From Bacteroides finegoldii DSM 17565 (GTDB lineage: Bacteria; Bacteroidota; Bacteroidia; Bacteroidales; Bacteroidaceae), in the NCBI RefSeq assembly GCF_000156195.1, contig NZ_GG688326.1:105019-169018 (forward strand): a stretch of DNA of 64,000 nucleotides, in the 5' to 3' direction. Numbering within the stretch: the stretch's first letter is position 1; each line of letters begins with the position of its first letter. This document shows positions 1-64,000 of this stretch, piece after piece. The position numbers and the translations under genes were made by a program. The notes under the pieces are model-generated. The model was not told where the DNA came from and searched no databases. It saw only the letters and a list, made by a program, of their open reading frames with translations.

Positions 1-160
1 AAAGAAAGGCAGCATAATCTGACTAAAATAACAGGAAAAACAGGAGAGGTTTTAACTTCCCCTAAAAAAGACATGTACATAATGCATGGGTGGGAAGGAA
101 AAAACAAGAATATGTAAACAATATTCTACAAAAAAGATAGAAGACTGGGAGAGTTGAACG

Positions 161-212
161 AAAAAATCAAGAGAAAAGCTTTGCTTTACGTGAGCTTTTC
201 TCTTGATTTTTT
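161..212 (-). terminator. Terminator hairpin closing the thi operon
   Basis: Arms of about 20 bp (AAAAAATCAAGAGAAAAGCT and its complement) around a short loop, with T tracts on both outer sides, so it could stop transcription from either strand. It lies about 75 bp past the last thi gene. The rest of positions 1-288 shows no convincing gene. Confidence 0.8.
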
Positions 213-288
213 AGAAAGAGGAACATTTACTGAATATCCCTAAATCTAGTGATTGCAATATAAAATACAAGCCCGGCTCTTTATTCGC

Positions 289-897
289 TCAATCCGATAG
301 CTTTTTCAGTTTCTTGAAATGCTTGATTACAGCCAGATAATCACGATCGGAACAAGCATCGAATTTATTCCAAAGATCCCCCAATATAACGGCACCGCCA
401 AAGCCGAAGTCCTTAATCTCAAGCAGATTCTCCTCATTGATACCGCCTAATGCCATTACTTTCGAGTCGATGATTTTAGCTTTTTGTGCTTCACGTAATT
501 CTTCGGCGGTATACGTCGAATAATAGTTCACTTTAGAGATACTGTCGTAAATAGGACTCATGAAAACGTAGTCATAAAAATGTTTTCTGTTTTTCACTTC
601 CTCCACAGAATGGCATGAACAACTGATATGCCCGTCATAATCATGTGGCTCCTTGGGATTGCGGGCATTCAGATGAATCCCCATCAAATTGAACTCCTCT
701 TTCATATAGAAATGCTCGTGCGTGACAATACGGCGATGATATTTCTCCGGAATAAGAGTCAGTAACCGTTCAGAGTACATGGCCGGAGTTTCCGGTTTTC
801 TAAGATGTAGAATATCCAATCCCTCTTCAAAAAGAGCAGTGATAATCTTGTCTTCTTCAACGAAGAAAGTGGGTGTGGTGACTACAATTAATTTCAT
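289..897 (-). CDS. ThiE/TenI-like thiamine phosphate synthase family protein
   Basis: A 202-residue TIM-barrel protein of the ThiE/TenI family. Visible family features are the barrel start MKLIVVTTP, a GIHLN strand where ThiE has GVHLG, and ALGGIN with a late GGAVILG phosphate-binding segment. It is the last gene of the leftward thi operon, 63 bp after thiF. A second, more canonical ThiE is encoded at 5327-5944, so this one is more likely a TenI-type thiazole tautomerase or an accessory paralog than the main thiamine phosphate synthase; that split is inferred. Start ATG at 895-897. Confidence 0.75.
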   Translation of the reverse strand: MKLIVVTTPTFFVEEDKIITALFEEGLDILHLRKPETPAMYSERLLTLIPEKYHRRIVTHEHFYMKEEFNLMGIHLNARNPKEPHDYDGHISCSCHSVEEVKNRKHFYDYVFMSPIYDSISKVNYYSTYTAEELREAQKAKIIDSKVMALGGINEENLLEIKDFGFGGAVILGDLWNKFDACSDRDYLAVIKHFKKLKKLSD

Positions 898-960
898 TTC
901 CCTTTGTTAAAATTGGATTCTTTAGCAAAGTTACTAATTAACTATATCAGAAACCAACCT

Positions 961-1653
961 TTATAGTGAAAATTTGTTAGATTGCAATGTCCGCAGGTCA
1001 ATTGTCCATAGTTCACCGGCTAAAACGTCACCGAAACCACAGATTATCTTTAGAACTTCTGTTGCTTCAATACTTCCTACAACGGCGGGCGTAATTCCCA
1101 TTACTCCTTTAGAGGGAGGTGACATTCGTTTCATTTCTTCTTCGTCAGGATAAAGATCACGATAACTTTTCTTTCGGTTTCCGTAATTGAAAACCGAGAC
1201 TTGTCCTTCAAATCCGCAGATAGCGCCATATACATACGGCTTTCCCTGCTTGATGCAGATATCGTTAATCAGATAACGGGTATCGAAATTATCACAGCCG
1301 TCCACCACTATATCATATTCTTGGATAATACGGTCTGCGTTTTCCGCAGTCAGTCGGGCAGAGTAGTGTCTTGTCTCAATCTCACTGTTGAGCGAGGTCA
1401 AACGTTGGGAGGCACATACGGCTTTCGGCTTTCCCAGCTCCTCTTCGGAATAAAGGACCTGTCGTTGCAGATTGCTGATACTTACTGAATCATCGTCTAC
1501 CAGACCAAGACAGCCTACGCCTGCACCCGCCAGATAAAGAGCGATGGGAGAGCCTAACCCTCCCACACCTACAATCAGCACTTTTGCCTTTTGCAACTTA
1601 TTCTGTCCCTCTTCCCCAATCTCAGGAAGTATAATTTGTCTGTCGTATCGCAT
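961..1653 (-). CDS. thiF: ThiF: adenylyltransferase for ThiS (E1-like)
   Basis: HesA/MoeB/ThiF family enzyme that adenylates the C-terminal GG of ThiS before sulfur transfer in thiazole synthesis. It has the N-terminal RYDRQI motif, the nucleotide-binding GVGGLGS near residue 30, the DDDxVxxSNLQRQ segment and the CDNFDTR motif. The reading frame extends upstream to 1707, but the ATG at 1651-1653 starts exactly at the family N-terminus and sits 4 bp after thiH, so it is preferred (230 aa). Oddity: the structural CxxC zinc pair of ThiF/MoeB is absent; where MoeB reads CYRC this reads SYRD, and the C-terminal pair is missing too. Confidence 0.9.
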   Translation of the reverse strand: MRYDRQIILPEIGEEGQNKLQKAKVLIVGVGGLGSPIALYLAGAGVGCLGLVDDDSVSISNLQRQVLYSEEELGKPKAVCASQRLTSLNSEIETRHYSARLTAENADRIIQEYDIVVDGCDNFDTRYLINDICIKQGKPYVYGAICGFEGQVSVFNYGNRKKSYRDLYPDEEEMKRMSPPSKGVMGITPAVVGSIEATEVLKIICGFGDVLAGELWTIDLRTLQSNKFSL

Positions 1654-1657
1654 CGGC

Positions 1658-2782
1658 CTATCTTTTGAAATCGAACGACTGGTCCCAATCCTTCCAAATA
1701 GGTTCACGTCCCAGCTTTTTCAAATCACGTTCCACTTCAACGGCCTTCCGTTCATCGTTGACATGAAACTGCTCTAAAGTTTGGGGATAACTGTAGTATC
1801 CTCCCGGTTCGGTCTTACTTTCCGCACTCATGGTCGTTACACCCAGTGTTGCCATGTTGTTGCGTATCTCCGCACTTTCACGGGTAGAATAAGAGATATC
1901 TACATCATGGTCGAAGATACGCATGGCGAATGTGAGTTGGGCGAGTTCGCGGTCGTTCATGATGACATTGGGCTGGAAACCTCCATTCTCCGACGGGCGC
2001 ATACGCGGGAAGTTCACGCTATATTTCGTTTTCCAATAGTGCTTCTGCAGATAGCGCAGATGATAAGCCATCATCGTAACATCTGTCCGCCACTCTTCCA
2101 GACCGATCAATACCCCCATACCGATTTTGTGCACACCTGCCTGTCCCATACGGTCGAAGCCATTGACACGCCATTCAAATTTGGACTTCATGCCTCTCGG
2201 ATGGTACGTCTTGTAATTTGCTTTGTTGTAAGTCTCCTGAAAGCAGATTACTCCGTTCAGGCCATGATTGGTCAGCTCCTTGTATTCTTCTGCTTTAAGC
2301 GGCATTACCTCAATCTGGAGATTGCTGAAATAAGGTTTGGCTAAGTCCAAAGCGCGGGCGATATAAGGAACACCCGCTGCTGCGGGATTCTCGCCGGTCA
2401 CTAGCAAGAGATTCTCGAAAGGAGCCAGACGTTTGATAGCCTTGTACTCGTTGATAATCTCTTCCTCTGTCAGAATGGTTCTTTTCATCGGATTACTGAT
2501 ATGGAAACCGCAATACACACAAGAGTTGGTGCAAGAATTAGTCAGATAGAGCGGAACAAACATAGAGATGGTCTTGCCGAACCGTTCCAATGTATATTTC
2601 TGGCTGAGGCGTGCCATCACTTCCAGGTAAGGAGCGGCGGCCGGAGAAATCAATGCCATAAAATCATTGACGTCCAGATGCTCTTTCTTACCCAATGCAC
2701 GTCGTACGTCTGCATCTGTTTTGGAATAGATGGCTTTTGTCGTCTCTTCCCAAGATATTTTTTCTAATTCGTCTGAAAACAT
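1658..2782 (-). CDS. thiH: ThiH: tyrosine lyase, radical SAM
   Basis: 374-aa radical SAM enzyme that cleaves tyrosine to give dehydroglycine for thiazole formation with ThiG. The 4Fe-4S cysteines are visible in TNSCTNSCVYCGF (CX3CX2C) around residue 85, followed by the usual LLVTGE segment and a C-terminal region typical of ThiH. It lies 12 bp after thiC and 4 bp before thiF in the leftward thi operon. ThiH implies the anaerobic route, in contrast to the oxygen-dependent ThiO, which fits an obligate anaerobe. Confidence 0.93.
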   Translation of the reverse strand: MFSDELEKISWEETTKAIYSKTDADVRRALGKKEHLDVNDFMALISPAAAPYLEVMARLSQKYTLERFGKTISMFVPLYLTNSCTNSCVYCGFHISNPMKRTILTEEEIINEYKAIKRLAPFENLLLVTGENPAAAGVPYIARALDLAKPYFSNLQIEVMPLKAEEYKELTNHGLNGVICFQETYNKANYKTYHPRGMKSKFEWRVNGFDRMGQAGVHKIGMGVLIGLEEWRTDVTMMAYHLRYLQKHYWKTKYSVNFPRMRPSENGGFQPNVIMNDRELAQLTFAMRIFDHDVDISYSTRESAEIRNNMATLGVTTMSAESKTEPGGYYSYPQTLEQFHVNDERKAVEVERDLKKLGREPIWKDWDQSFDFKR

Positions 2783-2794
2783 AATTTTTAGTGA

Positions 2795-4504
<1,710 letters not shown>

Positions 4505-4517
4505 CTACTTATTCATA

Positions 4518-5294
4518 TTATTTATCTAAAAAAGCAGTCAGCGGTGAGCTGGCTTCGGCTATAAAGTTGTCCGCTTGCAGTCCTAATCCCGCTTCGTATG
4601 CCTGTCTTCCGGCTTCGGTGGCAGCTTTGAAAGCCTTCGCCATTTCTACCGGGTTTCCGGCAACGGCAATTGCTGTATTTACCAGTACCGCGGAAGCTCC
4701 CAGTTCCATTGCTTCAGCGGCATGGCTTGGCGCACCGATACCTGCATCAACGACAACAGGGATACCTGCCTGCTCGATAATAATCTGTAGGAATTCTTTG
4801 GTCTGCAATCCTTTATTTGTGCCGATCGGAGCGCCGAGAGGCATAACGGTAGCTGCTCCGGCTTCTTCCAATCGTTTACAAAGCACGGGGTCTGCCTGAC
4901 AATAAGGCAATACGACGAAACCTAGTTTCACCAACTCTTCCGTAGCTTTCAGTGTCTCGATAGAGTCGGGGAGCAGGTAGCGGGGATCGGGGTGAATCTC
5001 TAGTTTCAGCCAATTCGTTCCGAACGCTTCACGCGCCATTTGTGCGGCAAACACAGCCTCTTCCGCATCGCGTACACCGGAAGTGTTGGGTAATAACTGG
5101 ATATTCGGATGGATAATATGTTTCAGCATATCGTCCTCTTTGTTGTCCATGTCAATACGTTTCATGGCAACCGTTACCATTTCTGTGCCCGAAGCCAAAA
5201 TAGATTGCTCCATTATTTCATTGGAGTTGAATTTTCCTGTTCCCAAGAAAAGGCGTGAGCTGAATTCACGTCCTGCAATTACTAACTTTTCCAT
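4518..5294 (-). CDS. thiG: ThiG: thiazole synthase
   Basis: 258-aa TIM-barrel enzyme that joins deoxyxylulose phosphate, the glycine imine and ThiS-thiocarboxylate sulfur to make the thiazole phosphate. Family motifs are present: [10 protein letters not shown] at the N-terminus, LLPNTSG, the catalytic-lysine strand LKLEIHPD, and the phosphate-binding DAGIGAPS followed by [12 protein letters not shown]. It sits 32 bp after thiE and 34 bp before thiC within the operon. Confidence 0.96.
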
Positions 5295-5326
5295 GTCTTT
5301 TGGAATTTAGAATTATAGATGTTGAT

Positions 5327-5944
5327 TTATGAATTACTTAGAATCTTCCGTGTTTCCTCTACCGGATTTTCCGCCCGGAGAATCGTTCCGGACAAGGCGA
5401 TGCCATTGACTCCTGTGCGGAGGATATCGGGGATATCTTCGTTGGTGATTCCTCCGATAGCTACTACCGGAAGGTTGATATTTGCTTCTTTCATTTGTGA
5501 AAGGATGGAAGCGTAACCTTCCAGACCGAGTAGGGGACTTAAATTCTTTTTAGTGGTGGTGAAGCGGAAGGGACCGATCCCCAAGTAATCGGCTCCGGCG
5601 CGGTAATGTTGTACGACATCCTCGAAGGTATTGGCCGTGCCACCGATGATAAAAGCTTCTCCGAGTATCTGTCGTGCCTGGTCGATGGGCATATCCTTCT
5701 TTCCCAGATGTACACCGTCCACTTCCAGTTTCTTGACTAATTCGACATGATCATCGAGAACTAAGATAGCTTCGTGTTCCTTACAGAGTGGCTTCAGTTG
5801 CAGCGCCACTTGTTCCACCTCCTCAAGAGGAGCTTCTTTCATGCGTAGTTGGATCCATTTGCACCCTCCTTCGAGTGCCATACGTGCCGATTCGAAATAT
5901 GAATACCGTTCGGTCTGATGTGTGATAAATTGCAGACTAATCAT
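5327..5944 (-). CDS. thiE: ThiE: thiamine phosphate synthase
   Basis: 205-aa barrel enzyme coupling HMP-PP and thiazole phosphate into thiamine phosphate. It has VDGVHLGKKDMP, the pyrophosphate-binding GIGPFRFTTTKKN and the AIGGIT segment, all expected for ThiE. It starts 4 bp after the thiS stop, suggesting translational coupling. The operon holds a second family member at 289-897, which is more divergent. Confidence 0.93.
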   Translation of the reverse strand: MISLQFITHQTERYSYFESARMALEGGCKWIQLRMKEAPLEEVEQVALQLKPLCKEHEAILVLDDHVELVKKLEVDGVHLGKKDMPIDQARQILGEAFIIGGTANTFEDVVQHYRAGADYLGIGPFRFTTTKKNLSPLLGLEGYASILSQMKEANINLPVVAIGGITNEDIPDILRTGVNGIALSGTILRAENPVEETRKILSNS

Positions 5945-5948
5945 TTTC

Positions 5949-6149
5949 TTATCCTCCGCAAGCTGCCTTGATAATTACCAGATTGTCATTCTCATGCAAT
6001 ACGAAACGTTCCCATTCGGTACGGGGAATCATTTTGTTGTTTACCGCGATAGCAATGCCTTGAACGGGAAGTTCGAGTTGCGTCGTCAGCTGTGTAAGGG
6101 TAGAGTTGGGAATAAGTTCCACCTCTTTGTTGTTCACTTGTACTTTCAT
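5949..6149 (-). CDS. thiS: ThiS: sulfur carrier protein
   Basis: 66-aa ubiquitin-like protein ending in CGG, the C-terminal Gly-Gly that ThiF adenylates and that becomes the thiocarboxylate sulfur donor for ThiG. The beta-grasp pattern (MKVQVNNKEV ... IAVNNKMIPR) is typical. It is the first gene of the operon, about 75 bp downstream of the TPP riboswitch. Confidence 0.95.
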   Translation of the reverse strand: MKVQVNNKEVELIPNSTLTQLTTQLELPVQGIAIAVNNKMIPRTEWERFVLHENDNLVIIKAACGG

Positions 6150-6221
6150 TGTCCTATCAGAATAAATAAGTTGAAAGTAAATACAAAGAGCGTGCTTTTA
6201 CGGAAAGGCGATAAGAAGAAA

Positions 6222-6305
6222 CACAATCCCTACGTCAGTGCTAACTGCATCAGGTTCTTAGGGTATAATCTCAGCCCCTCATGGGGCACCCCTTTGTCTT
6301 TACGG
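6222..6305 (-). promoter_or_regulatory. TPP (THI-box) riboswitch
   Basis: Read on the minus strand it shows the conserved THI element: GGGGTGCC, then GGCTGAGA (complement at 6267-6274), ACCCT, AACCTGATG (complement at 6248-6256), then GTTAGCA and ACGTAGGGA closing the P1/P4 structure. It sits in the leader of thiS, so thiamine pyrophosphate should repress the whole thi operon. A poorly conserved -7 candidate (complement of 6309-6316) lies just upstream. Confidence 0.93.
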
Positions 6306-6403
6306 GAGCAAAGTAAGTGAAAAAGAAACATAAAAACACTACATCGGTTGATTTTTTTTCATTTTTCTGTCGGATATTTGTGTTGGTGGCATCTATATAG
6401 CCT

Positions 6404-6440
6404 AAACAAGGTCGCTGTGAAAATCACAACGACCTTGTTC
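6404..6440. terminator. Hairpin between the superoxide dismutase gene and the thi leader
   Basis: Arms AACAAGGTCG-TGTGA and complement form a roughly 16-bp stem with a three-base loop. It lies about 25 bp past the sod stop codon. The T tract is weak, so it may be a terminator or only a 3' stabilising hairpin. Confidence 0.55.
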
Positions 6441-6465
6441 AAGTATAGTTTAGTCAGTAAATCCG

Positions 6466-7047
6466 TTACATTCTGTTTTCCACCACATCCCAGTCGATGA
6501 TACTCCACAGGGCATTGACATGGTCGGCGCGACGGTTCTGGTAATCCAAGTAGTAAGAGTGTTCCCACACGTCAAAACCGAGAAGCGGTTTCAATCCGGC
6601 ACGTACAGGGTTACTGCCGTTTCCTTCTTTGGTGATGTGCAGTTTTCCGTTTTTATCAACGGACAACCAGGCCCATCCTGAACCGAATAATCCTACCGCT
6701 GCCGCATTGAATTCTTTCTTGAAGTTTTCAAAGCTGCCGAAGTCACGCTTGATGGCTTCTCCCAGTTTGCCTGTCGGTTCTTTCTTGGCAGGTTTGGGGG
6801 CAAATTGCAGGAAATATAGATTGTGGTTCAATACTTGTCCGGCGTTATTGAATATAGCTCCGTCCGGTGCGGTGGCAACGATTTCTTCCACCTTTTTACC
6901 TTCATATTCGGTTCCGGGCACGAGGCTGTTCAGATTATTTACATACGTTTGTAGATGTTTCCCGTAATGGAAATCTATCGTTTGCTGACTGATTACAGGT
7001 TCCAACGCATTGTTTGCGTAAGGAAGTTTAGGCATTTCGTAAGTCAT
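6466..7047 (-). CDS. sodB: Fe/Mn superoxide dismutase
   Basis: 193-aa cytoplasmic enzyme dismutating superoxide. It begins MTYEMPKLPYANNALEP and carries the metal ligands in HYGKH (first His), LNHNLYF (second His) and DVWEHSYYLDY (Asp and His), matching the FeSOD of Bacteroides fragilis. The frame extends 12 codons upstream to 7083, but the ATG at 7045-7047 gives the conserved family N-terminus; the extension is not an export signal of the usual kind. It is monocistronic, between the thi operon leader and an unrelated secreted protein. Confidence 0.93.
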   Translation of the reverse strand: MTYEMPKLPYANNALEPVISQQTIDFHYGKHLQTYVNNLNSLVPGTEYEGKKVEEIVATAPDGAIFNNAGQVLNHNLYFLQFAPKPAKKEPTGKLGEAIKRDFGSFENFKKEFNAAAVGLFGSGWAWLSVDKNGKLHITKEGNGSNPVRAGLKPLLGFDVWEHSYYLDYQNRRADHVNALWSIIDWDVVENRM

Positions 7048-7160
7048 GGTCATCATAATTAAAGACATTAATATAGTATTCATAATGTTACAAGTTTTAA
7101 ATGGCTTGTTATACTATAATAACAGAAGCATTTGGTAAAAGGTTCGCAGTATCTTCACTT

Positions 7161-8900
7161 TTATTTATAAATATACTGTACCCGTTCCACCTCTTGGGGA
7201 TTTCCGCGATTTGTACGGCAGACCCATTGCCCTGTATTATCATATTCATAATAAGAATTTCCGTCAATCGGATTGCCATATTTATCATACATACAAGTCA
7301 GGTAACCGGATGTTTTCTGGTTATTGCCTAAAATACGCTGATAAGCTATCTGAGTTAAATAACCGTATTTGTCATATTCATAAGTATCTTTTTGGGAGAT
7401 AACCTGATCGGCGGGGTTAGCCATAAGCAGGTTCTGATGTTGCGATGCGGTCAATCTGCCTTTTTCATCGTACTTGTTCGCTGTGTATGCTTGGAGTTCT
7501 CCGTTCTTATTATATTCTTTGGCTTCAGTCAATAAGCCTTGTTTATTGTATGTGCTGATAATCGACCTTCCGTCCATATATTTAAGTGAATCGCTCTCGA
7601 TGCTCCCGTCGGCACCGATACGGCGTGTCCTTCGGTAAATGTCCGTTTTGGTCTTGGGATTTGTCTGCACTTCAAAAATGCAGTGGCCTTGAGGGTCATA
7701 CAGTCTGTTTGTTTGCACCTCCTCACTCACCTGACCGTTTTTCATAGTCAGGGATAATATAGAGACAAGCTGCCCCTTGTCATTGTACGAATAAGTGATT
7801 GACACATTCCCAGTGCTGTCGTTGGCGGCAGACTTGATCAGTCGTCCCGCATTGTAATATTTTACGGAAGTGGGAGTGGAGATGATTGTCTGTAGAATGA
7901 ATGGAGCTCGTAGCGCATTGGCTTGATCACGGAACTCTTTGTACTTATGTGTACTGAGGAATGCCTGCAACAAACCCAAAGATTCGGAATTGGTTATTGC
8001 CGGTTTCAAAAGTTCAAAATCAGCTTTCTCGCTAAGATATTCGAGGTCGTCCAGATGGGTACGTGCTGAGGAACTCAGATAAGGGTTGCGTTTATAATCG
8101 TCAATAACCTGCCGGAGGGCGGTTGCATTGTTTCCCTCTCGCAGACTGTCGATACAATGGAATAGAAAATCATCATATAAAGCTTGGACTTCTGGCAAAA
8201 ACGGGCGCGTTTCTTTGTCCGTGAAAAACTTTAGCATTGCCGGATCGTCAAAAAAAGCTTTGAAATTTTCCTGTGACGGGTTATGCTTTACAATCCCGTA
8301 TAACCGTTTGTTTTCGGCAGCATTGATTTGTGGGATAAATTTCCCGTTCGGATATTCCGCTATATATGTCTGATATGTGCTGAGTGCAGGCGCTGTCAGC
8401 ATACCTTCCAATAAAGCCAATTCGCGGATATTCCGTATCTTCTGTGCAATAACGGAGTCTGCCGTATAGCCGCTTGAACGAATACTGTCCAGCAGTGTAC
8501 GGCTGAAAGGTATCTGTTCTTTCGAAGCCTCCAATATGTGGATAATAGCCTGTTCCGCTCTGTCCTGTACGTTCGGAAGCGGTATTTTCTCTTCCTCACA
8601 GATGTTGGAGAAGTAGGCGTTGGCCGCTTTCCCGTAACATCCGAAATAATCGGTTGCGGCTTGTTCACTTTGTTCGTTCCACAACCCGTTGAGGACATCC
8701 AGCAGGGCCAGTTCTTCGGCATAATATGCCTTCGTGTCGTTGTCTACCTTTTCTCGGTTCTTCTGCCATTTTTCCGTATCATTATCGTTCAGATACCTTA
8801 GCAGTTTTTCCATACGGCTTTGTTTTTGCGCCATAGCCTGTGGAATGCAGGCGACTAGGCTTAAACTCAAAATAATTGATAACAATATACTTTTTTTCAT
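7161..8900 (-). CDS. Secreted protein of unknown function with YD/RHS-like C-terminal repeats
   Basis: 579 aa. The N-terminus is a clear export signal. It holds a possible lipobox (LVAC near residue 18) and also a signal peptidase I site (AMA-Q), so lipoprotein or soluble periplasmic cannot be decided. Residues about 30-340 are predicted helical with no recognised domain. The last third contains tyrosine-rich repeats such as YSYNDKGQL, YEYDKYGYL, MYDKYGNPI and YEYDNTGQW, resembling YD/RHS repeats. No operon partner: sod follows 114 bp on and the helicase gene upstream is divergent. Confidence 0.7.
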   Translation of the reverse strand: MKKSILLSIILSLSLVACIPQAMAQKQSRMEKLLRYLNDNDTEKWQKNREKVDNDTKAYYAEELALLDVLNGLWNEQSEQAATDYFGCYGKAANAYFSNICEEEKIPLPNVQDRAEQAIIHILEASKEQIPFSRTLLDSIRSSGYTADSVIAQKIRNIRELALLEGMLTAPALSTYQTYIAEYPNGKFIPQINAAENKRLYGIVKHNPSQENFKAFFDDPAMLKFFTDKETRPFLPEVQALYDDFLFHCIDSLREGNNATALRQVIDDYKRNPYLSSSARTHLDDLEYLSEKADFELLKPAITNSESLGLLQAFLSTHKYKEFRDQANALRAPFILQTIISTPTSVKYYNAGRLIKSAANDSTGNVSITYSYNDKGQLVSILSLTMKNGQVSEEVQTNRLYDPQGHCIFEVQTNPKTKTDIYRRTRRIGADGSIESDSLKYMDGRSIISTYNKQGLLTEAKEYNKNGELQAYTANKYDEKGRLTASQHQNLLMANPADQVISQKDTYEYDKYGYLTQIAYQRILGNNQKTSGYLTCMYDKYGNPIDGNSYYEYDNTGQWVCRTNRGNPQEVERVQYIYK

Positions 8901-8973
8901 TGCTTTGGGGGTTAGGTTAAAATAGTTAGTGACGAAAAATTATAAAAATACCGTCATTCTCAAATGAATATTA

Positions 8974-8981
8974 TACTTTTG
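8974..8981 (+). promoter_or_regulatory. Bacteroides -7 box for the helicase gene
   Basis: TACTTTTG fits TAnnTTTG and lies 64 bp before the pcrA start. No well-placed -33 TTTG is seen. Confidence 0.45.
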
Positions 8982-9045
8982 TATTCAGAACAAATTTGAA
9001 TGCCGAGAGTTTGTTAAAAAACTACATTGTTTTTATAATGCTGTT

Positions 9046-11415
9046 ATGGATATCAATTATATAAAGGAATTGAATGAGAGTCAGTGTGCGGCGGTGACTT
9101 ACAATGACGGGCCTTCGCTAGTGATAGCCGGTGCGGGTTCGGGTAAGACACGTGTGCTGACTTATAAAATAGCCTATCTGTTGGAGAACGGTTACAATCC
9201 GTGGAATATTCTTGCACTTACCTTTACCAATAAGGCGGCACGTGAGATGAAAGAACGTATTGCCCGACAAGTGGGGGCGGAACGGGCACGTTACTTGTGG
9301 ATGGGTACATTTCATTCCATCTTCTCCCGTATTCTTCGTGCTGAGGCGCAATATATCGGCTTTACCTCCCAGTTTACAATCTACGACACGGCTGATAGTA
9401 AAAGTCTGCTTCGTTCTATTATTAAAGAAATGGGACTGGACGAAAAGACTTATAAACCGGGAACGGTACAAGCCCGCATCTCCAATGCAAAGAATCATTT
9501 GGTCACTCCTACGGGATACGCTGCCAATAAAGAAGCATATGAAGGCGATATGGCTGTAAAAATGCCTGCTATTCGTGATATCTATACCCGTTATTGGGAA
9601 AGGTGTCGTCAGGCGGGAGCTATGGATTTTGATGATCTGCTGGTATATACTTATATCTTATTTCGTGATTATCCGGAAATATTGGCACGTTATCAAGACC
9701 AATTCCGATATATACTCGTTGATGAGTATCAAGATACTAATTATGCGCAACATAGCATTGTTCTGCAATTGGCGAAAGAAAATCAGCATGTTTGTGTTGT
9801 TGGCGATGATGCACAAAGCATTTACTCTTTTCGTGGAGCGGATATTGATAATATCCTTTACTTTACGAAGACATATCCGAATACGAAAGTTTTCAAGTTG
9901 GAGCAGAACTATCGTTCCACACAGACCATTGTTTGTGCTGCCAACAGCTTGATAGAAAAGAATGAGCGCCAGATACGTAAAGCCGTATTTTCCGAAAAGG
10001 AGAAAGGGGAAGCTATCGGTGTATTTCAGGCATATAGTGATGTGGAAGAAGGGGATATCGTTGCTAATAAGGTAGCTGAACTTCGTCGGGAATATCATTA
10101 CGGGTATGCTGATTTTGCTATCCTATATCGTACGAATGCACAAAGTCGTATTTTTGAGGAAGCTCTTCGGAAACGGAGTATGCCTTATAAAATTTATGGC
10201 GGACTTTCATTCTACCAACGTAAAGAGATAAAAGATGTGATTGCTTATTTCCGTTTGGTGGTGAATCCGAACGATGAAGAAGCATTCAAACGAATTATTA
10301 ATTATCCTGCTCGTGGTATCGGAGATACTACGGTCGGTAAAATCATATCAGCGGCAACTGATCATGGAGTCAGTCTGTGGTCAACGCTTTGTGAACCGTT
10401 GACCTATGGACTGAACATCAACAAAGGTACTCATGCAAAGCTGCAAGGTTTTCGTGCATTGATCGAGGGTTTTATAACCGGTCAGGCGGATAAGAATGCG
10501 TACGAGATAGGTGTGGATATTATCCGTCAATCGGGTATTATGAACGATGTGTGTCAGGATACTTCTCCGGAGAACCTGAGCCGTAAGGAAAACATAGAAG
10601 AATTGGTGAATGGAATGAATGATTTCTGTGCTTTGCGGCAGGAGGAAGGCAATCCGAATATATCTCTTACCGATTTTCTTTCAGAGATTGCGTTGCTCAC
10701 CGATCAGGATTCCGACAAAGCGGATGACGGAGAAAAGATAACATTGATGACAGTTCATTCCGCCAAAGGGTTGGAATTTAAGAATGTTTTTGTAGTCGGT
10801 CTGGAAGAAAACCTATTCCCAAGTGGGATGGTTGGCGATTCTCCCCGTGCATTGGAGGAAGAACGCCGTTTGTTCTATGTCGCCATTACCCGTGCAGAGG
10901 AACATTGCTACTTGTCTTTTGCCAAAACCCGCTTCCGTTATGGAAAGATGGAGCTTGGGAGTCCCAGTCGTTTCTTGCGTGATATTGATATCCATTATTT
11001 GAAGATGCCACACGAAGCGGGAATCAGTCGTTCGGTGGATGAAGGCGCAGGACGTTTCCGCAGGGAGATTGAAGGAGGATTCACTCATTCTGCTTCTCCA
11101 TCGCGTACTACACCTTTTGGAAGTGCTTCTTCGGAACGAAAGGAGCGACCGAAAGCTCAGATAATAGCTCCCAGTGTGCCGAGAAATTTGAAAAAGGTAA
11201 GCACGGTAAGTGGCGGTTCTCAAGCGATGTCTTCCGGTCCGGTGTCGGTTGCAGGATTACAAGCCGGACAGAGAATTGAACATGAACGTTTTGGTTTGGG
11301 AGAAGTGATGAAGGTAGAAGGCACGGGAGACAATGCAAAAGCAACTATTCATTTTAAAAATGCGGGAGAGAAACAACTATTATTGCGTTTCGCTCGTTTT
11401 AAGGTAATAGAATAA
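9046..11415 (+). CDS. pcrA: UvrD/PcrA-type 3'-5' DNA helicase
   Basis: 789-aa superfamily 1A helicase used in DNA repair and clearing of replication blocks. Motifs in order: Q-motif LNESQCAAV, Walker A AGAGSGKT (about residue 31), ALTFTNKAA, GTFHS, Walker B VDEYQDTNYAQ, VGDDAQSIYSFRGA, EQNYRST, TVHSAKGLEF and VAITRAEE. The C-terminal tail (GQRIEHERFGLGEV) is the family's beta-rich interaction domain. It is followed after 22 bp by a lipoprotein gene, possibly co-transcribed. Confidence 0.93.
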   Translation: MDINYIKELNESQCAAVTYNDGPSLVIAGAGSGKTRVLTYKIAYLLENGYNPWNILALTFTNKAAREMKERIARQVGAERARYLWMGTFHSIFSRILRAEAQYIGFTSQFTIYDTADSKSLLRSIIKEMGLDEKTYKPGTVQARISNAKNHLVTPTGYAANKEAYEGDMAVKMPAIRDIYTRYWERCRQAGAMDFDDLLVYTYILFRDYPEILARYQDQFRYILVDEYQDTNYAQHSIVLQLAKENQHVCVVGDDAQSIYSFRGADIDNILYFTKTYPNTKVFKLEQNYRSTQTIVCAANSLIEKNERQIRKAVFSEKEKGEAIGVFQAYSDVEEGDIVANKVAELRREYHYGYADFAILYRTNAQSRIFEEALRKRSMPYKIYGGLSFYQRKEIKDVIAYFRLVVNPNDEEAFKRIINYPARGIGDTTVGKIISAATDHGVSLWSTLCEPLTYGLNINKGTHAKLQGFRALIEGFITGQADKNAYEIGVDIIRQSGIMNDVCQDTSPENLSRKENIEELVNGMNDFCALRQEEGNPNISLTDFLSEIALLTDQDSDKADDGEKITLMTVHSAKGLEFKNVFVVGLEENLFPSGMVGDSPRALEEERRLFYVAITRAEEHCYLSFAKTRFRYGKMELGSPSRFLRDIDIHYLKMPHEAGISRSVDEGAGRFRREIEGGFTHSASPSRTTPFGSASSERKERPKAQIIAPSVPRNLKKVSTVSGGSQAMSSGPVSVAGLQAGQRIEHERFGLGEVMKVEGTGDNAKATIHFKNAGEKQLLLRFARFKVIE

Positions 11416-11437
11416 AAATATTAAAATAGAAAGGCTC

Positions 11438-12121
11438 ATGAAGAAACAACTAACAGTATTTTTGCTTTCCGTTTTACTTTTGAGCGGATGTGCATCAGGG
11501 CGTATGGGTAATCCGGGAGCTATCGTGGCCGGTGCTTCTATCGGAGGTAGTTTGGGAGGTTCGATAGGTGGATTGATTGGAGATAATAATCGAGGTTGGC
11601 GAGGTGGTTATCGTGGCTCTGCTATTGGCAATATTGTAGGGACTATTGCCGGTGCGGCGATAGGCAGTGCGTTGACCGCACCGCGACAAGAGCCGATAGA
11701 GGATGACGCATACGTTCCCGAAGTTCGTGAGGTTCGTGTGCAGAAATATAAGAAACAGCCGGTTCGGCAGCCTGTTTCTCAATTGAAACTACGTAGAATC
11801 CGTTTTATAGATGATAATCGCAGTCATGTGATTGATGCGGGAGAGAACAGTAAGATTATCTTTGAGATTATGAATGAAGACCGGAAGCCTGTTTATAACG
11901 TAGTTCCGGTGGTGGAAACCGTAGGCAAGGTGAAGCATATCGGCATTTCTCCTTCGGTAATGGTCGAAGAAATTTTGCCGGGCGAAGGCATTCGTTATAC
12001 GGCTTCCATACATGCCGGTAATAGATTGAAAGACGGCGAAGTAACGTTCCGTGTAGCAGTGGCAGATGAAAATGGGGTGATCTGCGACTCGCAGGAGTTT
12101 ACTCTGCCTACACAGCGTTGA
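11438..12121 (+). CDS. Glycine-zipper lipoprotein of unknown function
   Basis: 227 aa. It has a lipoprotein signal with lipobox LLSGC at about residue 18. Residues 25-80 are rich in GGSxGG/GxxxG steps (glycine zipper), as in outer-membrane-associated SlyB- or YMGG-like lipoproteins. The C-terminal half looks like a beta-rich domain: RFIDDNRSHVIDAGEN is followed by an FxxVNxG-type pattern. It is probably anchored in the outer membrane or periplasm. No specific function is recognised. Confidence 0.75.
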   Translation: MKKQLTVFLLSVLLLSGCASGRMGNPGAIVAGASIGGSLGGSIGGLIGDNNRGWRGGYRGSAIGNIVGTIAGAAIGSALTAPRQEPIEDDAYVPEVREVRVQKYKKQPVRQPVSQLKLRRIRFIDDNRSHVIDAGENSKIIFEIMNEDRKPVYNVVPVVETVGKVKHIGISPSVMVEEILPGEGIRYTASIHAGNRLKDGEVTFRVAVADENGVICDSQEFTLPTQR

Positions 12122-12317
12122 AATTAGAAATAATAGCCCGAATAATCCGGTTTAAACATAGTGACAGTATATGCCTGGAATAGCGTCACTATCTTAATAG
12201 TATTTGATTGCAAAGATATAAAACTTCTCATTATAAACGAATATATAATGCTGAAATTGCTCATTGTGAATGAGTGAAAAATGATAACACTTCTTTCAAC
12301 TAATGCATTAGGTTTAT

Positions 12318-13129
12318 ATGAAAGAGATATTTAGAAGATACCCTATCGGGATACAGAATTTCGAGGATTTGCGCAATAATAATTGTGTGTATATTGATAA
12401 AACAGCGTTAATTTATCAATTGACTCATACTGATAAAGTTTATTTTCTTAGCCGTCCCCGCCGTTTTGGAAAAAGTCTTCTAATCTCTACTCTTGAAGCT
12501 TATTTTTCCGGAAAGAAAGAGTTGTTCGAAGGATTGGCTATGGAACAGTTAGAGAAAGAATGGACTGTTTATCCTGTGTTGCATATTGATTTTTTAGTGA
12601 GCTGAATAACTTACAGAATATCAGTATGAGCGATGATTATAGTGCTATTTGTGGTATTACAGAGCAAGAGTTGCTAAGTCAGATGCAACCGGATATTGAG
12701 AGGATAGCTCAAGCAAATGATGAAACCTATGAAGAAGCTTGTCGGCATTTGAAACGGCAGTATGACGGTTATCATTTCAGCAAGAATTGTGAAGATATTT
12801 ACAATCCGTTCAGCCTTTTCAATGCCTTTTCGCAAAAAGATTATAAGAGCTTTTGGTTCTCTACCGGTACATCCACTTTGTTGATTGAAATGTTACAGCG
12901 AATGGATTTGAATGCCATTGGTAGGACTGACGTGGTAATAAAGATGCCCGATGCAATTTATGTATTTGAATTTAAGATAGATGGAACTCCCGAAGAAGCA
13001 TTGGCTCAAATTAATAGTAAACAATATGCTATTCCTTACGAGATAGATCATCGCAAGGTTGTTAAGGTTGGAGTGAATTTTGATAGTATAACACGGACTT
13101 TGGGAGAGTGGGTGATAGAATATTCTTAG
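12318..13129 (+). pseudogene. AAA-ATPase-like / PD-(D/E)XK nuclease gene with two internal deletions
   Basis: The first part (12318-12605, RRYPIGIQNFEDLR, YIDKTALIYQL, SRPRRFGKSLL Walker A) is the N-terminus of the AAA-ATPase-like family common in Bacteroides. It then jumps at about 12592-12600 into another frame, reading SELNNLQNISMSDDYS, the middle of the same family. Near 12922 it jumps in frame from the ATPase part (LLIEMLQRMDLNA) to the C-terminal nuclease part (GRTDVVIKMPD, YVFEFKIDGT). About 270 codons remain of a family usually over 500 long, so the gene is dead. The family is known; the deletion boundaries are inferred from remembered homologs. Confidence 0.85.
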
Positions 13130-13224
13130 ACAGAAAGAAATAGAAGGATATATATTTGAAATCAAACATTTTCTGCTTACCTTTGTTGGTATGAAAAAAA
13201 GAAAACGGGAAAGGAGACGAACTT

Positions 13225-14079
13225 ATGGGAAGTAATTATATTCGTTTCGATTGGGCTATGAAACGCTTATTGCGTAATAAAGCCAATTTTGCAGTTCTCG
13301 AGGGCTTTCTTACCACTCTTCTAAATGAAAAGATAGTCATTCAGAAGTTGTTGGAAAGTGAAAGCAATCAAGAGGACGAGTTTGACAAGTATAATTGGGT
13401 AGATATGCTTGCGGAGAACTCAAAAGGCGAATTTATTTTGATTGAAGTTCAAAATAATAATGAGTATGCGTATTTCCAACGTATGCTATTCGGTACTTCG
13501 AAATTGGTCACTGAATATATAAATCGCGGGGAAGGGTATGATAATGTAAGGAAAGTATATAGTGTCAATATTATATATTTCTCTTTAGGGAATGGAAAGG
13601 ATGTTGTATATCATGGAAAAACAGAATTCCGCGGAATCCATGAGGGAGATGTTTTGGAATTGACTCCTTTCCAAAAACAGACATTCAAAGTAGACAGTGT
13701 CAGTCAGCTTTATCCCGAATATTATATTTTGAAGGTCAATGATTTCAATCAAGTAGCCCGGAGTCCATTGGAGGAATGGATTTATTATATGAATACAGGT
13801 GATATACCTGATAGTGCAACAGCGCCGGGATTGGATGAGGCTCGTCAACGCTTGAAACTGGATAGGATGACTAAAGAAGAATTAAATGCTTATTATCGTC
13901 ATTTGAATAACATAGTGATTCTACGAGATAATATATATACCGAACGTGCAGAGGGTCGTGCAGAGGGACGTATGGAAGAAAAAAGAGAAATGGTACATAA
14001 TATGAAATCATTAAATATTCCACTTGATACTATTTCTCAAGTTACAGGACTATCCATTGAAGAAATAAAAAGCTTATAA
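13225..14079 (+). CDS. Rpn-family PD-(D/E)XK nuclease / putative transposase-like protein
   Basis: 284 aa. It begins YIRFDWAMKRLL, the conserved start of the Rpn (recombination-promoting nuclease, PDDEXK_2) family. The active-site-like stretch is WVDMLAEN ... GEFILIEVQNN at residues 55-75, followed by YFQRMLFGTSKLV. The C-terminus has the usual charged linker (ERAEGRAEGRMEEK) and a helical tail (SLNIPLDTISQVTGLSIEEI). It looks intact, unlike the gene before it, and a terminator follows. Such genes are multicopy in Bacteroides. Confidence 0.8.
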   Translation: MGSNYIRFDWAMKRLLRNKANFAVLEGFLTTLLNEKIVIQKLLESESNQEDEFDKYNWVDMLAENSKGEFILIEVQNNNEYAYFQRMLFGTSKLVTEYINRGEGYDNVRKVYSVNIIYFSLGNGKDVVYHGKTEFRGIHEGDVLELTPFQKQTFKVDSVSQLYPEYYILKVNDFNQVARSPLEEWIYYMNTGDIPDSATAPGLDEARQRLKLDRMTKEELNAYYRHLNNIVILRDNIYTERAEGRAEGRMEEKREMVHNMKSLNIPLDTISQVTGLSIEEIKSL

Positions 14080-14125
14080 TAGGATTGCCACAAAATATCG
14101 TGAATTTTAAAAAAAGATAAAGACA

Positions 14126-14156
14126 ACGCTTCCATTTATATTGGGAGCGTTTTTTG
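14126..14156 (+). terminator. Rho-independent terminator after the Rpn-like gene
   Basis: AACGCTTCC pairs with GGGAGCGTT around a 9-base loop, followed by six T. Confidence 0.85.
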
Positions 14157-14208
14157 TTGGATGTAATTTGCATAACCTATTTTATTGACATACATCTGCT
14201 TGATCTAA

Positions 14209-15104
14209 AAACGAGACATAAATTGATAAATGCGGATTATCGTTTTCACCTTTTATAATCCCCCATAGATATTCATTGGGCAAAGAGGTATCCACCTTAC
14301 GATATAGGCTTGTATCCCATTGCTAGCAAACAGGTGAAACTAGAAGACTGTGCCATGGAACCGACATTGAAGGATGGCGACCGGATATTGGTTAATAAGA
14401 TGATAAATGGGGCTCGCCTGTTTGATGTGTTTGCTGTATTGAATAATGAGGACGTTGTTATCCACCGGACACCCGGATTGGGGAATTTCAAGAGAAATGA
14501 TATACAGGTTTTTAATTTCCCTTATCAAATGAATCGTTGGGATAGTGTAAGGTTCGATGTAATGCAATATTACGTAAAGCGATGTATTGTTTTGCCAGGA
14601 GATACGTTAGAGATTCGGGGCGGATTTTATAAAATACGTGGATGTGACGAACAATTGGGAAATTACAGCGCTCAACACGATCTTGCGAACTTGGATCATC
14701 CGGAGCAGTATGGTATTGTGGTCAGTACATTTCCGTATGACAAACAAATTGGATGGACTATCTGTGAGTTCGGACCTTTGCCGATTCCCAAGAAAGAACA
14801 GACAGTAATGATGAACCGTACAAACTGTCTTTTGTACAGATAGTTGATAGGGTGGGAACAGAAGAAGAAACTACGTATAAAAGACGGACAAATATTGCTG
14901 GGAGACAGTGCGACTACCTAGTATCGCTTTAGAAAGAACTATTATTTTGTATCCGGTGATAATATGGCAAATTCACCGGATTCAAGATATTGGGGGATGT
15001 TGCCGGAAGAATATATTGTAGGTAAGGCTACCCGTATTTGGTATTCGGAAGATAAATTTACGGAGAAACCCCGCTGGGATAGAATAATGAAGAAAATAAA
15101 ATGA
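14209..15104 (+). pseudogene. Decayed S26 signal-peptidase-like gene
   Basis: One frame runs from about 14219 to the TGA at 15102-15104 but is broken by an early TAA near 14256 and TAG codons at 14841-14843 and 14919-14921. An ATG at 14310 opens the longest intact piece (177 codons). It contains signal peptidase I boxes: MEPTLKDGDRILVNK, VKRCIVLPGDT and, after both stops, [15 protein letters not shown]. The residue before MEP, normally the catalytic Ser, is Ala (DCAMEP). The N-terminal membrane anchor is missing. Boxes C, D and E in a single frame identify the family; loss of Ser plus stops argues for a pseudogene. Confidence 0.85.
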
Positions 15105-15109
15105 AAAAT

Positions 15110-15195
15110 GAGATATGAATTGATAAACACGGATTATGGCCTTCACCCATCCTTCACGAGGATATAAGATGTGGTTTATGAAAAGAAGGCCATAG
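15110..15195 (+). pseudogene. Stub of a second copy of the signal-peptidase-like gene
   Basis: An ATG at 15110 reads MRYELINTDYGLHPSF, then a frameshift into KMWFMKRRP. The start of the preceding pseudogene reads KLINADYRFHLL then IHWAKRYPP in the same order, and 38 bases at 14209-14246 and 15107-15144 match at about 80 percent. This is the 5' end of a tandem paralog whose remainder is gone. Confidence 0.65.
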
Positions 15196-15354
15196 ATTGA
15201 AAAAAATGATGATGGTGTTTAGATAAAAAAATGTGATGTTGGTTTTTAACAGCAAGGATTTTTTGAAAAGGTAACATATAAGCGCAATATTGCTTGAAAT
15301 CAGCTTATTATTACAGGCTTTCTTTTTAACGACAGGAAAAACGATGCTAAAAAA

Positions 15355-15405
15355 GCACATTTGGTCGTGAGTTTCGTTACTTAATCGTTACCTCGACCAA
15401 TGTGC
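15355..15405. other. Stable hairpin upstream of the integrase
   Basis: GCACATTTGGTCG pairs with CGACCAATGTGC with one bulged base. On the minus strand it is followed by six T, as a terminator would be, but no minus-strand gene precedes it. It may be a relic terminator or a site linked to the recombinase gene. Apart from this and the stub above, 15105-15508 holds no recognisable gene. Confidence 0.5.
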
Positions 15406-15508
15406 CTTTAAACAATATATAAAGGACTATTTTTCAATCCCTTGCACTGTTTTGCATAACCTCAGATAATTCAATGATTATTAATTTTGTAACAAAAATA
15501 ATTGAGTT

Positions 15509-16737
15509 ATGAGAAGTATTTTTAAAGTTCTGTTCTACACCAAGAACCAGTCAATTAAAAATGGTCGTGTTCCGGTTATGGGACGAATAACAATCAATGG
15601 TACGACTGCAAGTTTCAGTTGTAAGTGTGATATACCTCTCTCCCTATGGGATGCAAAGGGAAACTGTGCGAAGGGGAAATCGGAAGAGGCAAGATGCTTG
15701 AACAGGGAGTTGGAGAATATCAAGGTTCGGATAGGAAAACACTATCAGTATATTTGCGACCACGATACATTTGTCACGGCAAAGAAAGTATATGACCGTT
15801 ATACCGGTCTTGGAGAGGAGATTCATTCCCTGATGGAAATCTTCAATATCAAGATTCAGGATTACAGGAATCAGATCGGAAAAACCAAAGCCAAGGGTAC
15901 ATACGAAGGTCTTGTATGTGAAAGCAGATGTCTGCAATGTTATTTGAAGGATAAGATGGGAACGGATGATGTCCCCCTGATGTCGTTGGACATCGATTTT
16001 ATAAAGAACTACTACAACTGGATGCTTTCGGTAAGGGGGTTGGCAAAGTCAACGGCATTTGAACGTATCAACACCTTAAAGTGGCTCATGTATCTGGCTA
16101 TGGATGAAGGATGGATCCACAAACATCCGTTCAAGAAGTTCGAATGCAAGCCGGAATATAGGAAACGCCCGTTTCTTTCAGAGGATGATCTTCAGCGTGT
16201 GATACATGTAAAGCTGAACTACAAACGTCAGCAGGCTATCCGGGATATGTTTGTCTTTATGTGTTTCAGCGGTCTGGCCCATGCCGATCTGAAGGCGTTA
16301 AGCTATAAGAATGTGTATACCGATTCGGATGGAGGCGTATGGCTTATCGGCAACAGGGTAAAGACCAAGCCGCCTATGTCGTCAAACTTCTGCCGATAGC
16401 CGTTGAGCTGATAGAAAGGTACAAGGGAGACGACAAGTTCAAGGATTCTCCCGACAAGGTCTTTCCGGTCGGGAATTTGGAATGCATGGAAGACAGTCTG
16501 AAACGTATCGGTGAAAAGGCAGAATGCAGCATCAGGCTCAGCCCCCACCTTGCACGTCATACCTTTGCGACCCTAGCCCTGAGCAAGGGCATGCCGCTTG
16601 AAACCCTGCAGAAAGTCCTCGGGCACAAGACCATCATCTCCACGCAGGTCTACGCCGGGCTGATCAATCCAAAAATCGGTGAGGACACGGACAGGATGCG
16701 TGAGAAGATCGGCGGAATGTTCCGCTTGGCCAACTAA
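15509..16737 (+). pseudogene. Tyrosine site-specific recombinase (integrase), frameshifted
   Basis: Two overlapping frames make one Bacteroides integrase of about 409 residues. 15509-16360 gives the Arm domain (FKVLFYTKNQSIKNGRVPV), the core-binding SAM-like domain and the start of the catalytic domain (MCFSGLAHADLKAL). The protein continues one frame over from about 16360 (AAYVVKLLPIAVEL) to 16737 with HLARHTFA (HxxR), LGHKTI and the Tyr in TQVYAGL. Loss of one A near 16366 (ACCAAG for ACCAAAG) explains the shift. Box I has Ala where the first Arg is usual, as in several Bacteroides integrases. Sequencing error cannot be excluded. Confidence 0.85.
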
Positions 16738-17064
16738 AAAGAAGGGATGCTTCACCGGACGGTTGTACAAACAAAGATTCTTGTATTCTTCATAAAACTT
16801 AGAGTAAAGAAAACCCAAATGGGTAAGTTTTCTATAACCGGGAATAGAACTCATGTTTGGAAACTCTTCCCTAACTATCTGATACATCTTGTTAAAGCTG
16901 ACTTTATGTTCCAAACAATACTCTGTAAGTTGCCAGGTAGCAACTAGTTTCCTTTCATTGCGAAGAAGGGTGTTTCTCTTTACCTGTTCGCTACGGAACA
17001 GATAAATGGTTACGGCAAGCAGGACTATTAGAATGCCATAACCTAAGATTGTTTTGAATTTCAA
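16573..17064 (-). CDS. Small single-pass membrane protein, probably truncated
   Basis: Only the part from 17064 down to about 16740 looks like protein: a membrane helix (ILGYGILIVLLAVTIYLF) then a charged domain with ATWQLTEYCLEHKVSF and KLTHLGFLYSKFYEEY. Beyond that the frame runs antisense through the integrase 3' end, so the C-terminus is probably not native. The start is TTG at 17062-17064; an ATG at 17078-17080 reads MEEYWIE in another frame, hinting at a frameshift. Function unknown; possibly a gene fragment. Confidence 0.35.
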   Translation of the reverse strand: MKFKTILGYGILIVLLAVTIYLFRSEQVKRNTLLRNERKLVATWQLTEYCLEHKVSFNKMYQIVREEFPNMSSIPGYRKLTHLGFLYSKFYEEYKNLCLYNRPVKHPFFLVGQAEHSADLLTHPVRVLTDFWIDQPGVDLRGDDGLVPEDFLQGFKRHALAQG

Positions 17065-17201
17065 TCCAATATTCTTCCATTCTATGTTTTTGTGGTATCA
17101 ACTAACCATGTGTACAAAAACACATAAAGTACGTAAAGTGAATAACTCCTGCATGAAAATCTGGGATAATTGGGATTAAGATTTGCAATATACACTTTGT
17201 G

Positions 17202-17240
17202 GCCTATATAATGTATAAGCCACAAGTGTTGCCTTTTTTC
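17202..17240 (+). terminator. Hairpin with T tract
   Basis: ACACTTTGTGGC pairs with GCCACAAGTGT with one bulged T, and TTTTTT follows at 17234-17239. It lies just left of the direct repeat at 17252. Confidence 0.5.
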
Positions 17241-17251
17241 TCCTTACTTCC

Positions 17252-17287
17252 TTTGAAATTTACCAGATTTCTAATACAAGGTATTAG
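17252..17287 (+). repeat. Left copy of a 36-bp direct repeat bracketing the accessory block
   Basis: Core starts TTTGAAATTTACCAGATTTC and ends ACAAGGTATTAG. The copy at 30235-30270 is identical except A to G in GGTGTTAG. Weaker similarity extends on both sides (ACAAGTGTT about 28 bases before; ACTTTACAAA about 30 bases after). Both copies have the same orientation. Confidence 0.85.
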
Positions 17288-17382
17288 TCAACACGCTCTT
17301 AAAGTTTCTGTTTTACACAACTTTACAAATATATGAAAATTGTTCTATTCTACAAGTAAGGTTGATAATGTTTGACTCTTTT

Positions 17383-18294
17383 TTATGATTCTATAATATG
17401 ACTGTATTCCTCAAACTCCGGTATGCTCTGCACTTCTTCCTCCTCCATATATAGTTGGATGAAGCGTGCGAATTGTCTGGCGGCGTTTATACCACCTGCA
17501 ATCCCTAAAGGTATTCTGCCTAATGTACGTTGAGGGTTGGCTATTACTATTTCTTCTTCTCCTTTTCCATTGAAAGTCTTCGCATGATGATTACTAAATA
17601 GTGTGATTACAACCTGTTCATAAGGTAGTGTTTCTTTTTTTTGAAACATGAAACGACCGGGTATAGTGATTGTTTTGGAATCACGGTCAAAAACTATTCG
17701 TCTCCAAGGCTGTAAAAAAGCTTTTAGTCCAATAACTATTATAAAGAATAAAGGTTCAAGGAATAATAATGCATTAACGTAACTTTCAGATGTAATTTCT
17801 GATGGAGTGATTACTCCCCAATATAAAAGAGCTAAGAACGGGACAAGGAAAATTAGTAAAAAAAAGACTCTTACTGCTATTCCATCATTATTAATGACAA
17901 TTTGCTTGTTATCAATTCTGTCAAATTTGAATCTGTCACCAAGTAAATCTTTCCAATGATATGGTAAGGTTACATTTTTCAATGTTTCTTTATTATTCAA
18001 AGATATTTTAGGGTAAAGATTCCAAATAGCTCTTAGTCCTATATAATAACACAGACAAAATACTATATTAATGGCTAACAATCCAAGTGCCAGATTAGTA
18101 AATGTAACGTCTCTATGTTGATTAAAGAACACTATAAAAAAAGTAGTTAGTGGCCATAAGAAAGCACTCCCCAATATTATAGTCCAACACTTTCTTTTAT
18201 GCCATTTCCCTTTTCTCATTTCGGTTTCCTGACACTCGGTATCTCCTATGATATTCTTGCGATGTTGTCTGTTTTTATTATTTCCGAATTTCAT
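17383..18294 (-). CDS. Four-helix membrane protein with PH-like domain, unknown function
   Basis: 303 aa from the ATG at 18292-18294; the frame reaches 18339 only through a TTG. There are two membrane helices at about residues 45-95 and two more near 145-200, then a soluble C-terminal domain (RRIVFDRDSKTITIPGRF ... LPYEQVVITLF) that resembles bacterial PH-like domains. The N-terminus is very basic. It is the most downstream gene of the minus-strand accessory block. No function recognised. Confidence 0.65.
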   Translation of the reverse strand: MKFGNNKNRQHRKNIIGDTECQETEMRKGKWHKRKCWTIILGSAFLWPLTTFFIVFFNQHRDVTFTNLALGLLAINIVFCLCYYIGLRAIWNLYPKISLNNKETLKNVTLPYHWKDLLGDRFKFDRIDNKQIVINNDGIAVRVFFLLIFLVPFLALLYWGVITPSEITSESYVNALLFLEPLFFIIVIGLKAFLQPWRRIVFDRDSKTITIPGRFMFQKKETLPYEQVVITLFSNHHAKTFNGKGEEEIVIANPQRTLGRIPLGIAGGINAARQFARFIQLYMEEEEVQSIPEFEEYSHIIES

Positions 18295-18410
18295 GGTTGT
18301 GCCTGTTTTAGTTCGTTTTATTTTCTGAGGAATTTTCAAAATATATCAGTATTAATGAACCGGCTTTTATCATTTCGTTAATTCAATTGATATATTTTAC
18401 TTCATCCGTT

Positions 18411-18584
18411 TCACTGTCGCATAGAAAACAGTCGGTCAATACCGTATTGTCCGGGATTACGATGGATTCTATGAACAGGAAATCCGACATTTTGCAACAG
18501 AAGGGCTTGTCTGCTTGTATTCTTACATCCAGACACTTCGAAAGCCAGTGATAACAGTCCTAATGTTAAAATCTTGTTGTTCAT
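18411..18584 (-). CDS. Short lipoprotein-like ORF, possibly frameshifted
   Basis: A 57-codon ORF with ATG at 18582-18584 reading MNNKILTLGLLSLAFEVSGC, a plausible lipoprotein signal with Cys at residue 20, then a basic tail. In the next frame the same DNA encodes MSDFLFIESIVIPDNTVL and CFLCDSETDEV to a TGA near 18379, which looks more protein-like. The original gene may therefore have joined the first frame's signal to the second frame. This explains part of the 325-bp gap 18340-18664. Confidence 0.35.
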   Translation of the reverse strand: MNNKILTLGLLSLAFEVSGCKNTSRQALLLQNVGFPVHRIHRNPGQYGIDRLFSMRQ

Positions 18585-18664
18585 ACGCTATGTTATTTAG
18601 TGTTATTTCTTGATAATTTACCGGATAAAGGCATCAAATTACATTGAATTACAGCAATATAATC

Positions 18665-19000
18665 CTATATTTTTCGTTTAACTCTATATTCAATAAAAAT
18701 TCCGATAGCATATCCTGGAATAAATGCCAGCAGGATAGACGCGCTTAATACGATAAGCATAAGCAGCCCCCATAGCCAAAGTATCAGAATGGTACTTATA
18801 ATTTTGCTTTCATACAATATGAATAAGTTTGTCAGCAAAAACAGACCTCCCATATATGCTTCTATAACGAACAGTATTATGTCTGATCCGGCAGAGCCTG
18901 ATGTCTCCCACAAAAGTGAAGAACCAAATACGATTTGAATTATCACATCAGACAGTAGGAGTTGCAGAAGAGCTACCAGTATGGCAAGAATATTTTTCAT
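18665..19000 (-). CDS. Small three-helix membrane protein, unknown function
   Basis: 111 aa, almost entirely hydrophobic: helices at about residues 3-24, 40-65 and 68-100, ending in a basic RVKRKI tail. It overlaps the preceding gene by ATGA (18997-19000), indicating translational coupling with the secreted protein upstream. No family recognised. Confidence 0.65.
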   Translation of the reverse strand: MKNILAILVALLQLLLSDVIIQIVFGSSLLWETSGSAGSDIILFVIEAYMGGLFLLTNLFILYESKIISTILILWLWGLLMLIVLSASILLAFIPGYAIGIFIEYRVKRKI

Positions 19001-19578
19001 CTTATATATTTTCCTTTCTTTAGAGGATAAATAAACGGTAAAGACAGTTCTTTTGCGAATGAAATTGTCGCTATACTATAATCATGACTGATTCTTATTG
19101 ACATTGACAAAGGGAAATCTTCACACCAATATTCAATGACTGGATACAACGACCCATCCTCAGCGAAATCTGTTTCTGAAGCAAGGTCAATATAATCAGA
19201 TATAGAAGCGTAACCTTCACATTTTTCTTTTTGCTTTTGGTGAATCTTTTGCGAGGACAAGGCAAAATATATTCTTCTGTCATCAATTTTTCTGATTATG
19301 AGTTCTTGAGATATGGTGTCATTTTTATAATACAACGTGTCTATCTTACTCCTGACTGCACACGGCGAAAATGAAGATAAAAACATCAGCTTTTCAGACA
19401 AATCATAGGTAATTATCCTGCTCTCCAAGTCGCGGTATTGTCTGTCGAAGATTTCTTCATTATAAGCAGCCATAACAAAATTATTATACTTATTTGAATA
19501 GACAAATTGGGCTTTGAAACTATTGAACATTCCTGGCAAAGTTATTAATACAAGAATTAAAAGTGTTTTCAGTTTCAT
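18997..19578 (-). CDS. Secreted protein of unknown function
   Basis: 193 aa. The signal peptide MKLKTLLILVLITLPGMFNSFKA is followed by a soluble domain with no recognised motif (FDRQYRDLESRI, SKIDTLYYKNDTI, EYWCEDFPLSMSI). The frame is open to 19626, but the extra codons run into an unrelated upstream ORF remnant, and the ATG at 19576-19578 gives a clean signal peptide. It is coupled by a 4-bp overlap to the membrane protein gene at 18665-19000. Confidence 0.65.
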   Translation of the reverse strand: MKLKTLLILVLITLPGMFNSFKAQFVYSNKYNNFVMAAYNEEIFDRQYRDLESRIITYDLSEKLMFLSSFSPCAVRSKIDTLYYKNDTISQELIIRKIDDRRIYFALSSQKIHQKQKEKCEGYASISDYIDLASETDFAEDGSLYPVIEYWCEDFPLSMSIRISHDYSIATISFAKELSLPFIYPLKKGKYIR

Positions 19579-19600
19579 ATTCAAATTCGTTTTTATTATT

Positions 19601-19678
19601 CTATTTTTTTGTATCTGTTTGTGCATAGCCGTTGAGACTTAATGTAGCAACGAGAAGCGCAATAATCATTGATTTCAT
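19601..19678 (-). pseudogene. Orphan signal-peptide remnant
   Basis: A 25-codon ORF (ATG at 19676-19678, TAG at 19601-19603) reads MKSMIIALLVATLSLNGYAQ then TDTKK and stops. It is a textbook signal peptide ending at the AQ cleavage site with no mature protein, so it looks like the 5' end of a gene whose body was deleted. It lies between two intact accessory genes. Confidence 0.5.
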
Positions 19679-19688
19679 ATTATGTATA

Positions 19689-20546
19689 TTATTCGTTTTC
19701 TACATTTATATACTTTTCATATTCAGGACCTTCGTACGGAGGGTCACCAAAACCTCGTGAGTTAATGGCAATATCAAAGTTTTCAATATCATTACCGTCT
19801 TCAGACTTCCTGATTCTATAGGTATAATATTTTTCTCTGCTGTGTATAGGCGCTTTGGTGTAATCCCAGTCATGCAGATGACAATAGTAAAGCAGAGGGA
19901 ACGGATTGTTATTGAATTTCAGATTTGTTTTTTTCAGAAAATTATCAATGTGCATACCTTTGCCCAAAACTGCTCCTCCGACAATCATTTTACCCGTAAA
20001 ATACTGACGTGGGCAGCGGTTCTTTAGCCATTTTAGGTTTTCTTCGGATAGAAAATCATCTAATTCTATATTCCAGTTAATCATTATTCTGCTTACAGGG
20101 ACACTGTCTTTTCCGCTTTCATCGTGTGATACCATAATGATTCCCAAAGAATCCCATATAAATATTCCGGGTTCCGCAAGACGTTCGTAATGTCCGAATA
20201 TCTCACACTGTTCTCCTATTGTCATTCTCGGCATGAACGGCTTGCCGTTGTAGGTCATTGTCGTATCTGTAAATACAAACAGGTGTTCCCTGTTCACTCC
20301 CTCTTTTTCGTAGTCTATAGGCGGTTCTTCCGGCAGATGTTCTTCCAAAAAACTGTCTGTCTTGGCCATCAGGGCATCTACTTTGCCCAGAATGTTATCT
20401 ATGCTTCCCATCGCCTTTTCGTGGTTGTAACTGCATCCTGTACAGGAGCTGAGTGCGGACAGGCAAAGCAGTCCGAACCATAGGGCAACGGCTGCCGGAG
20501 CGGGGAGGAATGGATGCTTGTTCATCATATCTGCGTATAGTTTCAT
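19689..20546 (-). CDS. Putative lipoprotein of unknown function
   Basis: 285 aa from ATG 20544-20546; a TTG at 20580-20582 would overlap the upstream stop as TTGA and is an alternative. A hydrophobic N-terminal segment ends in LSALSSC, a lipobox. The mature domain has FVFTDTTMTYNGKPFMPRM, GHYERLAEPGIFIWDSLGI and the C-terminal PYEGPEYEKYINVE, with no family I can name. It lies just after the zinc-ribbon protein gene. Confidence 0.6.
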   Translation of the reverse strand: MKLYADMMNKHPFLPAPAAVALWFGLLCLSALSSCTGCSYNHEKAMGSIDNILGKVDALMAKTDSFLEEHLPEEPPIDYEKEGVNREHLFVFTDTTMTYNGKPFMPRMTIGEQCEIFGHYERLAEPGIFIWDSLGIIMVSHDESGKDSVPVSRIMINWNIELDDFLSEENLKWLKNRCPRQYFTGKMIVGGAVLGKGMHIDNFLKKTNLKFNNNPFPLLYYCHLHDWDYTKAPIHSREKYYTYRIRKSEDGNDIENFDIAINSRGFGDPPYEGPEYEKYINVENE

Positions 20547-20578
20547 GGTTTGCCGGAAACAGGCTGTAAGGGTATTGT

Positions 20579-21223
20579 TCAAAAATCAAAAGAGTTGTGA
20601 CAGGAAGATGTATGTGTACGGTGAATCTTATGCCCTACGATGTATTTAGCACCGCAGTATTTACATTCATGACGCGCTTCCTTCAGTCCTTCGGAGAATT
20701 CAGTAGGAGATTCCACCACAGTGTATGCTTCTTTCCGATGTAAGGTGATACCATGGCAATCCGGACAATATTCATAGAGACCTGTCGCAAGAGGGATGCG
20801 CACTTTCACCTTTTCTCCGCAGGCGGTGCAGGTGTACACATGGATGCAGACGGTCTGCAGATTGAGTTCCATTCGTTCCTGTGGGGTGAAGAGCCGGGCG
20901 TCTTTCTTTATCTCCTGTGCCGACATCTTGCGGAGGGTCTCTTTTCCGCATTTCGGGCAAGTGCGGCTCTGGCTGAGTATCTGCTTGCGTAATCTCAGTC
21001 TGTACCATAGCATCACAGCTGCAATGGCAGGCCATACGGGAACCAGCCACAGCAGGCCGATGAGGGTGCGCCAGGCAAATGCCTGCTCCGTGAGTTGCTG
21101 TTCCAAAGCAGTGGCTGCCGTCTTGCCTTTGGGCTGCAGGTAATTTTTCAATCCTTTCCACGTCAGCCAGTTGAGGAGAAGAAGGGAAAGGCTTCCCAAT
21201 ATAAGAAAAGGTAGTGTGGTCAT
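20579..21223 (-). CDS. Membrane-anchored zinc-ribbon protein, paralog of the TPM protein C-terminal half
   Basis: 214 aa. Two N-terminal membrane segments (LPFLILGSLSLLLLNWL; TLIGLLWLVPVWPAIAAVML) are followed by two likely zinc ribbons with four CxxC pairs: CPKC, CTAC, CPDC and CKYC. The whole length aligns by eye with residues about 195-395 of the protein at 24352-25605 (shared LLWLVPVWPAI, RTCPKC, SEGLKEARHEC/SEGLMEARHRC), but the N-terminal TPM domain and Gly/Ser tail are absent. It overlaps the upstream five-helix gene by ATGA, the same arrangement as in the second module. Confidence 0.75.
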   Translation of the reverse strand: MTTLPFLILGSLSLLLLNWLTWKGLKNYLQPKGKTAATALEQQLTEQAFAWRTLIGLLWLVPVWPAIAAVMLWYRLRLRKQILSQSRTCPKCGKETLRKMSAQEIKKDARLFTPQERMELNLQTVCIHVYTCTACGEKVKVRIPLATGLYEYCPDCHGITLHRKEAYTVVESPTEFSEGLKEARHECKYCGAKYIVGHKIHRTHTSSCHNSFDF

Positions 21224-21888
21224 TGTTTGCCTCCTTTCTCGTTGGTTTCTTCGATGCGTCTGTAAGAACGCTCTATGTCTTCTAAAATGTATGCGTCCAG
21301 CTTACTGCCGTTGAACTTGAACAGGAAGGCCAGAAGTCCTATATATCCGAAGGTGAATAGGGCGGCACTCAGTACCAGCATCGCCACGTCGCTGAACGCT
21401 GCTTCGGAAAACAGCCAAGTGAAAAGTGTCATCCCTGAAAGGCTGATGCACAGCATGGATGCAGCCAGCAGGGCGAGTGTGAGGAATGGGATGAGCATCA
21501 TTCCTATGAGGCTCCGCCACATTTCTTTGCAGAACTTGGGGTGATGACCGGTGAGGGCAAACCCGAAGAGGGAGCAGCCTGCAGCGGTGAACAGCACAAC
21601 GAACAGTCCGAAAAATGCCCATGCCACCCACTCCTGCCAGGATCCTGCGGCAAGCATTCCGCCGAGGTCTGTCCAACGGCTGTTCTCATCACACACGATT
21701 TGCCATATGTAATACAGCACAGAGGTGAAGACTGCTGTGGAGAGGATGACGAGAACGGACGGCAGGCAGCCTGTCGGCTTTTTGCGGTACTGGCGTATCC
21801 GCAACAGTATCAGCATGGAGAACAGCAGCTGGACAGCTATAAGGATATAGAGTCCCGAACCGGTTATTGTTTGTTGTTCCATAGGCAT
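21220..21888 (-). CDS. Five-helix membrane protein, paralog of 25602-26252
   Basis: 222 aa with about five membrane helices. It shares with the 25602-26252 protein the early PTGCL/PLGCL, the central TGHHPKFCK/TGRHPKFCK and the C-terminal RSYR ... NEKGG/RSFR ... HEKGG, in the same order. It sits directly upstream of, and overlaps by 4 bp, a zinc-ribbon protein gene, as its paralog does. The family is unnamed to me. The conserved HPKFCK between helices 3 and 4 may be a functional site. Confidence 0.75.
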   Translation of the reverse strand: MPMEQQTITGSGLYILIAVQLLFSMLILLRIRQYRKKPTGCLPSVLVILSTAVFTSVLYYIWQIVCDENSRWTDLGGMLAAGSWQEWVAWAFFGLFVVLFTAAGCSLFGFALTGHHPKFCKEMWRSLIGMMLIPFLTLALLAASMLCISLSGMTLFTWLFSEAAFSDVAMLVLSAALFTFGYIGLLAFLFKFNGSKLDAYILEDIERSYRRIEETNEKGGKQ

Positions 21889-21924
21889 GTTTTTTTAATG
21901 GCTTGTTATCTATTTGTAATACAG

Positions 21925-21932
21925 CAAATATA
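21925..21932 (-). promoter_or_regulatory. Bacteroides -7 box before the first five-helix gene
   Basis: On the minus strand TATATTTG fits TAnnTTTG, 37 bp before the start at 21888. It would make 21888-17383 a separate transcript from the AraC-led genes. No matching -33 element was found. Confidence 0.45.
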
Positions 21933-21970
21933 GAAAATGATTATTTAGTATGCTTATAGATGGATTTTTT

Positions 21971-22276
21971 TCACCGGAATGTGTTTTTCTTGGTAACGAG
22001 ACTATCCATACTTATATAATGTATTAAAATCGGATATCTCTCAGAAAAAGAAACGTTCATGTTTTGTGTGTATTTCACATAGTGATAGTTTACTTCTTTG
22101 CTGGTCTCTTTGGGATTATCGAAATCAATATATGGAGAACATAAACGTTCCACATCGATGTCATAGTCCGGGTTATCCATGTTGATAATCTGTTTGTCTG
22201 ATTGTGCATGGGCTGTTGCACCGGATAAGCATAAAAATGCTGTCAATCCAATGATGATAAGTGTTTTAATTTTCAT
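21971..22276 (-). CDS. Small secreted protein, unknown function
   Basis: 101 aa. The signal peptide ends in ATAHAQ near residue 24; the mature part is about 75 residues, acidic then basic (NMDNPDYDIDVERLCSPYID; YPILIHYISMDSL). It lies 24 bp after the AraC gene. No family recognised. Confidence 0.6.
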   Translation of the reverse strand: MKIKTLIIIGLTAFLCLSGATAHAQSDKQIINMDNPDYDIDVERLCSPYIDFDNPKETSKEVNYHYVKYTQNMNVSFSERYPILIHYISMDSLVTKKNTFR

Positions 22277-22300
22277 ATTCGTTCATTTTATAATAAATGG

Positions 22301-23170
22301 TCAGCTCCTGTTTCTTCGGATATTTACCGGTGTATCACCGAGATTCCGCTTGCAGAAATCAGACAGGTAAGACTGGTTCGCAAATCCACATTCTTCGGCA
22401 ATCTCCGGTAAGGGAAGGTGTGTAGTCCTCAACAGTTTCAGCACCTGCTCGGCACGTTTTTGCCGAAGCCACTGGGCTACCGGACAGTTAAACAATCTCA
22501 GGAATGTCCGACGGAAGGTAACGGTGCTGTTTGCTCCGCATAGTTCCGCCAATTCTTCTGCTGTCTTCGCTTCATTATGGCATTCCATCACTTTCTGAAT
22601 GAAAGAATGGTCGGTATGGATACCGAGCAGTTCTTCCGCTTGCAAAATGATTTTACGGTTGATATGTTCGTAGGAGGCGTCGAGCAGTTTGAATGATACC
22701 TCAATGCCTTCTGTCGGTTCGGAAGTGGAAGGCATTCCGCATTGTATTCTCGCTTCGCGGAAGTAGTAGAGCATTCTGTGATAGATGGCTTCCAGATGTT
22801 CTTCACGATGCCTTTGTAGCAATCGGCATAAAGTCAGTAACTCTTTTACGCAGCAATAATGCGTGTACCATATTTGCAAACGCATGACATAGCGGGTGGA
22901 TTCTGCTTCACCGGCAGTCATGAACAGCTCCAGCCATCTCTCAAAGTCCGGCTGTTCATGGCTAATTGCTTCGGGAAGCCCGTTCATCCATCCGGCAATC
23001 ATATTCATGAATTCCATGTCCGATGCAAAGGGACGCAGTTGCCGCTCTCTTCTCTCCTCCGGCATATCCTTGGATATGGTCACACAAAGCACACGCAAAC
23101 GTGCTTCCTGGGGATCGTCCGGTTGCAGGCGTGAAAGGAGATAACCGCTTATTGAAAAGCTTTTGTCCAT
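22301..23170 (-). CDS. AraC-family transcriptional regulator
   Basis: 289 aa. The C-terminal 100 residues form an AraC/XylS double helix-turn-helix: TAEELAELCGANSTVTFRRT, WLRQKRAEQVLKLLRTTHLP, then IAEECGFANQSYLSDFCKRN. The N-terminal 180 residues are helical and lack the usual cupin sensing pattern, so the signal is unknown. It sits 12 bp after a TonB-CTD protein gene, inside the envelope gene cluster, and is the obvious candidate regulator for it (inference). Confidence 0.88.
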   Translation of the reverse strand: MDKSFSISGYLLSRLQPDDPQEARLRVLCVTISKDMPEERRERQLRPFASDMEFMNMIAGWMNGLPEAISHEQPDFERWLELFMTAGEAESTRYVMRLQIWYTHYCCVKELLTLCRLLQRHREEHLEAIYHRMLYYFREARIQCGMPSTSEPTEGIEVSFKLLDASYEHINRKIILQAEELLGIHTDHSFIQKVMECHNEAKTAEELAELCGANSTVTFRRTFLRLFNCPVAQWLRQKRAEQVLKLLRTTHLPLPEIAEECGFANQSYLSDFCKRNLGDTPVNIRRNRS

Positions 23171-23182
23171 AGCAGAGAAAAT

Positions 23183-24316
23183 TTATCGGTTTTCAAACCT
23201 GAGGGCCACCGTCATGCGGAATGCTACGGGTTTTCCGTTTTGGGTGGCAGGTATAAATTCGGGAAGCCGTTGGATGGTATATAGTGCTGCAACTTCCAAT
23301 TCGGACGATGTGCTCTCCCGGTTTTCCACCTTGGCATCCTTCGCTTTGCCGTCCTTTCCCACTGTGAAGGATACACTTACATTCCCTTCGGCATTTCCCT
23401 GGTTTCCGAGGCCGGCATTATAGGCCATCCAATGGCGCACGGCAAGCCTGAAATCCGGGAATTTCGCGGACGGTCCTTCCTTGAACTTGGGAAGTTCTCC
23501 GTCCGGGATGTTCATATATCCCTTGGCGGTGTCCGGGACAAGGTCTTCCTCTGTAAATAGCTCGCCGGTGTCGTATATGCCTGCTGCCGGATTGATTTCC
23601 ATGCTTCGGACATCTGATGAGAGATCATTGAAATTGCACCAGTTACCGACGCTGATGCAGTCGATGAACGAATCATATTTCGTTTTTGTCACCATTAGGC
23701 ACACTTCATACCAGGTATGAGGTTGGCTGCCTCCGCCAACAATTTTCCGTTCTCCCTTTTCGTTCTCTTCAAGATAAATCACGGCATCCTTGTGCTCCGG
23801 ATTCGGCTTGCGTACATATAGTTGGATAGTCCGGTCATTCACATGCCATCCATAATTCCGATGTCCGAAATACTCTTCTGTGACAAAGCATTGGGGGCCG
23901 TACTTTCCTGCAATGGCATATAGCAGGGAATCTACATTTGCCGCTCCGTCCAGCCTTCCCTGTGCTAGAATGCCGATCAGTTTTCCTGATTTGTCCGCCA
24001 GCATGCCGGTATACGGGAATTCAAAGTTCCCGAAGCGGGCAAGAACCTCTCCATAGTTTGTTTCTACCGAGCTGTATTCCTGAATAACCGCCTTTTTGCC
24101 TTCCTGGGTTTTACATTTCACTTCTTCCTTCATGAAATAGCGGAATGATTCGTCATAATCCCCGTCATATGGCTTTGCCTTGGAATAATACTTGTCCACC
24201 TTCATTCCGAACTCCACATTTTCCAAATCGTATGCACCCTCACCCCAGTATTGAGGCTGTGCGGCACTGATGCCGCAAAAGAAACTCAAGATTCCCATGA
24301 TAAAAATAGTTTTCAT
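23183..24316 (-). CDS. Secreted protein with TonB-like C-terminal domain
   Basis: 377 aa from ATG 24314-24316 (24325 is an alternative; the longer frame to 24502 overlaps the upstream gene). Signal peptide MKTIFIMGILSFFCGISAA. Residues about 25-270 are an unknown domain (YWGEGAYDLENVEFGMKVDK, YGWHVNDRTIQLYVRKP). Residues about 290-377 match the TonB C-terminal fold: VSVSFTVGKDGKAKDAKVEN, then RLPEFIPATQNGKPVAFRM and a final beta strand. There is a signal peptide but no membrane anchor or proline-rich stalk, so it is not a standard energy transducer. Confidence 0.7.
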   Translation of the reverse strand: MKTIFIMGILSFFCGISAAQPQYWGEGAYDLENVEFGMKVDKYYSKAKPYDGDYDESFRYFMKEEVKCKTQEGKKAVIQEYSSVETNYGEVLARFGNFEFPYTGMLADKSGKLIGILAQGRLDGAANVDSLLYAIAGKYGPQCFVTEEYFGHRNYGWHVNDRTIQLYVRKPNPEHKDAVIYLEENEKGERKIVGGGSQPHTWYEVCLMVTKTKYDSFIDCISVGNWCNFNDLSSDVRSMEINPAAGIYDTGELFTEEDLVPDTAKGYMNIPDGELPKFKEGPSAKFPDFRLAVRHWMAYNAGLGNQGNAEGNVSVSFTVGKDGKAKDAKVENRESTSSELEVAALYTIQRLPEFIPATQNGKPVAFRMTVALRFENR

Positions 24317-24351
24317 GATTTGCATGTTTTTGTTAATATTGATATACTGTA

Positions 24352-25605
24352 TTAGAAACGGCTGGATGAACCTCCGCCTCCGGACGATCCTCCTCCGAAA
24401 CTGCCGCCTCCGCCACCGCCTGAGCCTCCCGAACGTCTGGAAGAGGTGTTGATTTTCGGTATTGTATAGCCTACCATGTATTCGGCATCGCAATGCATAC
24501 ATCGATGGCGAGCCTCCATCAGTCCTTCTGATAAAGTGGTGGCTTTAATAATAGTCCGATATTTTTCTTTCTTGTGCAGCGTCATTTGCCCGCAGGAGGG
24601 GCAGCATTCATAGCCGTCCTTTTTAAGCGGTATCCGGATTTTCACCTCTTCGCTGCAAGCGGAGCACCGGTAGATGCGGATGTATGCCGTCTTCAGTTCT
24701 GTTTCTTTGCGTTCGCTTTCAGTCAGCCGTTTCGTATCCTTTACCAACTCGTGCAAAGGAATCTCCCGGAGGGTTTCCCGGTTGCATTTCGGGCATGTCC
24801 GGCTGCGCCTGAGGGTCTTTTGTTTCTGGATGCCGAAATACCAGCAGGCAATACCCAGAATGGCGGGCCACACCGGTACCAGCCAGCACAGTCCGAGCAG
24901 GGTGCGTACAGTAAAGGGTTTTCGGGTCGCCAGCAAGGTCAGAGTGGCTTCCGTCCCTTCGTCTTTGGGCGTCATCCTGTGTACCGCCGATTTCCATACA
25001 AGCCAGTTTATAAGTATCAGCATCAGGGCAAATACGATAAAGACCAGGGAAGGGGTGGTACGCCGGAACTTTTTTATCCATGCTTCCGGTGGTGCTGCCT
25101 GATAGTTACTTCCGTACAGAACTTCCGCCACCGCCTTGACACCTTCAATCATTCCTGTATTCCAGTCATTTTCCCGAAGATGCGGCACCATGGTTTCCAT
25201 CTGTATTCTTTTGCAAATGGCATCCGGCAATGCTCCTTCCAGTCCGTACCCGGTCTTGAAGGTTATATCCCGAATATCCCGAGTCAGCAGAATCAGCAGT
25301 CCGTTGTCATCTTCCGCCTTGCCGACACCCCACCGGTTGAACAGCGTAACAGCAAATTCATGCGGCTCCTCTCCTCCGATACTGTTCAAGGCTACAACTG
25401 CCACTTCTATGGTCAGGGAGTCTTCCAGTTGTTGCAATATATCGTTGATTTTATTCTTCGTTTCACTGTCCAATATATGGTCAGGGTCGGATACCCAATT
25501 ATCCGCATTGTATGTCTTGGGGTTGGGTACATCATCGACCGTTCCCCATGCCATCGGGCAGAAACCCACCAGAACGGCTATACAGATTATAAGTTTTCGT
25601 ATCAT
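24352..25605 (-). CDS. TPM-domain protein with zinc ribbons and Gly/Ser-rich tail
   Basis: 417 aa. Signal peptide (residues 1-21), then a TPM domain (TLP18.3/Psb32/MOLO-1 family) at about 35-170: WVSDPDHILD, VAVVALNSIGG, FNRWGVGKAEDDNGLLILL, RDITFKTGYGLEGALPD. Membrane segments follow near 185-205 and 235-255, then two likely zinc ribbons with CPKC, CSAC, CPSC and CMHC, and a C-terminal tail of about 25 residues that is mostly Gly and Ser ending SSSRF. It overlaps the upstream five-helix gene by ATGA. The TPM assignment is firm; its activity here is unknown. Confidence 0.82.
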   Translation of the reverse strand: MIRKLIICIAVLVGFCPMAWGTVDDVPNPKTYNADNWVSDPDHILDSETKNKINDILQQLEDSLTIEVAVVALNSIGGEEPHEFAVTLFNRWGVGKAEDDNGLLILLTRDIRDITFKTGYGLEGALPDAICKRIQMETMVPHLRENDWNTGMIEGVKAVAEVLYGSNYQAAPPEAWIKKFRRTTPSLVFIVFALMLILINWLVWKSAVHRMTPKDEGTEATLTLLATRKPFTVRTLLGLCWLVPVWPAILGIACWYFGIQKQKTLRRSRTCPKCNRETLREIPLHELVKDTKRLTESERKETELKTAYIRIYRCSACSEEVKIRIPLKKDGYECCPSCGQMTLHKKEKYRTIIKATTLSEGLMEARHRCMHCDAEYMVGYTIPKINTSSRRSGGSGGGGGGSFGGGSSGGGGSSSRF

Positions 25606-26252
25606 ACAGTGCCTCCTTTCTCATGATTATTCATATCGACTGGTCTGAAAGAACGTCTGTTGTCCTTTTCATCGTATTCTTTCAATTTCTCGCTGTTCAT
25701 TTCCAACAGGTAAACGACGAATCCGGAAAATCCAAGCAGGCACATCACGCAGAAAAATAAGAGCAGAAGCATCCAGCCCCAACCGATATCGTCAAACATG
25801 GGTGAGGCAAACCTCATACAAATAATATAGGCAAACCCAAATGCCGCAACCAATATTCCCAATACCACGATGGGAAGCAGCAGGATTACTGCCAGTGTTT
25901 TCCATATCAGTTTGCAGAATTTGGGGTGACGGCCTGTGACAGCATAGCCTGTCAAAGAGCAGACGGTGGCAGATACCAGTATCATTATCAAACAGATAAA
26001 TCCAGCCATCAGCCATTCCACAGGAGAAGCGGCAGTGAGCAGCCCTCTGCTCTTTGCAAAGATATTGGCAAATAGTCCTTCATTGATGATAAGATGCCCC
26101 AGACTGAACAGTACAGTGGTCAGAGCAAATACAATCATAAAAATAAAACCTGCCGCCAGACAGCCTAATGGCTCTTTGGAGTCCTGCTTCCTTCTCCAGA
26201 TAATCAGCCCGGTTATCAGGACCTGTAGTACAATTAGGATATATCCTTCCAT
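25602..26252 (-). CDS. Five-helix membrane protein, paralog of 21220-21888
   Basis: 216 aa, about five membrane helices, with the conserved TGRHPKFCK between helices 3 and 4 and a charged C-terminus (NRRSFRPVDMNNHEKGG). The gene is 8 bp after the TonB-CTD gene and overlaps the TPM gene start by 4 bp, so it is probably co-translated with TPM. The repeated pairing of this family with the zinc-ribbon family suggests the two proteins work together in the inner membrane (inference). Confidence 0.75.
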   Translation of the reverse strand: MEGYILIVLQVLITGLIIWRRKQDSKEPLGCLAAGFIFMIVFALTTVLFSLGHLIINEGLFANIFAKSRGLLTAASPVEWLMAGFICLIMILVSATVCSLTGYAVTGRHPKFCKLIWKTLAVILLLPIVVLGILVAAFGFAYIICMRFASPMFDDIGWGWMLLLLFFCVMCLLGFSGFVVYLLEMNSEKLKEYDEKDNRRSFRPVDMNNHEKGGTV

Positions 26253-26260
26253 GGCTTCAT

Positions 26261-27847
26261 TCAGTTAAAGATGACCGGAAGCGAAGCGACAAAGGAGATA
26301 GCTTTTCCCTTCCATGTCGCCGGGACATACTTTATGCCGTAGAGGCAGTCGCAGACCGCTTTTTCCAATAGTGGGTGGGGGTCTCCGTTTATTTTTACGT
26401 TGCTGGCAACGCCGTCAGCCCCGATGGTTATTTCCGCCATCATTCTTCCTGTAATTCCTTGCTCGACTGCCTCTTCCGGCTTCCTGAGCAATTGTGCCAA
26501 GACCATGTTCCATTCGTCTGGCATTCCTGTCTGCGGGTTGATGGGCTTGGCTGGCTGGAAATCAGGACTGAAATAATCCACTTCCTCCATCTCTTCCGGT
26601 TCGGCCTGCTTTTTATTGTCCGGTGATTTTTCGGTGCACAACCATTCGATAAGTTCGTTGCATCGTTCGCGGTTGATTATTAACCGGGATGCTTCTCCTT
26701 CCGATGGGGCAAATACAGTTATCTCGGCAATTTTCCGTCTCTTTTCGTCCGGCATGTAGAGCAACAGACTATCCCCCTGCAAGGCTGTCCTGTAGTGTTT
26801 TCCCATCACTCCGGCAGCGTCTGTATCGTCATTTTCCTCTGAAGCTTCATCTTCCATAAAGTGTTTCAAGGTCTCTTCCAGGTTGTTCGGGTCGATGCCT
26901 TCTTCTTTCAACCACTCTTCAAACGTGATTTTCCTTGTACTATTTTTCAGAATCTTGTCCAAATCTCCTGTTGTAGATGTTGAAGAGGACGGCTCGTACC
27001 AGTTCCCGTCCCTGTGATAAAGGCGCTTCATGCCTTTCAGTTTGTCGAGAGTCTCTGCGTCTGCGGAAATGATGAAGCCGTTGTTGTCAACCTTTTCTAT
27101 GGAAAAAGTCTTGCTGCCCCAAGTCACCTGCACCGGTTTGTCTCCAAAATCCTTTATGGGTACTGTGATGCGGTCATATTCCTGAGGCATATAGAAAGAC
27201 AAGGAGATGTGTCCGCCTGCAATTTCCTGATAAGGAACAGTCAGTGGTATCTGTAATCCGAACCATATATTCAACATGTCTTTGTTCTTGGCATAGTCGC
27301 CGCCCTCAAGCAAATAGATGTCTTCTTCCGGGTGTATATAGACCGGTTTACCCTGCTTGTCAGTCAAATGAAGCTGCAAATCAGTCTCCAGGTCGAAGAA
27401 AAGTTCTTTGCAGAACCCCGTGAAGTTCCCGTTCTCATCCTCGTGATAATACTTTTCCCACAGGCCGGATCCTTGCCGACCGCCGAAATATGAAGATACA
27501 TCTTCTTCTTTGCCTCTTAGCATGAGGTTGAAAAAGATAGAAGAATCCTTGTTCGGCTCTATGAATGCCTTGTCAAAACACATGAACAGTCTTGACAGGC
27601 TCTTTTTAAAGCTTTCGTGTTTGAATTTGTCCGCCCATTTTTCCCAAGGGAGCCTCTCCTGTTTGAACTCTTGGTTCTCTGTCAATGAATCAAGTTCGCC
27701 GAATGCCGCTCCAGTCTCGAACTGATAGAGCACTTCAAGTTGCTCCATGGCCTCTTTTTTCTCTTCTTCTGTCATCTTCTTTTTGTTTTGTGCCCATGCT
27801 CCCAGTACGAGACATGCAAGCAGGACGGTTGATAATATTCTTCTCAT
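26261..27847 (-). CDS. Secreted protein with TonB-like C-terminal domain
   Basis: 528 aa from ATG 27845-27847, which gives the signal peptide MRRILSTVLLACLVLGAWAQ; the longer frame to 27913 is unlikely. The main domain has no recognised family. Residues about 425-528 (FQPAKPINPQTGMPDEWNMV, MMAEITIGADGVASNVKING, PATWKGKAISF) match the TonB C-terminal domain and are clearly paralogous to the end of the next protein upstream. There is no transmembrane anchor after cleavage. It lies 26 bp after the upstream gene, in the same transcript. Confidence 0.7.
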   Translation of the reverse strand: MRRILSTVLLACLVLGAWAQNKKKMTEEEKKEAMEQLEVLYQFETGAAFGELDSLTENQEFKQERLPWEKWADKFKHESFKKSLSRLFMCFDKAFIEPNKDSSIFFNLMLRGKEEDVSSYFGGRQGSGLWEKYYHEDENGNFTGFCKELFFDLETDLQLHLTDKQGKPVYIHPEEDIYLLEGGDYAKNKDMLNIWFGLQIPLTVPYQEIAGGHISLSFYMPQEYDRITVPIKDFGDKPVQVTWGSKTFSIEKVDNNGFIISADAETLDKLKGMKRLYHRDGNWYEPSSSTSTTGDLDKILKNSTRKITFEEWLKEEGIDPNNLEETLKHFMEDEASEENDDTDAAGVMGKHYRTALQGDSLLLYMPDEKRRKIAEITVFAPSEGEASRLIINRERCNELIEWLCTEKSPDNKKQAEPEEMEEVDYFSPDFQPAKPINPQTGMPDEWNMVLAQLLRKPEEAVEQGITGRMMAEITIGADGVASNVKINGDPHPLLEKAVCDCLYGIKYVPATWKGKAISFVASLPVIFN

Positions 27848-27873
27848 GATGAATGGTGGTATTGTGTTTATAA

Positions 27874-29547
27874 TCAAAATGATATCGGAATAACTGCGAC
27901 GGATGCGACGCATTCTCCGTCATATTTTGCCGACATGAACCTCATGCGGTAGATGCAATCCGTTACGGTTTCGCTCAAAACCGGATGCGGCGAGCTTGTA
28001 ATTTCCACTTTGCTGACAGCACCATCGGCCTCAATTACCACCGTAGCCATCACCTTGCCCGTAATGTTCTGCCCGGCAACTTCTTGTGGGAGTGTAAGCA
28101 TCTGCGATAGTTCGGCGCTCCACTCGCTTGATGTGCCTGTCGTGATATGTAGCGGAACGGCAGGCTGGAATCCGTTTTCAGACAGGTCTATTGTCTCCGT
28201 GTCTTTTTCATATAAATGCCAATCAATGGCATTGCGTCCCTTGGTCAGTGTCCGGGCATATTCGACTCCCATTTTCAAATGTCCCTCCAGATAATCCCTG
28301 AAACCTTCAAGCACCCGGTCCTTATCAAGCCGCAATCCGCTGGCCGTTTGTTTTTCAGGAATATCCCACTCGGCACCGGCCCTGTATATTTCGACGGCAT
28401 CCATTCCGTTCATAAAGACATAACCATAAACTACGCCTTGTCTGTATGCTTTGTTCAATTCTGCTTTGATGGCTTTGTTCATAAGACATATCGAGTCGCA
28501 GTCCTGACACAGAATCGCATTTTTAAAACATTCTGTTATAGTCATGGCACTCCTCAGTCCGTCTTCAAAAGCGGCCATGATGGCAGGACTGTTCCCACGG
28601 GAAAGTAGCATTGCATCAAACTCCTCTCTGTGGGCTTCTCCTATAAACCATTTATATTCCATGATCCAGCCAGCCTGTGCTACTCCCACTGCATACGAAA
28701 TCATATCGTTAGGTGCCAGCAATGCATTTCGTTCATCAGGAGTGAGCCTCCTGTTGTCTTTCAGTTTGCGGATTCCGTCCGGAACGGCAGGGGAGTCAAA
28801 TTTTGCAATTGCCGAAGCCAGGGCTTCCGCTTGGGTGATGTCATTGCTTGCTGTGACGGTATCTATCCACTCTGGAAGAATAAGGGCATCGTCGGCATGC
28901 TCTTGACACAGGAAATAAGGTCTGTTGTGATTTGCGATGTCGTAATAGCGTTCTTTCTCTTTATTGAAAAAAGAAAACCATTTATCGGATAAGGTGTCAT
29001 AATGCCGGGACATCTCATTTTCAGAAGCGATATGCTTCCTTACCTGTTTCAGCACATCGGAAATTGCGGCGTCGATATAATCCAGTTCCGGATAGGGATT
29101 TGTTGAGTATGCTCCCATAAGGGCTCCGTTGCGGAAGCAGGTCCTTTCCATTCCGGTACTCTCTGCAATGTCCTTCAATTGTTTCCAGAGCGAGGAATAG
29201 TCTTTTAGTACGATTTCTTTCCAATGCTTTACGCCAAAGTCATAGCCGGCGTGGATATACGGAGCGTACTCTTTCCTGTAAGTTTTCACCTTGACGGATT
29301 TCCGGGCAAGCCTATCATAGGCGGTGGTATAGCATAAACTGTACACGATAGGATCCAGTACATCAATTTTGTCTCCCGGTTGGGGAAATTGTACCTTGGG
29401 TGCCGCTTTCTTTTCAATAGCCATATTCCATACCGTATCCTTTGTTACCTTTATATCAGGCTCCTCTTCGGTTATCCGGTTTGTATTTTGAGCTCCGGTT
29501 GACAATACCATGCCTGCAAACAAAGCTATGAATGCTATTTTTTTCAT
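27874..29547 (-). CDS. Large secreted protein with TonB-like C-terminal domain
   Basis: 557 aa from ATG 29545-29547 (signal peptide MKKIAFIALFAGMVLSTGAQ); the ATG at 29577 is also possible. The frame is open to 29883, but a -7 promoter box lies inside that extension, so it is not used. The central region is helical with many aromatic and Cys residues (CFKNAILCQDCDSICLMNKA) and no recognised family. The C-terminus (MATVVIEADGAVSKVEITS, MSAKYDGECVASVAV) is a TonB-like domain. It is the first gene of the accessory minus-strand transcript. Confidence 0.7.
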   Translation of the reverse strand: MKKIAFIALFAGMVLSTGAQNTNRITEEEPDIKVTKDTVWNMAIEKKAAPKVQFPQPGDKIDVLDPIVYSLCYTTAYDRLARKSVKVKTYRKEYAPYIHAGYDFGVKHWKEIVLKDYSSLWKQLKDIAESTGMERTCFRNGALMGAYSTNPYPELDYIDAAISDVLKQVRKHIASENEMSRHYDTLSDKWFSFFNKEKERYYDIANHNRPYFLCQEHADDALILPEWIDTVTASNDITQAEALASAIAKFDSPAVPDGIRKLKDNRRLTPDERNALLAPNDMISYAVGVAQAGWIMEYKWFIGEAHREEFDAMLLSRGNSPAIMAAFEDGLRSAMTITECFKNAILCQDCDSICLMNKAIKAELNKAYRQGVVYGYVFMNGMDAVEIYRAGAEWDIPEKQTASGLRLDKDRVLEGFRDYLEGHLKMGVEYARTLTKGRNAIDWHLYEKDTETIDLSENGFQPAVPLHITTGTSSEWSAELSQMLTLPQEVAGQNITGKVMATVVIEADGAVSKVEITSSPHPVLSETVTDCIYRMRFMSAKYDGECVASVAVIPISF

Positions 29548-29672
29548 AGCAGCTTTTACAGGATAAGACACCTTCATATCATTCCAAAAGTAATTGTATA
29601 ATTTATATATTGCGAGAATCTGATTATTCAGGATAGAGAATAGAAAAGGACAGTAGGAAAACGCTTGGTTAG

Positions 29673-29680
29673 CAAAGGTA
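29673..29680 (-). promoter_or_regulatory. Bacteroides -7 box for the accessory envelope operon
   Basis: On the minus strand TACCTTTG, a perfect TAnnTTTG, 126 bp before the start at 29547. No well-spaced -33 TTTG was seen. Its position decides against the far-upstream start codon. Confidence 0.5.
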
Positions 29681-29883
29681 CAGCTCGGCAAACGCAAAAT
29701 AGTGAAAAGCCATCCTTTCATGGCTATGAATCCGACCGATGCCTTTTGCCGGTAGTAAGAGCCGGGGTTCGTCAGATAATTTTTCTTCTCCCAATCACAG
29801 GGGTTGGGAATAAAGCCGGTTTTGACTTTCGGTGGCAGACTGTCACCCCAAGCGTTTTTTATTATAGCAATTACGTTTTTCAT

Positions 29884-30879
29884 AATCTTATCCGTTTTTT
29901 CTGCGTAAAAATAGCCAAATCCTACACATGGTTTCTTATGAATGCTGATAAGTTTTACGGATTTCTATTCATTCATGACCAATTATCCGACAATTATCCA
30001 ACACACATGGATTCCATTATTGAAAATCAACATTTCGGACTGACCCCATTTTCGCCACCGGACTTGAATGCCACACTATCTAACAAGAAAGTGTGGAGCC
30101 GGTTTACTTATTTGTATTAGAGGTTCTGGTAAAACCCGGAAGCAAATAAATGAAAACAGTACCCCACACCTATATCGCATGTCATTCGCATACGGATACA
30201 TGTGACAAGTGTTACTGCTCAGCCCTGCTTCCATTTTGAAATTTACCAGATTTCTAATACAAGGTGTTAGCGAAACACATCAACTATATATGTCAGTCGT
30301 TTGCACGACTTTACAAAGATAGGCAATGTTTTCGGATAAGCAGCAAGGAGTACTGTTTATTTTGCAAAAATACATGTATCGCTCAAAATTTCCGATATGA
30401 TTTCTGACTAAAATATTGGAAAACTGTTCACTTTCCTTCTTTATGTGATTTGTCGGCTCCTTTTCTGATACCAGTACGGAAAAGCGACTCCGGAGTTTTT
30501 TTGGGGGGGGATACGGTTTGGCGACGTTTCCGCCGTTAAACTGTCCGGTTTTCGTTTAACGAAAACACACCCTGCTGTCCGCAGGAGCGGACCACGTTTA
30601 TCCAATAATTATTGTGTACAAGCCTGTTGTATGGCTATTCTCCTGTGATTTACGGGACATTTCCATCAGATATTTACCAGCAGCTCACCCCATTAAAAGG
30701 TGGATATCTTTCCATAACCATGTGACTTACACCCATAGTTCAGGAATAAAGAGACGCATATACGGGAAATCTGCCCTTTCCATACCCTATTTCATCGCCA
30801 AATCGTTACCTGTCTGTTTTCTATGCTCCGCTTATCTTTTGAAACTCAAAAAGTTAAAGAGAACTACGCTATTTTTTTT
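29884..30879. other. Gene-poor spacer with repeats
   Basis: About 1 kb without a convincing gene. It contains a short hairpin (CCACACT at 30071 with AGTGTGG at 30090), a partial inverted copy of the direct repeat at 30112-30137 (TTGTATTAGA ... CTGGTAAAA), the direct repeat itself at 30235-30270, a T7-G8 homopolymer at 30496-30510 and a short palindrome TTTTCGTTTAACGAAAA. Open frames here look random. Confidence 0.6.
30235..30270 (+). repeat. Right copy of the 36-bp direct repeat
   Basis: Matches 17252-17287 at 35 of 36 positions, same orientation, 12,983 bp apart. Together the copies enclose the whole minus-strand accessory block. Confidence 0.85.
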
Positions 30880-31700
30880 TTAACGTTGGGTACTTCTACT
30901 TATAAGGAAAAGGTGAAACCGATTGTGGATAAGGCGTTGGGCGGAAGCTTGCGGCTGTTCATACAAAAGGTGTATGAGGGGAGCTATTTCTCACGCAATG
31001 AAGAAGTGGTGCTCCACGCCAATGCGAATCTACCGAATGGGAGCACGCTTGAGCAGATGAATACACAGATAAAACGGATGGAAACCTATCTGAGTGGATT
31101 TAAGGAAATCAAACAGTTTCAAGCGTCCGTAGAGAGTGCCCGTAAGGCATCTATCCATATCTATTTCACCAAAGAACACCAGAAAAGCGGGTTCTCTTAT
31201 ACGTTGAAAGCTAATATGATAAGTAAGGCTCTTATTCTTTATTACGAGTATTCTTTTTAATTCGTTGAAACAGCCGTTGGCTATTATTTTTGTGATTCTG
31301 GTATCTTATATTGGCGTGTTCCTGACGTTCTATTGGTTCAAACTGAATTTTGACCAGGGAGGTTTTGCTTCCTTTGTCCTGCTTTGTGGCATCACGGTGA
31401 ATGCAAGCATTTATATATTGAATGAATATAATGCAGTTCGTAAGCGTTTTCCGTGTCTTGCACCGTTACGGACCTATGTGAAGGCATGGAATACAAAGAT
31501 AATACCTATCTTCCTCACAGTTGCTTCTATCGTTTTGGGATTTATTCCTTTTATGGTAGGAGCGGAAAAGGAGGAATTCTGGTTCCCGTTGGCGGCAGGC
31601 ACTATTGGCGGGTTGATAATGTCAGTGTCGGAGTGTTTTTTTTCCCGTACTGACACTGAAGAAGAAGCTATGCTTTACCTCCTCTAAAGCTGTGCTTTAG
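30880..31700 (+). pseudogene. RND efflux transporter (AcrB/HAE1-type) fragment
   Basis: Starts inside a periplasmic loop of a Bacteroides RND permease (YKEKVKPIVDKALGGSLRLF, SRNEEVVLHANANLPNGSTL), jumps near 31220 with a frame change to the C-terminal membrane part (FFITSILFNSLKQPLAIIF, GGFASFVLLCGITVNASIYI), and shifts frame again near 31625 before ending PVLTLKKK. The N-terminus, several hundred central residues and an intact frame are all missing. It is a remnant of a pump more than 1,000 residues long. The family call is firm; the missing length is inferred. Confidence 0.88.
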
Positions 31701-31742
31701 GTATGCTAAAGCATAGCTTTAGACTGGATAAAGCTACGCTTT
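31684..31742. repeat. Three consecutive mini-hairpins with AAAGC/GCTTT arms
   Basis: 31684-31700 CTAAAGC-TGT-GCTTTAG, 31706-31722 CTAAAGC-ATA-GCTTTAG, 31730-31742 AAAGC-TAC-GCTTT followed by T. Each has a three-base loop. They lie between the RND remnant and the convergent reductase gene and may act as a bidirectional terminator. Confidence 0.75.
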
Positions 31743-31747
31743 TGTTT

Positions 31748-32305
31748 TTACCAATTATTTCCCGCATTACTGCTGTTAATAAGCATTTCTACTCTTTGTT
31801 TGTACAAGTTCGCTCCTTCGGCAATGTTCTTTCCCGCATCCGCGGTTCCCATTCCATATATCACAATGGGGGTCTGCCATACCATGCCCGAGTGAATTGC
31901 ACTTCCCTGATAAGGGCGCAAAAGTTCGTCCGTAGTGAATCGGTTTCGTCCACCACTGCGATAGGCCTCGTATTCCGAACCGGTAGTTGTCACTACCATC
32001 AATGGCTTTCCGGCAACGGCCGGAGTTTTGGATAAGAATGTGAAAACCTCGTCCTGCCATTTTTTTAATAATGACGGTGCGCTCATCCAATAGAAAGGAA
32101 ACTGGTAGATAACGGCCGAAGTGTCGGAGATGATTTTACTCCATTCGTCGACATTGAAAGCGATATCTTCCGACAATTCGTAAAGGTTGAAAACCGCTAC
32201 TCCCTCGATGTCACTGACAGCGTCAATTAATGCCTTGTTCGCTTGTGAGGCTTTAATGTTGGGATGTGCCAGCAGAATCACTACTTTTCTTAAATCTTTA
32301 TTCAT
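31748..32305 (-). CDS. Flavodoxin-fold NAD(P)H oxidoreductase (KefF/MdaB-like)
   Basis: 185 aa from ATG 32303-32305 (the frame starts two codons earlier with TTG). Flavodoxin_2 family: VVILLAHPN at the start binds FMN phosphate, QFPFYWMSAPSLLKKWQDEV is the typical quinone-reductase segment, and VVTTTGSEYEAY is the next FMN loop. It probably reduces quinones or related electrophiles with NAD(P)H in the cytoplasm. Stand-alone gene, convergent with the RND remnant. Confidence 0.85.
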   Translation of the reverse strand: MNKDLRKVVILLAHPNIKASQANKALIDAVSDIEGVAVFNLYELSEDIAFNVDEWSKIISDTSAVIYQFPFYWMSAPSLLKKWQDEVFTFLSKTPAVAGKPLMVVTTTGSEYEAYRSGGRNRFTTDELLRPYQGSAIHSGMVWQTPIVIYGMGTADAGKNIAEGANLYKQRVEMLINSSNAGNNW

Positions 32306-32431
32306 ATTCAATCAGTTATTTAGGATGATACAACTACTTATAAATAATATAAGGCTTAAAAATAGGAAAAAGTTCTCGAAAAGCAATATCTTAATTAAAA
32401 ATAAAACAATCTCTCTTTGCTTTTGAATTTG

Positions 32432-32439
32432 TATTTTTG
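32432..32439 (+). promoter_or_regulatory. -7 box for nspC
   Basis: TATTTTTG matches TAnnTTTG, 52 bp before the nspC start. Confidence 0.45.
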
Positions 32440-32491
32440 CATCCGCGTCATTGAGGCGTTACTTTGGAATTTTAGATAAAATTTAAATAGT

Positions 32492-33634
32492 ATGATGATA
32501 GATTTTGCACAGTTCCCTTCTCCTTGTTATATTATGGAAGAAGAACTCTTAAGAAAGAACCTTACATTGATCAAAAGCGTAGCCGACAGGGCGGGAGTGG
32601 AGATTATCCTTGCTTTCAAGTCGTTTGCCATGTGGCGTTCTTTTCCTATATTCCGTGAATACATACGTCATTCAACAGCCAGTTCGGTGTATGAAGCTCG
32701 TTTGGCGCTGGAAGAGTTCGGGAGCAAGGCACATACGTATTCTCCTGCCTATACGGAGCAGGATTTTCCTGAAATCATGCGTTGTAGTAGTCATATCACA
32801 TTCAACTCGATGGCCCAATTCGAACGTTTCTATTCGATGACGGTTACCGAAGGAAGCGGTATCTCATGTGGTATTCGTGTAAATCCCGAATACTCGGAAG
32901 TGGAAACAGAACTTTATAATCCATGTGCGCCAGGTACCCGTTTTGGAATAACGGCAGACTTGCTGCCGGAAACATTGCCGCAGGGAATTGAAGGTTTTCA
33001 TTGCCATTGTCATTGCGAGTCCTCCTCGTATGAGCTGGAACGTACATTGGAACATCTGGAAAGCAAGTTTTCCCGTTGGTTTCCGCAGATTAAATGGTTG
33101 AATCTGGGGGGCGGACATCTGATGACACGCAAAGATTATGACACTGAGCATTTGATAAAACTGTTGAAGGAATTGAGAACGCGTTATCCACACTTGCAGA
33201 TAATTCTGGAACCCGGATCGGCTTTTACTTGGCAGACAGGGGTACTGGCTTCCGAGGTGGTGGATATTGTGGAAAGTCGTGGAATCAAGACAGCTATTCT
33301 GAACGTCAGTTTCACCTGCCATATGCCGGACTGTCTGGAAATGCCATATCAGCCTGCCGTGAGTGGTGCAGAGATGGGAAATGAGGGGAAATACATCTAT
33401 CGTCTTGGAGGAAATTCCTGTTTGAGTGGTGACTATATGGGACTGTGGAGTTTCGATCACAAGTTGCAAATCGGAGAGCGTATCGTGTTTGAAGATATGA
33501 TTCACTATACGATGGTGAAAACGAATATGTTTAACGGAATTCATCATCCTGCCATTGCTATCTGGACCAAAGAGGGGAAAGCTGAAATATACAAGCAATT
33601 TTCTTATGAAGATTATCGTGACCGAATGAGTTGA
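32492..33634 (+). CDS. nspC: NspC: carboxynorspermidine/carboxyspermidine decarboxylase
   Basis: 380-aa fold-III PLP decarboxylase making spermidine or norspermidine from the carboxy precursor. Features: SPCYIMEEELLRKNL at the start, AFKSFAMW with the PLP lysine near residue 44, GFHCHCHCESSS, WLNLGGGHLMTRKDYD and LEPGSAF for phosphate binding, and SFTCHMPDCLEMPYQP with the active-site Cys region. Its own -7 box lies upstream and the tRNA cluster follows in the same direction. Confidence 0.93.
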   Translation: MMIDFAQFPSPCYIMEEELLRKNLTLIKSVADRAGVEIILAFKSFAMWRSFPIFREYIRHSTASSVYEARLALEEFGSKAHTYSPAYTEQDFPEIMRCSSHITFNSMAQFERFYSMTVTEGSGISCGIRVNPEYSEVETELYNPCAPGTRFGITADLLPETLPQGIEGFHCHCHCESSSYELERTLEHLESKFSRWFPQIKWLNLGGGHLMTRKDYDTEHLIKLLKELRTRYPHLQIILEPGSAFTWQTGVLASEVVDIVESRGIKTAILNVSFTCHMPDCLEMPYQPAVSGAEMGNEGKYIYRLGGNSCLSGDYMGLWSFDHKLQIGERIVFEDMIHYTMVKTNMFNGIHHPAIAIWTKEGKAEIYKQFSYEDYRDRMS

Positions 33635-33702
33635 TAATCAAATTGATTGTTTTGCATCGGGTGCAAGGTGAGCAGATTTCTTTGAAAAAAGTGTGCAGAA
33701 TG

Positions 33703-33733
33703 TTTGCAGGTTTACGGAAAATGCCTACCTTTG
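33703..33733 (+). promoter_or_regulatory. Promoter of the tRNA cluster
   Basis: TTTG (33703-33706), 19-bp spacer, TACCTTTG (33726-33733): a textbook Bacteroides sigma-ABfr promoter. The first tRNA begins 20 bp downstream. Confidence 0.8.
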
Positions 33734-33752
33734 CAACCGCAAACGAAAAAAT

Positions 33753-33825
33753 GCGGAAATAGCTCAGTTGGTAGAGCATAACCTTGCCAAGGTTAGGGTC
33801 GCGAGTTCGAGTCTCGTTTTCCGCT
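33753..33825 (+). tRNA. tRNA-Gly (GCC), copy 1
   Basis: 73 nt, acceptor GCGGAAA/TTTCCGC, anticodon loop CTTGCCAAG with GCC, T-loop TTCGAGT. Identical to the copies at 34068 and 34292. CCA is not encoded. Confidence 0.97.
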
Positions 33826-33859
33826 CATGTTTCTTTGAAATGTTGGAACAATAATCTTT

Positions 33860-33941
33860 GCCCAGGTGGCGGAATTGGTAGACGCGCACGTTTCAGGTGC
33901 GTGTGTCGAGAGGCATGCAGGTTCGAGTCCTGTTCTGGGCA
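33860..33941 (+). tRNA. tRNA-Leu (CAG), copy 1
   Basis: 82 nt with a long class II variable arm; acceptor GCCCAGG/TCTGGGC; anticodon stem CACGT/GCGTG enclosing TTCAGGT, anticodon CAG. The 3' end reads ACAAAG, so CCA is not encoded. Confidence 0.95.
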
Positions 33942-33964
33942 CAAAGGTTAAACTTTAAAATTAT

Positions 33965-34048
33965 GGAGAGGTGGCGGAATTGGTAGACGCGCTACTTTGA
34001 GGGGGTAGTGACAGTTATGTCGTGGGAGTTCGAGTCTCCTTCTCTTCA
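33965..34048 (+). tRNA. tRNA-Leu (GAG)
   Basis: 84 nt, class II; acceptor GGAGAGG/TCTCTTC, anticodon stem CTACT/GGTAG around TTGAGGG, anticodon GAG. Single copy here, between the repeated Gly and Leu(CAG) genes. Confidence 0.95.
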
Positions 34049-34067
34049 CGGTTCGTTAAAGTAAAAT

Positions 34068-34140
34068 GCGGAAATAGCTCAGTTGGTAGAGCATAACCTT
34101 GCCAAGGTTAGGGTCGCGAGTTCGAGTCTCGTTTTCCGCT
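34068..34140 (+). tRNA. tRNA-Gly (GCC), copy 2
   Basis: Same 73-nt sequence as copy 1. The spacer after it (TTTCTTTGAAATGATGGAAC) is nearly the one after copy 1, showing the Gly-Leu(CAG) pair was duplicated as a unit. Confidence 0.97.
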
Positions 34141-34172
34141 CTTGTTTCTTTGAAATGATGGAACTAAGTTTT

Positions 34173-34254
34173 GCCCAGGTGGCGGAATTGGTAGACGCGC
34201 ACGTTTCAGGTGCGTGTGTCGAGAGGCATGCAGGTTCGAGTCCTGTTCTGGGCA
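34173..34254 (+). tRNA. tRNA-Leu (CAG), copy 2
   Basis: Same 82-nt sequence as copy 1. Here the discriminator A is followed by CCA in the DNA, unlike copy 1. Confidence 0.95.
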
Positions 34255-34291
34255 CCAATCTTTCAGATTTCTGAATGACGAAATTTAGTTT

Positions 34292-34364
34292 GCGGAAATA
34301 GCTCAGTTGGTAGAGCATAACCTTGCCAAGGTTAGGGTCGCGAGTTCGAGTCTCGTTTTCCGCT
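34292..34364 (+). tRNA. tRNA-Gly (GCC), copy 3
   Basis: Third identical 73-nt tRNA-Gly, last of the cluster and followed directly by the terminator. Confidence 0.97.
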
Positions 34365-34376
34365 CCAGATAAATTT

Positions 34377-34415
34377 AGAGGTTGTCGGTCAATAAGACTG
34401 GTAACCTCTTTTTTT
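34377..34415 (+). terminator. Terminator of the tRNA cluster
   Basis: AGAGGTT pairs with AACCTCT, with a weaker inner GTC-GGTC/GACTGG stem, followed by a run of eight or nine T. Confidence 0.85.
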
Positions 34416-34470
34416 GTACCTTATTGGATGTTTAGCGGACGATTTTATCAATAATTTGGATAGAAAAGCG

Positions 34471-34478
34471 TAATTTTG
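34471..34478 (+). promoter_or_regulatory. -7 box for the nagA pair
   Basis: TAATTTTG matches TAnnTTTG, 80 bp before the first nagA. No correctly spaced -33 element is seen. Confidence 0.45.
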
Positions 34479-34558
34479 CAAGTGAAAAATCGATGTACTT
34501 CCCCCCGAAAGAGAGTCATCGGTTTATGTAGACCTATAATTAATTTAATAAAAATGAT

Positions 34559-35725
34559 ATGTTAACACAAATCATTAATGCACGCATCCTGACACCACAA
34601 GGCTGGCTAAAGGATGGGTCAGTTCTTATTCGCGACAATAAAATTCTGGAAGTAACCAATTGTGACCTTGCCATTATCGGAGCCAAACTGATTGATGCCA
34701 AAGGAATGTATATCGTTCCGGGCGGCGTGGAAATCCACGTTCACGGTGGCGGTGGAAGAGACTTTATGGAAGGTACGGAAGACGCTTTCCGTACGGCAAT
34801 CAAAGCCCACATGCAGCATGGTACTACCAGTATTTTTCCTACTCTTTCTTCTTCTACCATTCCGATGATCCGTGCTGCTGCGGAGACCACTGAGAAAATG
34901 ATGGCGGAACCGGACAGTCCTGTACTCGGACTTCATCTTGAAGGCCATTATTTCAATATGGCAATGGCGGGCGGACAGATTCCGGAGAATATCAAAGATC
35001 CGGACCCGGAAGAATATATTCCCTTGTTGGAGGAAACACACTGCATCAAGCGTTGGGACGCTGCGCCGGAACTTCCCGGAGCCATGCAGTTCGGCAAATA
35101 TATCACGGCGAAAGGGGTGCTGGCTTCAGTAGGTCATACGCAGGCTGAGTTTGAAGATATACAGACGGCATACGAAGCCGGATATACCCATGCTACTCAT
35201 TTCTATAATGCCATGCCGGGATTCCATAAACGGAAAGAGTACAAATATGAAGGTACGGTGGAGAGTATTTATCTGATTGACGATATGACAGTGGAAGTAG
35301 TGGCCGATGGTATCCACGTGCCGCCGACGATTCTGCGCCTTGTTTACAAGATCAAAGGAGTGGAGCGTACTTGTCTGATAACGGATGCGTTAGCTTGTGC
35401 GGCGAGCGACAGTCAAACGGCTTTTGACCCCCGTGTCATTATCGAAGACGGGGTTTGTAAACTAGCCGACCGTTCCGCTTTGGCGGGAAGTGTGGCGACG
35501 ATGGATCGTCTGATACGTACGATGGTGCAGAAAGCGGAAATCCCATTGGCGGATGTGATTAGAATGATTTCTGAAACGCCTGCCCGTATCATGGGAGTGC
35601 TGGATCGTAAGGGCACGCTCGAACGTGGTAAGGATGCCGATATCATTGCTTTGGACAAGGACTTGAATGTAAGAGCCGTGTGGGCAATGGGACAATTGGT
35701 AGAGGGAACCAATAAACTGTTTTAA
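34559..35725 (+). CDS. nagA: N-acetylglucosamine-6-phosphate deacetylase (paralog 1)
   Basis: 388-aa amidohydrolase-fold enzyme that removes acetate from GlcNAc-6-P in amino-sugar use. Family motifs: HVHGGGGRDF, LGLHLEG, SVGHTQAEF, HATHFYNAMPGFHKR, VVADGIHV, LITDALA (catalytic Asp) and LAGSVATMD. Oddity: the conserved HxEGP motif near residue 128 reads HLEGHYFN, so Pro is His; its neighbour keeps HIEGPYLN. The two genes are only 20 bp apart and similar throughout, a tandem duplication. The changed motif may mean altered substrate use. Confidence 0.88.
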   Translation: MLTQIINARILTPQGWLKDGSVLIRDNKILEVTNCDLAIIGAKLIDAKGMYIVPGGVEIHVHGGGGRDFMEGTEDAFRTAIKAHMQHGTTSIFPTLSSSTIPMIRAAAETTEKMMAEPDSPVLGLHLEGHYFNMAMAGGQIPENIKDPDPEEYIPLLEETHCIKRWDAAPELPGAMQFGKYITAKGVLASVGHTQAEFEDIQTAYEAGYTHATHFYNAMPGFHKRKEYKYEGTVESIYLIDDMTVEVVADGIHVPPTILRLVYKIKGVERTCLITDALACAASDSQTAFDPRVIIEDGVCKLADRSALAGSVATMDRLIRTMVQKAEIPLADVIRMISETPARIMGVLDRKGTLERGKDADIIALDKDLNVRAVWAMGQLVEGTNKLF

Positions 35726-35745
35726 ATCCTATAAATAAGAAGACT

Positions 35746-36918
35746 ATGTTGACTCAGATAATTAACGGACGGATATTGACTCCGCAAGGATGGTTGAAAG
35801 ACGGTTCCGTATTGATTTGTGATGGAAAAATATTAGAGGTGACCAACAGTGATTTGGCGGTTATCGGTGCAACGGTGATTGATGCTCGTGGGATGACAAT
35901 CGTACCGGGATTCGTGAGTATGCATGCGCACGGAGGTGGTGGTCATGATTTTACGGAAACGACGGAGGAGGCTTTCCGTGCTGCTACTATGGCACACTTG
36001 AAACATGGAGCTACCGGTATGTTTCCTACTTTGTCGTCTACTTCCTTCGAAAGGCTTTATCAGGCGGTCGATGTATGCGAGAATCTGATGAAGGAGAAAG
36101 ACTCTCCGATTCTCGGTCTGCATATCGAGGGGCCTTATCTGAACCCGAAGATGGCGGGAACACAATATGACGGATTTCTGAAAACACCGGATGAAAATGA
36201 ATATATTCCTTTGCTGGAACATACGTCTTGCATCAGACGTTGGGATATCAGCCCGGAGTTGCCCGGTGCGCATGATTTTGCCAGATACACCCGTTCAAAG
36301 GGGATTATGACGGCGGTGACTCATACCGAAGCCGAATATGATGAGATAAAGGCTGCATATGCAGTGGGATTCTCTCATGCCGCTCATTTCTATAATGCTA
36401 TGCCGGGTTTTCATAAACGTCGTGAATATAAGTACGAAGGTACGGTAGAAAGTGTATATCTGACAGAAGGAATGACGGTGGAAGTCATTGCGGACGGCAT
36501 ACACTTGCCGGCTACTATCTTGAAATTAGTTTATAAATTGAAAGGGGTAGAAAATACTTGCCTTGTCACGGATGCTCTGGCTTATGCTGCTTGTGACGGT
36601 ACTGTGCCTATTGATCCACGCTACATAATAGAGGATGGAGTGTGTAAGATGGCAGACCATTCAGCACTGGCCGGTAGCTTGGCTACGATGGATATCTTGG
36701 TGCGTACTATGGTGAAGAAAGCGAACATACCTTTGGAAGATGCCGTGCGCATGGCTTCCGAGACTCCTGCCCGTTTGATCGGAGTGGATGACCGGAAAGG
36801 GACGTTGGCAAAGGGTAAGGATGCTGATATTGTGATTCTTGATAAGGAACTGAATGTGCGATGTGTGTGGTCGATGGGAAAGATTGTTCCAGGAACTGAT
36901 ATTCTGTTGCATAAATAA
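35746..36918 (+). CDS. nagA: N-acetylglucosamine-6-phosphate deacetylase (paralog 2)
   Basis: 390-aa paralog of the gene just before it, starting with the same MLTQIINGRILTPQGWLKDG pattern. It keeps the canonical HIEGPYLNPKMAG metal and substrate loop, AVTHTEAEY, HAAHFYNAMPGFHKR, VIADGIHLP, LVTDALA and LAGSLATMD. It is probably the main GlcNAc-6-P deacetylase, co-transcribed with paralog 1. A GH97 gene follows 115 bp later. Confidence 0.92.
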   Translation: MLTQIINGRILTPQGWLKDGSVLICDGKILEVTNSDLAVIGATVIDARGMTIVPGFVSMHAHGGGGHDFTETTEEAFRAATMAHLKHGATGMFPTLSSTSFERLYQAVDVCENLMKEKDSPILGLHIEGPYLNPKMAGTQYDGFLKTPDENEYIPLLEHTSCIRRWDISPELPGAHDFARYTRSKGIMTAVTHTEAEYDEIKAAYAVGFSHAAHFYNAMPGFHKRREYKYEGTVESVYLTEGMTVEVIADGIHLPATILKLVYKLKGVENTCLVTDALAYAACDGTVPIDPRYIIEDGVCKMADHSALAGSLATMDILVRTMVKKANIPLEDAVRMASETPARLIGVDDRKGTLAKGKDADIVILDKELNVRCVWSMGKIVPGTDILLHK

Positions 36919-37033
36919 GAATAGAAATCATACCGAAGAAAGAGATTCTCCTTATTAGAAAGAAATTCACCTTGATTATATAAGTGTTTTTCTCTTCTGA
37001 ATTGTACTATATATAAATAACAGATATAGTGCT

Positions 37034-39043
37034 ATGAAAATAAATTATGCAATCGGAGCTTTTCTGTGTATGCTGGTATGTTATGCGTGTAGCAGTCCGA
37101 AAACAGAAGTCAAATCACCGGACGGCCATATTAAGATGTCTTTCACGCTGGATGAGAACGGTACTCCGTTTTATAATGTCTCGGTAGGCGATTCACTATT
37201 GATTGAGAACTCTGCAATGGGGTTTACAGAAGGGAATGGAGTTGCTTTAGGAGAAGGCTTTCAGATAAAGAGTACGACTTTCGATCATAAGGATGAGATT
37301 TGGACACAGGCTTGGGGAGAGAATAAAAAGAACAGGGATCATTATAATGAGATGGCGGTGAGCCTGACCAATAAAGATCAGGTGGAGTTGACACTTCGTT
37401 TCCGTGTGTTTGATGATGGAGTAGGGTTCCGTTATGAGTACAGTGTTCCCGCAGTGGATTCGTTGATGATAACCGATGAACTGACAACTTTTCGTTTTCG
37501 TCAGGACGGAACTTCATGGTCAATTCCCGCCAGTGCGGAGACTTATGAATTACTATATAAGCAACAGCCTATTTCCGAAGTGGAAACTGCCAATACTCCT
37601 TTCACATTCAAAACGGCGGACGGTATTTATGGCAGTATTCATGAAGCGGCTTTGTATGATTTCTCCGAAATGACTTTGAAGCAGACCGGAAGATATACAT
37701 TGAAAGCTGAGCTAACTCCTTGGCCGGATGGTATCAAAGTGCGTAAAGGCAATCATTTTACTACTTCCTGGCGTACCATCCAGATTGCTCCGGAAGCTGT
37801 CGGGCTGATTAATTCTTCCTTGATTTTGAATCTGAACGAACCTTGTGTACTGGAAACTACCGATTGGATTCGTCCCTTGAAATATGTCGGAGTGTGGTGG
37901 GGAATGCATTTGGGTGTGGAGACTTGGAAGATGGACGAACGTCATGGAGCCACTACCGCCAATGCCAAGAAGTATATTGATTTCGCTGCCGCCAATGATA
38001 TAGAGGGTGTTTTGTTTGAGGGATGGAACGAAGGATGGGAAAGCTGGGGTGGTATGCAGAATTTTGACTTTACGAAACCGTATGCTGATTTTGACATTGA
38101 CGAGATTGTGCATTATGCCAAAGAGAAAGGTGTTGAAATCATCGGACATCATGAGACTGGAGGCAATATCCCCAACTATGAACGTCAGATGGATCATGCC
38201 ATGCAATGGTACACAGAACATGGTATTCATATCCTGAAAACCGGTTATGCGGGTGCTTTCCCGAATGGACTTTCGCACCATGGACAGTATGGGGTTAATC
38301 ATTATCAGAAAGTGGTGGAGGCAGCTGCCCGTCACAAAATGACAGTGGATGCACACGAGCCGATTAAAGATACCGGTATTCGCCGTACATGGCCTAACAT
38401 GATGACTCGTGAAGGTGCAAGAGGTATGGAATGGAATGCATGGAGCGAAGGTAATCCTCCTTCCCATCATGTGATGTTGCCGTTTACCCGCCTGTTATCC
38501 GGTCCGATGGATTACACTCCTGGAACTTTTGATATTTTGTTTTTACAGACAAAGGATTCTCCCCGTCGCCGGAAATGGAACGATCAGGATAAAGGAAACA
38601 GCCGTGTGAACACGACATTGGCGAAACAGCTTGCTAACTGGGTGATTTTGTATTCCCCTTTGCAAATGGCTTCCGATATGATTGAACATTATGAGGGACA
38701 TCCGGCTTTCCAGTTCTTCCGCGATTTCGATCCGGATTGCGACGAATCGAAAGCATTGGCAGGAGAACCGGGTGAATTTGTAGCCATCGTGCGTAAAGCA
38801 AAAGGTAACTATTTCTTGGGAGCGGCAACGAACGAGAAACCCCGTACACTGGAAATAAAACTGGATTTCCTGGAACCGGGCAAACAGTATAAAGCTGTCA
38901 TCTATGCGGATGGAGAGAATGCGGATTGGAAATCAAATCCTACGGATTACCGGATAACGGAACAAACGGTTACTTCTGAAAATACGTTGAACATACGAAT
39001 GGCTGCCGGAGGCGGACAGGCTATTTCATTTATCGCACTTTAA
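37034..39043 (+). CDS. GH97 glycoside hydrolase lipoprotein (SusB-like alpha-glucosidase type)
   Basis: 669 aa, signal with lipobox CYAC at about residue 18, so probably a lipid-anchored outer-membrane or periplasmic enzyme. It has the GH97 N-terminal beta domain and TIM barrel. HHETGGN, DAHEPIK and REGARGMEWNAW place glutamates at the same mutual spacings as I recall for SusB (E508, E526, E532), and the position where retaining GH97 enzymes have Asp reads KTGYAG. This suggests an inverting alpha-glucosidase-like enzyme. The real substrate is unknown; context is the nagA pair. Confidence 0.88.
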   Translation: MKINYAIGAFLCMLVCYACSSPKTEVKSPDGHIKMSFTLDENGTPFYNVSVGDSLLIENSAMGFTEGNGVALGEGFQIKSTTFDHKDEIWTQAWGENKKNRDHYNEMAVSLTNKDQVELTLRFRVFDDGVGFRYEYSVPAVDSLMITDELTTFRFRQDGTSWSIPASAETYELLYKQQPISEVETANTPFTFKTADGIYGSIHEAALYDFSEMTLKQTGRYTLKAELTPWPDGIKVRKGNHFTTSWRTIQIAPEAVGLINSSLILNLNEPCVLETTDWIRPLKYVGVWWGMHLGVETWKMDERHGATTANAKKYIDFAAANDIEGVLFEGWNEGWESWGGMQNFDFTKPYADFDIDEIVHYAKEKGVEIIGHHETGGNIPNYERQMDHAMQWYTEHGIHILKTGYAGAFPNGLSHHGQYGVNHYQKVVEAAARHKMTVDAHEPIKDTGIRRTWPNMMTREGARGMEWNAWSEGNPPSHHVMLPFTRLLSGPMDYTPGTFDILFLQTKDSPRRRKWNDQDKGNSRVNTTLAKQLANWVILYSPLQMASDMIEHYEGHPAFQFFRDFDPDCDESKALAGEPGEFVAIVRKAKGNYFLGAATNEKPRTLEIKLDFLEPGKQYKAVIYADGENADWKSNPTDYRITEQTVTSENTLNIRMAAGGGQAISFIAL

Positions 39044-39063
39044 TAAAGTTTGTTAGAGGTTAG

Positions 39064-39103
39064 AAAAAAACGGTGGACAGTGTTGAGGCTGTCCACCGTT
39101 TTT
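39064..39103. terminator. Bidirectional terminator between convergent genes
   Basis: AAAACGGTGGACAG and CTGTCCACCGTTTTT form a 14-bp stem with T/A tracts on both sides, between the GH97 gene and the acyl-CoA ligase gene. Confidence 0.9.
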
Positions 39104-39170
39104 ATTTGCGAGAATACTTATCTTATTATTTGTTATAAGTATGTACTCTTAATTAGTCAAAGGTTCTTGA

Positions 39171-40835
39171 TTACCCTTTTGCTTCCTGATACATAAAGCG
39201 TTTGATTGACTTTTTCGCAGTCTTTTCAAATTCTTCAAAATGGATTTTAATCTTGCTTATTTGGGAATAGTTAGGAAGCTGTTGATTCAATTCAATACGG
39301 TTTTGCTCCATTACTTTCTGAATATCCGTCTGCTGCAATCCATGAGCGAAAGCATCGTCGAAATCCGGGTAGATCAAGGCTACCAACTTATCATGTTGCA
39401 GGACGATCAGTGATTCGGCAACATACGGCATGTTGTTCAGCTTGCTTTCAATTTCTTCGGGATAGATATTCTGTCCGCTGGAGGTGAGAAGCAGGTTTTT
39501 GCTACGTCCGCGAACGGTTACATTCCCTTCTTCGTCTATAGTGCCGAGATCACCTGTATGCAACCAGCCATTTACGTCAATGATTTGCGCAGTAGCTTCT
39601 TGATTTTTATAATAGCCCAACATAAGATTGGCTCCTTTACAGATGATTTCTCCTGCATGAGTCTTAGGGTCCGGGGAATCGATTTTTACTTCCATTCGCG
39701 TCGTCGCTTTCCCGCACGAAGCAAGTTTCAGGTTTTCCCAGCGGCTGGAGCAAATGATCGGACCACATTCTGTCATACCGTAAGCGATGGTGTAGGGGAA
39801 ACCTATTTTCTTGAGGAAGGCTTCTACTTCAGCATTGAAAGGAGCGCCGCCGATGATGATTTCATCAAAATTACCGCCGAATATCTCCATAGCAGCTTGT
39901 CGTGCCAACGATTTGATCTTATCGTTTACGATGGGTACTTTAAGCAGTAGTTTACCGATTTTGCTGTCTACTTTGGGAAGAATATCCTTTTTTATAATCT
40001 TTTCTACAATCAATGGTACGCAGGAGATGACTCTGGGTTTTATCTCCGAAAACGATTGGGAGATAATCTTAGGAGACGGCATACGTGTCAGGAAATAGAT
40101 GTGTGCGCCTGCCGAGAATCCGTATAGGAAGTCGTATACCATTCCAAATACATGTCCCATAGGAAGCATGGAAACGATATGATCTCCCGGTTTAACGGGA
40201 AGCATTTCAAAACAGTAGGCAACATTTGACCAGATACTGCGATAGGGGAGCATTACTCCTTTAGAATACCCTGTAGTGCCGGATGTATAATTGATGATTG
40301 CCAGTTCTTCCGGTCTGTCTTTTCGGTAACAGATATGTTCAGGACGGAAGTTCTTTGGATAACGTTGTCCATAAATGGCATTCCGGTGTTCGAAAGCGTA
40401 TGTGAGCTTTTCGTTGCGCGACACTAAAGAGGAGAAATCTGCCAATGATGCAATACCTTCTAATAAAGGCATTGCATCCTCATTCAGGTTCTCCCAAGCT
40501 TGATCGCCTACAAAAAGTAGTTTGGCTTCAGAATGGTTGACGATATTATGAATATTGTCTGCTTTGAATTCATGCAAAATAGGAACAATTACAGCTCCAT
40601 AAGTGATGGTGGCCAAGAAAGTAACTGCCCAATGAGCACTGTTACGTCCGCAAACCGCTATTTTATCTCCCGGCTGGATTCCGGCACTTTCCAAAACAAT
40701 GTGAAATTTAGCAATTTTACGTGCTACATCCTTATATTGGAGGGTAATTCCTTTATAGTCGGTCAGGGCATCTCTGTCCCAGTTTTTGATGATACTTTGC
40801 TCAATATAATCAATGAACTGATGTTCTTGTTCCAT
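39171..40835 (-). CDS. Long-chain-fatty-acid--CoA ligase-type AMP-binding enzyme
   Basis: 554 aa from ATG 40833-40835; an in-frame ATG at 40848-40850 adds five residues. ANL superfamily: the P-loop YTSGTTGYSKGVML near residue 190, YGMTECGP, GWLHTGDLG and the hinge/C-terminal KNLLLTSSGQNIYPEEIE. The catalytic C-terminal Lys is probably in KKSIKRF. It activates a fatty or aryl acid to its CoA thioester via an acyl-AMP. Alone on its transcript with a -7 box upstream. Confidence 0.9.
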   Translation of the reverse strand: MEQEHQFIDYIEQSIIKNWDRDALTDYKGITLQYKDVARKIAKFHIVLESAGIQPGDKIAVCGRNSAHWAVTFLATITYGAVIVPILHEFKADNIHNIVNHSEAKLLFVGDQAWENLNEDAMPLLEGIASLADFSSLVSRNEKLTYAFEHRNAIYGQRYPKNFRPEHICYRKDRPEELAIINYTSGTTGYSKGVMLPYRSIWSNVAYCFEMLPVKPGDHIVSMLPMGHVFGMVYDFLYGFSAGAHIYFLTRMPSPKIISQSFSEIKPRVISCVPLIVEKIIKKDILPKVDSKIGKLLLKVPIVNDKIKSLARQAAMEIFGGNFDEIIIGGAPFNAEVEAFLKKIGFPYTIAYGMTECGPIICSSRWENLKLASCGKATTRMEVKIDSPDPKTHAGEIICKGANLMLGYYKNQEATAQIIDVNGWLHTGDLGTIDEEGNVTVRGRSKNLLLTSSGQNIYPEEIESKLNNMPYVAESLIVLQHDKLVALIYPDFDDAFAHGLQQTDIQKVMEQNRIELNQQLPNYSQISKIKIHFEEFEKTAKKSIKRFMYQEAKG

Positions 40836-40866
40836 TTTGTTTTTGCACATTTAGTTTAAAACTGCG

Positions 40867-40874
40867 CAAAATTA
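40867..40874 (-). promoter_or_regulatory. -7 box for the acyl-CoA ligase gene
   Basis: On the minus strand TAATTTTG matches TAnnTTTG, 31 bp before the ATG. Confidence 0.5.
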
Positions 40875-40966
40875 ATATATCATTAACGTAAACCGAATTT
40901 TAAAATCAAGTTTTACGGTTAATTAACGAAGGAATTCTGATATAATTTTACATTTCTTTTCAAATG

Positions 40967-42430
40967 TTATTCAGAATCAGACTCTTCTTTGGATTTCTCG
41001 GAAATAAGCAGCAACTTATCTCCTTCGTGCAATTTCAATGTTCCGTTAGGGATCAGGAATTCATCTTTGCGTTTCACAATCATGACTAGTGTACCTTTTG
41101 GCAGGTTCATATCTTTCAATGTATCTGCCTCTTCCAGCATTTCGCGGGTGACAGTCATATCACTGAGATCAGAGTCAATCTCCTCAGGCAGTTCCACCCC
41201 GAAATCGTTTCCTGTCTTTGCCAAAGGTTCGGAGAGGTGTAATATGCGGGCTACAAAGGAAATTGTGGTTCCTTGTACGACCAATGAAACGATGGTAATG
41301 AAGAATACGATATTGAATATAATATTCGAACCCTCTACTCCTGCCACTACCGGATAAGTAGCAAAGATGATAGGAACTGCGCCGCGTAATCCTACCCAAG
41401 ATACAAAAACGCGTGACTTCATTGTGATTTTCCGGAATGGGAGCAGGCAGAGGAATACGCTTAACGGGCGACCGATAAGAATCATGAATATACCGATCAG
41501 CAGAGAGACAGCGGCTACTTCTAGCATTTCGTGAGGATTGACTAGCAATCCCAGGCAGAGGAACATAATGATCTGGAACAGCCAGGTAAGCCCGTCCATG
41601 AACGTATAAATCTCCTTACGGTGCATAATTTTATTATTACCTACCATCATACCGGCGATGTATACAGCCAGATATCCATTACCTTTCATTAAATCGGTGA
41701 TGGAGAAAGTGAAGAAAACGAATGCCAATAGCAGGATAGGATATAATGCCTGGTTATCGATATTAAGCTTGTTCAGCATTCGGATAGCCAGTTTCCCGAG
41801 TATATATCCTGCAGCAGCACCTACGATAAACTGAATGATAAAAGAAGCGGCAATAGCGCCGACTCCCATACCCGCTGATTGGATAAACTGTATCAGAACA
41901 ATGGTAAGCATATAAGCCATCGGGTCATTACTTCCACTTTCCAACTCCAGCATAGGACGTAGGTTGTGCTTCAGATTCATCTTTTGCGAACGGAGAATAG
42001 CGAAGACCGAAGCCGAATCTGTGGAAGACATGGTAGAGGCCAACAATAGGGAAGTGGTGATAGGCAAATAAATGTTCGTCCAACTCATACCGGATAGCCA
42101 CCAAATGAAGAGCCCCGTAAAAAGAGCTGTGAGCAATACTCCGACAGTGGATAAGACGATACCCGGTCCTAAAATAGGTTTGATTTCTTTGAATTTCGTG
42201 TCCATACCTCCTGAGAAAAGGATGATACTCAAGGCAACCATACCGATAAATTGGGCTTCTTTGGCATTATGGAATTGGAGACCGAGTCCGTCACTTCCGA
42301 ATGCCATTCCTACAACGAGGAACAGTAACAAAGTAGGTACGCCGAAACGGTATCCGGTTTTTCCAACAACAATGCTGACGAAAAGTAAGATAGAACCAAT
42401 AAGTAAGGTGTTTTCTGCTGTAAATATCAT
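40967..42430 (-). CDS. K+ or Na+/H+ antiporter, CPA1 NhaP2 type
   Basis: 487 aa. Twelve or so membrane helices with the CPA hallmarks ILFSGGMDTKF, SSTDSASVFA and the conserved acidic ELESGSNDPMAY (ion-binding ND). The C-terminal 90 residues form a TrkA-C-like domain (GTLVMIVKRKDEFLIPNGTLKL ... LLLISE), which gates such antiporters by ligand binding. The layout matches potassium/proton antiporters of the NhaP2/CvrA group. Inner membrane; stand-alone gene. Confidence 0.88.
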   Translation of the reverse strand: MIFTAENTLLIGSILLFVSIVVGKTGYRFGVPTLLLFLVVGMAFGSDGLGLQFHNAKEAQFIGMVALSIILFSGGMDTKFKEIKPILGPGIVLSTVGVLLTALFTGLFIWWLSGMSWTNIYLPITTSLLLASTMSSTDSASVFAILRSQKMNLKHNLRPMLELESGSNDPMAYMLTIVLIQFIQSAGMGVGAIAASFIIQFIVGAAAGYILGKLAIRMLNKLNIDNQALYPILLLAFVFFTFSITDLMKGNGYLAVYIAGMMVGNNKIMHRKEIYTFMDGLTWLFQIIMFLCLGLLVNPHEMLEVAAVSLLIGIFMILIGRPLSVFLCLLPFRKITMKSRVFVSWVGLRGAVPIIFATYPVVAGVEGSNIIFNIVFFITIVSLVVQGTTISFVARILHLSEPLAKTGNDFGVELPEEIDSDLSDMTVTREMLEEADTLKDMNLPKGTLVMIVKRKDEFLIPNGTLKLHEGDKLLLISEKSKEESDSE

Positions 42431-42606
42431 ATGCTATATATTATAAAGTTATAAGAATGCCGCATTATTTTTCACTGTGCGAAGTTACATATATTTAGCA
42501 ACAAATGAAATACCTGTTTTGATGTATTTTTGTCAAAAATGGTAGTTAAATTGTCTAAAAAAGTCAATCTGATACTCGGAAATAGCTAATTGTGAGAATA
42601 TGAAAA

Positions 42607-42643
42607 CAGGCTCGAATGATGCGATCTGCATGATTCGAGCCTG
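42607..42643. terminator. Terminator-like hairpin
   Basis: CAGGCTCGAAT pairs perfectly with ATTCGAGCCTG around a 15-base loop, with four T after it on the minus strand. It would end transcription from the Crp-Hcp remnant. Confidence 0.65.
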
Positions 42644-42716
42644 ATTGATGAATATTTAGGATAAAATACTTATGACAAGAACTTCATATTGTATCGGTAT
42701 TTTGCACAGCCAGCGG

Positions 42717-43013
42717 TCAATATAACCGTGTCGTTCGGCAGTTTTCGGGGTTACCGTAGCTGCTAGTATTGGCTTTATCCAGTTGTGCCATAGCGGATAT
42801 TCCATGTTTGCCTGTTTCCAAAGTCAATTGAACTAATTCTTCTACTGTGATGTCGTTGCGGGTTAATTCGGCTAATGCGTGTTGCATAAAAGCGAAGATT
42901 TCCCCTTTCTTATATGAACGGGCGTGAAAATTAACTTCTTCCAGGTTGGCAGAGAGCTTTTCCGGAGTAATTCCCCGAAATAGCAGATTGTTGGTGAGGG
43001 TATGTATCATCAT
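42717..43013 (-). pseudogene. Deletion chimera of a Crp/Fnr regulator and hybrid cluster protein (hcp)
   Basis: 98 codons. Residues 1-38 (NLLFRGITPEKLSANLEEVN, RSYKKGEI) are the start of a Crp/Fnr sensor domain. From about residue 39 (FMQHALAELTRNDITVEELV, LTLETGKHGISAM, LDKANTSSYGNPE) it is an internal piece of hydroxylamine reductase/hybrid cluster protein, after which the frame shifts and stops. In Bacteroides these two genes are, as I recall, neighbours. A deletion would have removed the regulator's DNA-binding half and the hcp N-terminus with its cluster cysteines; the hcp C-terminus is also gone. Family pieces are read directly; the event is inferred. Confidence 0.8.
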
Positions 43014-43034
43014 TATAAGTCATTGTAATTTGGT

Positions 43035-43839
43035 TTATAACCATTGGAACTTTAGTCCGAAAGACAAGCTGAGATAATCGCGAGGACGCAGATAGCTGTT
43101 AGTAGCAGCACTGACCACATAAAGATCACAAGTACTGATCTCATAGAAAAATGTTACAGACTTGGCTAGAAACCTGCGTTGCGGGTCAATATCGTAAGTC
43201 AGGCGTTGTCCCATGAAAATGTGAAAACGTACTTTGCTTGAAAAACCATAATAACCTTTTGGATAGCGGTCCGGTTCATTTACCCAGAACTGATCCCCAA
43301 ATACGGTATTCATGTATAGGCCACAAGTAAGGGGTTCTGTAGAGAATCCTTTTCCTATATTAATACTCCACGGCATGTAGTTTTGTTTAAGAGTCATGGT
43401 TATTTTAGCCTTTTTTGAAGAATACTTCGGGATAAATCCAAGCAATAAATCAGTCTCCCATTGATTATGTTTTCCGTAATCCCACTCCCGTACCAAAAGA
43501 AAGTAATCCCATGTTGCCGGCAAACTGTATCTTAGAGTGGGTAGGAATGATTCGTTCCCAATTTCTGCGGAAACGGTGAACCCGTTTATCGTAACGGGTA
43601 TGTTTAACTTTTTTCGATGCAGCGGGCAATACGGAGTCTGCTTTAATAATCGTAAATAAAGAATCTCCGGTTTGGAAGGCGATAATTGAGTCAGCCTTGA
43701 TGATGAAGCGCAGTGAATCGGCTTTATACGTGTTGATAATTGTATCTGTTCTGTAAGTAGCCGAGACTGGACCGGAGATAGAGAGAAGTATTGATAATAC
43801 TCCCGTCCATAAAATATATTTAGTATTCAACCAATTCAT
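43035..43839 (-). pseudogene. Frameshifted secreted/outer-membrane-like gene
   Basis: The first frame (43839 down to about 43488) gives a signal peptide and spacer with repeats IIKADS, then RNWERIIPTHSKIQFAGNMG. The second frame (to 43035) carries on with WDYGKHNQWETDLLLGFIPK and beta-strand-rich sequence ending LSFGLKFQWL, a typical outer-membrane C-terminus. One extra base in the GGGAGTGGG run near 43486-43490 joins LLSFGTG to WDYGKH. Without it the protein would be about 267 residues, probably a small beta-barrel. Either a pseudogene or a sequence error. It overlaps the metallophosphoesterase gene by 20 bp. Confidence 0.75.
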
Positions 43840-44635
43840 AATCAGGATTTTCAGAGGTGCTTTCCGGAGCTATAGTGAATACCAGATAAGTACGGTAATC
43901 CATACAATCACTGGTTATATAATGTATTCCATCATCAAAGAGTATGTCATCCCGAAAATGATGGGTATGTGCAGCCGTGCAAAACTGTAGGCCCTTATAC
44001 TGAGTGACATAGTGCTGAAAAACCTTTGCCACATTATCATTGAATACGCCTGTAAATGGGCGTGCGTGCATACATACTACGCTTTTTTCAAATTCATCAC
44101 TTCTGTTTGTTATCTCTTCTTCCATAAAGGTGAAGTTTGGAATGGGCTCGGAGTAGTCATACTCTAAAGCGTTTGTATTGAGACAGACGAACTTCACGTT
44201 GCCTGCTATAAAAGAGAAGTTGGTAGGACCGAACACTGTTTTATAAGTTTCTTCTCCTGTTCCCAGACAATCATGATTTCCGATAAGGGCTACATAAGGT
44301 ACTTTTAACCCGTTCATGATATCCCGTTGCCAGAGAAACTCTTTGGTCACTCCAAAATCACTCATATCTCCTCCATGAATTACAAAGTCAATATCATCCC
44401 GTTTATTGATCTCTTTTACGAAGTCTTCCGTTGCGTCATACCAGCGTTGTGAATCTCCCATTACAGCAAAACAGATTTTAGTTTTGCCTTTGCAATTTGC
44501 TTCTATCTTTTCCATATTATGTGCATTGACATTTGTCTCACCACTGATGTGGACATCGTACGGATGGTAATCTATCATACCGCATCCTGCGAGAAACAGG
44601 CACAATAAAAGCCAATATAAATTCTTTCTCAACAT
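43820..44635 (-). CDS. Metallophosphoesterase lipoprotein
   Basis: 271 aa. Lipobox FLAGC at about residue 18. Calcineurin-like motifs: AVMGDSQR (D-x-x), IHGGDMSDFG (GD), LIGNHDCLG (GNHD), CMHARPF and TAAHTHHFRDD (GHxH-like). It probably hydrolyses phosphodiesters or phosphomonoesters in the periplasm, anchored by lipid. GD.Q replaces the more usual D-x-H in the first motif. It overlaps the next, frameshifted gene. Confidence 0.88.
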   Translation of the reverse strand: MLRKNLYWLLLCLFLAGCGMIDYHPYDVHISGETNVNAHNMEKIEANCKGKTKICFAVMGDSQRWYDATEDFVKEINKRDDIDFVIHGGDMSDFGVTKEFLWQRDIMNGLKVPYVALIGNHDCLGTGEETYKTVFGPTNFSFIAGNVKFVCLNTNALEYDYSEPIPNFTFMEEEITNRSDEFEKSVVCMHARPFTGVFNDNVAKVFQHYVTQYKGLQFCTAAHTHHFRDDILFDDGIHYITSDCMDYRTYLVFTIAPESTSENPDYELVEY

Positions 44636-44668
44636 AGTTTAATCGTTTGTAGTTTTGAAAACTTTATG

Positions 44669-44699
44669 CAAATATAGAGTTTACAATCGGATGGGCAAT
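44669..44699 (-). promoter_or_regulatory. Promoter of the metallophosphoesterase gene
   Basis: Minus strand ATTG (44696-44699), 19-bp spacer, TATATTTG (44669-44676): good -7 and spacing, partial -33. Confidence 0.55.
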
Positions 44700-44762
44700 T
44701 GATAAATCCCTAATTAGGACTGATTGAACAATAAAAATGAGAAAATGAACAGTAACTATTCT

Positions 44763-46121
44763 TTATTCAGCTATCGGCTGTTGTTTCGATACTTTTTTAA
44801 TATATATCATCAAGCTGATTACTGCTGTGATAAAGGCTAATGCATCCGACACCGGCATACTGATCCAAATACCTTTCAATCCCCACCAATTCGGGAAAAG
44901 CAACAGGCAGGGCAGAAGATAAAGCAACTGTCGCGTCAGGGACAAGAAAATGCTTATTTTCGCTTTTCCGATACTTTGGAAGAAGTTACCGATAACAATC
45001 TGTGCTCCTACGAATGGGAACATAAGTACTGCCAAGCGAAGCCCTTCTACTGCCAGATCAATCAATTCGTCACTGTCTGTGAAGAGAGCTGATACGGCAT
45101 GAGGGAATAGTTCGCAAATCAGAAATCCGCTACTAGTGATAACCACTCCTGAAAGAATTCCCAGTCGTAAAGTCTGTTTGACGCGATTAAGTTTCTGTGC
45201 TCCGAAGTTATAGCCGACAATCGGCTGCATTCCCATCGTCAATCCTAATACAATCATTACGTAAAGAGTCAGCAGCCGGTTGATGATACCATACGCGCCG
45301 ATAGCCATATCTCCTCCGTGTTCCTGTAGACTATTATTGATAATAATGACAATAATGCAAGCGCAAACATTCATTAGGAAGGGTGACATGCCGATAGCGA
45401 AAATGCTCTCTACGATTCTCCCTTTCATCTTCCAGATTGTTCCTTCGAAGTGCACTGTACTCTCTTTCTGCATGAAGTGACTTACCACCCATATCATGCC
45501 GATGAGCTGTGAAATAACCGTTGCCGTAGCAGCTCCCCGCATTCCCCATTCAAAGTGGAAGATAAAGATAGGAGCGAGGATGATATTGGTAACTACCGTC
45601 ACCATCGATGTAAGCATTGCTTTCTTCGGATACCCGGTAGCGCGCATCACATTGTTCAATCCTATCATTGTATAAGTAATAGGAGTTCCCAACAAGATTA
45701 CCTGCATGAAACTGCGTGCGTATGGAAGTGTGTCGTGACTGGCACCGAAAAACAGCAGGATATCATCGAGAAAGATAAAGGACAATATTCCGAAGAAGAC
45801 AGAATTGGTGATACAAAGCATAAGCGTGTGTGACAGAATTTCCGTAGCACCTTTCAGATCCTTTTGTCCCAATCGGATAGAGGCAAGGGTTGATCCGCCT
45901 GCCGATACCAATGTACAGAAAGCGACTACGAGATTCATCAGAGGAAAACTGATAGCCAGTCCTGCAATGGCCATTGCCCCCACACCATGTCCGATGAAGA
46001 TACTGTCAATAATGTTGTAGATAGAAGTAATTGTCATTCCGATAATGGCAGGAATGGAATATTGTAGCAGTAACTTGCCGATGCTTTCCTTTCCTAAGAT
46101 ATGTGGGTCGTTCTTGCTCAT
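44763..46121 (-). CDS. MATE family efflux transporter
   Basis: 452 aa, twelve membrane helices, two homologous halves. N-terminal KLLLQYSIPAIIGMTITSIY and GVGAMAIAGLAISFPL, and the second-half GLTMGMQPIVGYNFGAQ are diagnostic MATE segments. It exports cationic drugs or metabolites in exchange for Na+ or H+ at the inner membrane. Stand-alone, divergent from the HAD gene. Confidence 0.93.
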   Translation of the reverse strand: MSKNDPHILGKESIGKLLLQYSIPAIIGMTITSIYNIIDSIFIGHGVGAMAIAGLAISFPLMNLVVAFCTLVSAGGSTLASIRLGQKDLKGATEILSHTLMLCITNSVFFGILSFIFLDDILLFFGASHDTLPYARSFMQVILLGTPITYTMIGLNNVMRATGYPKKAMLTSMVTVVTNIILAPIFIFHFEWGMRGAATATVISQLIGMIWVVSHFMQKESTVHFEGTIWKMKGRIVESIFAIGMSPFLMNVCACIIVIIINNSLQEHGGDMAIGAYGIINRLLTLYVMIVLGLTMGMQPIVGYNFGAQKLNRVKQTLRLGILSGVVITSSGFLICELFPHAVSALFTDSDELIDLAVEGLRLAVLMFPFVGAQIVIGNFFQSIGKAKISIFLSLTRQLLYLLPCLLLFPNWWGLKGIWISMPVSDALAFITAVISLMIYIKKVSKQQPIAE

Positions 46122-46196
46122 ACGTTGGTCGATTCGTTGGATAAATAAAAGTCGATTTGTTGGATAAAAACGTCCGTTACGTTTTTTTTAGCATTG

Positions 46197-46204
46197 CAAA
46201 GGTA
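46197..46204 (-). promoter_or_regulatory. -7 box for the MATE gene
   Basis: On the minus strand TACCTTTG, a perfect TAnnTTTG, 75 bp before the start. Confidence 0.5.
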
Positions 46205-46293
46205 CAAATTATTTGTCTGATTCGATGATTATTCGGAACTTTGCAGGCATAGATACACAAGGTTTAACGTTTTAGGTAAAAAGAAAGTTTCAT

Positions 46294-46944
46294 ATGAATA
46301 CAACGAAAACAATTGCAGCGTTGTTCGACTTCGACGGTGTTATTATGGATACGGAAACACAGTACACCGTCTTTTGGGACGAGCAGGGACGTAAATATCT
46401 GAATGAGGAAGATTTCGGACGCCGTATCAAAGGGCAGACGCTGACGCAAATCTACGAGAAATACTTTTCAGCTCTTCCGGAAGCCCGGCAGAAAATCACG
46501 GCAGACCTCAATGTTTTTGAGAAACAGATGTCCTATGAATATATTCCCGGAGTAGAAGCTTTTATCGCCGAACTCCGCCGTCATGGTGTGAAGATAGCCG
46601 TAGTAACCAGCTCTAATGAAGAGAAGATGCAGAACGTCTACAATGCTCATCCCGAGTTTCCGGCAATGGTAGACCGTATTCTTACCGGAGAGATGTTTGC
46701 CCGTTCCAAACCTGCTCCCGATTGTTTCCTTCTAGGGATGGAAGTATTTGGAGCTACTCCAGAAAGCACATACGTCTTTGAAGATTCTTTTCATGGTCTG
46801 CAGGCGGGAATGACTTCCGGTGCAACCGTGATCGGTCTCGCTACAACCAATTCCCGCGAAGCCATTACCGGAAAAGCACATTATATAATGGATGACTTTA
46901 CCGGAATGAGTTATGAAAAATTGCTGTCTCTGACAAGGGATTGA
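46294..46944 (+). CDS. HAD hydrolase, beta-phosphoglucomutase-like phosphatase
   Basis: 216 aa. HAD motif I DFDGVIMDTE (nucleophile Asp), motif II VTSSN, Lys in RSKPAPDCF (motif III) and FEDSFHGLQAG (motif IV). The helical cap lies between residues 20 and 90, as in subfamily IA. It probably dephosphorylates a sugar phosphate; the exact substrate cannot be read from the sequence. Confidence 0.9.
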   Translation: MNTTKTIAALFDFDGVIMDTETQYTVFWDEQGRKYLNEEDFGRRIKGQTLTQIYEKYFSALPEARQKITADLNVFEKQMSYEYIPGVEAFIAELRRHGVKIAVVTSSNEEKMQNVYNAHPEFPAMVDRILTGEMFARSKPAPDCFLLGMEVFGATPESTYVFEDSFHGLQAGMTSGATVIGLATTNSREAITGKAHYIMDDFTGMSYEKLLSLTRD

Positions 46945-46987
46945 GAGGATTTTTTGCATTTCCTTCTCTGTTATGAATTAAATGTTA

Positions 46988-46995
46988 TAACTTTG
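46988..46995 (+). promoter_or_regulatory. -7 box for panB
   Basis: TAACTTTG fits TAnnTTTG, 73 bp before panB. Confidence 0.45.
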
Positions 46996-47067
46996 CCCTC
47001 GATTTTCGGGTAGCGCCAATGCTGCCTCGATTTTAATTTTTAATTTATAATTTTTAATTAGAAAGAA

Positions 47068-47889
47068 ATGGCTGGTTATATATCAGATGACACAAGAAAG
47101 GTGACGACACATCGCTTGGTTGAAATGAAACAGAGAGGCGAAAAGATTTCAATGCTTACTTCCTACGATTACACGATGGCGCAGATTGTGGACGGTGCGG
47201 GGATAGACGTAATCCTTGTAGGCGATTCCGCTTCCAATGTAATGGCAGGTAACGTGACTACATTGCCTATCACGCTTGACCAGATGATCTATCATGCAAA
47301 ATCTGTGGTGCGTGGTGTAAAACGTGCTATGGTGGTGGTGGATATGCCTTTCGGTTCCTATCAAGGCAATGAGATGGAAGGTCTTGCTTCCGCTATCCGC
47401 ATCATGAAAGAAAGTCATGCTGACGCTTTGAAGATGGAAGGCGGAGAAGAAATCATCGATACGGTGAGACGCATTGTCGGTGCAGGTATTCCGGTGATGG
47501 GACATTTGGGATTAATGCCGCAGTCTATCAACAAATACGGAACCTATACCGTGCGCGCCAAAGATGATGCCGAAGCGGAGAAATTGATTCGTGACGCTCA
47601 TTTGCTGGAAGAAGCAGGTTGTTTCGCTATTGTTCTTGAAAAGATTCCCGCAACCCTTGCAGAACGTGTAGCCGGTGAGTTGACTATACCTATTATTGGT
47701 ATCGGTGCCGGTGGACATGTAGATGGCCAGGTGTTGGTGATTCAGGATATGTTGGGCATGAATAATGGTTTCCGTCCCCGTTTCTTGCGTCGTTATGCCG
47801 ATTTGTACACAGTGATGACCGATGCTATCAGTCGTTATGTGTCCGACGTTAAGAACTGCTACTTCCCCAACGAGAAGGAACAATATTAA
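47068..47889 (+). CDS. panB: PanB: 3-methyl-2-oxobutanoate hydroxymethyltransferase
   Basis: 273 aa; transfers a hydroxymethyl group from methylene-tetrahydrofolate to ketoisovalerate, the first committed step of pantothenate and CoA synthesis. Motifs: [40 protein letters not shown] and [14 protein letters not shown], with [16 protein letters not shown] near the end. An MFS transporter gene follows after 8 bp. Confidence 0.95.
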
Positions 47890-47897
47890 AGCAATAT

Positions 47898-49052
47898 ATG
47901 GCAGTTACATTGTGGACAGCACATTTTATACGGATATGTATAGCTAATTTGCTGTTGTTTGTGTCCTTGTATGTGTTATTTCCGGTACTCTCCGTTGAGA
48001 TGGCAGACCGTCTCGGAGTGCCGGTGGCACAGACAGGAGTAATCTTTCTTTTTTTTACATTGGGAATGTTCCTGATCGGTCCTTTCCATGCCTATTTGGT
48101 GGACGCTTACAAACGGAAGCACGTATGTATATATGCTTTCGCTCTTATGGTGGCAGCGACGGTAGGCTATGCGTTTGTGACGAACCTTACGGAACTTATC
48201 CTGCTAAGCACTGTACAAGGATTGGCGTTCGGTGTAGCCACTACTGCGAGTATCACGTTGGCTATCGACATCACCAACTCTACGCTCCGTAGCGCAGGGA
48301 ATGTCAGTTTTTCGTGGGTAGCCCGTTTGGGAATGATTCTAGGTATCGTTCTCGGAGTTTGGCTTTATCAGAGTTATCCAATCCGGAATTTGCTGTATGT
48401 ATCCGTTATTGCCGGAGTGTTAGGGATTCTTGTCGTATCGGGAATATATGTACCTTTCCGTGCACCGATTGTCACTAGACTTTATTCTTTTGACCGTTTT
48501 CTACTGTTGCGTAGTTGGATTCCGGCTATTAATATGATTCTGATTACGTTTGTTCCGGGATTGCTGATGCCTCTTGTACATCCTTTCCTGAATGATTCCA
48601 TATTGGGAAACACAGGTGTTTCAGTGCCTTTCTTTGTAGGAGTGGGGGGCGGTTACTTGGTATCTCTCTTGCTTGCTCGTCTCTTTTTCTTGAAAGAAAA
48701 AACATTGAGACTGGTAATTATGGGGCTTGGACTAGAGATTCTTGCCATATCATTGTTGAATAGTACTCCGATAGGCGTTTCTTCCATGCTCCTGGGACTT
48801 GGATTAGGTTTTGTCATGCCGGAGTTCCTGATTATGTTCGTGAAGCTATCCCATCATTGTCAACGGGGAACTGCAAATACCACTCATTTATTGGCTAGTG
48901 AAATGGGGATTTCTTTAGGTATCGCAGCTGCCTGCTGTATGGAGTTGGATACAGACAAAATGCTTCATATCGGTCAGATAGCAGCTTCGATAGCTTTGAT
49001 ATTCTTTGTTTTGGTGACTTATCCTTATTATAAAAGGAAGAAAGTGCGATAG
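47898..49052 (+). CDS. MFS transporter
   Basis: 384 aa, about 12 membrane helices; the first half has FLIGPFHAYLVDAYKRKHV, matching the MFS loop 2-3 signature (GxLxDRxGRR type). Close coupling to panB (8 bp) suggests co-transcription. The substrate cannot be deduced; export or uptake linked to pantothenate is only a guess. The coding end meets an inverted repeat. Confidence 0.85.
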   Translation: MAVTLWTAHFIRICIANLLLFVSLYVLFPVLSVEMADRLGVPVAQTGVIFLFFTLGMFLIGPFHAYLVDAYKRKHVCIYAFALMVAATVGYAFVTNLTELILLSTVQGLAFGVATTASITLAIDITNSTLRSAGNVSFSWVARLGMILGIVLGVWLYQSYPIRNLLYVSVIAGVLGILVVSGIYVPFRAPIVTRLYSFDRFLLLRSWIPAINMILITFVPGLLMPLVHPFLNDSILGNTGVSVPFFVGVGGGYLVSLLLARLFFLKEKTLRLVIMGLGLEILAISLLNSTPIGVSSMLLGLGLGFVMPEFLIMFVKLSHHCQRGTANTTHLLASEMGISLGIAAACCMELDTDKMLHIGQIAASIALIFFVLVTYPYYKRKKVR

Positions 49053-49057
49053 AATTC

Positions 49058-49218
49058 TTCACCACAGATTAACACAGATTTTCACAAATTAAAGAAAGAA
49101 AAGGCAAAATGCAGGATTGTGAAATTAATGCAATTTATTTTGAACTCAGTCCCTTCGGAGCGGCTATACTGTATCTTGTCTTTTTAATCTGTGAGAATCT
49201 GTGTTAATCTGTGGTGAA
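49058..49218. repeat. Long inverted repeat with 33-bp arms
   Basis: Arms 49058-49090 and 49186-49218 are complementary at 31 of 33 positions, enclosing about 95 bp. Each arm contains the step ACACAGATT/AATCTGTGT in near-tandem. It fills the gap between the convergent MFS and relA genes. Confidence 0.88.
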
Positions 49219-49223
49219 AAAAA

Positions 49224-51440
49224 TTAGTTCCGGCTCACTTGTTTCACTCCTTTTATGGTTCTTAGCTTTTTGATTAGCGCTTCCAGGCGACCTGTATCTC
49301 TAACCATGACCGTTAGTGTACCGGAGAACAGTCCATCGTTTGAATCGATTCCTATGGAGCGTAGTGTGATTCCATTTTCCTTAGATATGATAGAAGTAAT
49401 ATTCGTCACAATGCCGATATCATCGTGCCCTACAACGCGCAGCGTAATGGGATACTGTGTCCCTTCCGATTTGCCTGCCCAACGGGCTTTCACAATTCGA
49501 TAACCAAAACGTTCACGCATCTGATTGGCGTTCGGGCAGTCTGCCCGGTGAATCTTTATCCCGCCGCTTACCGTTACGAAACCGAATACATCATCGCCAT
49601 AGATAGGGTTACAACATTTCGCCAATTTGAATTCTAATCCTTTTAGATTCTGGTCGATTACGAGCACATCCTCTTTGGAGGTAGTCTCTTCCTGTACCGC
49701 TTGCAGGTTGTACCCTTCAGCACTGCGGTAGACTATTTCGTCGCGCGTGTCGTTGTCCCGTTTCTGCTGCTCCACATATTTGTCCAGAATCTCGTTTACA
49801 TCCAGCGCACCATCAGCGATCTTTTGATAGAACTCCGTCACGTTTTTAAAGCCCAAACGCTTGATGAGGCGCATCATGGTCGCTTCATCATATTCCAGTT
49901 TGCGGTTTTTGAATTTTCGTTCAAGTGTTTCCTTTGCAAAGTCATGTTGGCGTGCCACCATTTCTTTGAGCGCCTGCCGTATCTTCGTGCGGGCTTTGGA
50001 GGTAGTTACGATGTTCAGCCAGTCCTGTTTCGGAGTTTGGGTATTTGAAGTCATGATTTCCACCTGGTCGCCACTGTTCAACTTCTGCTTCAGTTGGACA
50101 TTTTTGCCGTTTACTTTAGCGCCGATACATTTGCATCCCAGTTTGCTATGGATATGAAAGGCAAAGTCGAGTACCGTAGCCCCTTTTGCCAACTTGAACA
50201 AATCCCCTTTAGGAGTGAACACGAAAACCTCGTCTTCGTAAAGATCCATCTTGAACTGATCCATCATCTTCATTGAGTCGTTGTCTGCATTCTCCAACGC
50301 CTCCCGTACCGAAGTCAGCCATTCGTCCAGGCCCGTTTCTCCTTTGATACCTTTATATCTCCAGTGCGCGGCCAGTCCCCGTTCGGCAATCTCATCCATG
50401 CGGCGGGTACGTATCTGCACTTCCACCCATTTCCCTTCCGGTCCCATTACGGTGATATGCAATGACTCGTAACCGTTGCTTTTCGGAATCGACAGCCAGT
50501 CGCGCAGACGCTTCGGGTTAGGCTGATACATATCCGTCACGATAGAATATACCTGCCAGCATTCCTGCTTTTCTTTTGCCGGGTCAGGTTCCGAATCCAG
50601 GATAATGCGGATAGCGAACAGATCATAAATACCCTCAAACGGGGTTTTCTGCTTCTGTATCTTGTTCCATATCGAATGAATGGATTTGGTACGTCCCTTG
50701 ATGTCGAACTTCAAGCCCGCTTCCGTCACTTTCTTCTTGATTGGTTCGATAAAGGCAGCGATATACTTGTCGCGTGACGCCTTCGTCTCGTTCAACTTAT
50801 CCTTTATAAAATAATAAGTATCCCGTTGTGTGTATTTCAGCGATAAGTCTTCTAATTCCGATTTCAGCTTATAGAGCCCTAGCTTATGTGCCAACGGAGC
50901 ATACAAATAAGCAGCCTCGTTGGCTACCTTTATCCGGTCTTCCTCGTTTCCCGTATCCTTGATTTGGCGCATTACATTCACACGGTCGGCTATCATAATC
51001 AGGATCACACGCATATCTTCGGCAAAGGAGAGCAGAAGGTTACGGAAATTCTCCGACTCTATTGCCGGGCTCTTCGCATACAACTCGTTCGTTTTCACCA
51101 ATCCCTTGATGATACTTGCCACATCCTCTCCGTATTCCACGCTTACCTCGTCGATAGACAGAATATGCGTTTTTACAATTTCGTGCAGCATGATACCGAT
51201 AAGGCACGAACCTTTCATTCCGATTTCTTCGGCTACGATGACTGCCGTTTGCAGATCTTTGATAACGGGATTCATCCCGAAGTTATTGCGTTGCAGCCCG
51301 TTATATTGGGCAGCTTTGATAAGATGATTCTTTAATTTTTGGCAATCCTTCCAGGAAATACTGTCTCCGGCAGATTGCATCAAGTGCCGATAGAGTGAAA
51401 AAAGCTCCTTTTTTTCCTCTGATGTAAAAAAGTCGTTCAT
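49224..51440 (-). CDS. relA: RelA/SpoT family (p)ppGpp synthetase with altered HD motif
   Basis: 738 aa from ATG 51438-51440 (a TTG lies two codons earlier). Domains in order: HD-hydrolase-like (about 40-190), synthetase (about 240-400; KSNGYESLHITVMG, VEVQIRTRRMDEIAE, GLAAHWRYK), TGS (VFVFTPKGDL), helical region, and C-terminal ACT (VVGHDDIGIVTNITSII). In the hydrolase domain the HDxxED metal motif is LHEIVKT: Asp is Glu and the ED pair is gone, so it is probably synthesis-only (RelA-like). It answers starvation by making (p)ppGpp at the ribosome. Confidence 0.92.
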   Translation of the reverse strand: MNDFFTSEEKKELFSLYRHLMQSAGDSISWKDCQKLKNHLIKAAQYNGLQRNNFGMNPVIKDLQTAVIVAEEIGMKGSCLIGIMLHEIVKTHILSIDEVSVEYGEDVASIIKGLVKTNELYAKSPAIESENFRNLLLSFAEDMRVILIMIADRVNVMRQIKDTGNEEDRIKVANEAAYLYAPLAHKLGLYKLKSELEDLSLKYTQRDTYYFIKDKLNETKASRDKYIAAFIEPIKKKVTEAGLKFDIKGRTKSIHSIWNKIQKQKTPFEGIYDLFAIRIILDSEPDPAKEKQECWQVYSIVTDMYQPNPKRLRDWLSIPKSNGYESLHITVMGPEGKWVEVQIRTRRMDEIAERGLAAHWRYKGIKGETGLDEWLTSVREALENADNDSMKMMDQFKMDLYEDEVFVFTPKGDLFKLAKGATVLDFAFHIHSKLGCKCIGAKVNGKNVQLKQKLNSGDQVEIMTSNTQTPKQDWLNIVTTSKARTKIRQALKEMVARQHDFAKETLERKFKNRKLEYDEATMMRLIKRLGFKNVTEFYQKIADGALDVNEILDKYVEQQKRDNDTRDEIVYRSAEGYNLQAVQEETTSKEDVLVIDQNLKGLEFKLAKCCNPIYGDDVFGFVTVSGGIKIHRADCPNANQMRERFGYRIVKARWAGKSEGTQYPITLRVVGHDDIGIVTNITSIISKENGITLRSIGIDSNDGLFSGTLTVMVRDTGRLEALIKKLRTIKGVKQVSRN

Positions 51441-51512
51441 ATTCAATCTTGTTAATTCGATGTAAAATTACTTTTTTTATTGGTTATTCGGCAAGAAGTA
51501 AATAACATTTTG

Positions 51513-51520
51513 TATTTTTG
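51513..51520 (+). promoter_or_regulatory. -7 box for the DUF4301 gene
   Basis: TATTTTTG matches TAnnTTTG, 27 bp before the ATG. Confidence 0.5.
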
Positions 51521-51546
51521 GGCATCAATTAATAAAATTAGATATT

Positions 51547-53064
51547 ATGATAACGACACAGGACAAAGAGTTGCTTGCCAAGAAAGGCATTACGGAAGCG
51601 CAAATAGCAGAGCAACTGGCTTGCTTCCAGACAGGTTTCCCTTATCTGAAACTGGATGCGGCTGCTTCCATTGAAAGAGGTATATTGGCTCCCAATGCAG
51701 AAGAACAGAAAGCTTATCTGGTAGCGTGGGACGCATATACAAACACGGATAAGACAATTGTGAAGTTCGTACCGGCTTCGGGTGCTGCAAGTCGTATGTT
51801 CAAGAACCTATTCGAGTTCCTTTCTGCTGATTATGACAAACCGACAACCAAGTTTGAACAAGCATTCTTTGCCGGTATCAAGGATTTTGCTTTTTATGAC
51901 GATCTCGATGCAGCTTGCCGACGCATTACCGGGAAGAATATCGCCGGGTTGATGGAAGAAGGCAATTATAAAGCTGTGGTATCCGCATTGCTCGAAACTG
52001 CCGGCTTGAATTATGGTGCACTGCCGAAAGGTCTGCTCAAATTCCATAAATATCCCGAAGGCGCACGCACTCCATTAGAGGAACATTTGGCTGAAGGCGC
52101 CATGTATGCAGCCGGAAAGAGTGGCAAAGTGAACGTACATTTTACCGTGTCTGCCGAACACCGCGAACTTTTCAAGAAACTGGTGGAAGAGAAAGCCGGT
52201 GAGTTTGCCAAACGTTATGGAGTGGATTATAATATCACCTTCTCCGAACAGAAGCCGAGTACCGATACGATTGCCGCTGATATGGACAACCAGCCGTTCC
52301 GTGATAACGGCAAACTCTTGTTCCGTCCGGGTGGTCATGGAGCATTGATCGAGAATCTGAACGATCTCGATGCGGATGTTATCTTCATCAAGAACATCGA
52401 CAATGTAGTTCCCGATAAACTGAAAGCGGACACCGTTACTTATAAAAAACTGATTGCCGGTGTACTCGTTACCTTACAGAAACAGGCATTCGAATATCTC
52501 GAACTGCTCGACAGCGGAAAATATACGCACGAACAGATGATGGAAATGCTGCAATTCTTGCAAAAGAAACTTTTTTGCAAGAATCCGGAAACGAAAGATC
52601 TCGAAGATTCAGTGCTTGCTATTTACTTGAAGAACAAATTGAACCGTCCAATGCGCGTTTGCGGAATGGTGAAGAATGTGGGTGAACCGGGTGGCGGTCC
52701 GTTCCTGGCATACAACAGTGACGGAACGATCTCTCTTCAAATTCTTGAGAGCTCGCAGATCGACATGAACGATCCGCAGAAAAAGGAAATGTTCGAGAAG
52801 GGTACGCACTTCAATCCGGTGGACTTGGTATGTGCCGTACGTGATTATAAAGGTCATAAGTTCGATTTGGTGAAATACGTAGACAAGGCGACCGGCTTTA
52901 TCTCTTACAAGTCGAAAAACGGCAAGGAGCTGAAAGCTCTTGAACTTCCCGGTTTGTGGAATGGTGCGATGAGTGATTGGAACACTGTTTTTGTAGAAGT
53001 GCCGCTTTCCACTTTCAACCCGGTAAAAACAGTGAACGACCTGTTGCGTGAGCAACATCAGTAA
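51547..53064 (+). CDS. DUF4301 family protein (nucleotidyltransferase-like)
   Basis: 505 aa, the usual length for this Bacteroidetes family. KFVPASGAASRMFKNLFEFL near residue 80 looks like the Gly-rich phosphate loop of sugar-nucleotide pyrophosphorylases, and FRPGGHGALIENLNDLDADV with IFIKNIDNV near 280 resembles their metal and sugar-binding part. So it may be a UDP-sugar pyrophosphorylase-fold enzyme; the substrate is unknown. Stand-alone with its own -7 box. Confidence 0.82.
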   Translation: MITTQDKELLAKKGITEAQIAEQLACFQTGFPYLKLDAAASIERGILAPNAEEQKAYLVAWDAYTNTDKTIVKFVPASGAASRMFKNLFEFLSADYDKPTTKFEQAFFAGIKDFAFYDDLDAACRRITGKNIAGLMEEGNYKAVVSALLETAGLNYGALPKGLLKFHKYPEGARTPLEEHLAEGAMYAAGKSGKVNVHFTVSAEHRELFKKLVEEKAGEFAKRYGVDYNITFSEQKPSTDTIAADMDNQPFRDNGKLLFRPGGHGALIENLNDLDADVIFIKNIDNVVPDKLKADTVTYKKLIAGVLVTLQKQAFEYLELLDSGKYTHEQMMEMLQFLQKKLFCKNPETKDLEDSVLAIYLKNKLNRPMRVCGMVKNVGEPGGGPFLAYNSDGTISLQILESSQIDMNDPQKKEMFEKGTHFNPVDLVCAVRDYKGHKFDLVKYVDKATGFISYKSKNGKELKALELPGLWNGAMSDWNTVFVEVPLSTFNPVKTVNDLLREQHQ

Positions 53065-53069
53065 TTTAT

Positions 53070-53209
53070 TCACATAGAGGACACAAAGGACACTGAGTTT
53101 TTTCGGTAAGGTAAGACCGGAAGCAATGGAATCAATTGCATTAATCCGGTGAAAAAGTTCTATAAAATTTCTATAAAATCTCAGTGTCCTCTGTGCCCTC
53201 TGTGGTGAA
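53070..53209. repeat. Inverted repeat, second family
   Basis: Arms about 53071-53097 and 53180-53209 contain GGACACTGAG and its complement plus a tandem-like CACAGAGGACACAAAGGACA pattern, with few mismatches and an 82-bp loop. Sited between two genes transcribed in the same direction; its sequence differs from the repeat at 49058. Confidence 0.8.
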
Positions 53210-53230
53210 ACTTAAAAAAGAGTGTTTAGA

Positions 53231-53854
53231 ATGAATCAAATAGAGAAGATCATCGATATTGCTACTTGGAACAGAAGAGAACATTACGAACATTTCAGTG
53301 CTTTTGACGATCCGTTTTTCGGAGTGACCGTTCAGGTAGACTGTACGCGCACGTATCAGGAAGCCAAAGCCAAAGGTATATCCTTTTCCCTGTTAGTCCT
53401 CCACCGGATAACGACTGCCGCTGCTGCGGTAGAAGAATTCCGTTACCGCATCGAAGGCGATAAAGTGGTGTGCTATGACAGCCTTCTGCCCGAAGCCACT
53501 GTAAGTCGTGCCGACCATACTTTTTCTTTTGCCGCCTTTGAATACGATCCGGACGAACTCGTCTTTATCCGCCGGGCAAAAGCAGAGATGGAACGTTTGC
53601 AAGCCACTACGGGACTCAACAAGGGAGGTACTTTCCATCCCAATGCCATACATTATTCGGCAGTGCCGTGGCTCTCATTTACCGACATGAAGCACCCCAC
53701 TAATATGCGCTCGGGCGACAGTGTCCCCAAAATCTCCACCGGAAAGTATTTCCGCAACGGAGAAAGACTGATGATGCCCGTTTCCGTAACTTGCCATCAT
53801 GGATTGATGGACGGCTATCATGTGGCACAGTTTATTGAGAAGCTCCATTTGTAA
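53231..53854 (+). CDS. Chloramphenicol acetyltransferase-like enzyme (CAT type A fold)
   Basis: 207 aa from ATG 53231 (a GTG three codons earlier is less likely). CAT signatures: TWNRREHYEHF at the start, FSLLVLHRITTAA, the PWLSFTDMKHP strand and the catalytic CHHGLMDGYHV, matching HHxxxDGxH with the active His. The chromosomal setting among core genes suggests a resident acetyltransferase; whether it acts on chloramphenicol is unknown. A PagL-like gene follows after 32 bp. Confidence 0.87.
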   Translation: MNQIEKIIDIATWNRREHYEHFSAFDDPFFGVTVQVDCTRTYQEAKAKGISFSLLVLHRITTAAAAVEEFRYRIEGDKVVCYDSLLPEATVSRADHTFSFAAFEYDPDELVFIRRAKAEMERLQATTGLNKGGTFHPNAIHYSAVPWLSFTDMKHPTNMRSGDSVPKISTGKYFRNGERLMMPVSVTCHHGLMDGYHVAQFIEKLHL

Positions 53855-53886
53855 CTTCCGTTCAGAAAAGACTAACCAGACTATTT

Positions 53887-55116
53887 ATGAGAGTGAAGAT
53901 ACCCGGATGGGAAATCGTTGTAATCTGTTCCGCCTTGCTTTTCCCTTTTACTTCGCTTTGTGCGCAGGAGGCAGACCAACCTTTCATTCACCGGTTGGGG
54001 ATAGAGGCGCGGCCACAATACGTATTCCCCACCAATCCTTTCCTGCAAGGTGAGAACGAACGGTGGAAACCCATCCAGAGTTCATTTGCCGCTCATCTGA
54101 AATATTCTTTCAAGTATCGTCCCAACACCTGTGCTGACCGCATCTATGGCGGAGCCTATCAAGGTTTCGGCTTGGCCTTCACCACTTTTGGCGATAAAAA
54201 GCAGTTGGGTGATCCGATGACGTTCTACGTCTTTCAAGGTGCACGCATTGCCCGTTTCCATCCCCGCCTTTCACTCAATTACGAATGGAACTTCGGTATC
54301 TCTGCCAGATGGCAGCCTTATGACAACGATTACAATTCCTACAACGGAGCCGTAGGCTCACGGGTGAATGCCTACCTCAACGCAGGTATCTACCTTAACT
54401 GGTCGCTTTCCCGTTATTTCGACTTTATCATCGGCGGAGACTTCACGCATTTCTCCAACGGCAACACCAAGTTTCCTAATGCAGGTGTCAACACCACCGG
54501 AGCGAAAATCGGACTGGTGTACAACTTCAACCGGGAAGAAGCCGACCTCACTAAATCATTGGTTCATCCCTACGTTCCCCGTTTTCCGCGACACATCAGT
54601 TATGACCTTGTGTTGTTCGGCTCGTGGCGCCGCAAAGGTGTCTATGTAGGCGAGAAACAGATTGCATCACCGGGCAGCTATCCTGTAGCGGGATTCAACT
54701 TTGCTCCGATGTATAACCTCAACTATAAGTTGCGTTTCGGGATTTCGCTGGATGGTGTCTATGACGGTAGTGCCAATGTATACACCGAAGATGCGCTGGT
54801 GGAGTACGATGCAGGCAGCGGTTCCTCCCGTCGTAAATTTCTTGTGCCGGGCATCCAGCATCAGCTTGCGTTGGGACTTTCCGGACGGGCCGAATACGTG
54901 ATGCCGTTTTTTACCATCGGTGTCGGCTTGGGAACGAATGTGCTGGGGCGTGGCGATTTACGCGGACTGTATCAGGTCTTTGCGTTGAAGATCAATGTCA
55001 CCCGGAATTCATTCCTTCACATTGGCTACAATCTCCAGAATTTCCAGACCCCTAATTATCTGATGCTCGGTCTTGGTTTCCGTTTTAATAATAAATATCC
55101 TAAAGTACGTCATTAA
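53887..55116 (+). CDS. PagL-like lipid A deacylase / acyloxyacyl hydrolase, outer membrane
   Basis: 409 aa. Signal peptide ends SLCAQ near residue 26. The body is a beta-barrel-like sequence ending in aromatic strands (LMLGLGFRFNNKY). FTHFSNGNTKFPN near residue 188 is the PagL catalytic HxSN motif. It would remove a 3-O acyl chain from lipid A in the outer membrane. It is longer than classical PagL (about 150 residues mature), so the extra C-terminal part may add strands. Followed after 23 bp by a Crp-family gene. Confidence 0.78.
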   Translation: MRVKIPGWEIVVICSALLFPFTSLCAQEADQPFIHRLGIEARPQYVFPTNPFLQGENERWKPIQSSFAAHLKYSFKYRPNTCADRIYGGAYQGFGLAFTTFGDKKQLGDPMTFYVFQGARIARFHPRLSLNYEWNFGISARWQPYDNDYNSYNGAVGSRVNAYLNAGIYLNWSLSRYFDFIIGGDFTHFSNGNTKFPNAGVNTTGAKIGLVYNFNREEADLTKSLVHPYVPRFPRHISYDLVLFGSWRRKGVYVGEKQIASPGSYPVAGFNFAPMYNLNYKLRFGISLDGVYDGSANVYTEDALVEYDAGSGSSRRKFLVPGIQHQLALGLSGRAEYVMPFFTIGVGLGTNVLGRGDLRGLYQVFALKINVTRNSFLHIGYNLQNFQTPNYLMLGLGFRFNNKYPKVRH

Positions 55117-55139
55117 CTCCCAATACACCATTCCCCCAA

Positions 55140-55703
55140 ATGGAAAATATCATTCGTAAAATCGAGCAAATCTATCCGGTTTCCGATGAAGCACTTCAGG
55201 CGCTTCAGGCGAATATGGAATTAAGGTATTATCCCAAAGATACCCGTATCGTTCAGTCAGGTGTCACAGACCGTCTGGTTTATTTTATTGAAGAGGGTAT
55301 CACCCGTTCCGTATTCCACCACAACGGAGAGGACACCACTACGTGGTTCAGTCAGGAGGGCGACGTTACGTTCGGCATGGATTCGCTCTACTATCAGCAA
55401 CCATCGGTAGAAAGCGTTGAAACGCTTTCCGATTGCAAAATCTACGTCATCCACATCGACAAGCTGAATGCCCTTTACGAAACATATATCGACATAGCTA
55501 ACTGGGGAAGAATCCTGCATCAGAATGTGAATAAGGAGCTTAGCCATATGTTTGTGGAGCGCCTTCAACTTTCGCCCAAAGAACGTTACGAACAGTTCAA
55601 CCGTCGCTATCCCGGACTGATAAACCGGGTGAAACTGAAATATGTGGCTGCCTTTCTGGGCATTTCCATCTATACCCTTAGCCGGGTACGTGCTAAAAAA
55701 TAG
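55140..55703 (+). CDS. Crp/Fnr-family regulator with short C-terminal HTH
   Basis: 187 aa. Cyclic-nucleotide-binding-like domain: YYPKDTRIVQSGVTDRLVYF, IEEGITRSV and TWFSQEGDVTFGMDSLYYQQ. The C-terminal helix-turn-helix is reduced: VKLKYVAAFLGISIYTLSRV. The cAMP-binding Arg-Ser pattern and Fnr cysteines are not evident. It lies just after the lipid A deacylase gene and may control it (inference). Confidence 0.85.
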   Translation: MENIIRKIEQIYPVSDEALQALQANMELRYYPKDTRIVQSGVTDRLVYFIEEGITRSVFHHNGEDTTTWFSQEGDVTFGMDSLYYQQPSVESVETLSDCKIYVIHIDKLNALYETYIDIANWGRILHQNVNKELSHMFVERLQLSPKERYEQFNRRYPGLINRVKLKYVAAFLGISIYTLSRVRAKK

Positions 55704-55756
55704 CGATTAGCCGGGCTTTTTTGCTTTAGAGCAAAGAAACTTCGTAGCGCAAACCG

Positions 55757-55764
55757 TATCTTTG
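55757..55764 (+). promoter_or_regulatory. -7 box for the acyltransferase gene
   Basis: TATCTTTG matches TAnnTTTG, 37 bp before the ATG at 55801. Confidence 0.5.
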
Positions 55765-55800
55765 CCCTCTGAAAATACTAACTTACTAATAGAAAAACAA

Positions 55801-56955
55801 ATGTCGAACATTTCTGCTTCAGCCTTTTCAGATACCAAGGCTCATTATGAACTTCTTGACGGACTTCGCGGTGTGGCAGCTCTTATGGTGATATGGTATC
55901 ACGTATTCGAGGGCTTCGCTTTTGCCGGTAATAGTGCTATTGAAACTCTGAATCACGGATATTTAGCCGTGGATTTCTTTTTTATCCTTTCGGGTTTTGT
56001 GATCGGTTACGCTTACGATGACCGTTGGGGTAAGAGTCTCACCATGAAAGATTTCTTTAAACGCCGGTTGATACGTCTTCATCCTATGGTTGTTCTGGGG
56101 GCTGTTCTGGGAGCTATCACGTTCTGCATTCAGGGTTCTGTGCAATGGGATGGAACGCACGTTGCCATATCCATGGTGATGTTGTCTCTTCTTTGCACGG
56201 TATTTTTCATTCCTGCCATGCCGGGTGCGGGCTATGAGGTTCGTGGCAATGGCGAGATGTTTCCGTTGAACGGGCCGTGCTGGTCGTTGTTTTTCGAGTA
56301 TATAGGCAATATCCTTTATGCGTTATTCATTCGCCGTCTGTCTAATAAGGCGTTGGCTGTGATGGTGGTATTGCTGGGGGTGGCGTTGACGTTGTTCGCC
56401 ATCTTTGATGTCTCCACTTATGGAAACATTGGGGTAGGATGGACGTTGGATGGCGTGAACTTTCTGGGCGGATCATTGAGAATGCTTTTCCCTTTCTCTT
56501 TAGGTATGCTTTTATCCCGCAACTTCAAACCTGTGAAAGTGAAAGGCGCTTTCTGGATATGTACCCTTGCATTGATTGCCCTGTTTTCCGTTCCTTATTT
56601 GGAGGGTGCAGAGCCGGTTTGTACGAACGGTGTGTATGAAGCGTTTTGCATTGTCGTTGCTTTCCCTATCCTTGTGTGGCTGGGTGCGTCGGGAAGTACG
56701 ACGGATAAGCAGTCAACGCAGATATGTAAGTTCTTGGGAGATATATCTTATCCGATCTACGTGATACACTATCCGTTGATGTATCTGTTCTATGCATGGC
56801 TGATTAAGAATCAACTCTATACGCTGGGTGAGACTTGGCAGGTAGCTTTATGTGTTTATGCATTGTGTATTGTACTAGCTTATCTAAGCTTGAAATTCTA
56901 TGACGAACCTTTACGTAAGTATTTGGCAAAGCGTTTTTTGAGCAAGAAACGATAG
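55801..56955 (+). CDS. Acyltransferase_3 family membrane protein (OafA/Oac-like)
   Basis: 384 aa from ATG 55801; the upstream extension begins with TTG inside the promoter box. Ten or more membrane helices. LDGLRGVAALMVIWYHVFEG holds the catalytic His of the family; FFILSGFVIGYAY, the RRLIRLHPM arginine segment and PIYVIHYPLMYLFY near the C-terminus are also diagnostic. It probably O-acetylates a cell-surface glycan or lipid at the inner membrane. Substrate unknown. Confidence 0.9.
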   Translation: MSNISASAFSDTKAHYELLDGLRGVAALMVIWYHVFEGFAFAGNSAIETLNHGYLAVDFFFILSGFVIGYAYDDRWGKSLTMKDFFKRRLIRLHPMVVLGAVLGAITFCIQGSVQWDGTHVAISMVMLSLLCTVFFIPAMPGAGYEVRGNGEMFPLNGPCWSLFFEYIGNILYALFIRRLSNKALAVMVVLLGVALTLFAIFDVSTYGNIGVGWTLDGVNFLGGSLRMLFPFSLGMLLSRNFKPVKVKGAFWICTLALIALFSVPYLEGAEPVCTNGVYEAFCIVVAFPILVWLGASGSTTDKQSTQICKFLGDISYPIYVIHYPLMYLFYAWLIKNQLYTLGETWQVALCVYALCIVLAYLSLKFYDEPLRKYLAKRFLSKKR

Positions 56956-56969
56956 GCGGTAGTTTTTTA

Positions 56970-57020
56970 TAGAGAAAATAAAAGAGGGTATCCGTTGACA
57001 CCCTCTTTTTATTTTCTCTA
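56970..57020. terminator. Strong bidirectional terminator
   Basis: TAGAGAAAATAAAAGAGGGT pairs with its complement over about 20 bp with a 10-base loop, between convergent genes (acyltransferase and purT). Confidence 0.92.
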
Positions 57021-57063
57021 TTATTCTTCTAATTCTCCATGATTCCTTATTTTCCTTCCGGTT

Positions 57064-58233
57064 TTAATAAACCTCTACTTTCTCGGCAATTCTCTTGGCC
57101 TTATTACGCAGGGCATCCAAATCGGCATTCAGCGGAGCATAGCAAAGCACTACTCCCATGCGGCGGTTGACGCGGGTAAACGGTTTGCCGAATATGCGGA
57201 GGTAGGTATCTTCTTCTTTCGTCACTTCTTCCATGCCACGATATTGCGGGCGTTCCTGGCTGGCAATCGGGGAAAGGATCACAGCGCTTGCGCCTATCCG
57301 TTCTTGTTTGATGCCGGGAATAGGCAGACCGAGTACGGCACGTAAATGTAGCTCGAACTCATTCAGGTTTTGTGTACCCGCCAATGTCACCATACCAGTA
57401 TCATGCGGACGAGGAGAAAGTTCGGAGAAATAAACTCCGTTCTCGTGGCTTAGGAAGAACTCAACTCCCCAAAGTCCTGCGCCTGTCAATGCACGGGTTA
57501 CTTTTTCGGCCATCTCTTCCGCTTCTTTCAAATGGGCGGGATCAATATGTGCGGGCTGGAAACTTTCACGATAATCGCCACCTTTCTGCACGTGTCCGAT
57601 GGGAGGGCAGAAGAGGGTAGGACCGTTCTTTTGGGTAACGGTGAGCAGGGTGATTTCGCTGTCGAACTTGATAAATTCTTCAATGATAAGCTCACGGATA
57701 TCGCCACGACTGCCACTGCATCCGTATTCCCAGGCGTGTTCGAGTTCGTCGGCACTCTTCACAAGCGATTGTCCTTTGCCGGAAGAAGACATCAACGGTT
57801 TAACGACACAAGGGAAACCGATTTTATCGGCAGCTTCTTTCAGTTCTTCCAGGGTTTTGGCATAGAAGTATTTGGCTGTTTTCAGTCCGAGTTCTTGGGC
57901 GGCAAGGTCGCGAATGGCTTTACGGTTCATGGTGAAGTTCACGGCACGAGCACTGGGAACTACCTGAATGCCTTCTTTTTCGAAGTCGTATAAACGTTCT
58001 GTGCGAATTGCCTCAATCTCCGGAACGATAATGTCCGGACGATGCTTCTTCACTACGCGTTCCAATTCTTCACCGTTCAGCATATCGAATATTTCAAATT
58101 CATCGGCCACTTGCATAGCCGGTGCTCCTGCATAGGAGTCGCAAGCAATGATGTGCTGGCCTTTACGTTGAGCTGAAATTACAAATTCTTTTCCTAGTTC
58201 GCCGGAACCGAGTAACAGTATTTTCTTCATCAT
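57064..58233 (-). CDS. purT: PurT: formate-dependent GAR transformylase
   Basis: 389-aa ATP-grasp enzyme that formylates glycinamide ribonucleotide with formate and ATP in purine synthesis, replacing the folate-dependent PurN step. It starts [17 protein letters not shown] (nucleotide-binding GxGxxG-like), then the ATP-grasp core ([29 protein letters not shown]) and metal ligands in [23 protein letters not shown] at 58231-58233 or 58228. Confidence 0.95.
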
Positions 58234-58257
58234 TTTGAGTGTTTTATATTAGTAGTG

Positions 58258-58265
58258 CAAAATTA
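58258..58265 (-). promoter_or_regulatory. -7 box for purT
   Basis: On the minus strand TAATTTTG fits TAnnTTTG, 24 bp before the ATG. Confidence 0.5.
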
Positions 58266-60389
<2,124 letters not shown>

Positions 60390-60402
60390 AAACATAAGAA
60401 GG

Positions 60403-60660
60403 ATGAAAGAACTGCATTTGAGTATAGTATCGCCCGAAAAGAGCATATTCGACGGAGATGTGAAGATTGTCACATTGCCGGGGACGGTTGGTTCGTTTTC
60501 TATTCTTCCCGGACATGCGCCTATCGTCTCGTCATTGCAAGCGGGTACGTTGAGTTACACGACGATGGAAGGCGAGGAGCGTACGATAGATATTCAGGGT
60601 GGTTTTGTCGAACTGAGTGACGGTACGGTTTCCGCTTGCATCTCCCTGACAGACGGGTGA
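60403..60660 (+). CDS. atpC: ATP synthase F1 subunit epsilon
   Basis: 85 aa from ATG 60403, preceded by AGAAGG. LHLSIVSPEKSIFDG, PGTVGSFSILPGHAPI and the FVELSDGTV strand are the epsilon N-terminal beta-sandwich. The usual C-terminal helical hairpin (about 45 residues) is absent, so the epsilon inhibitory arm is missing, as in other short epsilons. Confidence 0.93.
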   Translation: MKELHLSIVSPEKSIFDGDVKIVTLPGTVGSFSILPGHAPIVSSLQAGTLSYTTMEGEERTIDIQGGFVELSDGTVSACISLTDG

Positions 60661-60704
60661 CAGTCGGCTGACAGAAGACAATATATTAAGAAAAACACAG
60701 TGAC

Positions 60705-61139
60705 ATGGTGAACATTACGAAAACGAAACGAAATTTTATCGGGTTGCATACGCTGTTTGCAATCATAGGTGCAGGATTGGGAGCGGTTATTTTGCATATC
60801 GCTCTGCCGGGACACTATTTCGGAGGATACCCGTTTATTCCGGTCTATTTTTATCTATTCGGTTTGTTTAGTATCTATATGTTCGATGCGTGTCGGCTGC
60901 ACGCTCCCCAGAAAATGTTACTGTTGTATCTGGCAATAAAGATGGTAAAGATGATTCTTTCTATCATTTTAGTCCTGATTTATTGTATAACCGTGCGCGA
61001 AGAGGCTAAGGCTTTTTTGCTGACGTTTATCTCATTCTATTTGATATATCTGATATTCGAAACCTGGTTCTTTTTCTCTTTTGAGGTGAATCAGAAACGG
61101 AAAAAGCAAAATAAGAAGAAAAATGAAACAGTTGCATAA
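60705..61139 (+). CDS. Four-helix membrane protein of the atp operon (AtpI-like position)
   Basis: 144 aa with four membrane helices (IGLHTLFAIIGAGLGAVIL, FIPVYFYLFGLFSIYM, LLLYLAIKMVKMILSIILVL, LLTFISFYLIYLIFETWFFF) and a Lys-rich C-terminus. It lies between atpC and atpB and overlaps atpB by 17 bp. No strong identity to AtpI is seen; by position it is probably an assembly or Mg-handling accessory. Confidence 0.7.
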   Translation: MVNITKTKRNFIGLHTLFAIIGAGLGAVILHIALPGHYFGGYPFIPVYFYLFGLFSIYMFDACRLHAPQKMLLLYLAIKMVKMILSIILVLIYCITVREEAKAFLLTFISFYLIYLIFETWFFFSFEVNQKRKKQNKKKNETVA

Positions 61140-62259
61140 CATAATGGCTCCGTTGATATTGTTCTGTCTGATGATGGTGTCCGGTCTGCCCGGCTTTGCA
61201 CAAGAGCAGGGAGAAGCGACTTCACAGGTGCAGGATGTGATTACTCCGAAAGAGGAACAGGAGAATACGGTGGACGTGAAGGAAATCGTATTCGGACATA
61301 TCGGCGACTCTTACGAATGGCATATTACCACGTGGGGTAAAACGCACATTACTATACCATTACCTATTATTGTTTATAGTAATAGTACAGGCTGGCATGT
61401 GTTCCTTTCTTCTCGTCTCGAAGAGAACGGAGGCACGTATGAGGGGCTTTCGATAGCTCCGGAAGGAAGTAAGTACGAGGGCAAACTGGTGGAATACAAT
61501 GCGGCGGGCGAACAAGTCCGTCCTTGGGATATATCCATTACGAAAGTTACATTCGCCTTACTGTTCAATAGTGTATTGTTGCTGGTAATCGTCCTGAGTG
61601 TGGCGCACTGGTACAGAAAACGTCCGCAGGGAGCCAAAGCTCCGGGAGGATTTATCGGATTCATGGAAATGTTCATTATGATGGTGAATGACGACATTAT
61701 TAAAAGCTGTGTCGGTCCTAATTACCGGAAATTTGCCCCCTATCTGCTGACGGCATTCTTTTTCATCTTTATCAATAATATGATGGGACTGATCCCGTTC
61801 TTTCCCGGAGGTGCGAATGTGACGGGAAATATTGCTATCACAATGGTACTTGCCGTATGCACGTTTCTGGCGGTCAACATTTTCGGAACGAAGCATTACT
61901 GGAAAGATATTTTCTGGCCTGATGTTCCTTGGTGGCTGAAAGTGCCTGTGCCGATGATGCCGTTTATCGAGTTCTTCGGGATCTTTACAAAACCGTTTGC
62001 TTTGATGATCCGTCTTTTTGCCAATATGCTGGCGGGACACATGGCAATGTTGGTGCTTACTTGCTTGATATTTATCTCGGCAAGTATGGGACCTGCCTTG
62101 AACGGCACGCTGACAGTAGCCTCCGTATTGTTCAACATCTTTATGAATGCGCTTGAATTGTTGGTCGCTTTCATCCAGGCATACGTATTCACCATGTTGT
62201 CGGCTGTGTTTATCGGGTTGGCGCAGGAAGGAGCCAAAGTAAAAGCGGAAGAGAAATAA
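61123..62259 (+). CDS. atpB: ATP synthase F0 subunit a
   Basis: 378 aa, longer than E. coli (271) because of an N-terminal signal-like segment and an extra periplasmic domain (about residues 30-130). The core has FIFINNMMGLIPFFPGG, the essential Arg in KPFALMIRLFANMLAGHMAM, and ALELLVAFIQAYVFTMLSAV. It forms the proton (or Na+) half-channels against the c ring. Confidence 0.95.
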   Translation: MKQLHNIMAPLILFCLMMVSGLPGFAQEQGEATSQVQDVITPKEEQENTVDVKEIVFGHIGDSYEWHITTWGKTHITIPLPIIVYSNSTGWHVFLSSRLEENGGTYEGLSIAPEGSKYEGKLVEYNAAGEQVRPWDISITKVTFALLFNSVLLLVIVLSVAHWYRKRPQGAKAPGGFIGFMEMFIMMVNDDIIKSCVGPNYRKFAPYLLTAFFFIFINNMMGLIPFFPGGANVTGNIAITMVLAVCTFLAVNIFGTKHYWKDIFWPDVPWWLKVPVPMMPFIEFFGIFTKPFALMIRLFANMLAGHMAMLVLTCLIFISASMGPALNGTLTVASVLFNIFMNALELLVAFIQAYVFTMLSAVFIGLAQEGAKVKAEEK

Positions 62260-62283
62260 ATAATTAAACGAGAGAAAATATAA

Positions 62284-62562
<279 letters not shown>

Positions 62563-62566
62563 GCTT

Positions 62567-63070
62567 ATGTCATTACTATTACCTGATAGTGGCCTGTTGT
62601 TCTGGATGTTCCTCTCATTCGGGATTGTGTTCGTGATATTGGCGAAATACGGCTTCCCCGTCATTATAAAAATGGTGGAAGGCCGTAAAACCTATATCGA
62701 CCAGTCTTTGGAGGTGGCGAGGGAAGCCAATGCACAGTTGTCCAGACTGAAAGAAGAGGGTGACGCGTTGGTGGCTGCTGCCAACAAGGAACAAGGACGC
62801 ATCTTGAGGGAAGCAATGGAAGAACGTGACAAAATTGTTCACGAGGCCCGTAAGCAAGCCGAGATAGCCGCACAAAAAGAACTTGATGCGGTGAAGCAAC
62901 AAATCCAGATAGAGAAAGACGAGGCTATCCGCGACATCCGTCGTCAGGTGGCTGTCCTTTCGGTGGACATTGCCGAGAAAGTGCTCCGCAAGAATCTTGC
63001 AGATAAGGAAGCACAGATGGGGATGATCGACCGTATGCTGGATGAAGTATTAACCCCGAATAAGAACTAA
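62567..63070 (+). CDS. atpF: ATP synthase F0 subunit b
   Basis: 167 aa from ATG 62567, 4 bp after atpE. N-terminal membrane helix ([20 protein letters not shown]) then a long charged coiled-coil stalk and the C-terminal [18 protein letters not shown]. Peripheral stator joining F0 to F1 through delta. Confidence 0.95.
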
Positions 63071-63075
63071 GGAAA

Positions 63076-63636
63076 ATGGAAGTCGGAATACTCTCAATGC
63101 GTTATGCAAAAGCGATGATTGAATACGCGCAGGAAAAAGGAGTGGAAGACAGGGTATATCAGGAATTCCTCACTCTGTCTCACAGTTTTTGTGCACAACC
63201 CGGACTGCGTGAGGCACTTGATAATCCGGTCATTGCGATTAAGGAGAAATTAGCGTTGGTTTGTACGGCTGCCGATGGTGAAGGTACATCAACCAGAGAG
63301 TTTATCCGTTTTATCACTTTGGTATTAAAAAACAGGCGTGAAGGTTATCTGCAATTTATCGGCCTGATGTACCTGGACCTGTATCGGAAGTTGAAACATA
63401 TCGGAGTCGGTAAACTGATTACGGCTGTTGACGTTGATAAAGCGACATCGGATCGGATTCGTTCTGCGGCAGCGCATATCCTGCATGCGCAGATGGAGTT
63501 GGAAACGGTAGTAGACCCGTCCATTGAGGGTGGATTTATTTTCGATATCAACGATTACCGTTTGGATGCGAGCGTTGCTACGCAGTTAAAGCGAGTGAAA
63601 CAACAATTTATTGATAAGAATAGGAGAATTGTATAA
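63076..63636 (+). CDS. atpH: ATP synthase F1 subunit delta
   Basis: 186 aa; MRYAKAMIEYAQEKG at the start, FITLVLKNRREGYLQFI in the middle and PSIEGGFIFDINDYRLDASV at the C-terminus are OSCP/delta motifs. The stop TAA at 63634-63636 shares its last base with the atpA ATG. Confidence 0.94.
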   Translation: MEVGILSMRYAKAMIEYAQEKGVEDRVYQEFLTLSHSFCAQPGLREALDNPVIAIKEKLALVCTAADGEGTSTREFIRFITLVLKNRREGYLQFIGLMYLDLYRKLKHIGVGKLITAVDVDKATSDRIRSAAAHILHAQMELETVVDPSIEGGFIFDINDYRLDASVATQLKRVKQQFIDKNRRIV

Positions 63637-64000
63637 TGTCTGAAAATATAAGAGTAAGCGAAGTATCCGATATATTGCGCAAGCAGCTCGAAGGGATTAA
63701 TGCCAATGTGCAGCTTGACGAAATCGGTACGGTGCTTCAGGTGAGCGACGGTGTAGTCCGTATCTATGGACTGCGGAACGCCGAAGCGAATGAATTGCTG
63801 GAGTTCGACAATGGTATCAAAGCAATCGTGATGAACCTCGAAGAGGACAACGTGGGTGCTGTATTACTGGGTCCGACGGACAGAATCAAAGAAGGGTTTA
63901 TTGTGAAACGTACAAAACGCATCGCCTCCATTCGTGTAGGCGAGGGGATGTTGGGACGTGTCATCGACCCGTTGGGTGAACCGCTCGACGGCAAAGGGCT
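63636..64000 (+). CDS. atpA: ATP synthase F1 subunit alpha (5' part only)
   Basis: ATG 63636-63638, overlapping the atpH stop by one base; the frame runs off the window end. About 121 codons: SEVSDILRKQLEGI, the N-terminal beta-barrel DEIGTVLQVSDGVVRIYGL, and GEGMLGRVIDPLGEPLDGKG, all alpha-subunit motifs. The P-loop would lie beyond the window. Confidence 0.95.
   Translation, partial: MSENIRVSEVSDILRKQLEGINANVQLDEIGTVLQVSDGVVRIYGLRNAEANELLEFDNGIKAIVMNLEEDNVGAVLLGPTDRIKEGFIVKRTKRIASIRVGEGMLGRVIDPLGEPLDGKG

Follow-up and report, generated by a model that had tools for sequence, protein, structure and literature searches.

A conserved, covarying leader element at the head of an apparently transferred envelope gene cluster in Bacteroides finegoldii

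At the head of an accessory gene cluster in Bacteroides finegoldii DSM 17565 stands a noncoding leader of about 245 nt, and the comparisons made here show that this conserved, covarying, rod-like element is also found elsewhere, in front of unrelated genes that encode secreted and membrane proteins. The explanation that we prefer, and that we hold to be an even bet, is that the locus is a horizontally moved, integrase-linked island, the cargo of which would be one envelope operon under the control of a leader RNA, with a unit of five-helix (5H) and zinc-ribbon (ZnR) proteins and a task in envelope protection or remodelling. The window analysed is the whole stretch of 64,000 nt from contig NZ_GG688326.1, and its relevant features are collected in Table 1.

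Thirteen genes were read at the locus, and the plus-strand frames antisense to them (up to 350 aa) were taken as spurious. All thirteen lie on the minus strand, in agreement with the original prediction of a single-strand cluster running from 29547 down to 17383; the AraC gene, which had been set at the cluster head, is in fact found mid-cluster. The integrase, the insertion site and the structured leader are additions to that prediction. The TonB1 start was placed at 29547, because an alternative, longer frame of 669 aa shows differences per codon position (3/8/9 and 4/7/9) that are not coding-like. The small truncated gene is a shortened form of a protein that has 181 aa in B. finegoldii TSDC17.2 and 238 aa in Phocaeicola. 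A signal-like or transmembrane (TM) segment is found in all predicted products except the AraC-type protein, and this, with the tie between TPM/ZnR modules and membrane-complex assembly drawn in the portion of PMC11237479 available to us, makes the earlier idea of a cell-envelope system plausible.

Table 1. Features of the cluster and its surroundings, in positions of the window.
Feature	Position	Strand	Description
Foreign segment	15125–30881		took the place of 9.3 kb of an RND efflux operon
Tyrosine integrase, two frames	15509–16737	+	domain matches; intact 409-aa copy in strain TSDC17.2
Diverged second leader copy	17114–17334	−	25.8 bits, E 0.0033, full model length
Left 36-nt repeat copy	17252–17287	−	direct repeat partner of 30235–30270
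318-aa membrane protein	17383–18339	−	divergent paralogs in Phocaeicola arrays
111-aa membrane protein	18665–19000	−	no family matched
209-aa secreted-type protein	18997–19626	−	no family matched
DUF7738 lipoprotein-like protein	19689–20582	−	PF24880 E 1.6e-15
Zn_b	20579–21223	−	zinc-ribbon membrane protein, equivalent to TPMZn without TPM; four CxxC
5H_b	21220–21888	−	second five-helix protein, 33% identity with 5H_a
Truncated secreted protein	21971–22276	−	longer forms in B. finegoldii TSDC17.2 and Phocaeicola
AraC-type HTH regulator	22301–23170	−	HTH_18 E 1.7e-16
TonB3	23183–24313	−	secreted, TonB C-terminal domain; PF03544 E 1.7e-12
TPMZn	24352–25605	−	signal, TPM domain PF04536 E 3.1e-37, two TM segments, four CxxC, Gly/Ser tail
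5H_a	25602–26252	−	five-helix membrane protein, orphan family
TonB2	26261–27844	−	secreted, TonB C-terminal domain; PF03544 E 5.4e-8
TonB1	27877–29547	−	secreted, TonB C-terminal domain, without anchor; PF03544 E 1.6e-8
Structured leader	30077–30322	−	full covariance-model match, 216.7 bits; one of three model-building sequences
Right 36-nt repeat copy	30235–30270	−	5' arm of leader hairpin
TAnnTTTG box	30314–30321	−	5' edge of leader; in B. finegoldii, P. coprocola and P. faecicola

In the collections searched, the block occurs in B. finegoldii, Phocaeicola coprocola and P. faecicola only, with different neighbours each time; those upstream in the three species are an RND remnant, PRTRC genes and lipB (the last read by eye). 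Nucleotide identity to P. coprocola is 94.1% over 24196–30435, against 69–76% in a farther stretch of the same two contigs that was taken as native, and alignment places a near-identical cargo, beside other genes, in two Phocaeicola species. Judged from sequence, the block has been horizontally moved and is not a Bacteroides system, since in 36 other genomes of the same genus TPMZn finds a match over its TPM end only (34 genomes) or none (2). The co-inheritance on which the original prediction depended holds: all three carrier species have the genes in the order TonB1-TonB2-5H-TPMZn-AraC-5H-ZnR, but the block is no core system of Bacteroides. The RND remnant matches ACR_tran (E 8.7e-9) and the efflux operon is intact in two other genomes, G012 and G001 (read by eye); in B. 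finegoldii the foreign segment has replaced part of it. A near relative of the integrase (91.8%) lies in P. massiliensis beside capsule-like genes (by eye), without this cargo. The 318-aa family was matched in 2 of 344 genomes, its own and one weak fragment, whereas the secreted array family A5 had no match in that set, a null result that shows little because the A5 source genomes are absent from it; A5 also had no relatives among viral contigs.

Seven genes compared with their Phocaeicola copies gave dN/dS values of 0.15–0.43, and the genes are therefore considered to be under purifying selection with their function kept. This bears on the view that the island is decaying and holds unrelated genes with no common task, which would account for the integrase in two frames, the truncated small gene, the loss of TonB3 in Phocaeicola and the variable downstream genes, and which we regard as quite improbable in light of those values, the conserved order, the identical stretch of leader and the 5H-ZnR fusion described below.

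The leader has 200 nt (30282–30083) identical in the three species, the next longest identical run being 77 nt. Its predicted fold (z −4.42) is a rod with some 73 pairs and strong covariation: 17 of the pairs have changed on both sides among three sequences, a count reached in 0 of 500 shuffles, whereas slid comparisons gave at most 4. Beyond the sequences used to build it, the model found a full-length match at E 2.7e-37. The L126 copy, in a plain MAFFT alignment, keeps 54 of the 73 pairs (24–39 when slid) with 2–5 both-side changes against each model row. The second covariation alignment was adjusted to the structure and is biased in its favour, and one of its five measures (further pair types) was reached by 12 of 500 shuffles. 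There are only four independent leader sequences, of which three come from metagenomic or viral contigs, and the search that retrieved L126 used a pattern taken from one arm of the leader itself. The rod has several G-U pairs that are invariant or recurrent, which favours RNA over DNA. The hairpin is near-palindromic, and the model also matches the reverse strand weakly in L121 and L122. With the cis-regulatory leader RNAs of Rfam it has in common a long covarying hairpin just downstream of a promoter box, but at E up to 1 no Rfam family overlapped a leader copy in positions 15000–32000 of the window or in L121, L122 and L126.

Full-length relatives of the leader were found on three fecal or viral contigs, where they head different operons with secreted and membrane proteins, and integrases are present on two of the three. 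The cargo of these relatives has no detected sequence similarity to that of the present cluster. Nor does it consist of envelope proteins throughout: frames without a signal or TM segment are also seen, of 333 and 156 aa in MT836914 and of 235 aa at the contig end in MT838511, while the LRR protein of L126 is under the TM threshold and lipoprotein-like by eye. Viral contigs were scanned with two further patterns, without a match.

The sequence TAnnTTTG is the Bacteroides-type −7 box consensus, and it precedes the leader relatives at the same offset in two of three cases and 11 nt farther upstream in MT838511. A promoter had been proposed at 29673, and a −7 box does exist there, but it is missing in P. 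faecicola, whereas the box at 30321–30314 is present in all three carriers. The cluster as originally described, 17252–30270, coincides exactly with the span between the far ends of two direct 36-nt repeat copies (97% identity). A genome search with a 33-nt pattern of the repeat, allowing up to 3 mismatches, gave no third copy. Around the left repeat lies the second leader copy, which has its own TAnnTTTG at 17333–17326; the region 17080–17300 folds at z −4.49. Because its alignment is poor in the 3' half, this copy did not enter the model or any pair count, and searches with it in phages and plasmids gave, besides B. finegoldii, chance matches only. The notion that the repeats are simple att sites is weakened, because the repeat is one arm of the leader, and was kept among the rival explanations.

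The hairpin could instead be a DNA site, namely a folded recombination site, similar in action to an integron attC, at which the tyrosine integrase would capture or move cargo, with the copies at 17252 and 30235 bounding a 13-kb cassette. Two copies do bracket the cluster, the integrase lies 515 bp beyond the left copy, two of the three other leader contigs carry integrases with the same three domains, and the hairpin folds as DNA too (z −3.38) and is weakly matched on the reverse strand. A recombination site is nevertheless unlikely, given that a −7 box lies at the 5' edge of every copy or no more than about 10 nt from it, that the left and right ends resemble each other as a diverged promoter plus leader (25.8 bits) and not as a sharp core, and that the recurrent G-U pairs become A-C mismatches on the opposite strand. 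The Phocaeicola assemblies hold one copy, which also counts against it, although a second could be missing, the arrays there being near contig ends.

Turning to the cargo, the original prediction described three secreted proteins with TonB-like ends, and Pfam TonB_C is indeed detected above its cut-off in all three (Table 1); by NCBIfam tonB_Cterm (cut-off 27.1 bits) TonB3 lies above and TonB1 (23.5 bits) and TonB2 (20.7 bits) lie below. It had further described a signal with neither TM anchor nor proline stalk, and this too stands: hydropathy gives each protein one signal-like N-terminal segment and no other TM segment, and proline makes up 4% of the mid-region, against 7–10% in the five TonB_C proteins that this genome encodes with an anchor. 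TonB energy transducers, as defined in the portion of PMC12204202 available to us, include an N-terminal TM anchor; the cluster proteins share their C-terminal domain but have the signal-like segment instead, and lack the periplasm-spanning, usually proline-rich region. The structure prediction for TonB2 (mean 52.3) recovered only the TonB-CTD, with residues 429–527 matching 6i97_D at Z 9.1 (rmsd 2.1 over 86); its beta-rich middle had no structural match above unrelated rows, in a model of more than 400 residues from which single domains can escape. PDB sequence searches returned weak matches only, such as TonB domains at E 0.05–0.34. An FKBP_N chaperone domain in TonB1 was considered and dropped (E 0.02–0.05, under the curated cut-off, gone on short fragments and without PDB support). 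TonB1 had no relatives among viral contigs, and the matches to TonB2 in plasmids were from B. finegoldii only.

In both Phocaeicola, TonB3 has been deleted down to a remnant of about 47 aa and is therefore dispensable there, and the same B. finegoldii genome seems to encode five or six further anchorless TonB-CTD proteins. Both observations weigh against a role of the secreted proteins as decoys that occupy TonB boxes and so shut outer-membrane transporters used by phages or bacteriocins. The anchorless TonB-CTD fold of TonB2 would suit such a decoy, and in 2001 Howard et al. reportedly saw transport inhibited by a free periplasmic TonB fragment, but the 5H/ZnR part would be left unexplained and we think the idea very doubtful.

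The 5H/ZnR part is best seen in its pairs. As first described, TPMZn carries four CxxC (271, 314, 335, 369), ends in a Gly/Ser tail and has a gene that overlaps the one for 5H_a, here by 4 nt, and the five-helix proteins are indeed paired, with 5H_b/Zn_b repeating the 5H_a/TPMZn arrangement; the 4-nt overlap occurs twice, and Zn_b has 45% identity to TPMZn. Phocaeicola has a fusion of a 5H tail with ZnR that is without TPM (E 6.5e-7 and 2.9e-56 in a five-protein comparison), and this fusion suggests that the two proteins of a pair work together. Among 295 Bacteroidales genomes 5H_a matched its own genome only, no match to 5H_b was found in phages and no relative of Zn_b among viral contigs. 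PHROGs matched strongly only the TSDC17.2 integrase and otherwise weakly (e.g., an HNH endonuclease at E 3e-4 through the Zn_b ribbons), and the structure prediction of 5H_b (mean pLDDT 48.3) was unusable.

In 28 of 32 TPM loci a single zinc ribbon (two CxxC) comes after the TPM domain, which is thus the common arrangement; two ribbons (four CxxC) occur besides this cluster only in genome G057 (locus L004). LemA is nearby in 29 of the 32, the exceptions being L002 and L003, both of which are this cluster, and L004. The cluster resembles the LemA-TPM (YgcG-type) module of Bacteroidetes in its TPM domain, signal peptide, TM segment, zinc ribbon and Gly/Ser tail, and departs from it in the number of CxxC and in having no LemA, either adjacent in L002/L003 or among its proteins. 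With the PspA-ZnR-TPM operons (B. subtilis ydjFGHI), as presented in the available portion of PMC11237479, it shares TPM and zinc ribbons on membrane proteins within one operon, but in place of PspA (no Pfam match) or band-7 it has five-helix and secreted TonB-CTD proteins. TPMZn relatives elsewhere are without 5H or TonB proteins of this kind. The claim that the set is unusual can be upheld for the two-ribbon form and the combination of genes, but not for anchorless TonB-CTD or TPM-then-ribbon proteins, which are common in Bacteroides.

It is likewise unlikely that the cluster is an rAID/AID-like array of orphan immunity genes directed against contact-dependent toxins. The cluster is mobile and integrase-linked in gut Bacteroidales, its downstream part contains lipoproteins and membrane proteins that recur as paralogs (the DNA of DUF7738 has three matching places in P. 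coprocola, and paralog pairs occur), and GC falls to 32–37% in the three genes closest to the integrase. Like rAID, as described in the accessible part of PMC12247911, it combines a tyrosine recombinase and a co-directional array; rAID has conserved intergenic motifs, and a conserved noncoding element is present here. In rAID, however, the recombinase stands upstream of two or more co-directional genes below 41% GC, whereas here a plus-strand integrase converges on minus-strand genes, 4 of 13 of which are below 41% GC and 9 above. The cluster also differs in the element at its operon head and in having no known immunity domain: none of its Pfam matches is to an immunity family, and a PADLOC scan of 10 of the 13 proteins gave a single weak match (E 0.025).

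Under the preferred reading, that of an integrase-linked island with one envelope operon, the −7 box at 30321 would drive transcription of the leader, which would act as an RNA to decide whether cargo genes are expressed, or at what level. In the inner membrane, a five-helix protein may form one unit with a zinc-ribbon protein, whether or not the latter has TPM, and this unit may help the secreted proteins to be assembled or retained. The TonB-type ends of the secreted proteins could bind outer-membrane partners by strand addition. The whole would protect or remodel the envelope under attack or stress, as an accessory trait passed between gut Bacteroidaceae.

More broadly, the chances seem to us about equal for and against gut Bacteroidales sharing an undescribed leader RNA of some 245 nt that marks mobile, often integrase-linked operons with interchangeable envelope cargo; a single type of control RNA would then stand before secreted, zinc-ribbon and membrane proteins that are otherwise unrelated, and this cluster would be one such cargo. 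A covarying leader that heads different envelope operons and is without an Rfam match offers a sequence handle for tracing mobile envelope genes of the human gut that have been hidden as a class, and it makes the regulation of these operons directly testable. Should the cargo turn out to guard against antagonism or phages, systems of this sort could be collected through the leader, even where their proteins share no homology.

The original prediction, made from the sequence alone, described a minus-strand cluster (29547 to 17383) of secreted TonB-like proteins, paired five-helix membrane proteins and zinc-ribbon (ZnR) proteins with an AraC gene, and its gene content and coordinates agree with the gene reading and the Pfam matches. 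The gene order is TonB1, TonB2, 5H_a, TPMZn, TonB3, an AraC-type gene, a small gene, 5H_b, Zn_b, DUF7738 and three more envelope-type genes, where TonB1 to TonB3 are secreted TonB-CTD proteins, 5H_a and 5H_b the five-helix proteins, TPMZn a TPM-domain protein with four CxxC and Zn_b a second zinc-ribbon membrane protein. Zn_b is 45% identical to TPMZn and retains all four CxxC, the TPM part being missing; 5H_a and 5H_b share 33% identity, and in both pairs the 5H and ZnR genes share a 4-nt overlap. The predicted model of TonB2 has the TonB-CTD fold by structure comparison. The annotated 669-aa form of TonB1 uses a longer start (window 29548-29883) that is probably wrong, because the differences there are spread over the codon positions (3/8/9 and 4/7/9). 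In the genome as a whole, 15 proteins carry 16 TonB_C matches; by hydropathy five are anchored, nine have a signal or lipobox-like start only (one of them, L119, unsure, as the locus cuts its frame) and one was not judged, its N-terminus lying outside the fetched locus. The cluster accounts for three of the nine.

Matches to TPMZn are present in 50 of 61 genomes. Within the genus, the match is confined to the TPM end in 34 of the 36 other genomes, and two have none. Outside the genus, the single long match is in G057 (33% over residues 10-414), and G039 is matched in two pieces, both inside one 555-aa frame. The TPM frames of 32 fetched loci have two CxxC in 28 cases, three in one and four in three, the last being L002 and L003, which are both this cluster, and L004 of G057; a single zinc ribbon after TPM is the usual form, and LemA is close by in 29 of the 32. 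Zn_b was found in two of 151 genomes of the family (its own and one weak fragment with stops), the 5H profile in one of 295 genomes of the order, namely its own, and DUF7738 in 16 of 295.

A single scan of genome contigs with TPMZn, which detects close relatives only, gave six loci, among which those of Phocaeicola coprocola and P. faecicola show 96% identity along the full length. Both keep the block TonB1-TonB2-5H-TPMZn-AraC-5H-ZnR, placed after PRTRC genes in P. faecicola and near lipB (read by eye) in P. coprocola, with a lipoprotein array in between. Against these copies, dN/dS for seven genes is 0.15-0.43, so the seven are maintained. In both, TonB3 has shrunk in frame to ~47 aa, which comprise the signal and the last strand (from 11287 in both L033 and L034). 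P. faecicola has a third module (L033:16878-18029), a TPM-less fusion of the latter half of 5H with ZnR (29.8% over 84 aa to 5H_a, E 6.5e-7; 47% over 191 aa to TPMZn), and the fusion frame is open in P. coprocola too. The fusion suggests joint action of 5H and ZnR, with TPM optional. Downstream genes are repeated in the Phocaeicola arrays, with paralogs of a 318-aa protein and of a 323-325-aa secreted-type family, and the DNA of DUF7738 has three matching places in P. coprocola. After the core, both species have large arrays of repeated orphan lipoproteins and membrane proteins (L047 8109-19462, L048 1-12000), extending close to the contig ends.

The cluster lies in a segment that has taken the place of part of an efflux operon. 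At this locus, two comparison genomes, G012 and G001, have an intact operon for a membrane fusion protein, a pair of RND pumps and an outer-membrane factor (by eye), and the pump remnant in the window matches ACR_tran (E 8.7e-9). Homology to G012 ends at 15124 and restarts at 30882 within the second pump gene, and in G021 the parts matching 274-12197 and 31707-34124 are ~1.7 kb apart. Homology to P. coprocola is broken by gaps into three pieces (24196-30435, 30484-30791 and 30790-30878) and extends to 30878, and therefore the foreign piece reaches the joint. Over 24196-30435 the nucleotide identity with P. coprocola reaches 94.1%; a stretch farther along these two contigs, taken as native, has 69-76%. 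The replaced segment holds a tyrosine integrase, in two frames here and intact (409 aa) in B. finegoldii TSDC17.2; in P. massiliensis (L104), a 91.8% relative is next to genes that look capsule-like by eye. The TSDC17.2 record NZ_OY725914.1 matches the two flanks of the cluster, one at 99.7% (9.2 kb) and the other at 99.6% (13.7 kb). It is a plasmid according to PLSDB, yet because it is syntenic with the window and has thi genes and nspC, it is probably a chromosome fragment.

Features of the cluster region and of the contigs with leader relatives
Feature	Position	Remarks
Tyrosine integrase	window 15509-16737	split into two frames
Diverged leader copy	window 17114-17334	left end of cluster
Leader	window 30077-30322, minus	head of cluster
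3' remnant of RND efflux pump gene	window 30823-31687	left by insertion; intact operon in G012 and G001
Six tRNA genes	window 33753-34367	three Gly gcc, two Leu cag, one Leu gag; near the island, but not seen to have served for its insertion
Two adjacent nagA-like genes	window 34559-36918	~66% identical at DNA level
MT836914 cargo	downstream, leader strand	333-aa frame without signal, secreted-type 382-aa, small membrane protein, 156-aa frame without signal, secreted-type 227-aa
MT838511 cargo	downstream, leader strand	zinc-ribbon protein with two TM segments, 283-aa with N-terminal TM, secreted-type protein, 235-aa frame without signal at contig end
L126 cargo	downstream, leader strand	lipoprotein-like LRR protein, 242-aa protein with four TM segments; then opposite-strand gene

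A 36-nt repeat framing the cluster led to the leader, a noncoding hairpin of ~245 nt, of which the repeat is the 5' arm. In a three-species alignment from 30435 to 26264 (3686 of 4280 columns identical), the longest identical run, 200 nt at 30282-30083, lies outside predicted genes; the second longest is 77 nt, and no shuffle of 2000 reached 200 nt in the 2440-column part with the leader and TonB1. The stretch folds as a single long hairpin (-63.2 kcal/mol, z -4.42) whose arms include complementary stretches of 10/10 and 9/9 nt. An invariant CUCCACAC near the 3' end might additionally base-pair with GUGUGGGG/GUGUGGAG within the rod (alignment, by eye), and this pairing may provide an alternative fold or switch. 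Distant blastn of a phage collection gave MT836914.1 (69.9% over 98%, E 2e-15) and MT838511.1 (71.7% over 70%, E 1e-11), both unverified fecal scaffolds, and the plasmid collection gave the B. finegoldii record alone. Both scaffolds share the fold (z -6.81 and -9.08). In a three-sequence alignment, 17 of 73 predicted pairs changed on both sides in one sequence or more (0/500 shuffles reach this; 0-4 when slid), and pairing held in 91.7% of cells, against 37-48% when slid. A covariance model applied to 38 sources (636 kb) recovered the known copies, the diverged one at 25.8 bits (E 0.0033), and one full-length non-training match, L126:7076-7316 (177 bits, E 2.7e-37; z -7.77). This IMG/VR contig is the only one of eight fetched by a 5'-arm pattern to match significantly; it played no part in building the model but had been selected by the arm sequence. 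The six-row model-fitted alignment has 19 pairs changed on both sides (0/500 shuffles; 1-6 when slid). Rfam gave no match to the leader or its relatives, and literature searches, at the level of titles for the leader, found no description of it or of the gene set.

A TAnnTTTG box, the Bacteroides -7 element, begins 1 nt inside the model match for B. finegoldii, MT836914 and L126 and 10 nt ahead of it for MT838511, and is placed as in B. finegoldii in both Phocaeicola species. The relatives' cargo, with signals judged by eye where hydropathy was below threshold, has no sequence similarity to that of the cluster at the thresholds used. Integrases matching the same three Pfam domains occur on MT836914 and L126, and the 5-kb contig MT838511 showed none. 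Three features favour function of the leader as an RNA: a promoter box lies at its edge, G-U pairs recur in it, and it always has the same orientation relative to the cargo. Less probably, it may be a DNA recombination site.

The safest statements concern the transfer, the insertion and the existence of a leader family. The predicted location of the proteins, together with published proposals on TPM/ZnR modules (PMC11237479, and PMC12419801, in which a phosphatase role is doubted), points to a putative role of the cluster in the cell envelope.
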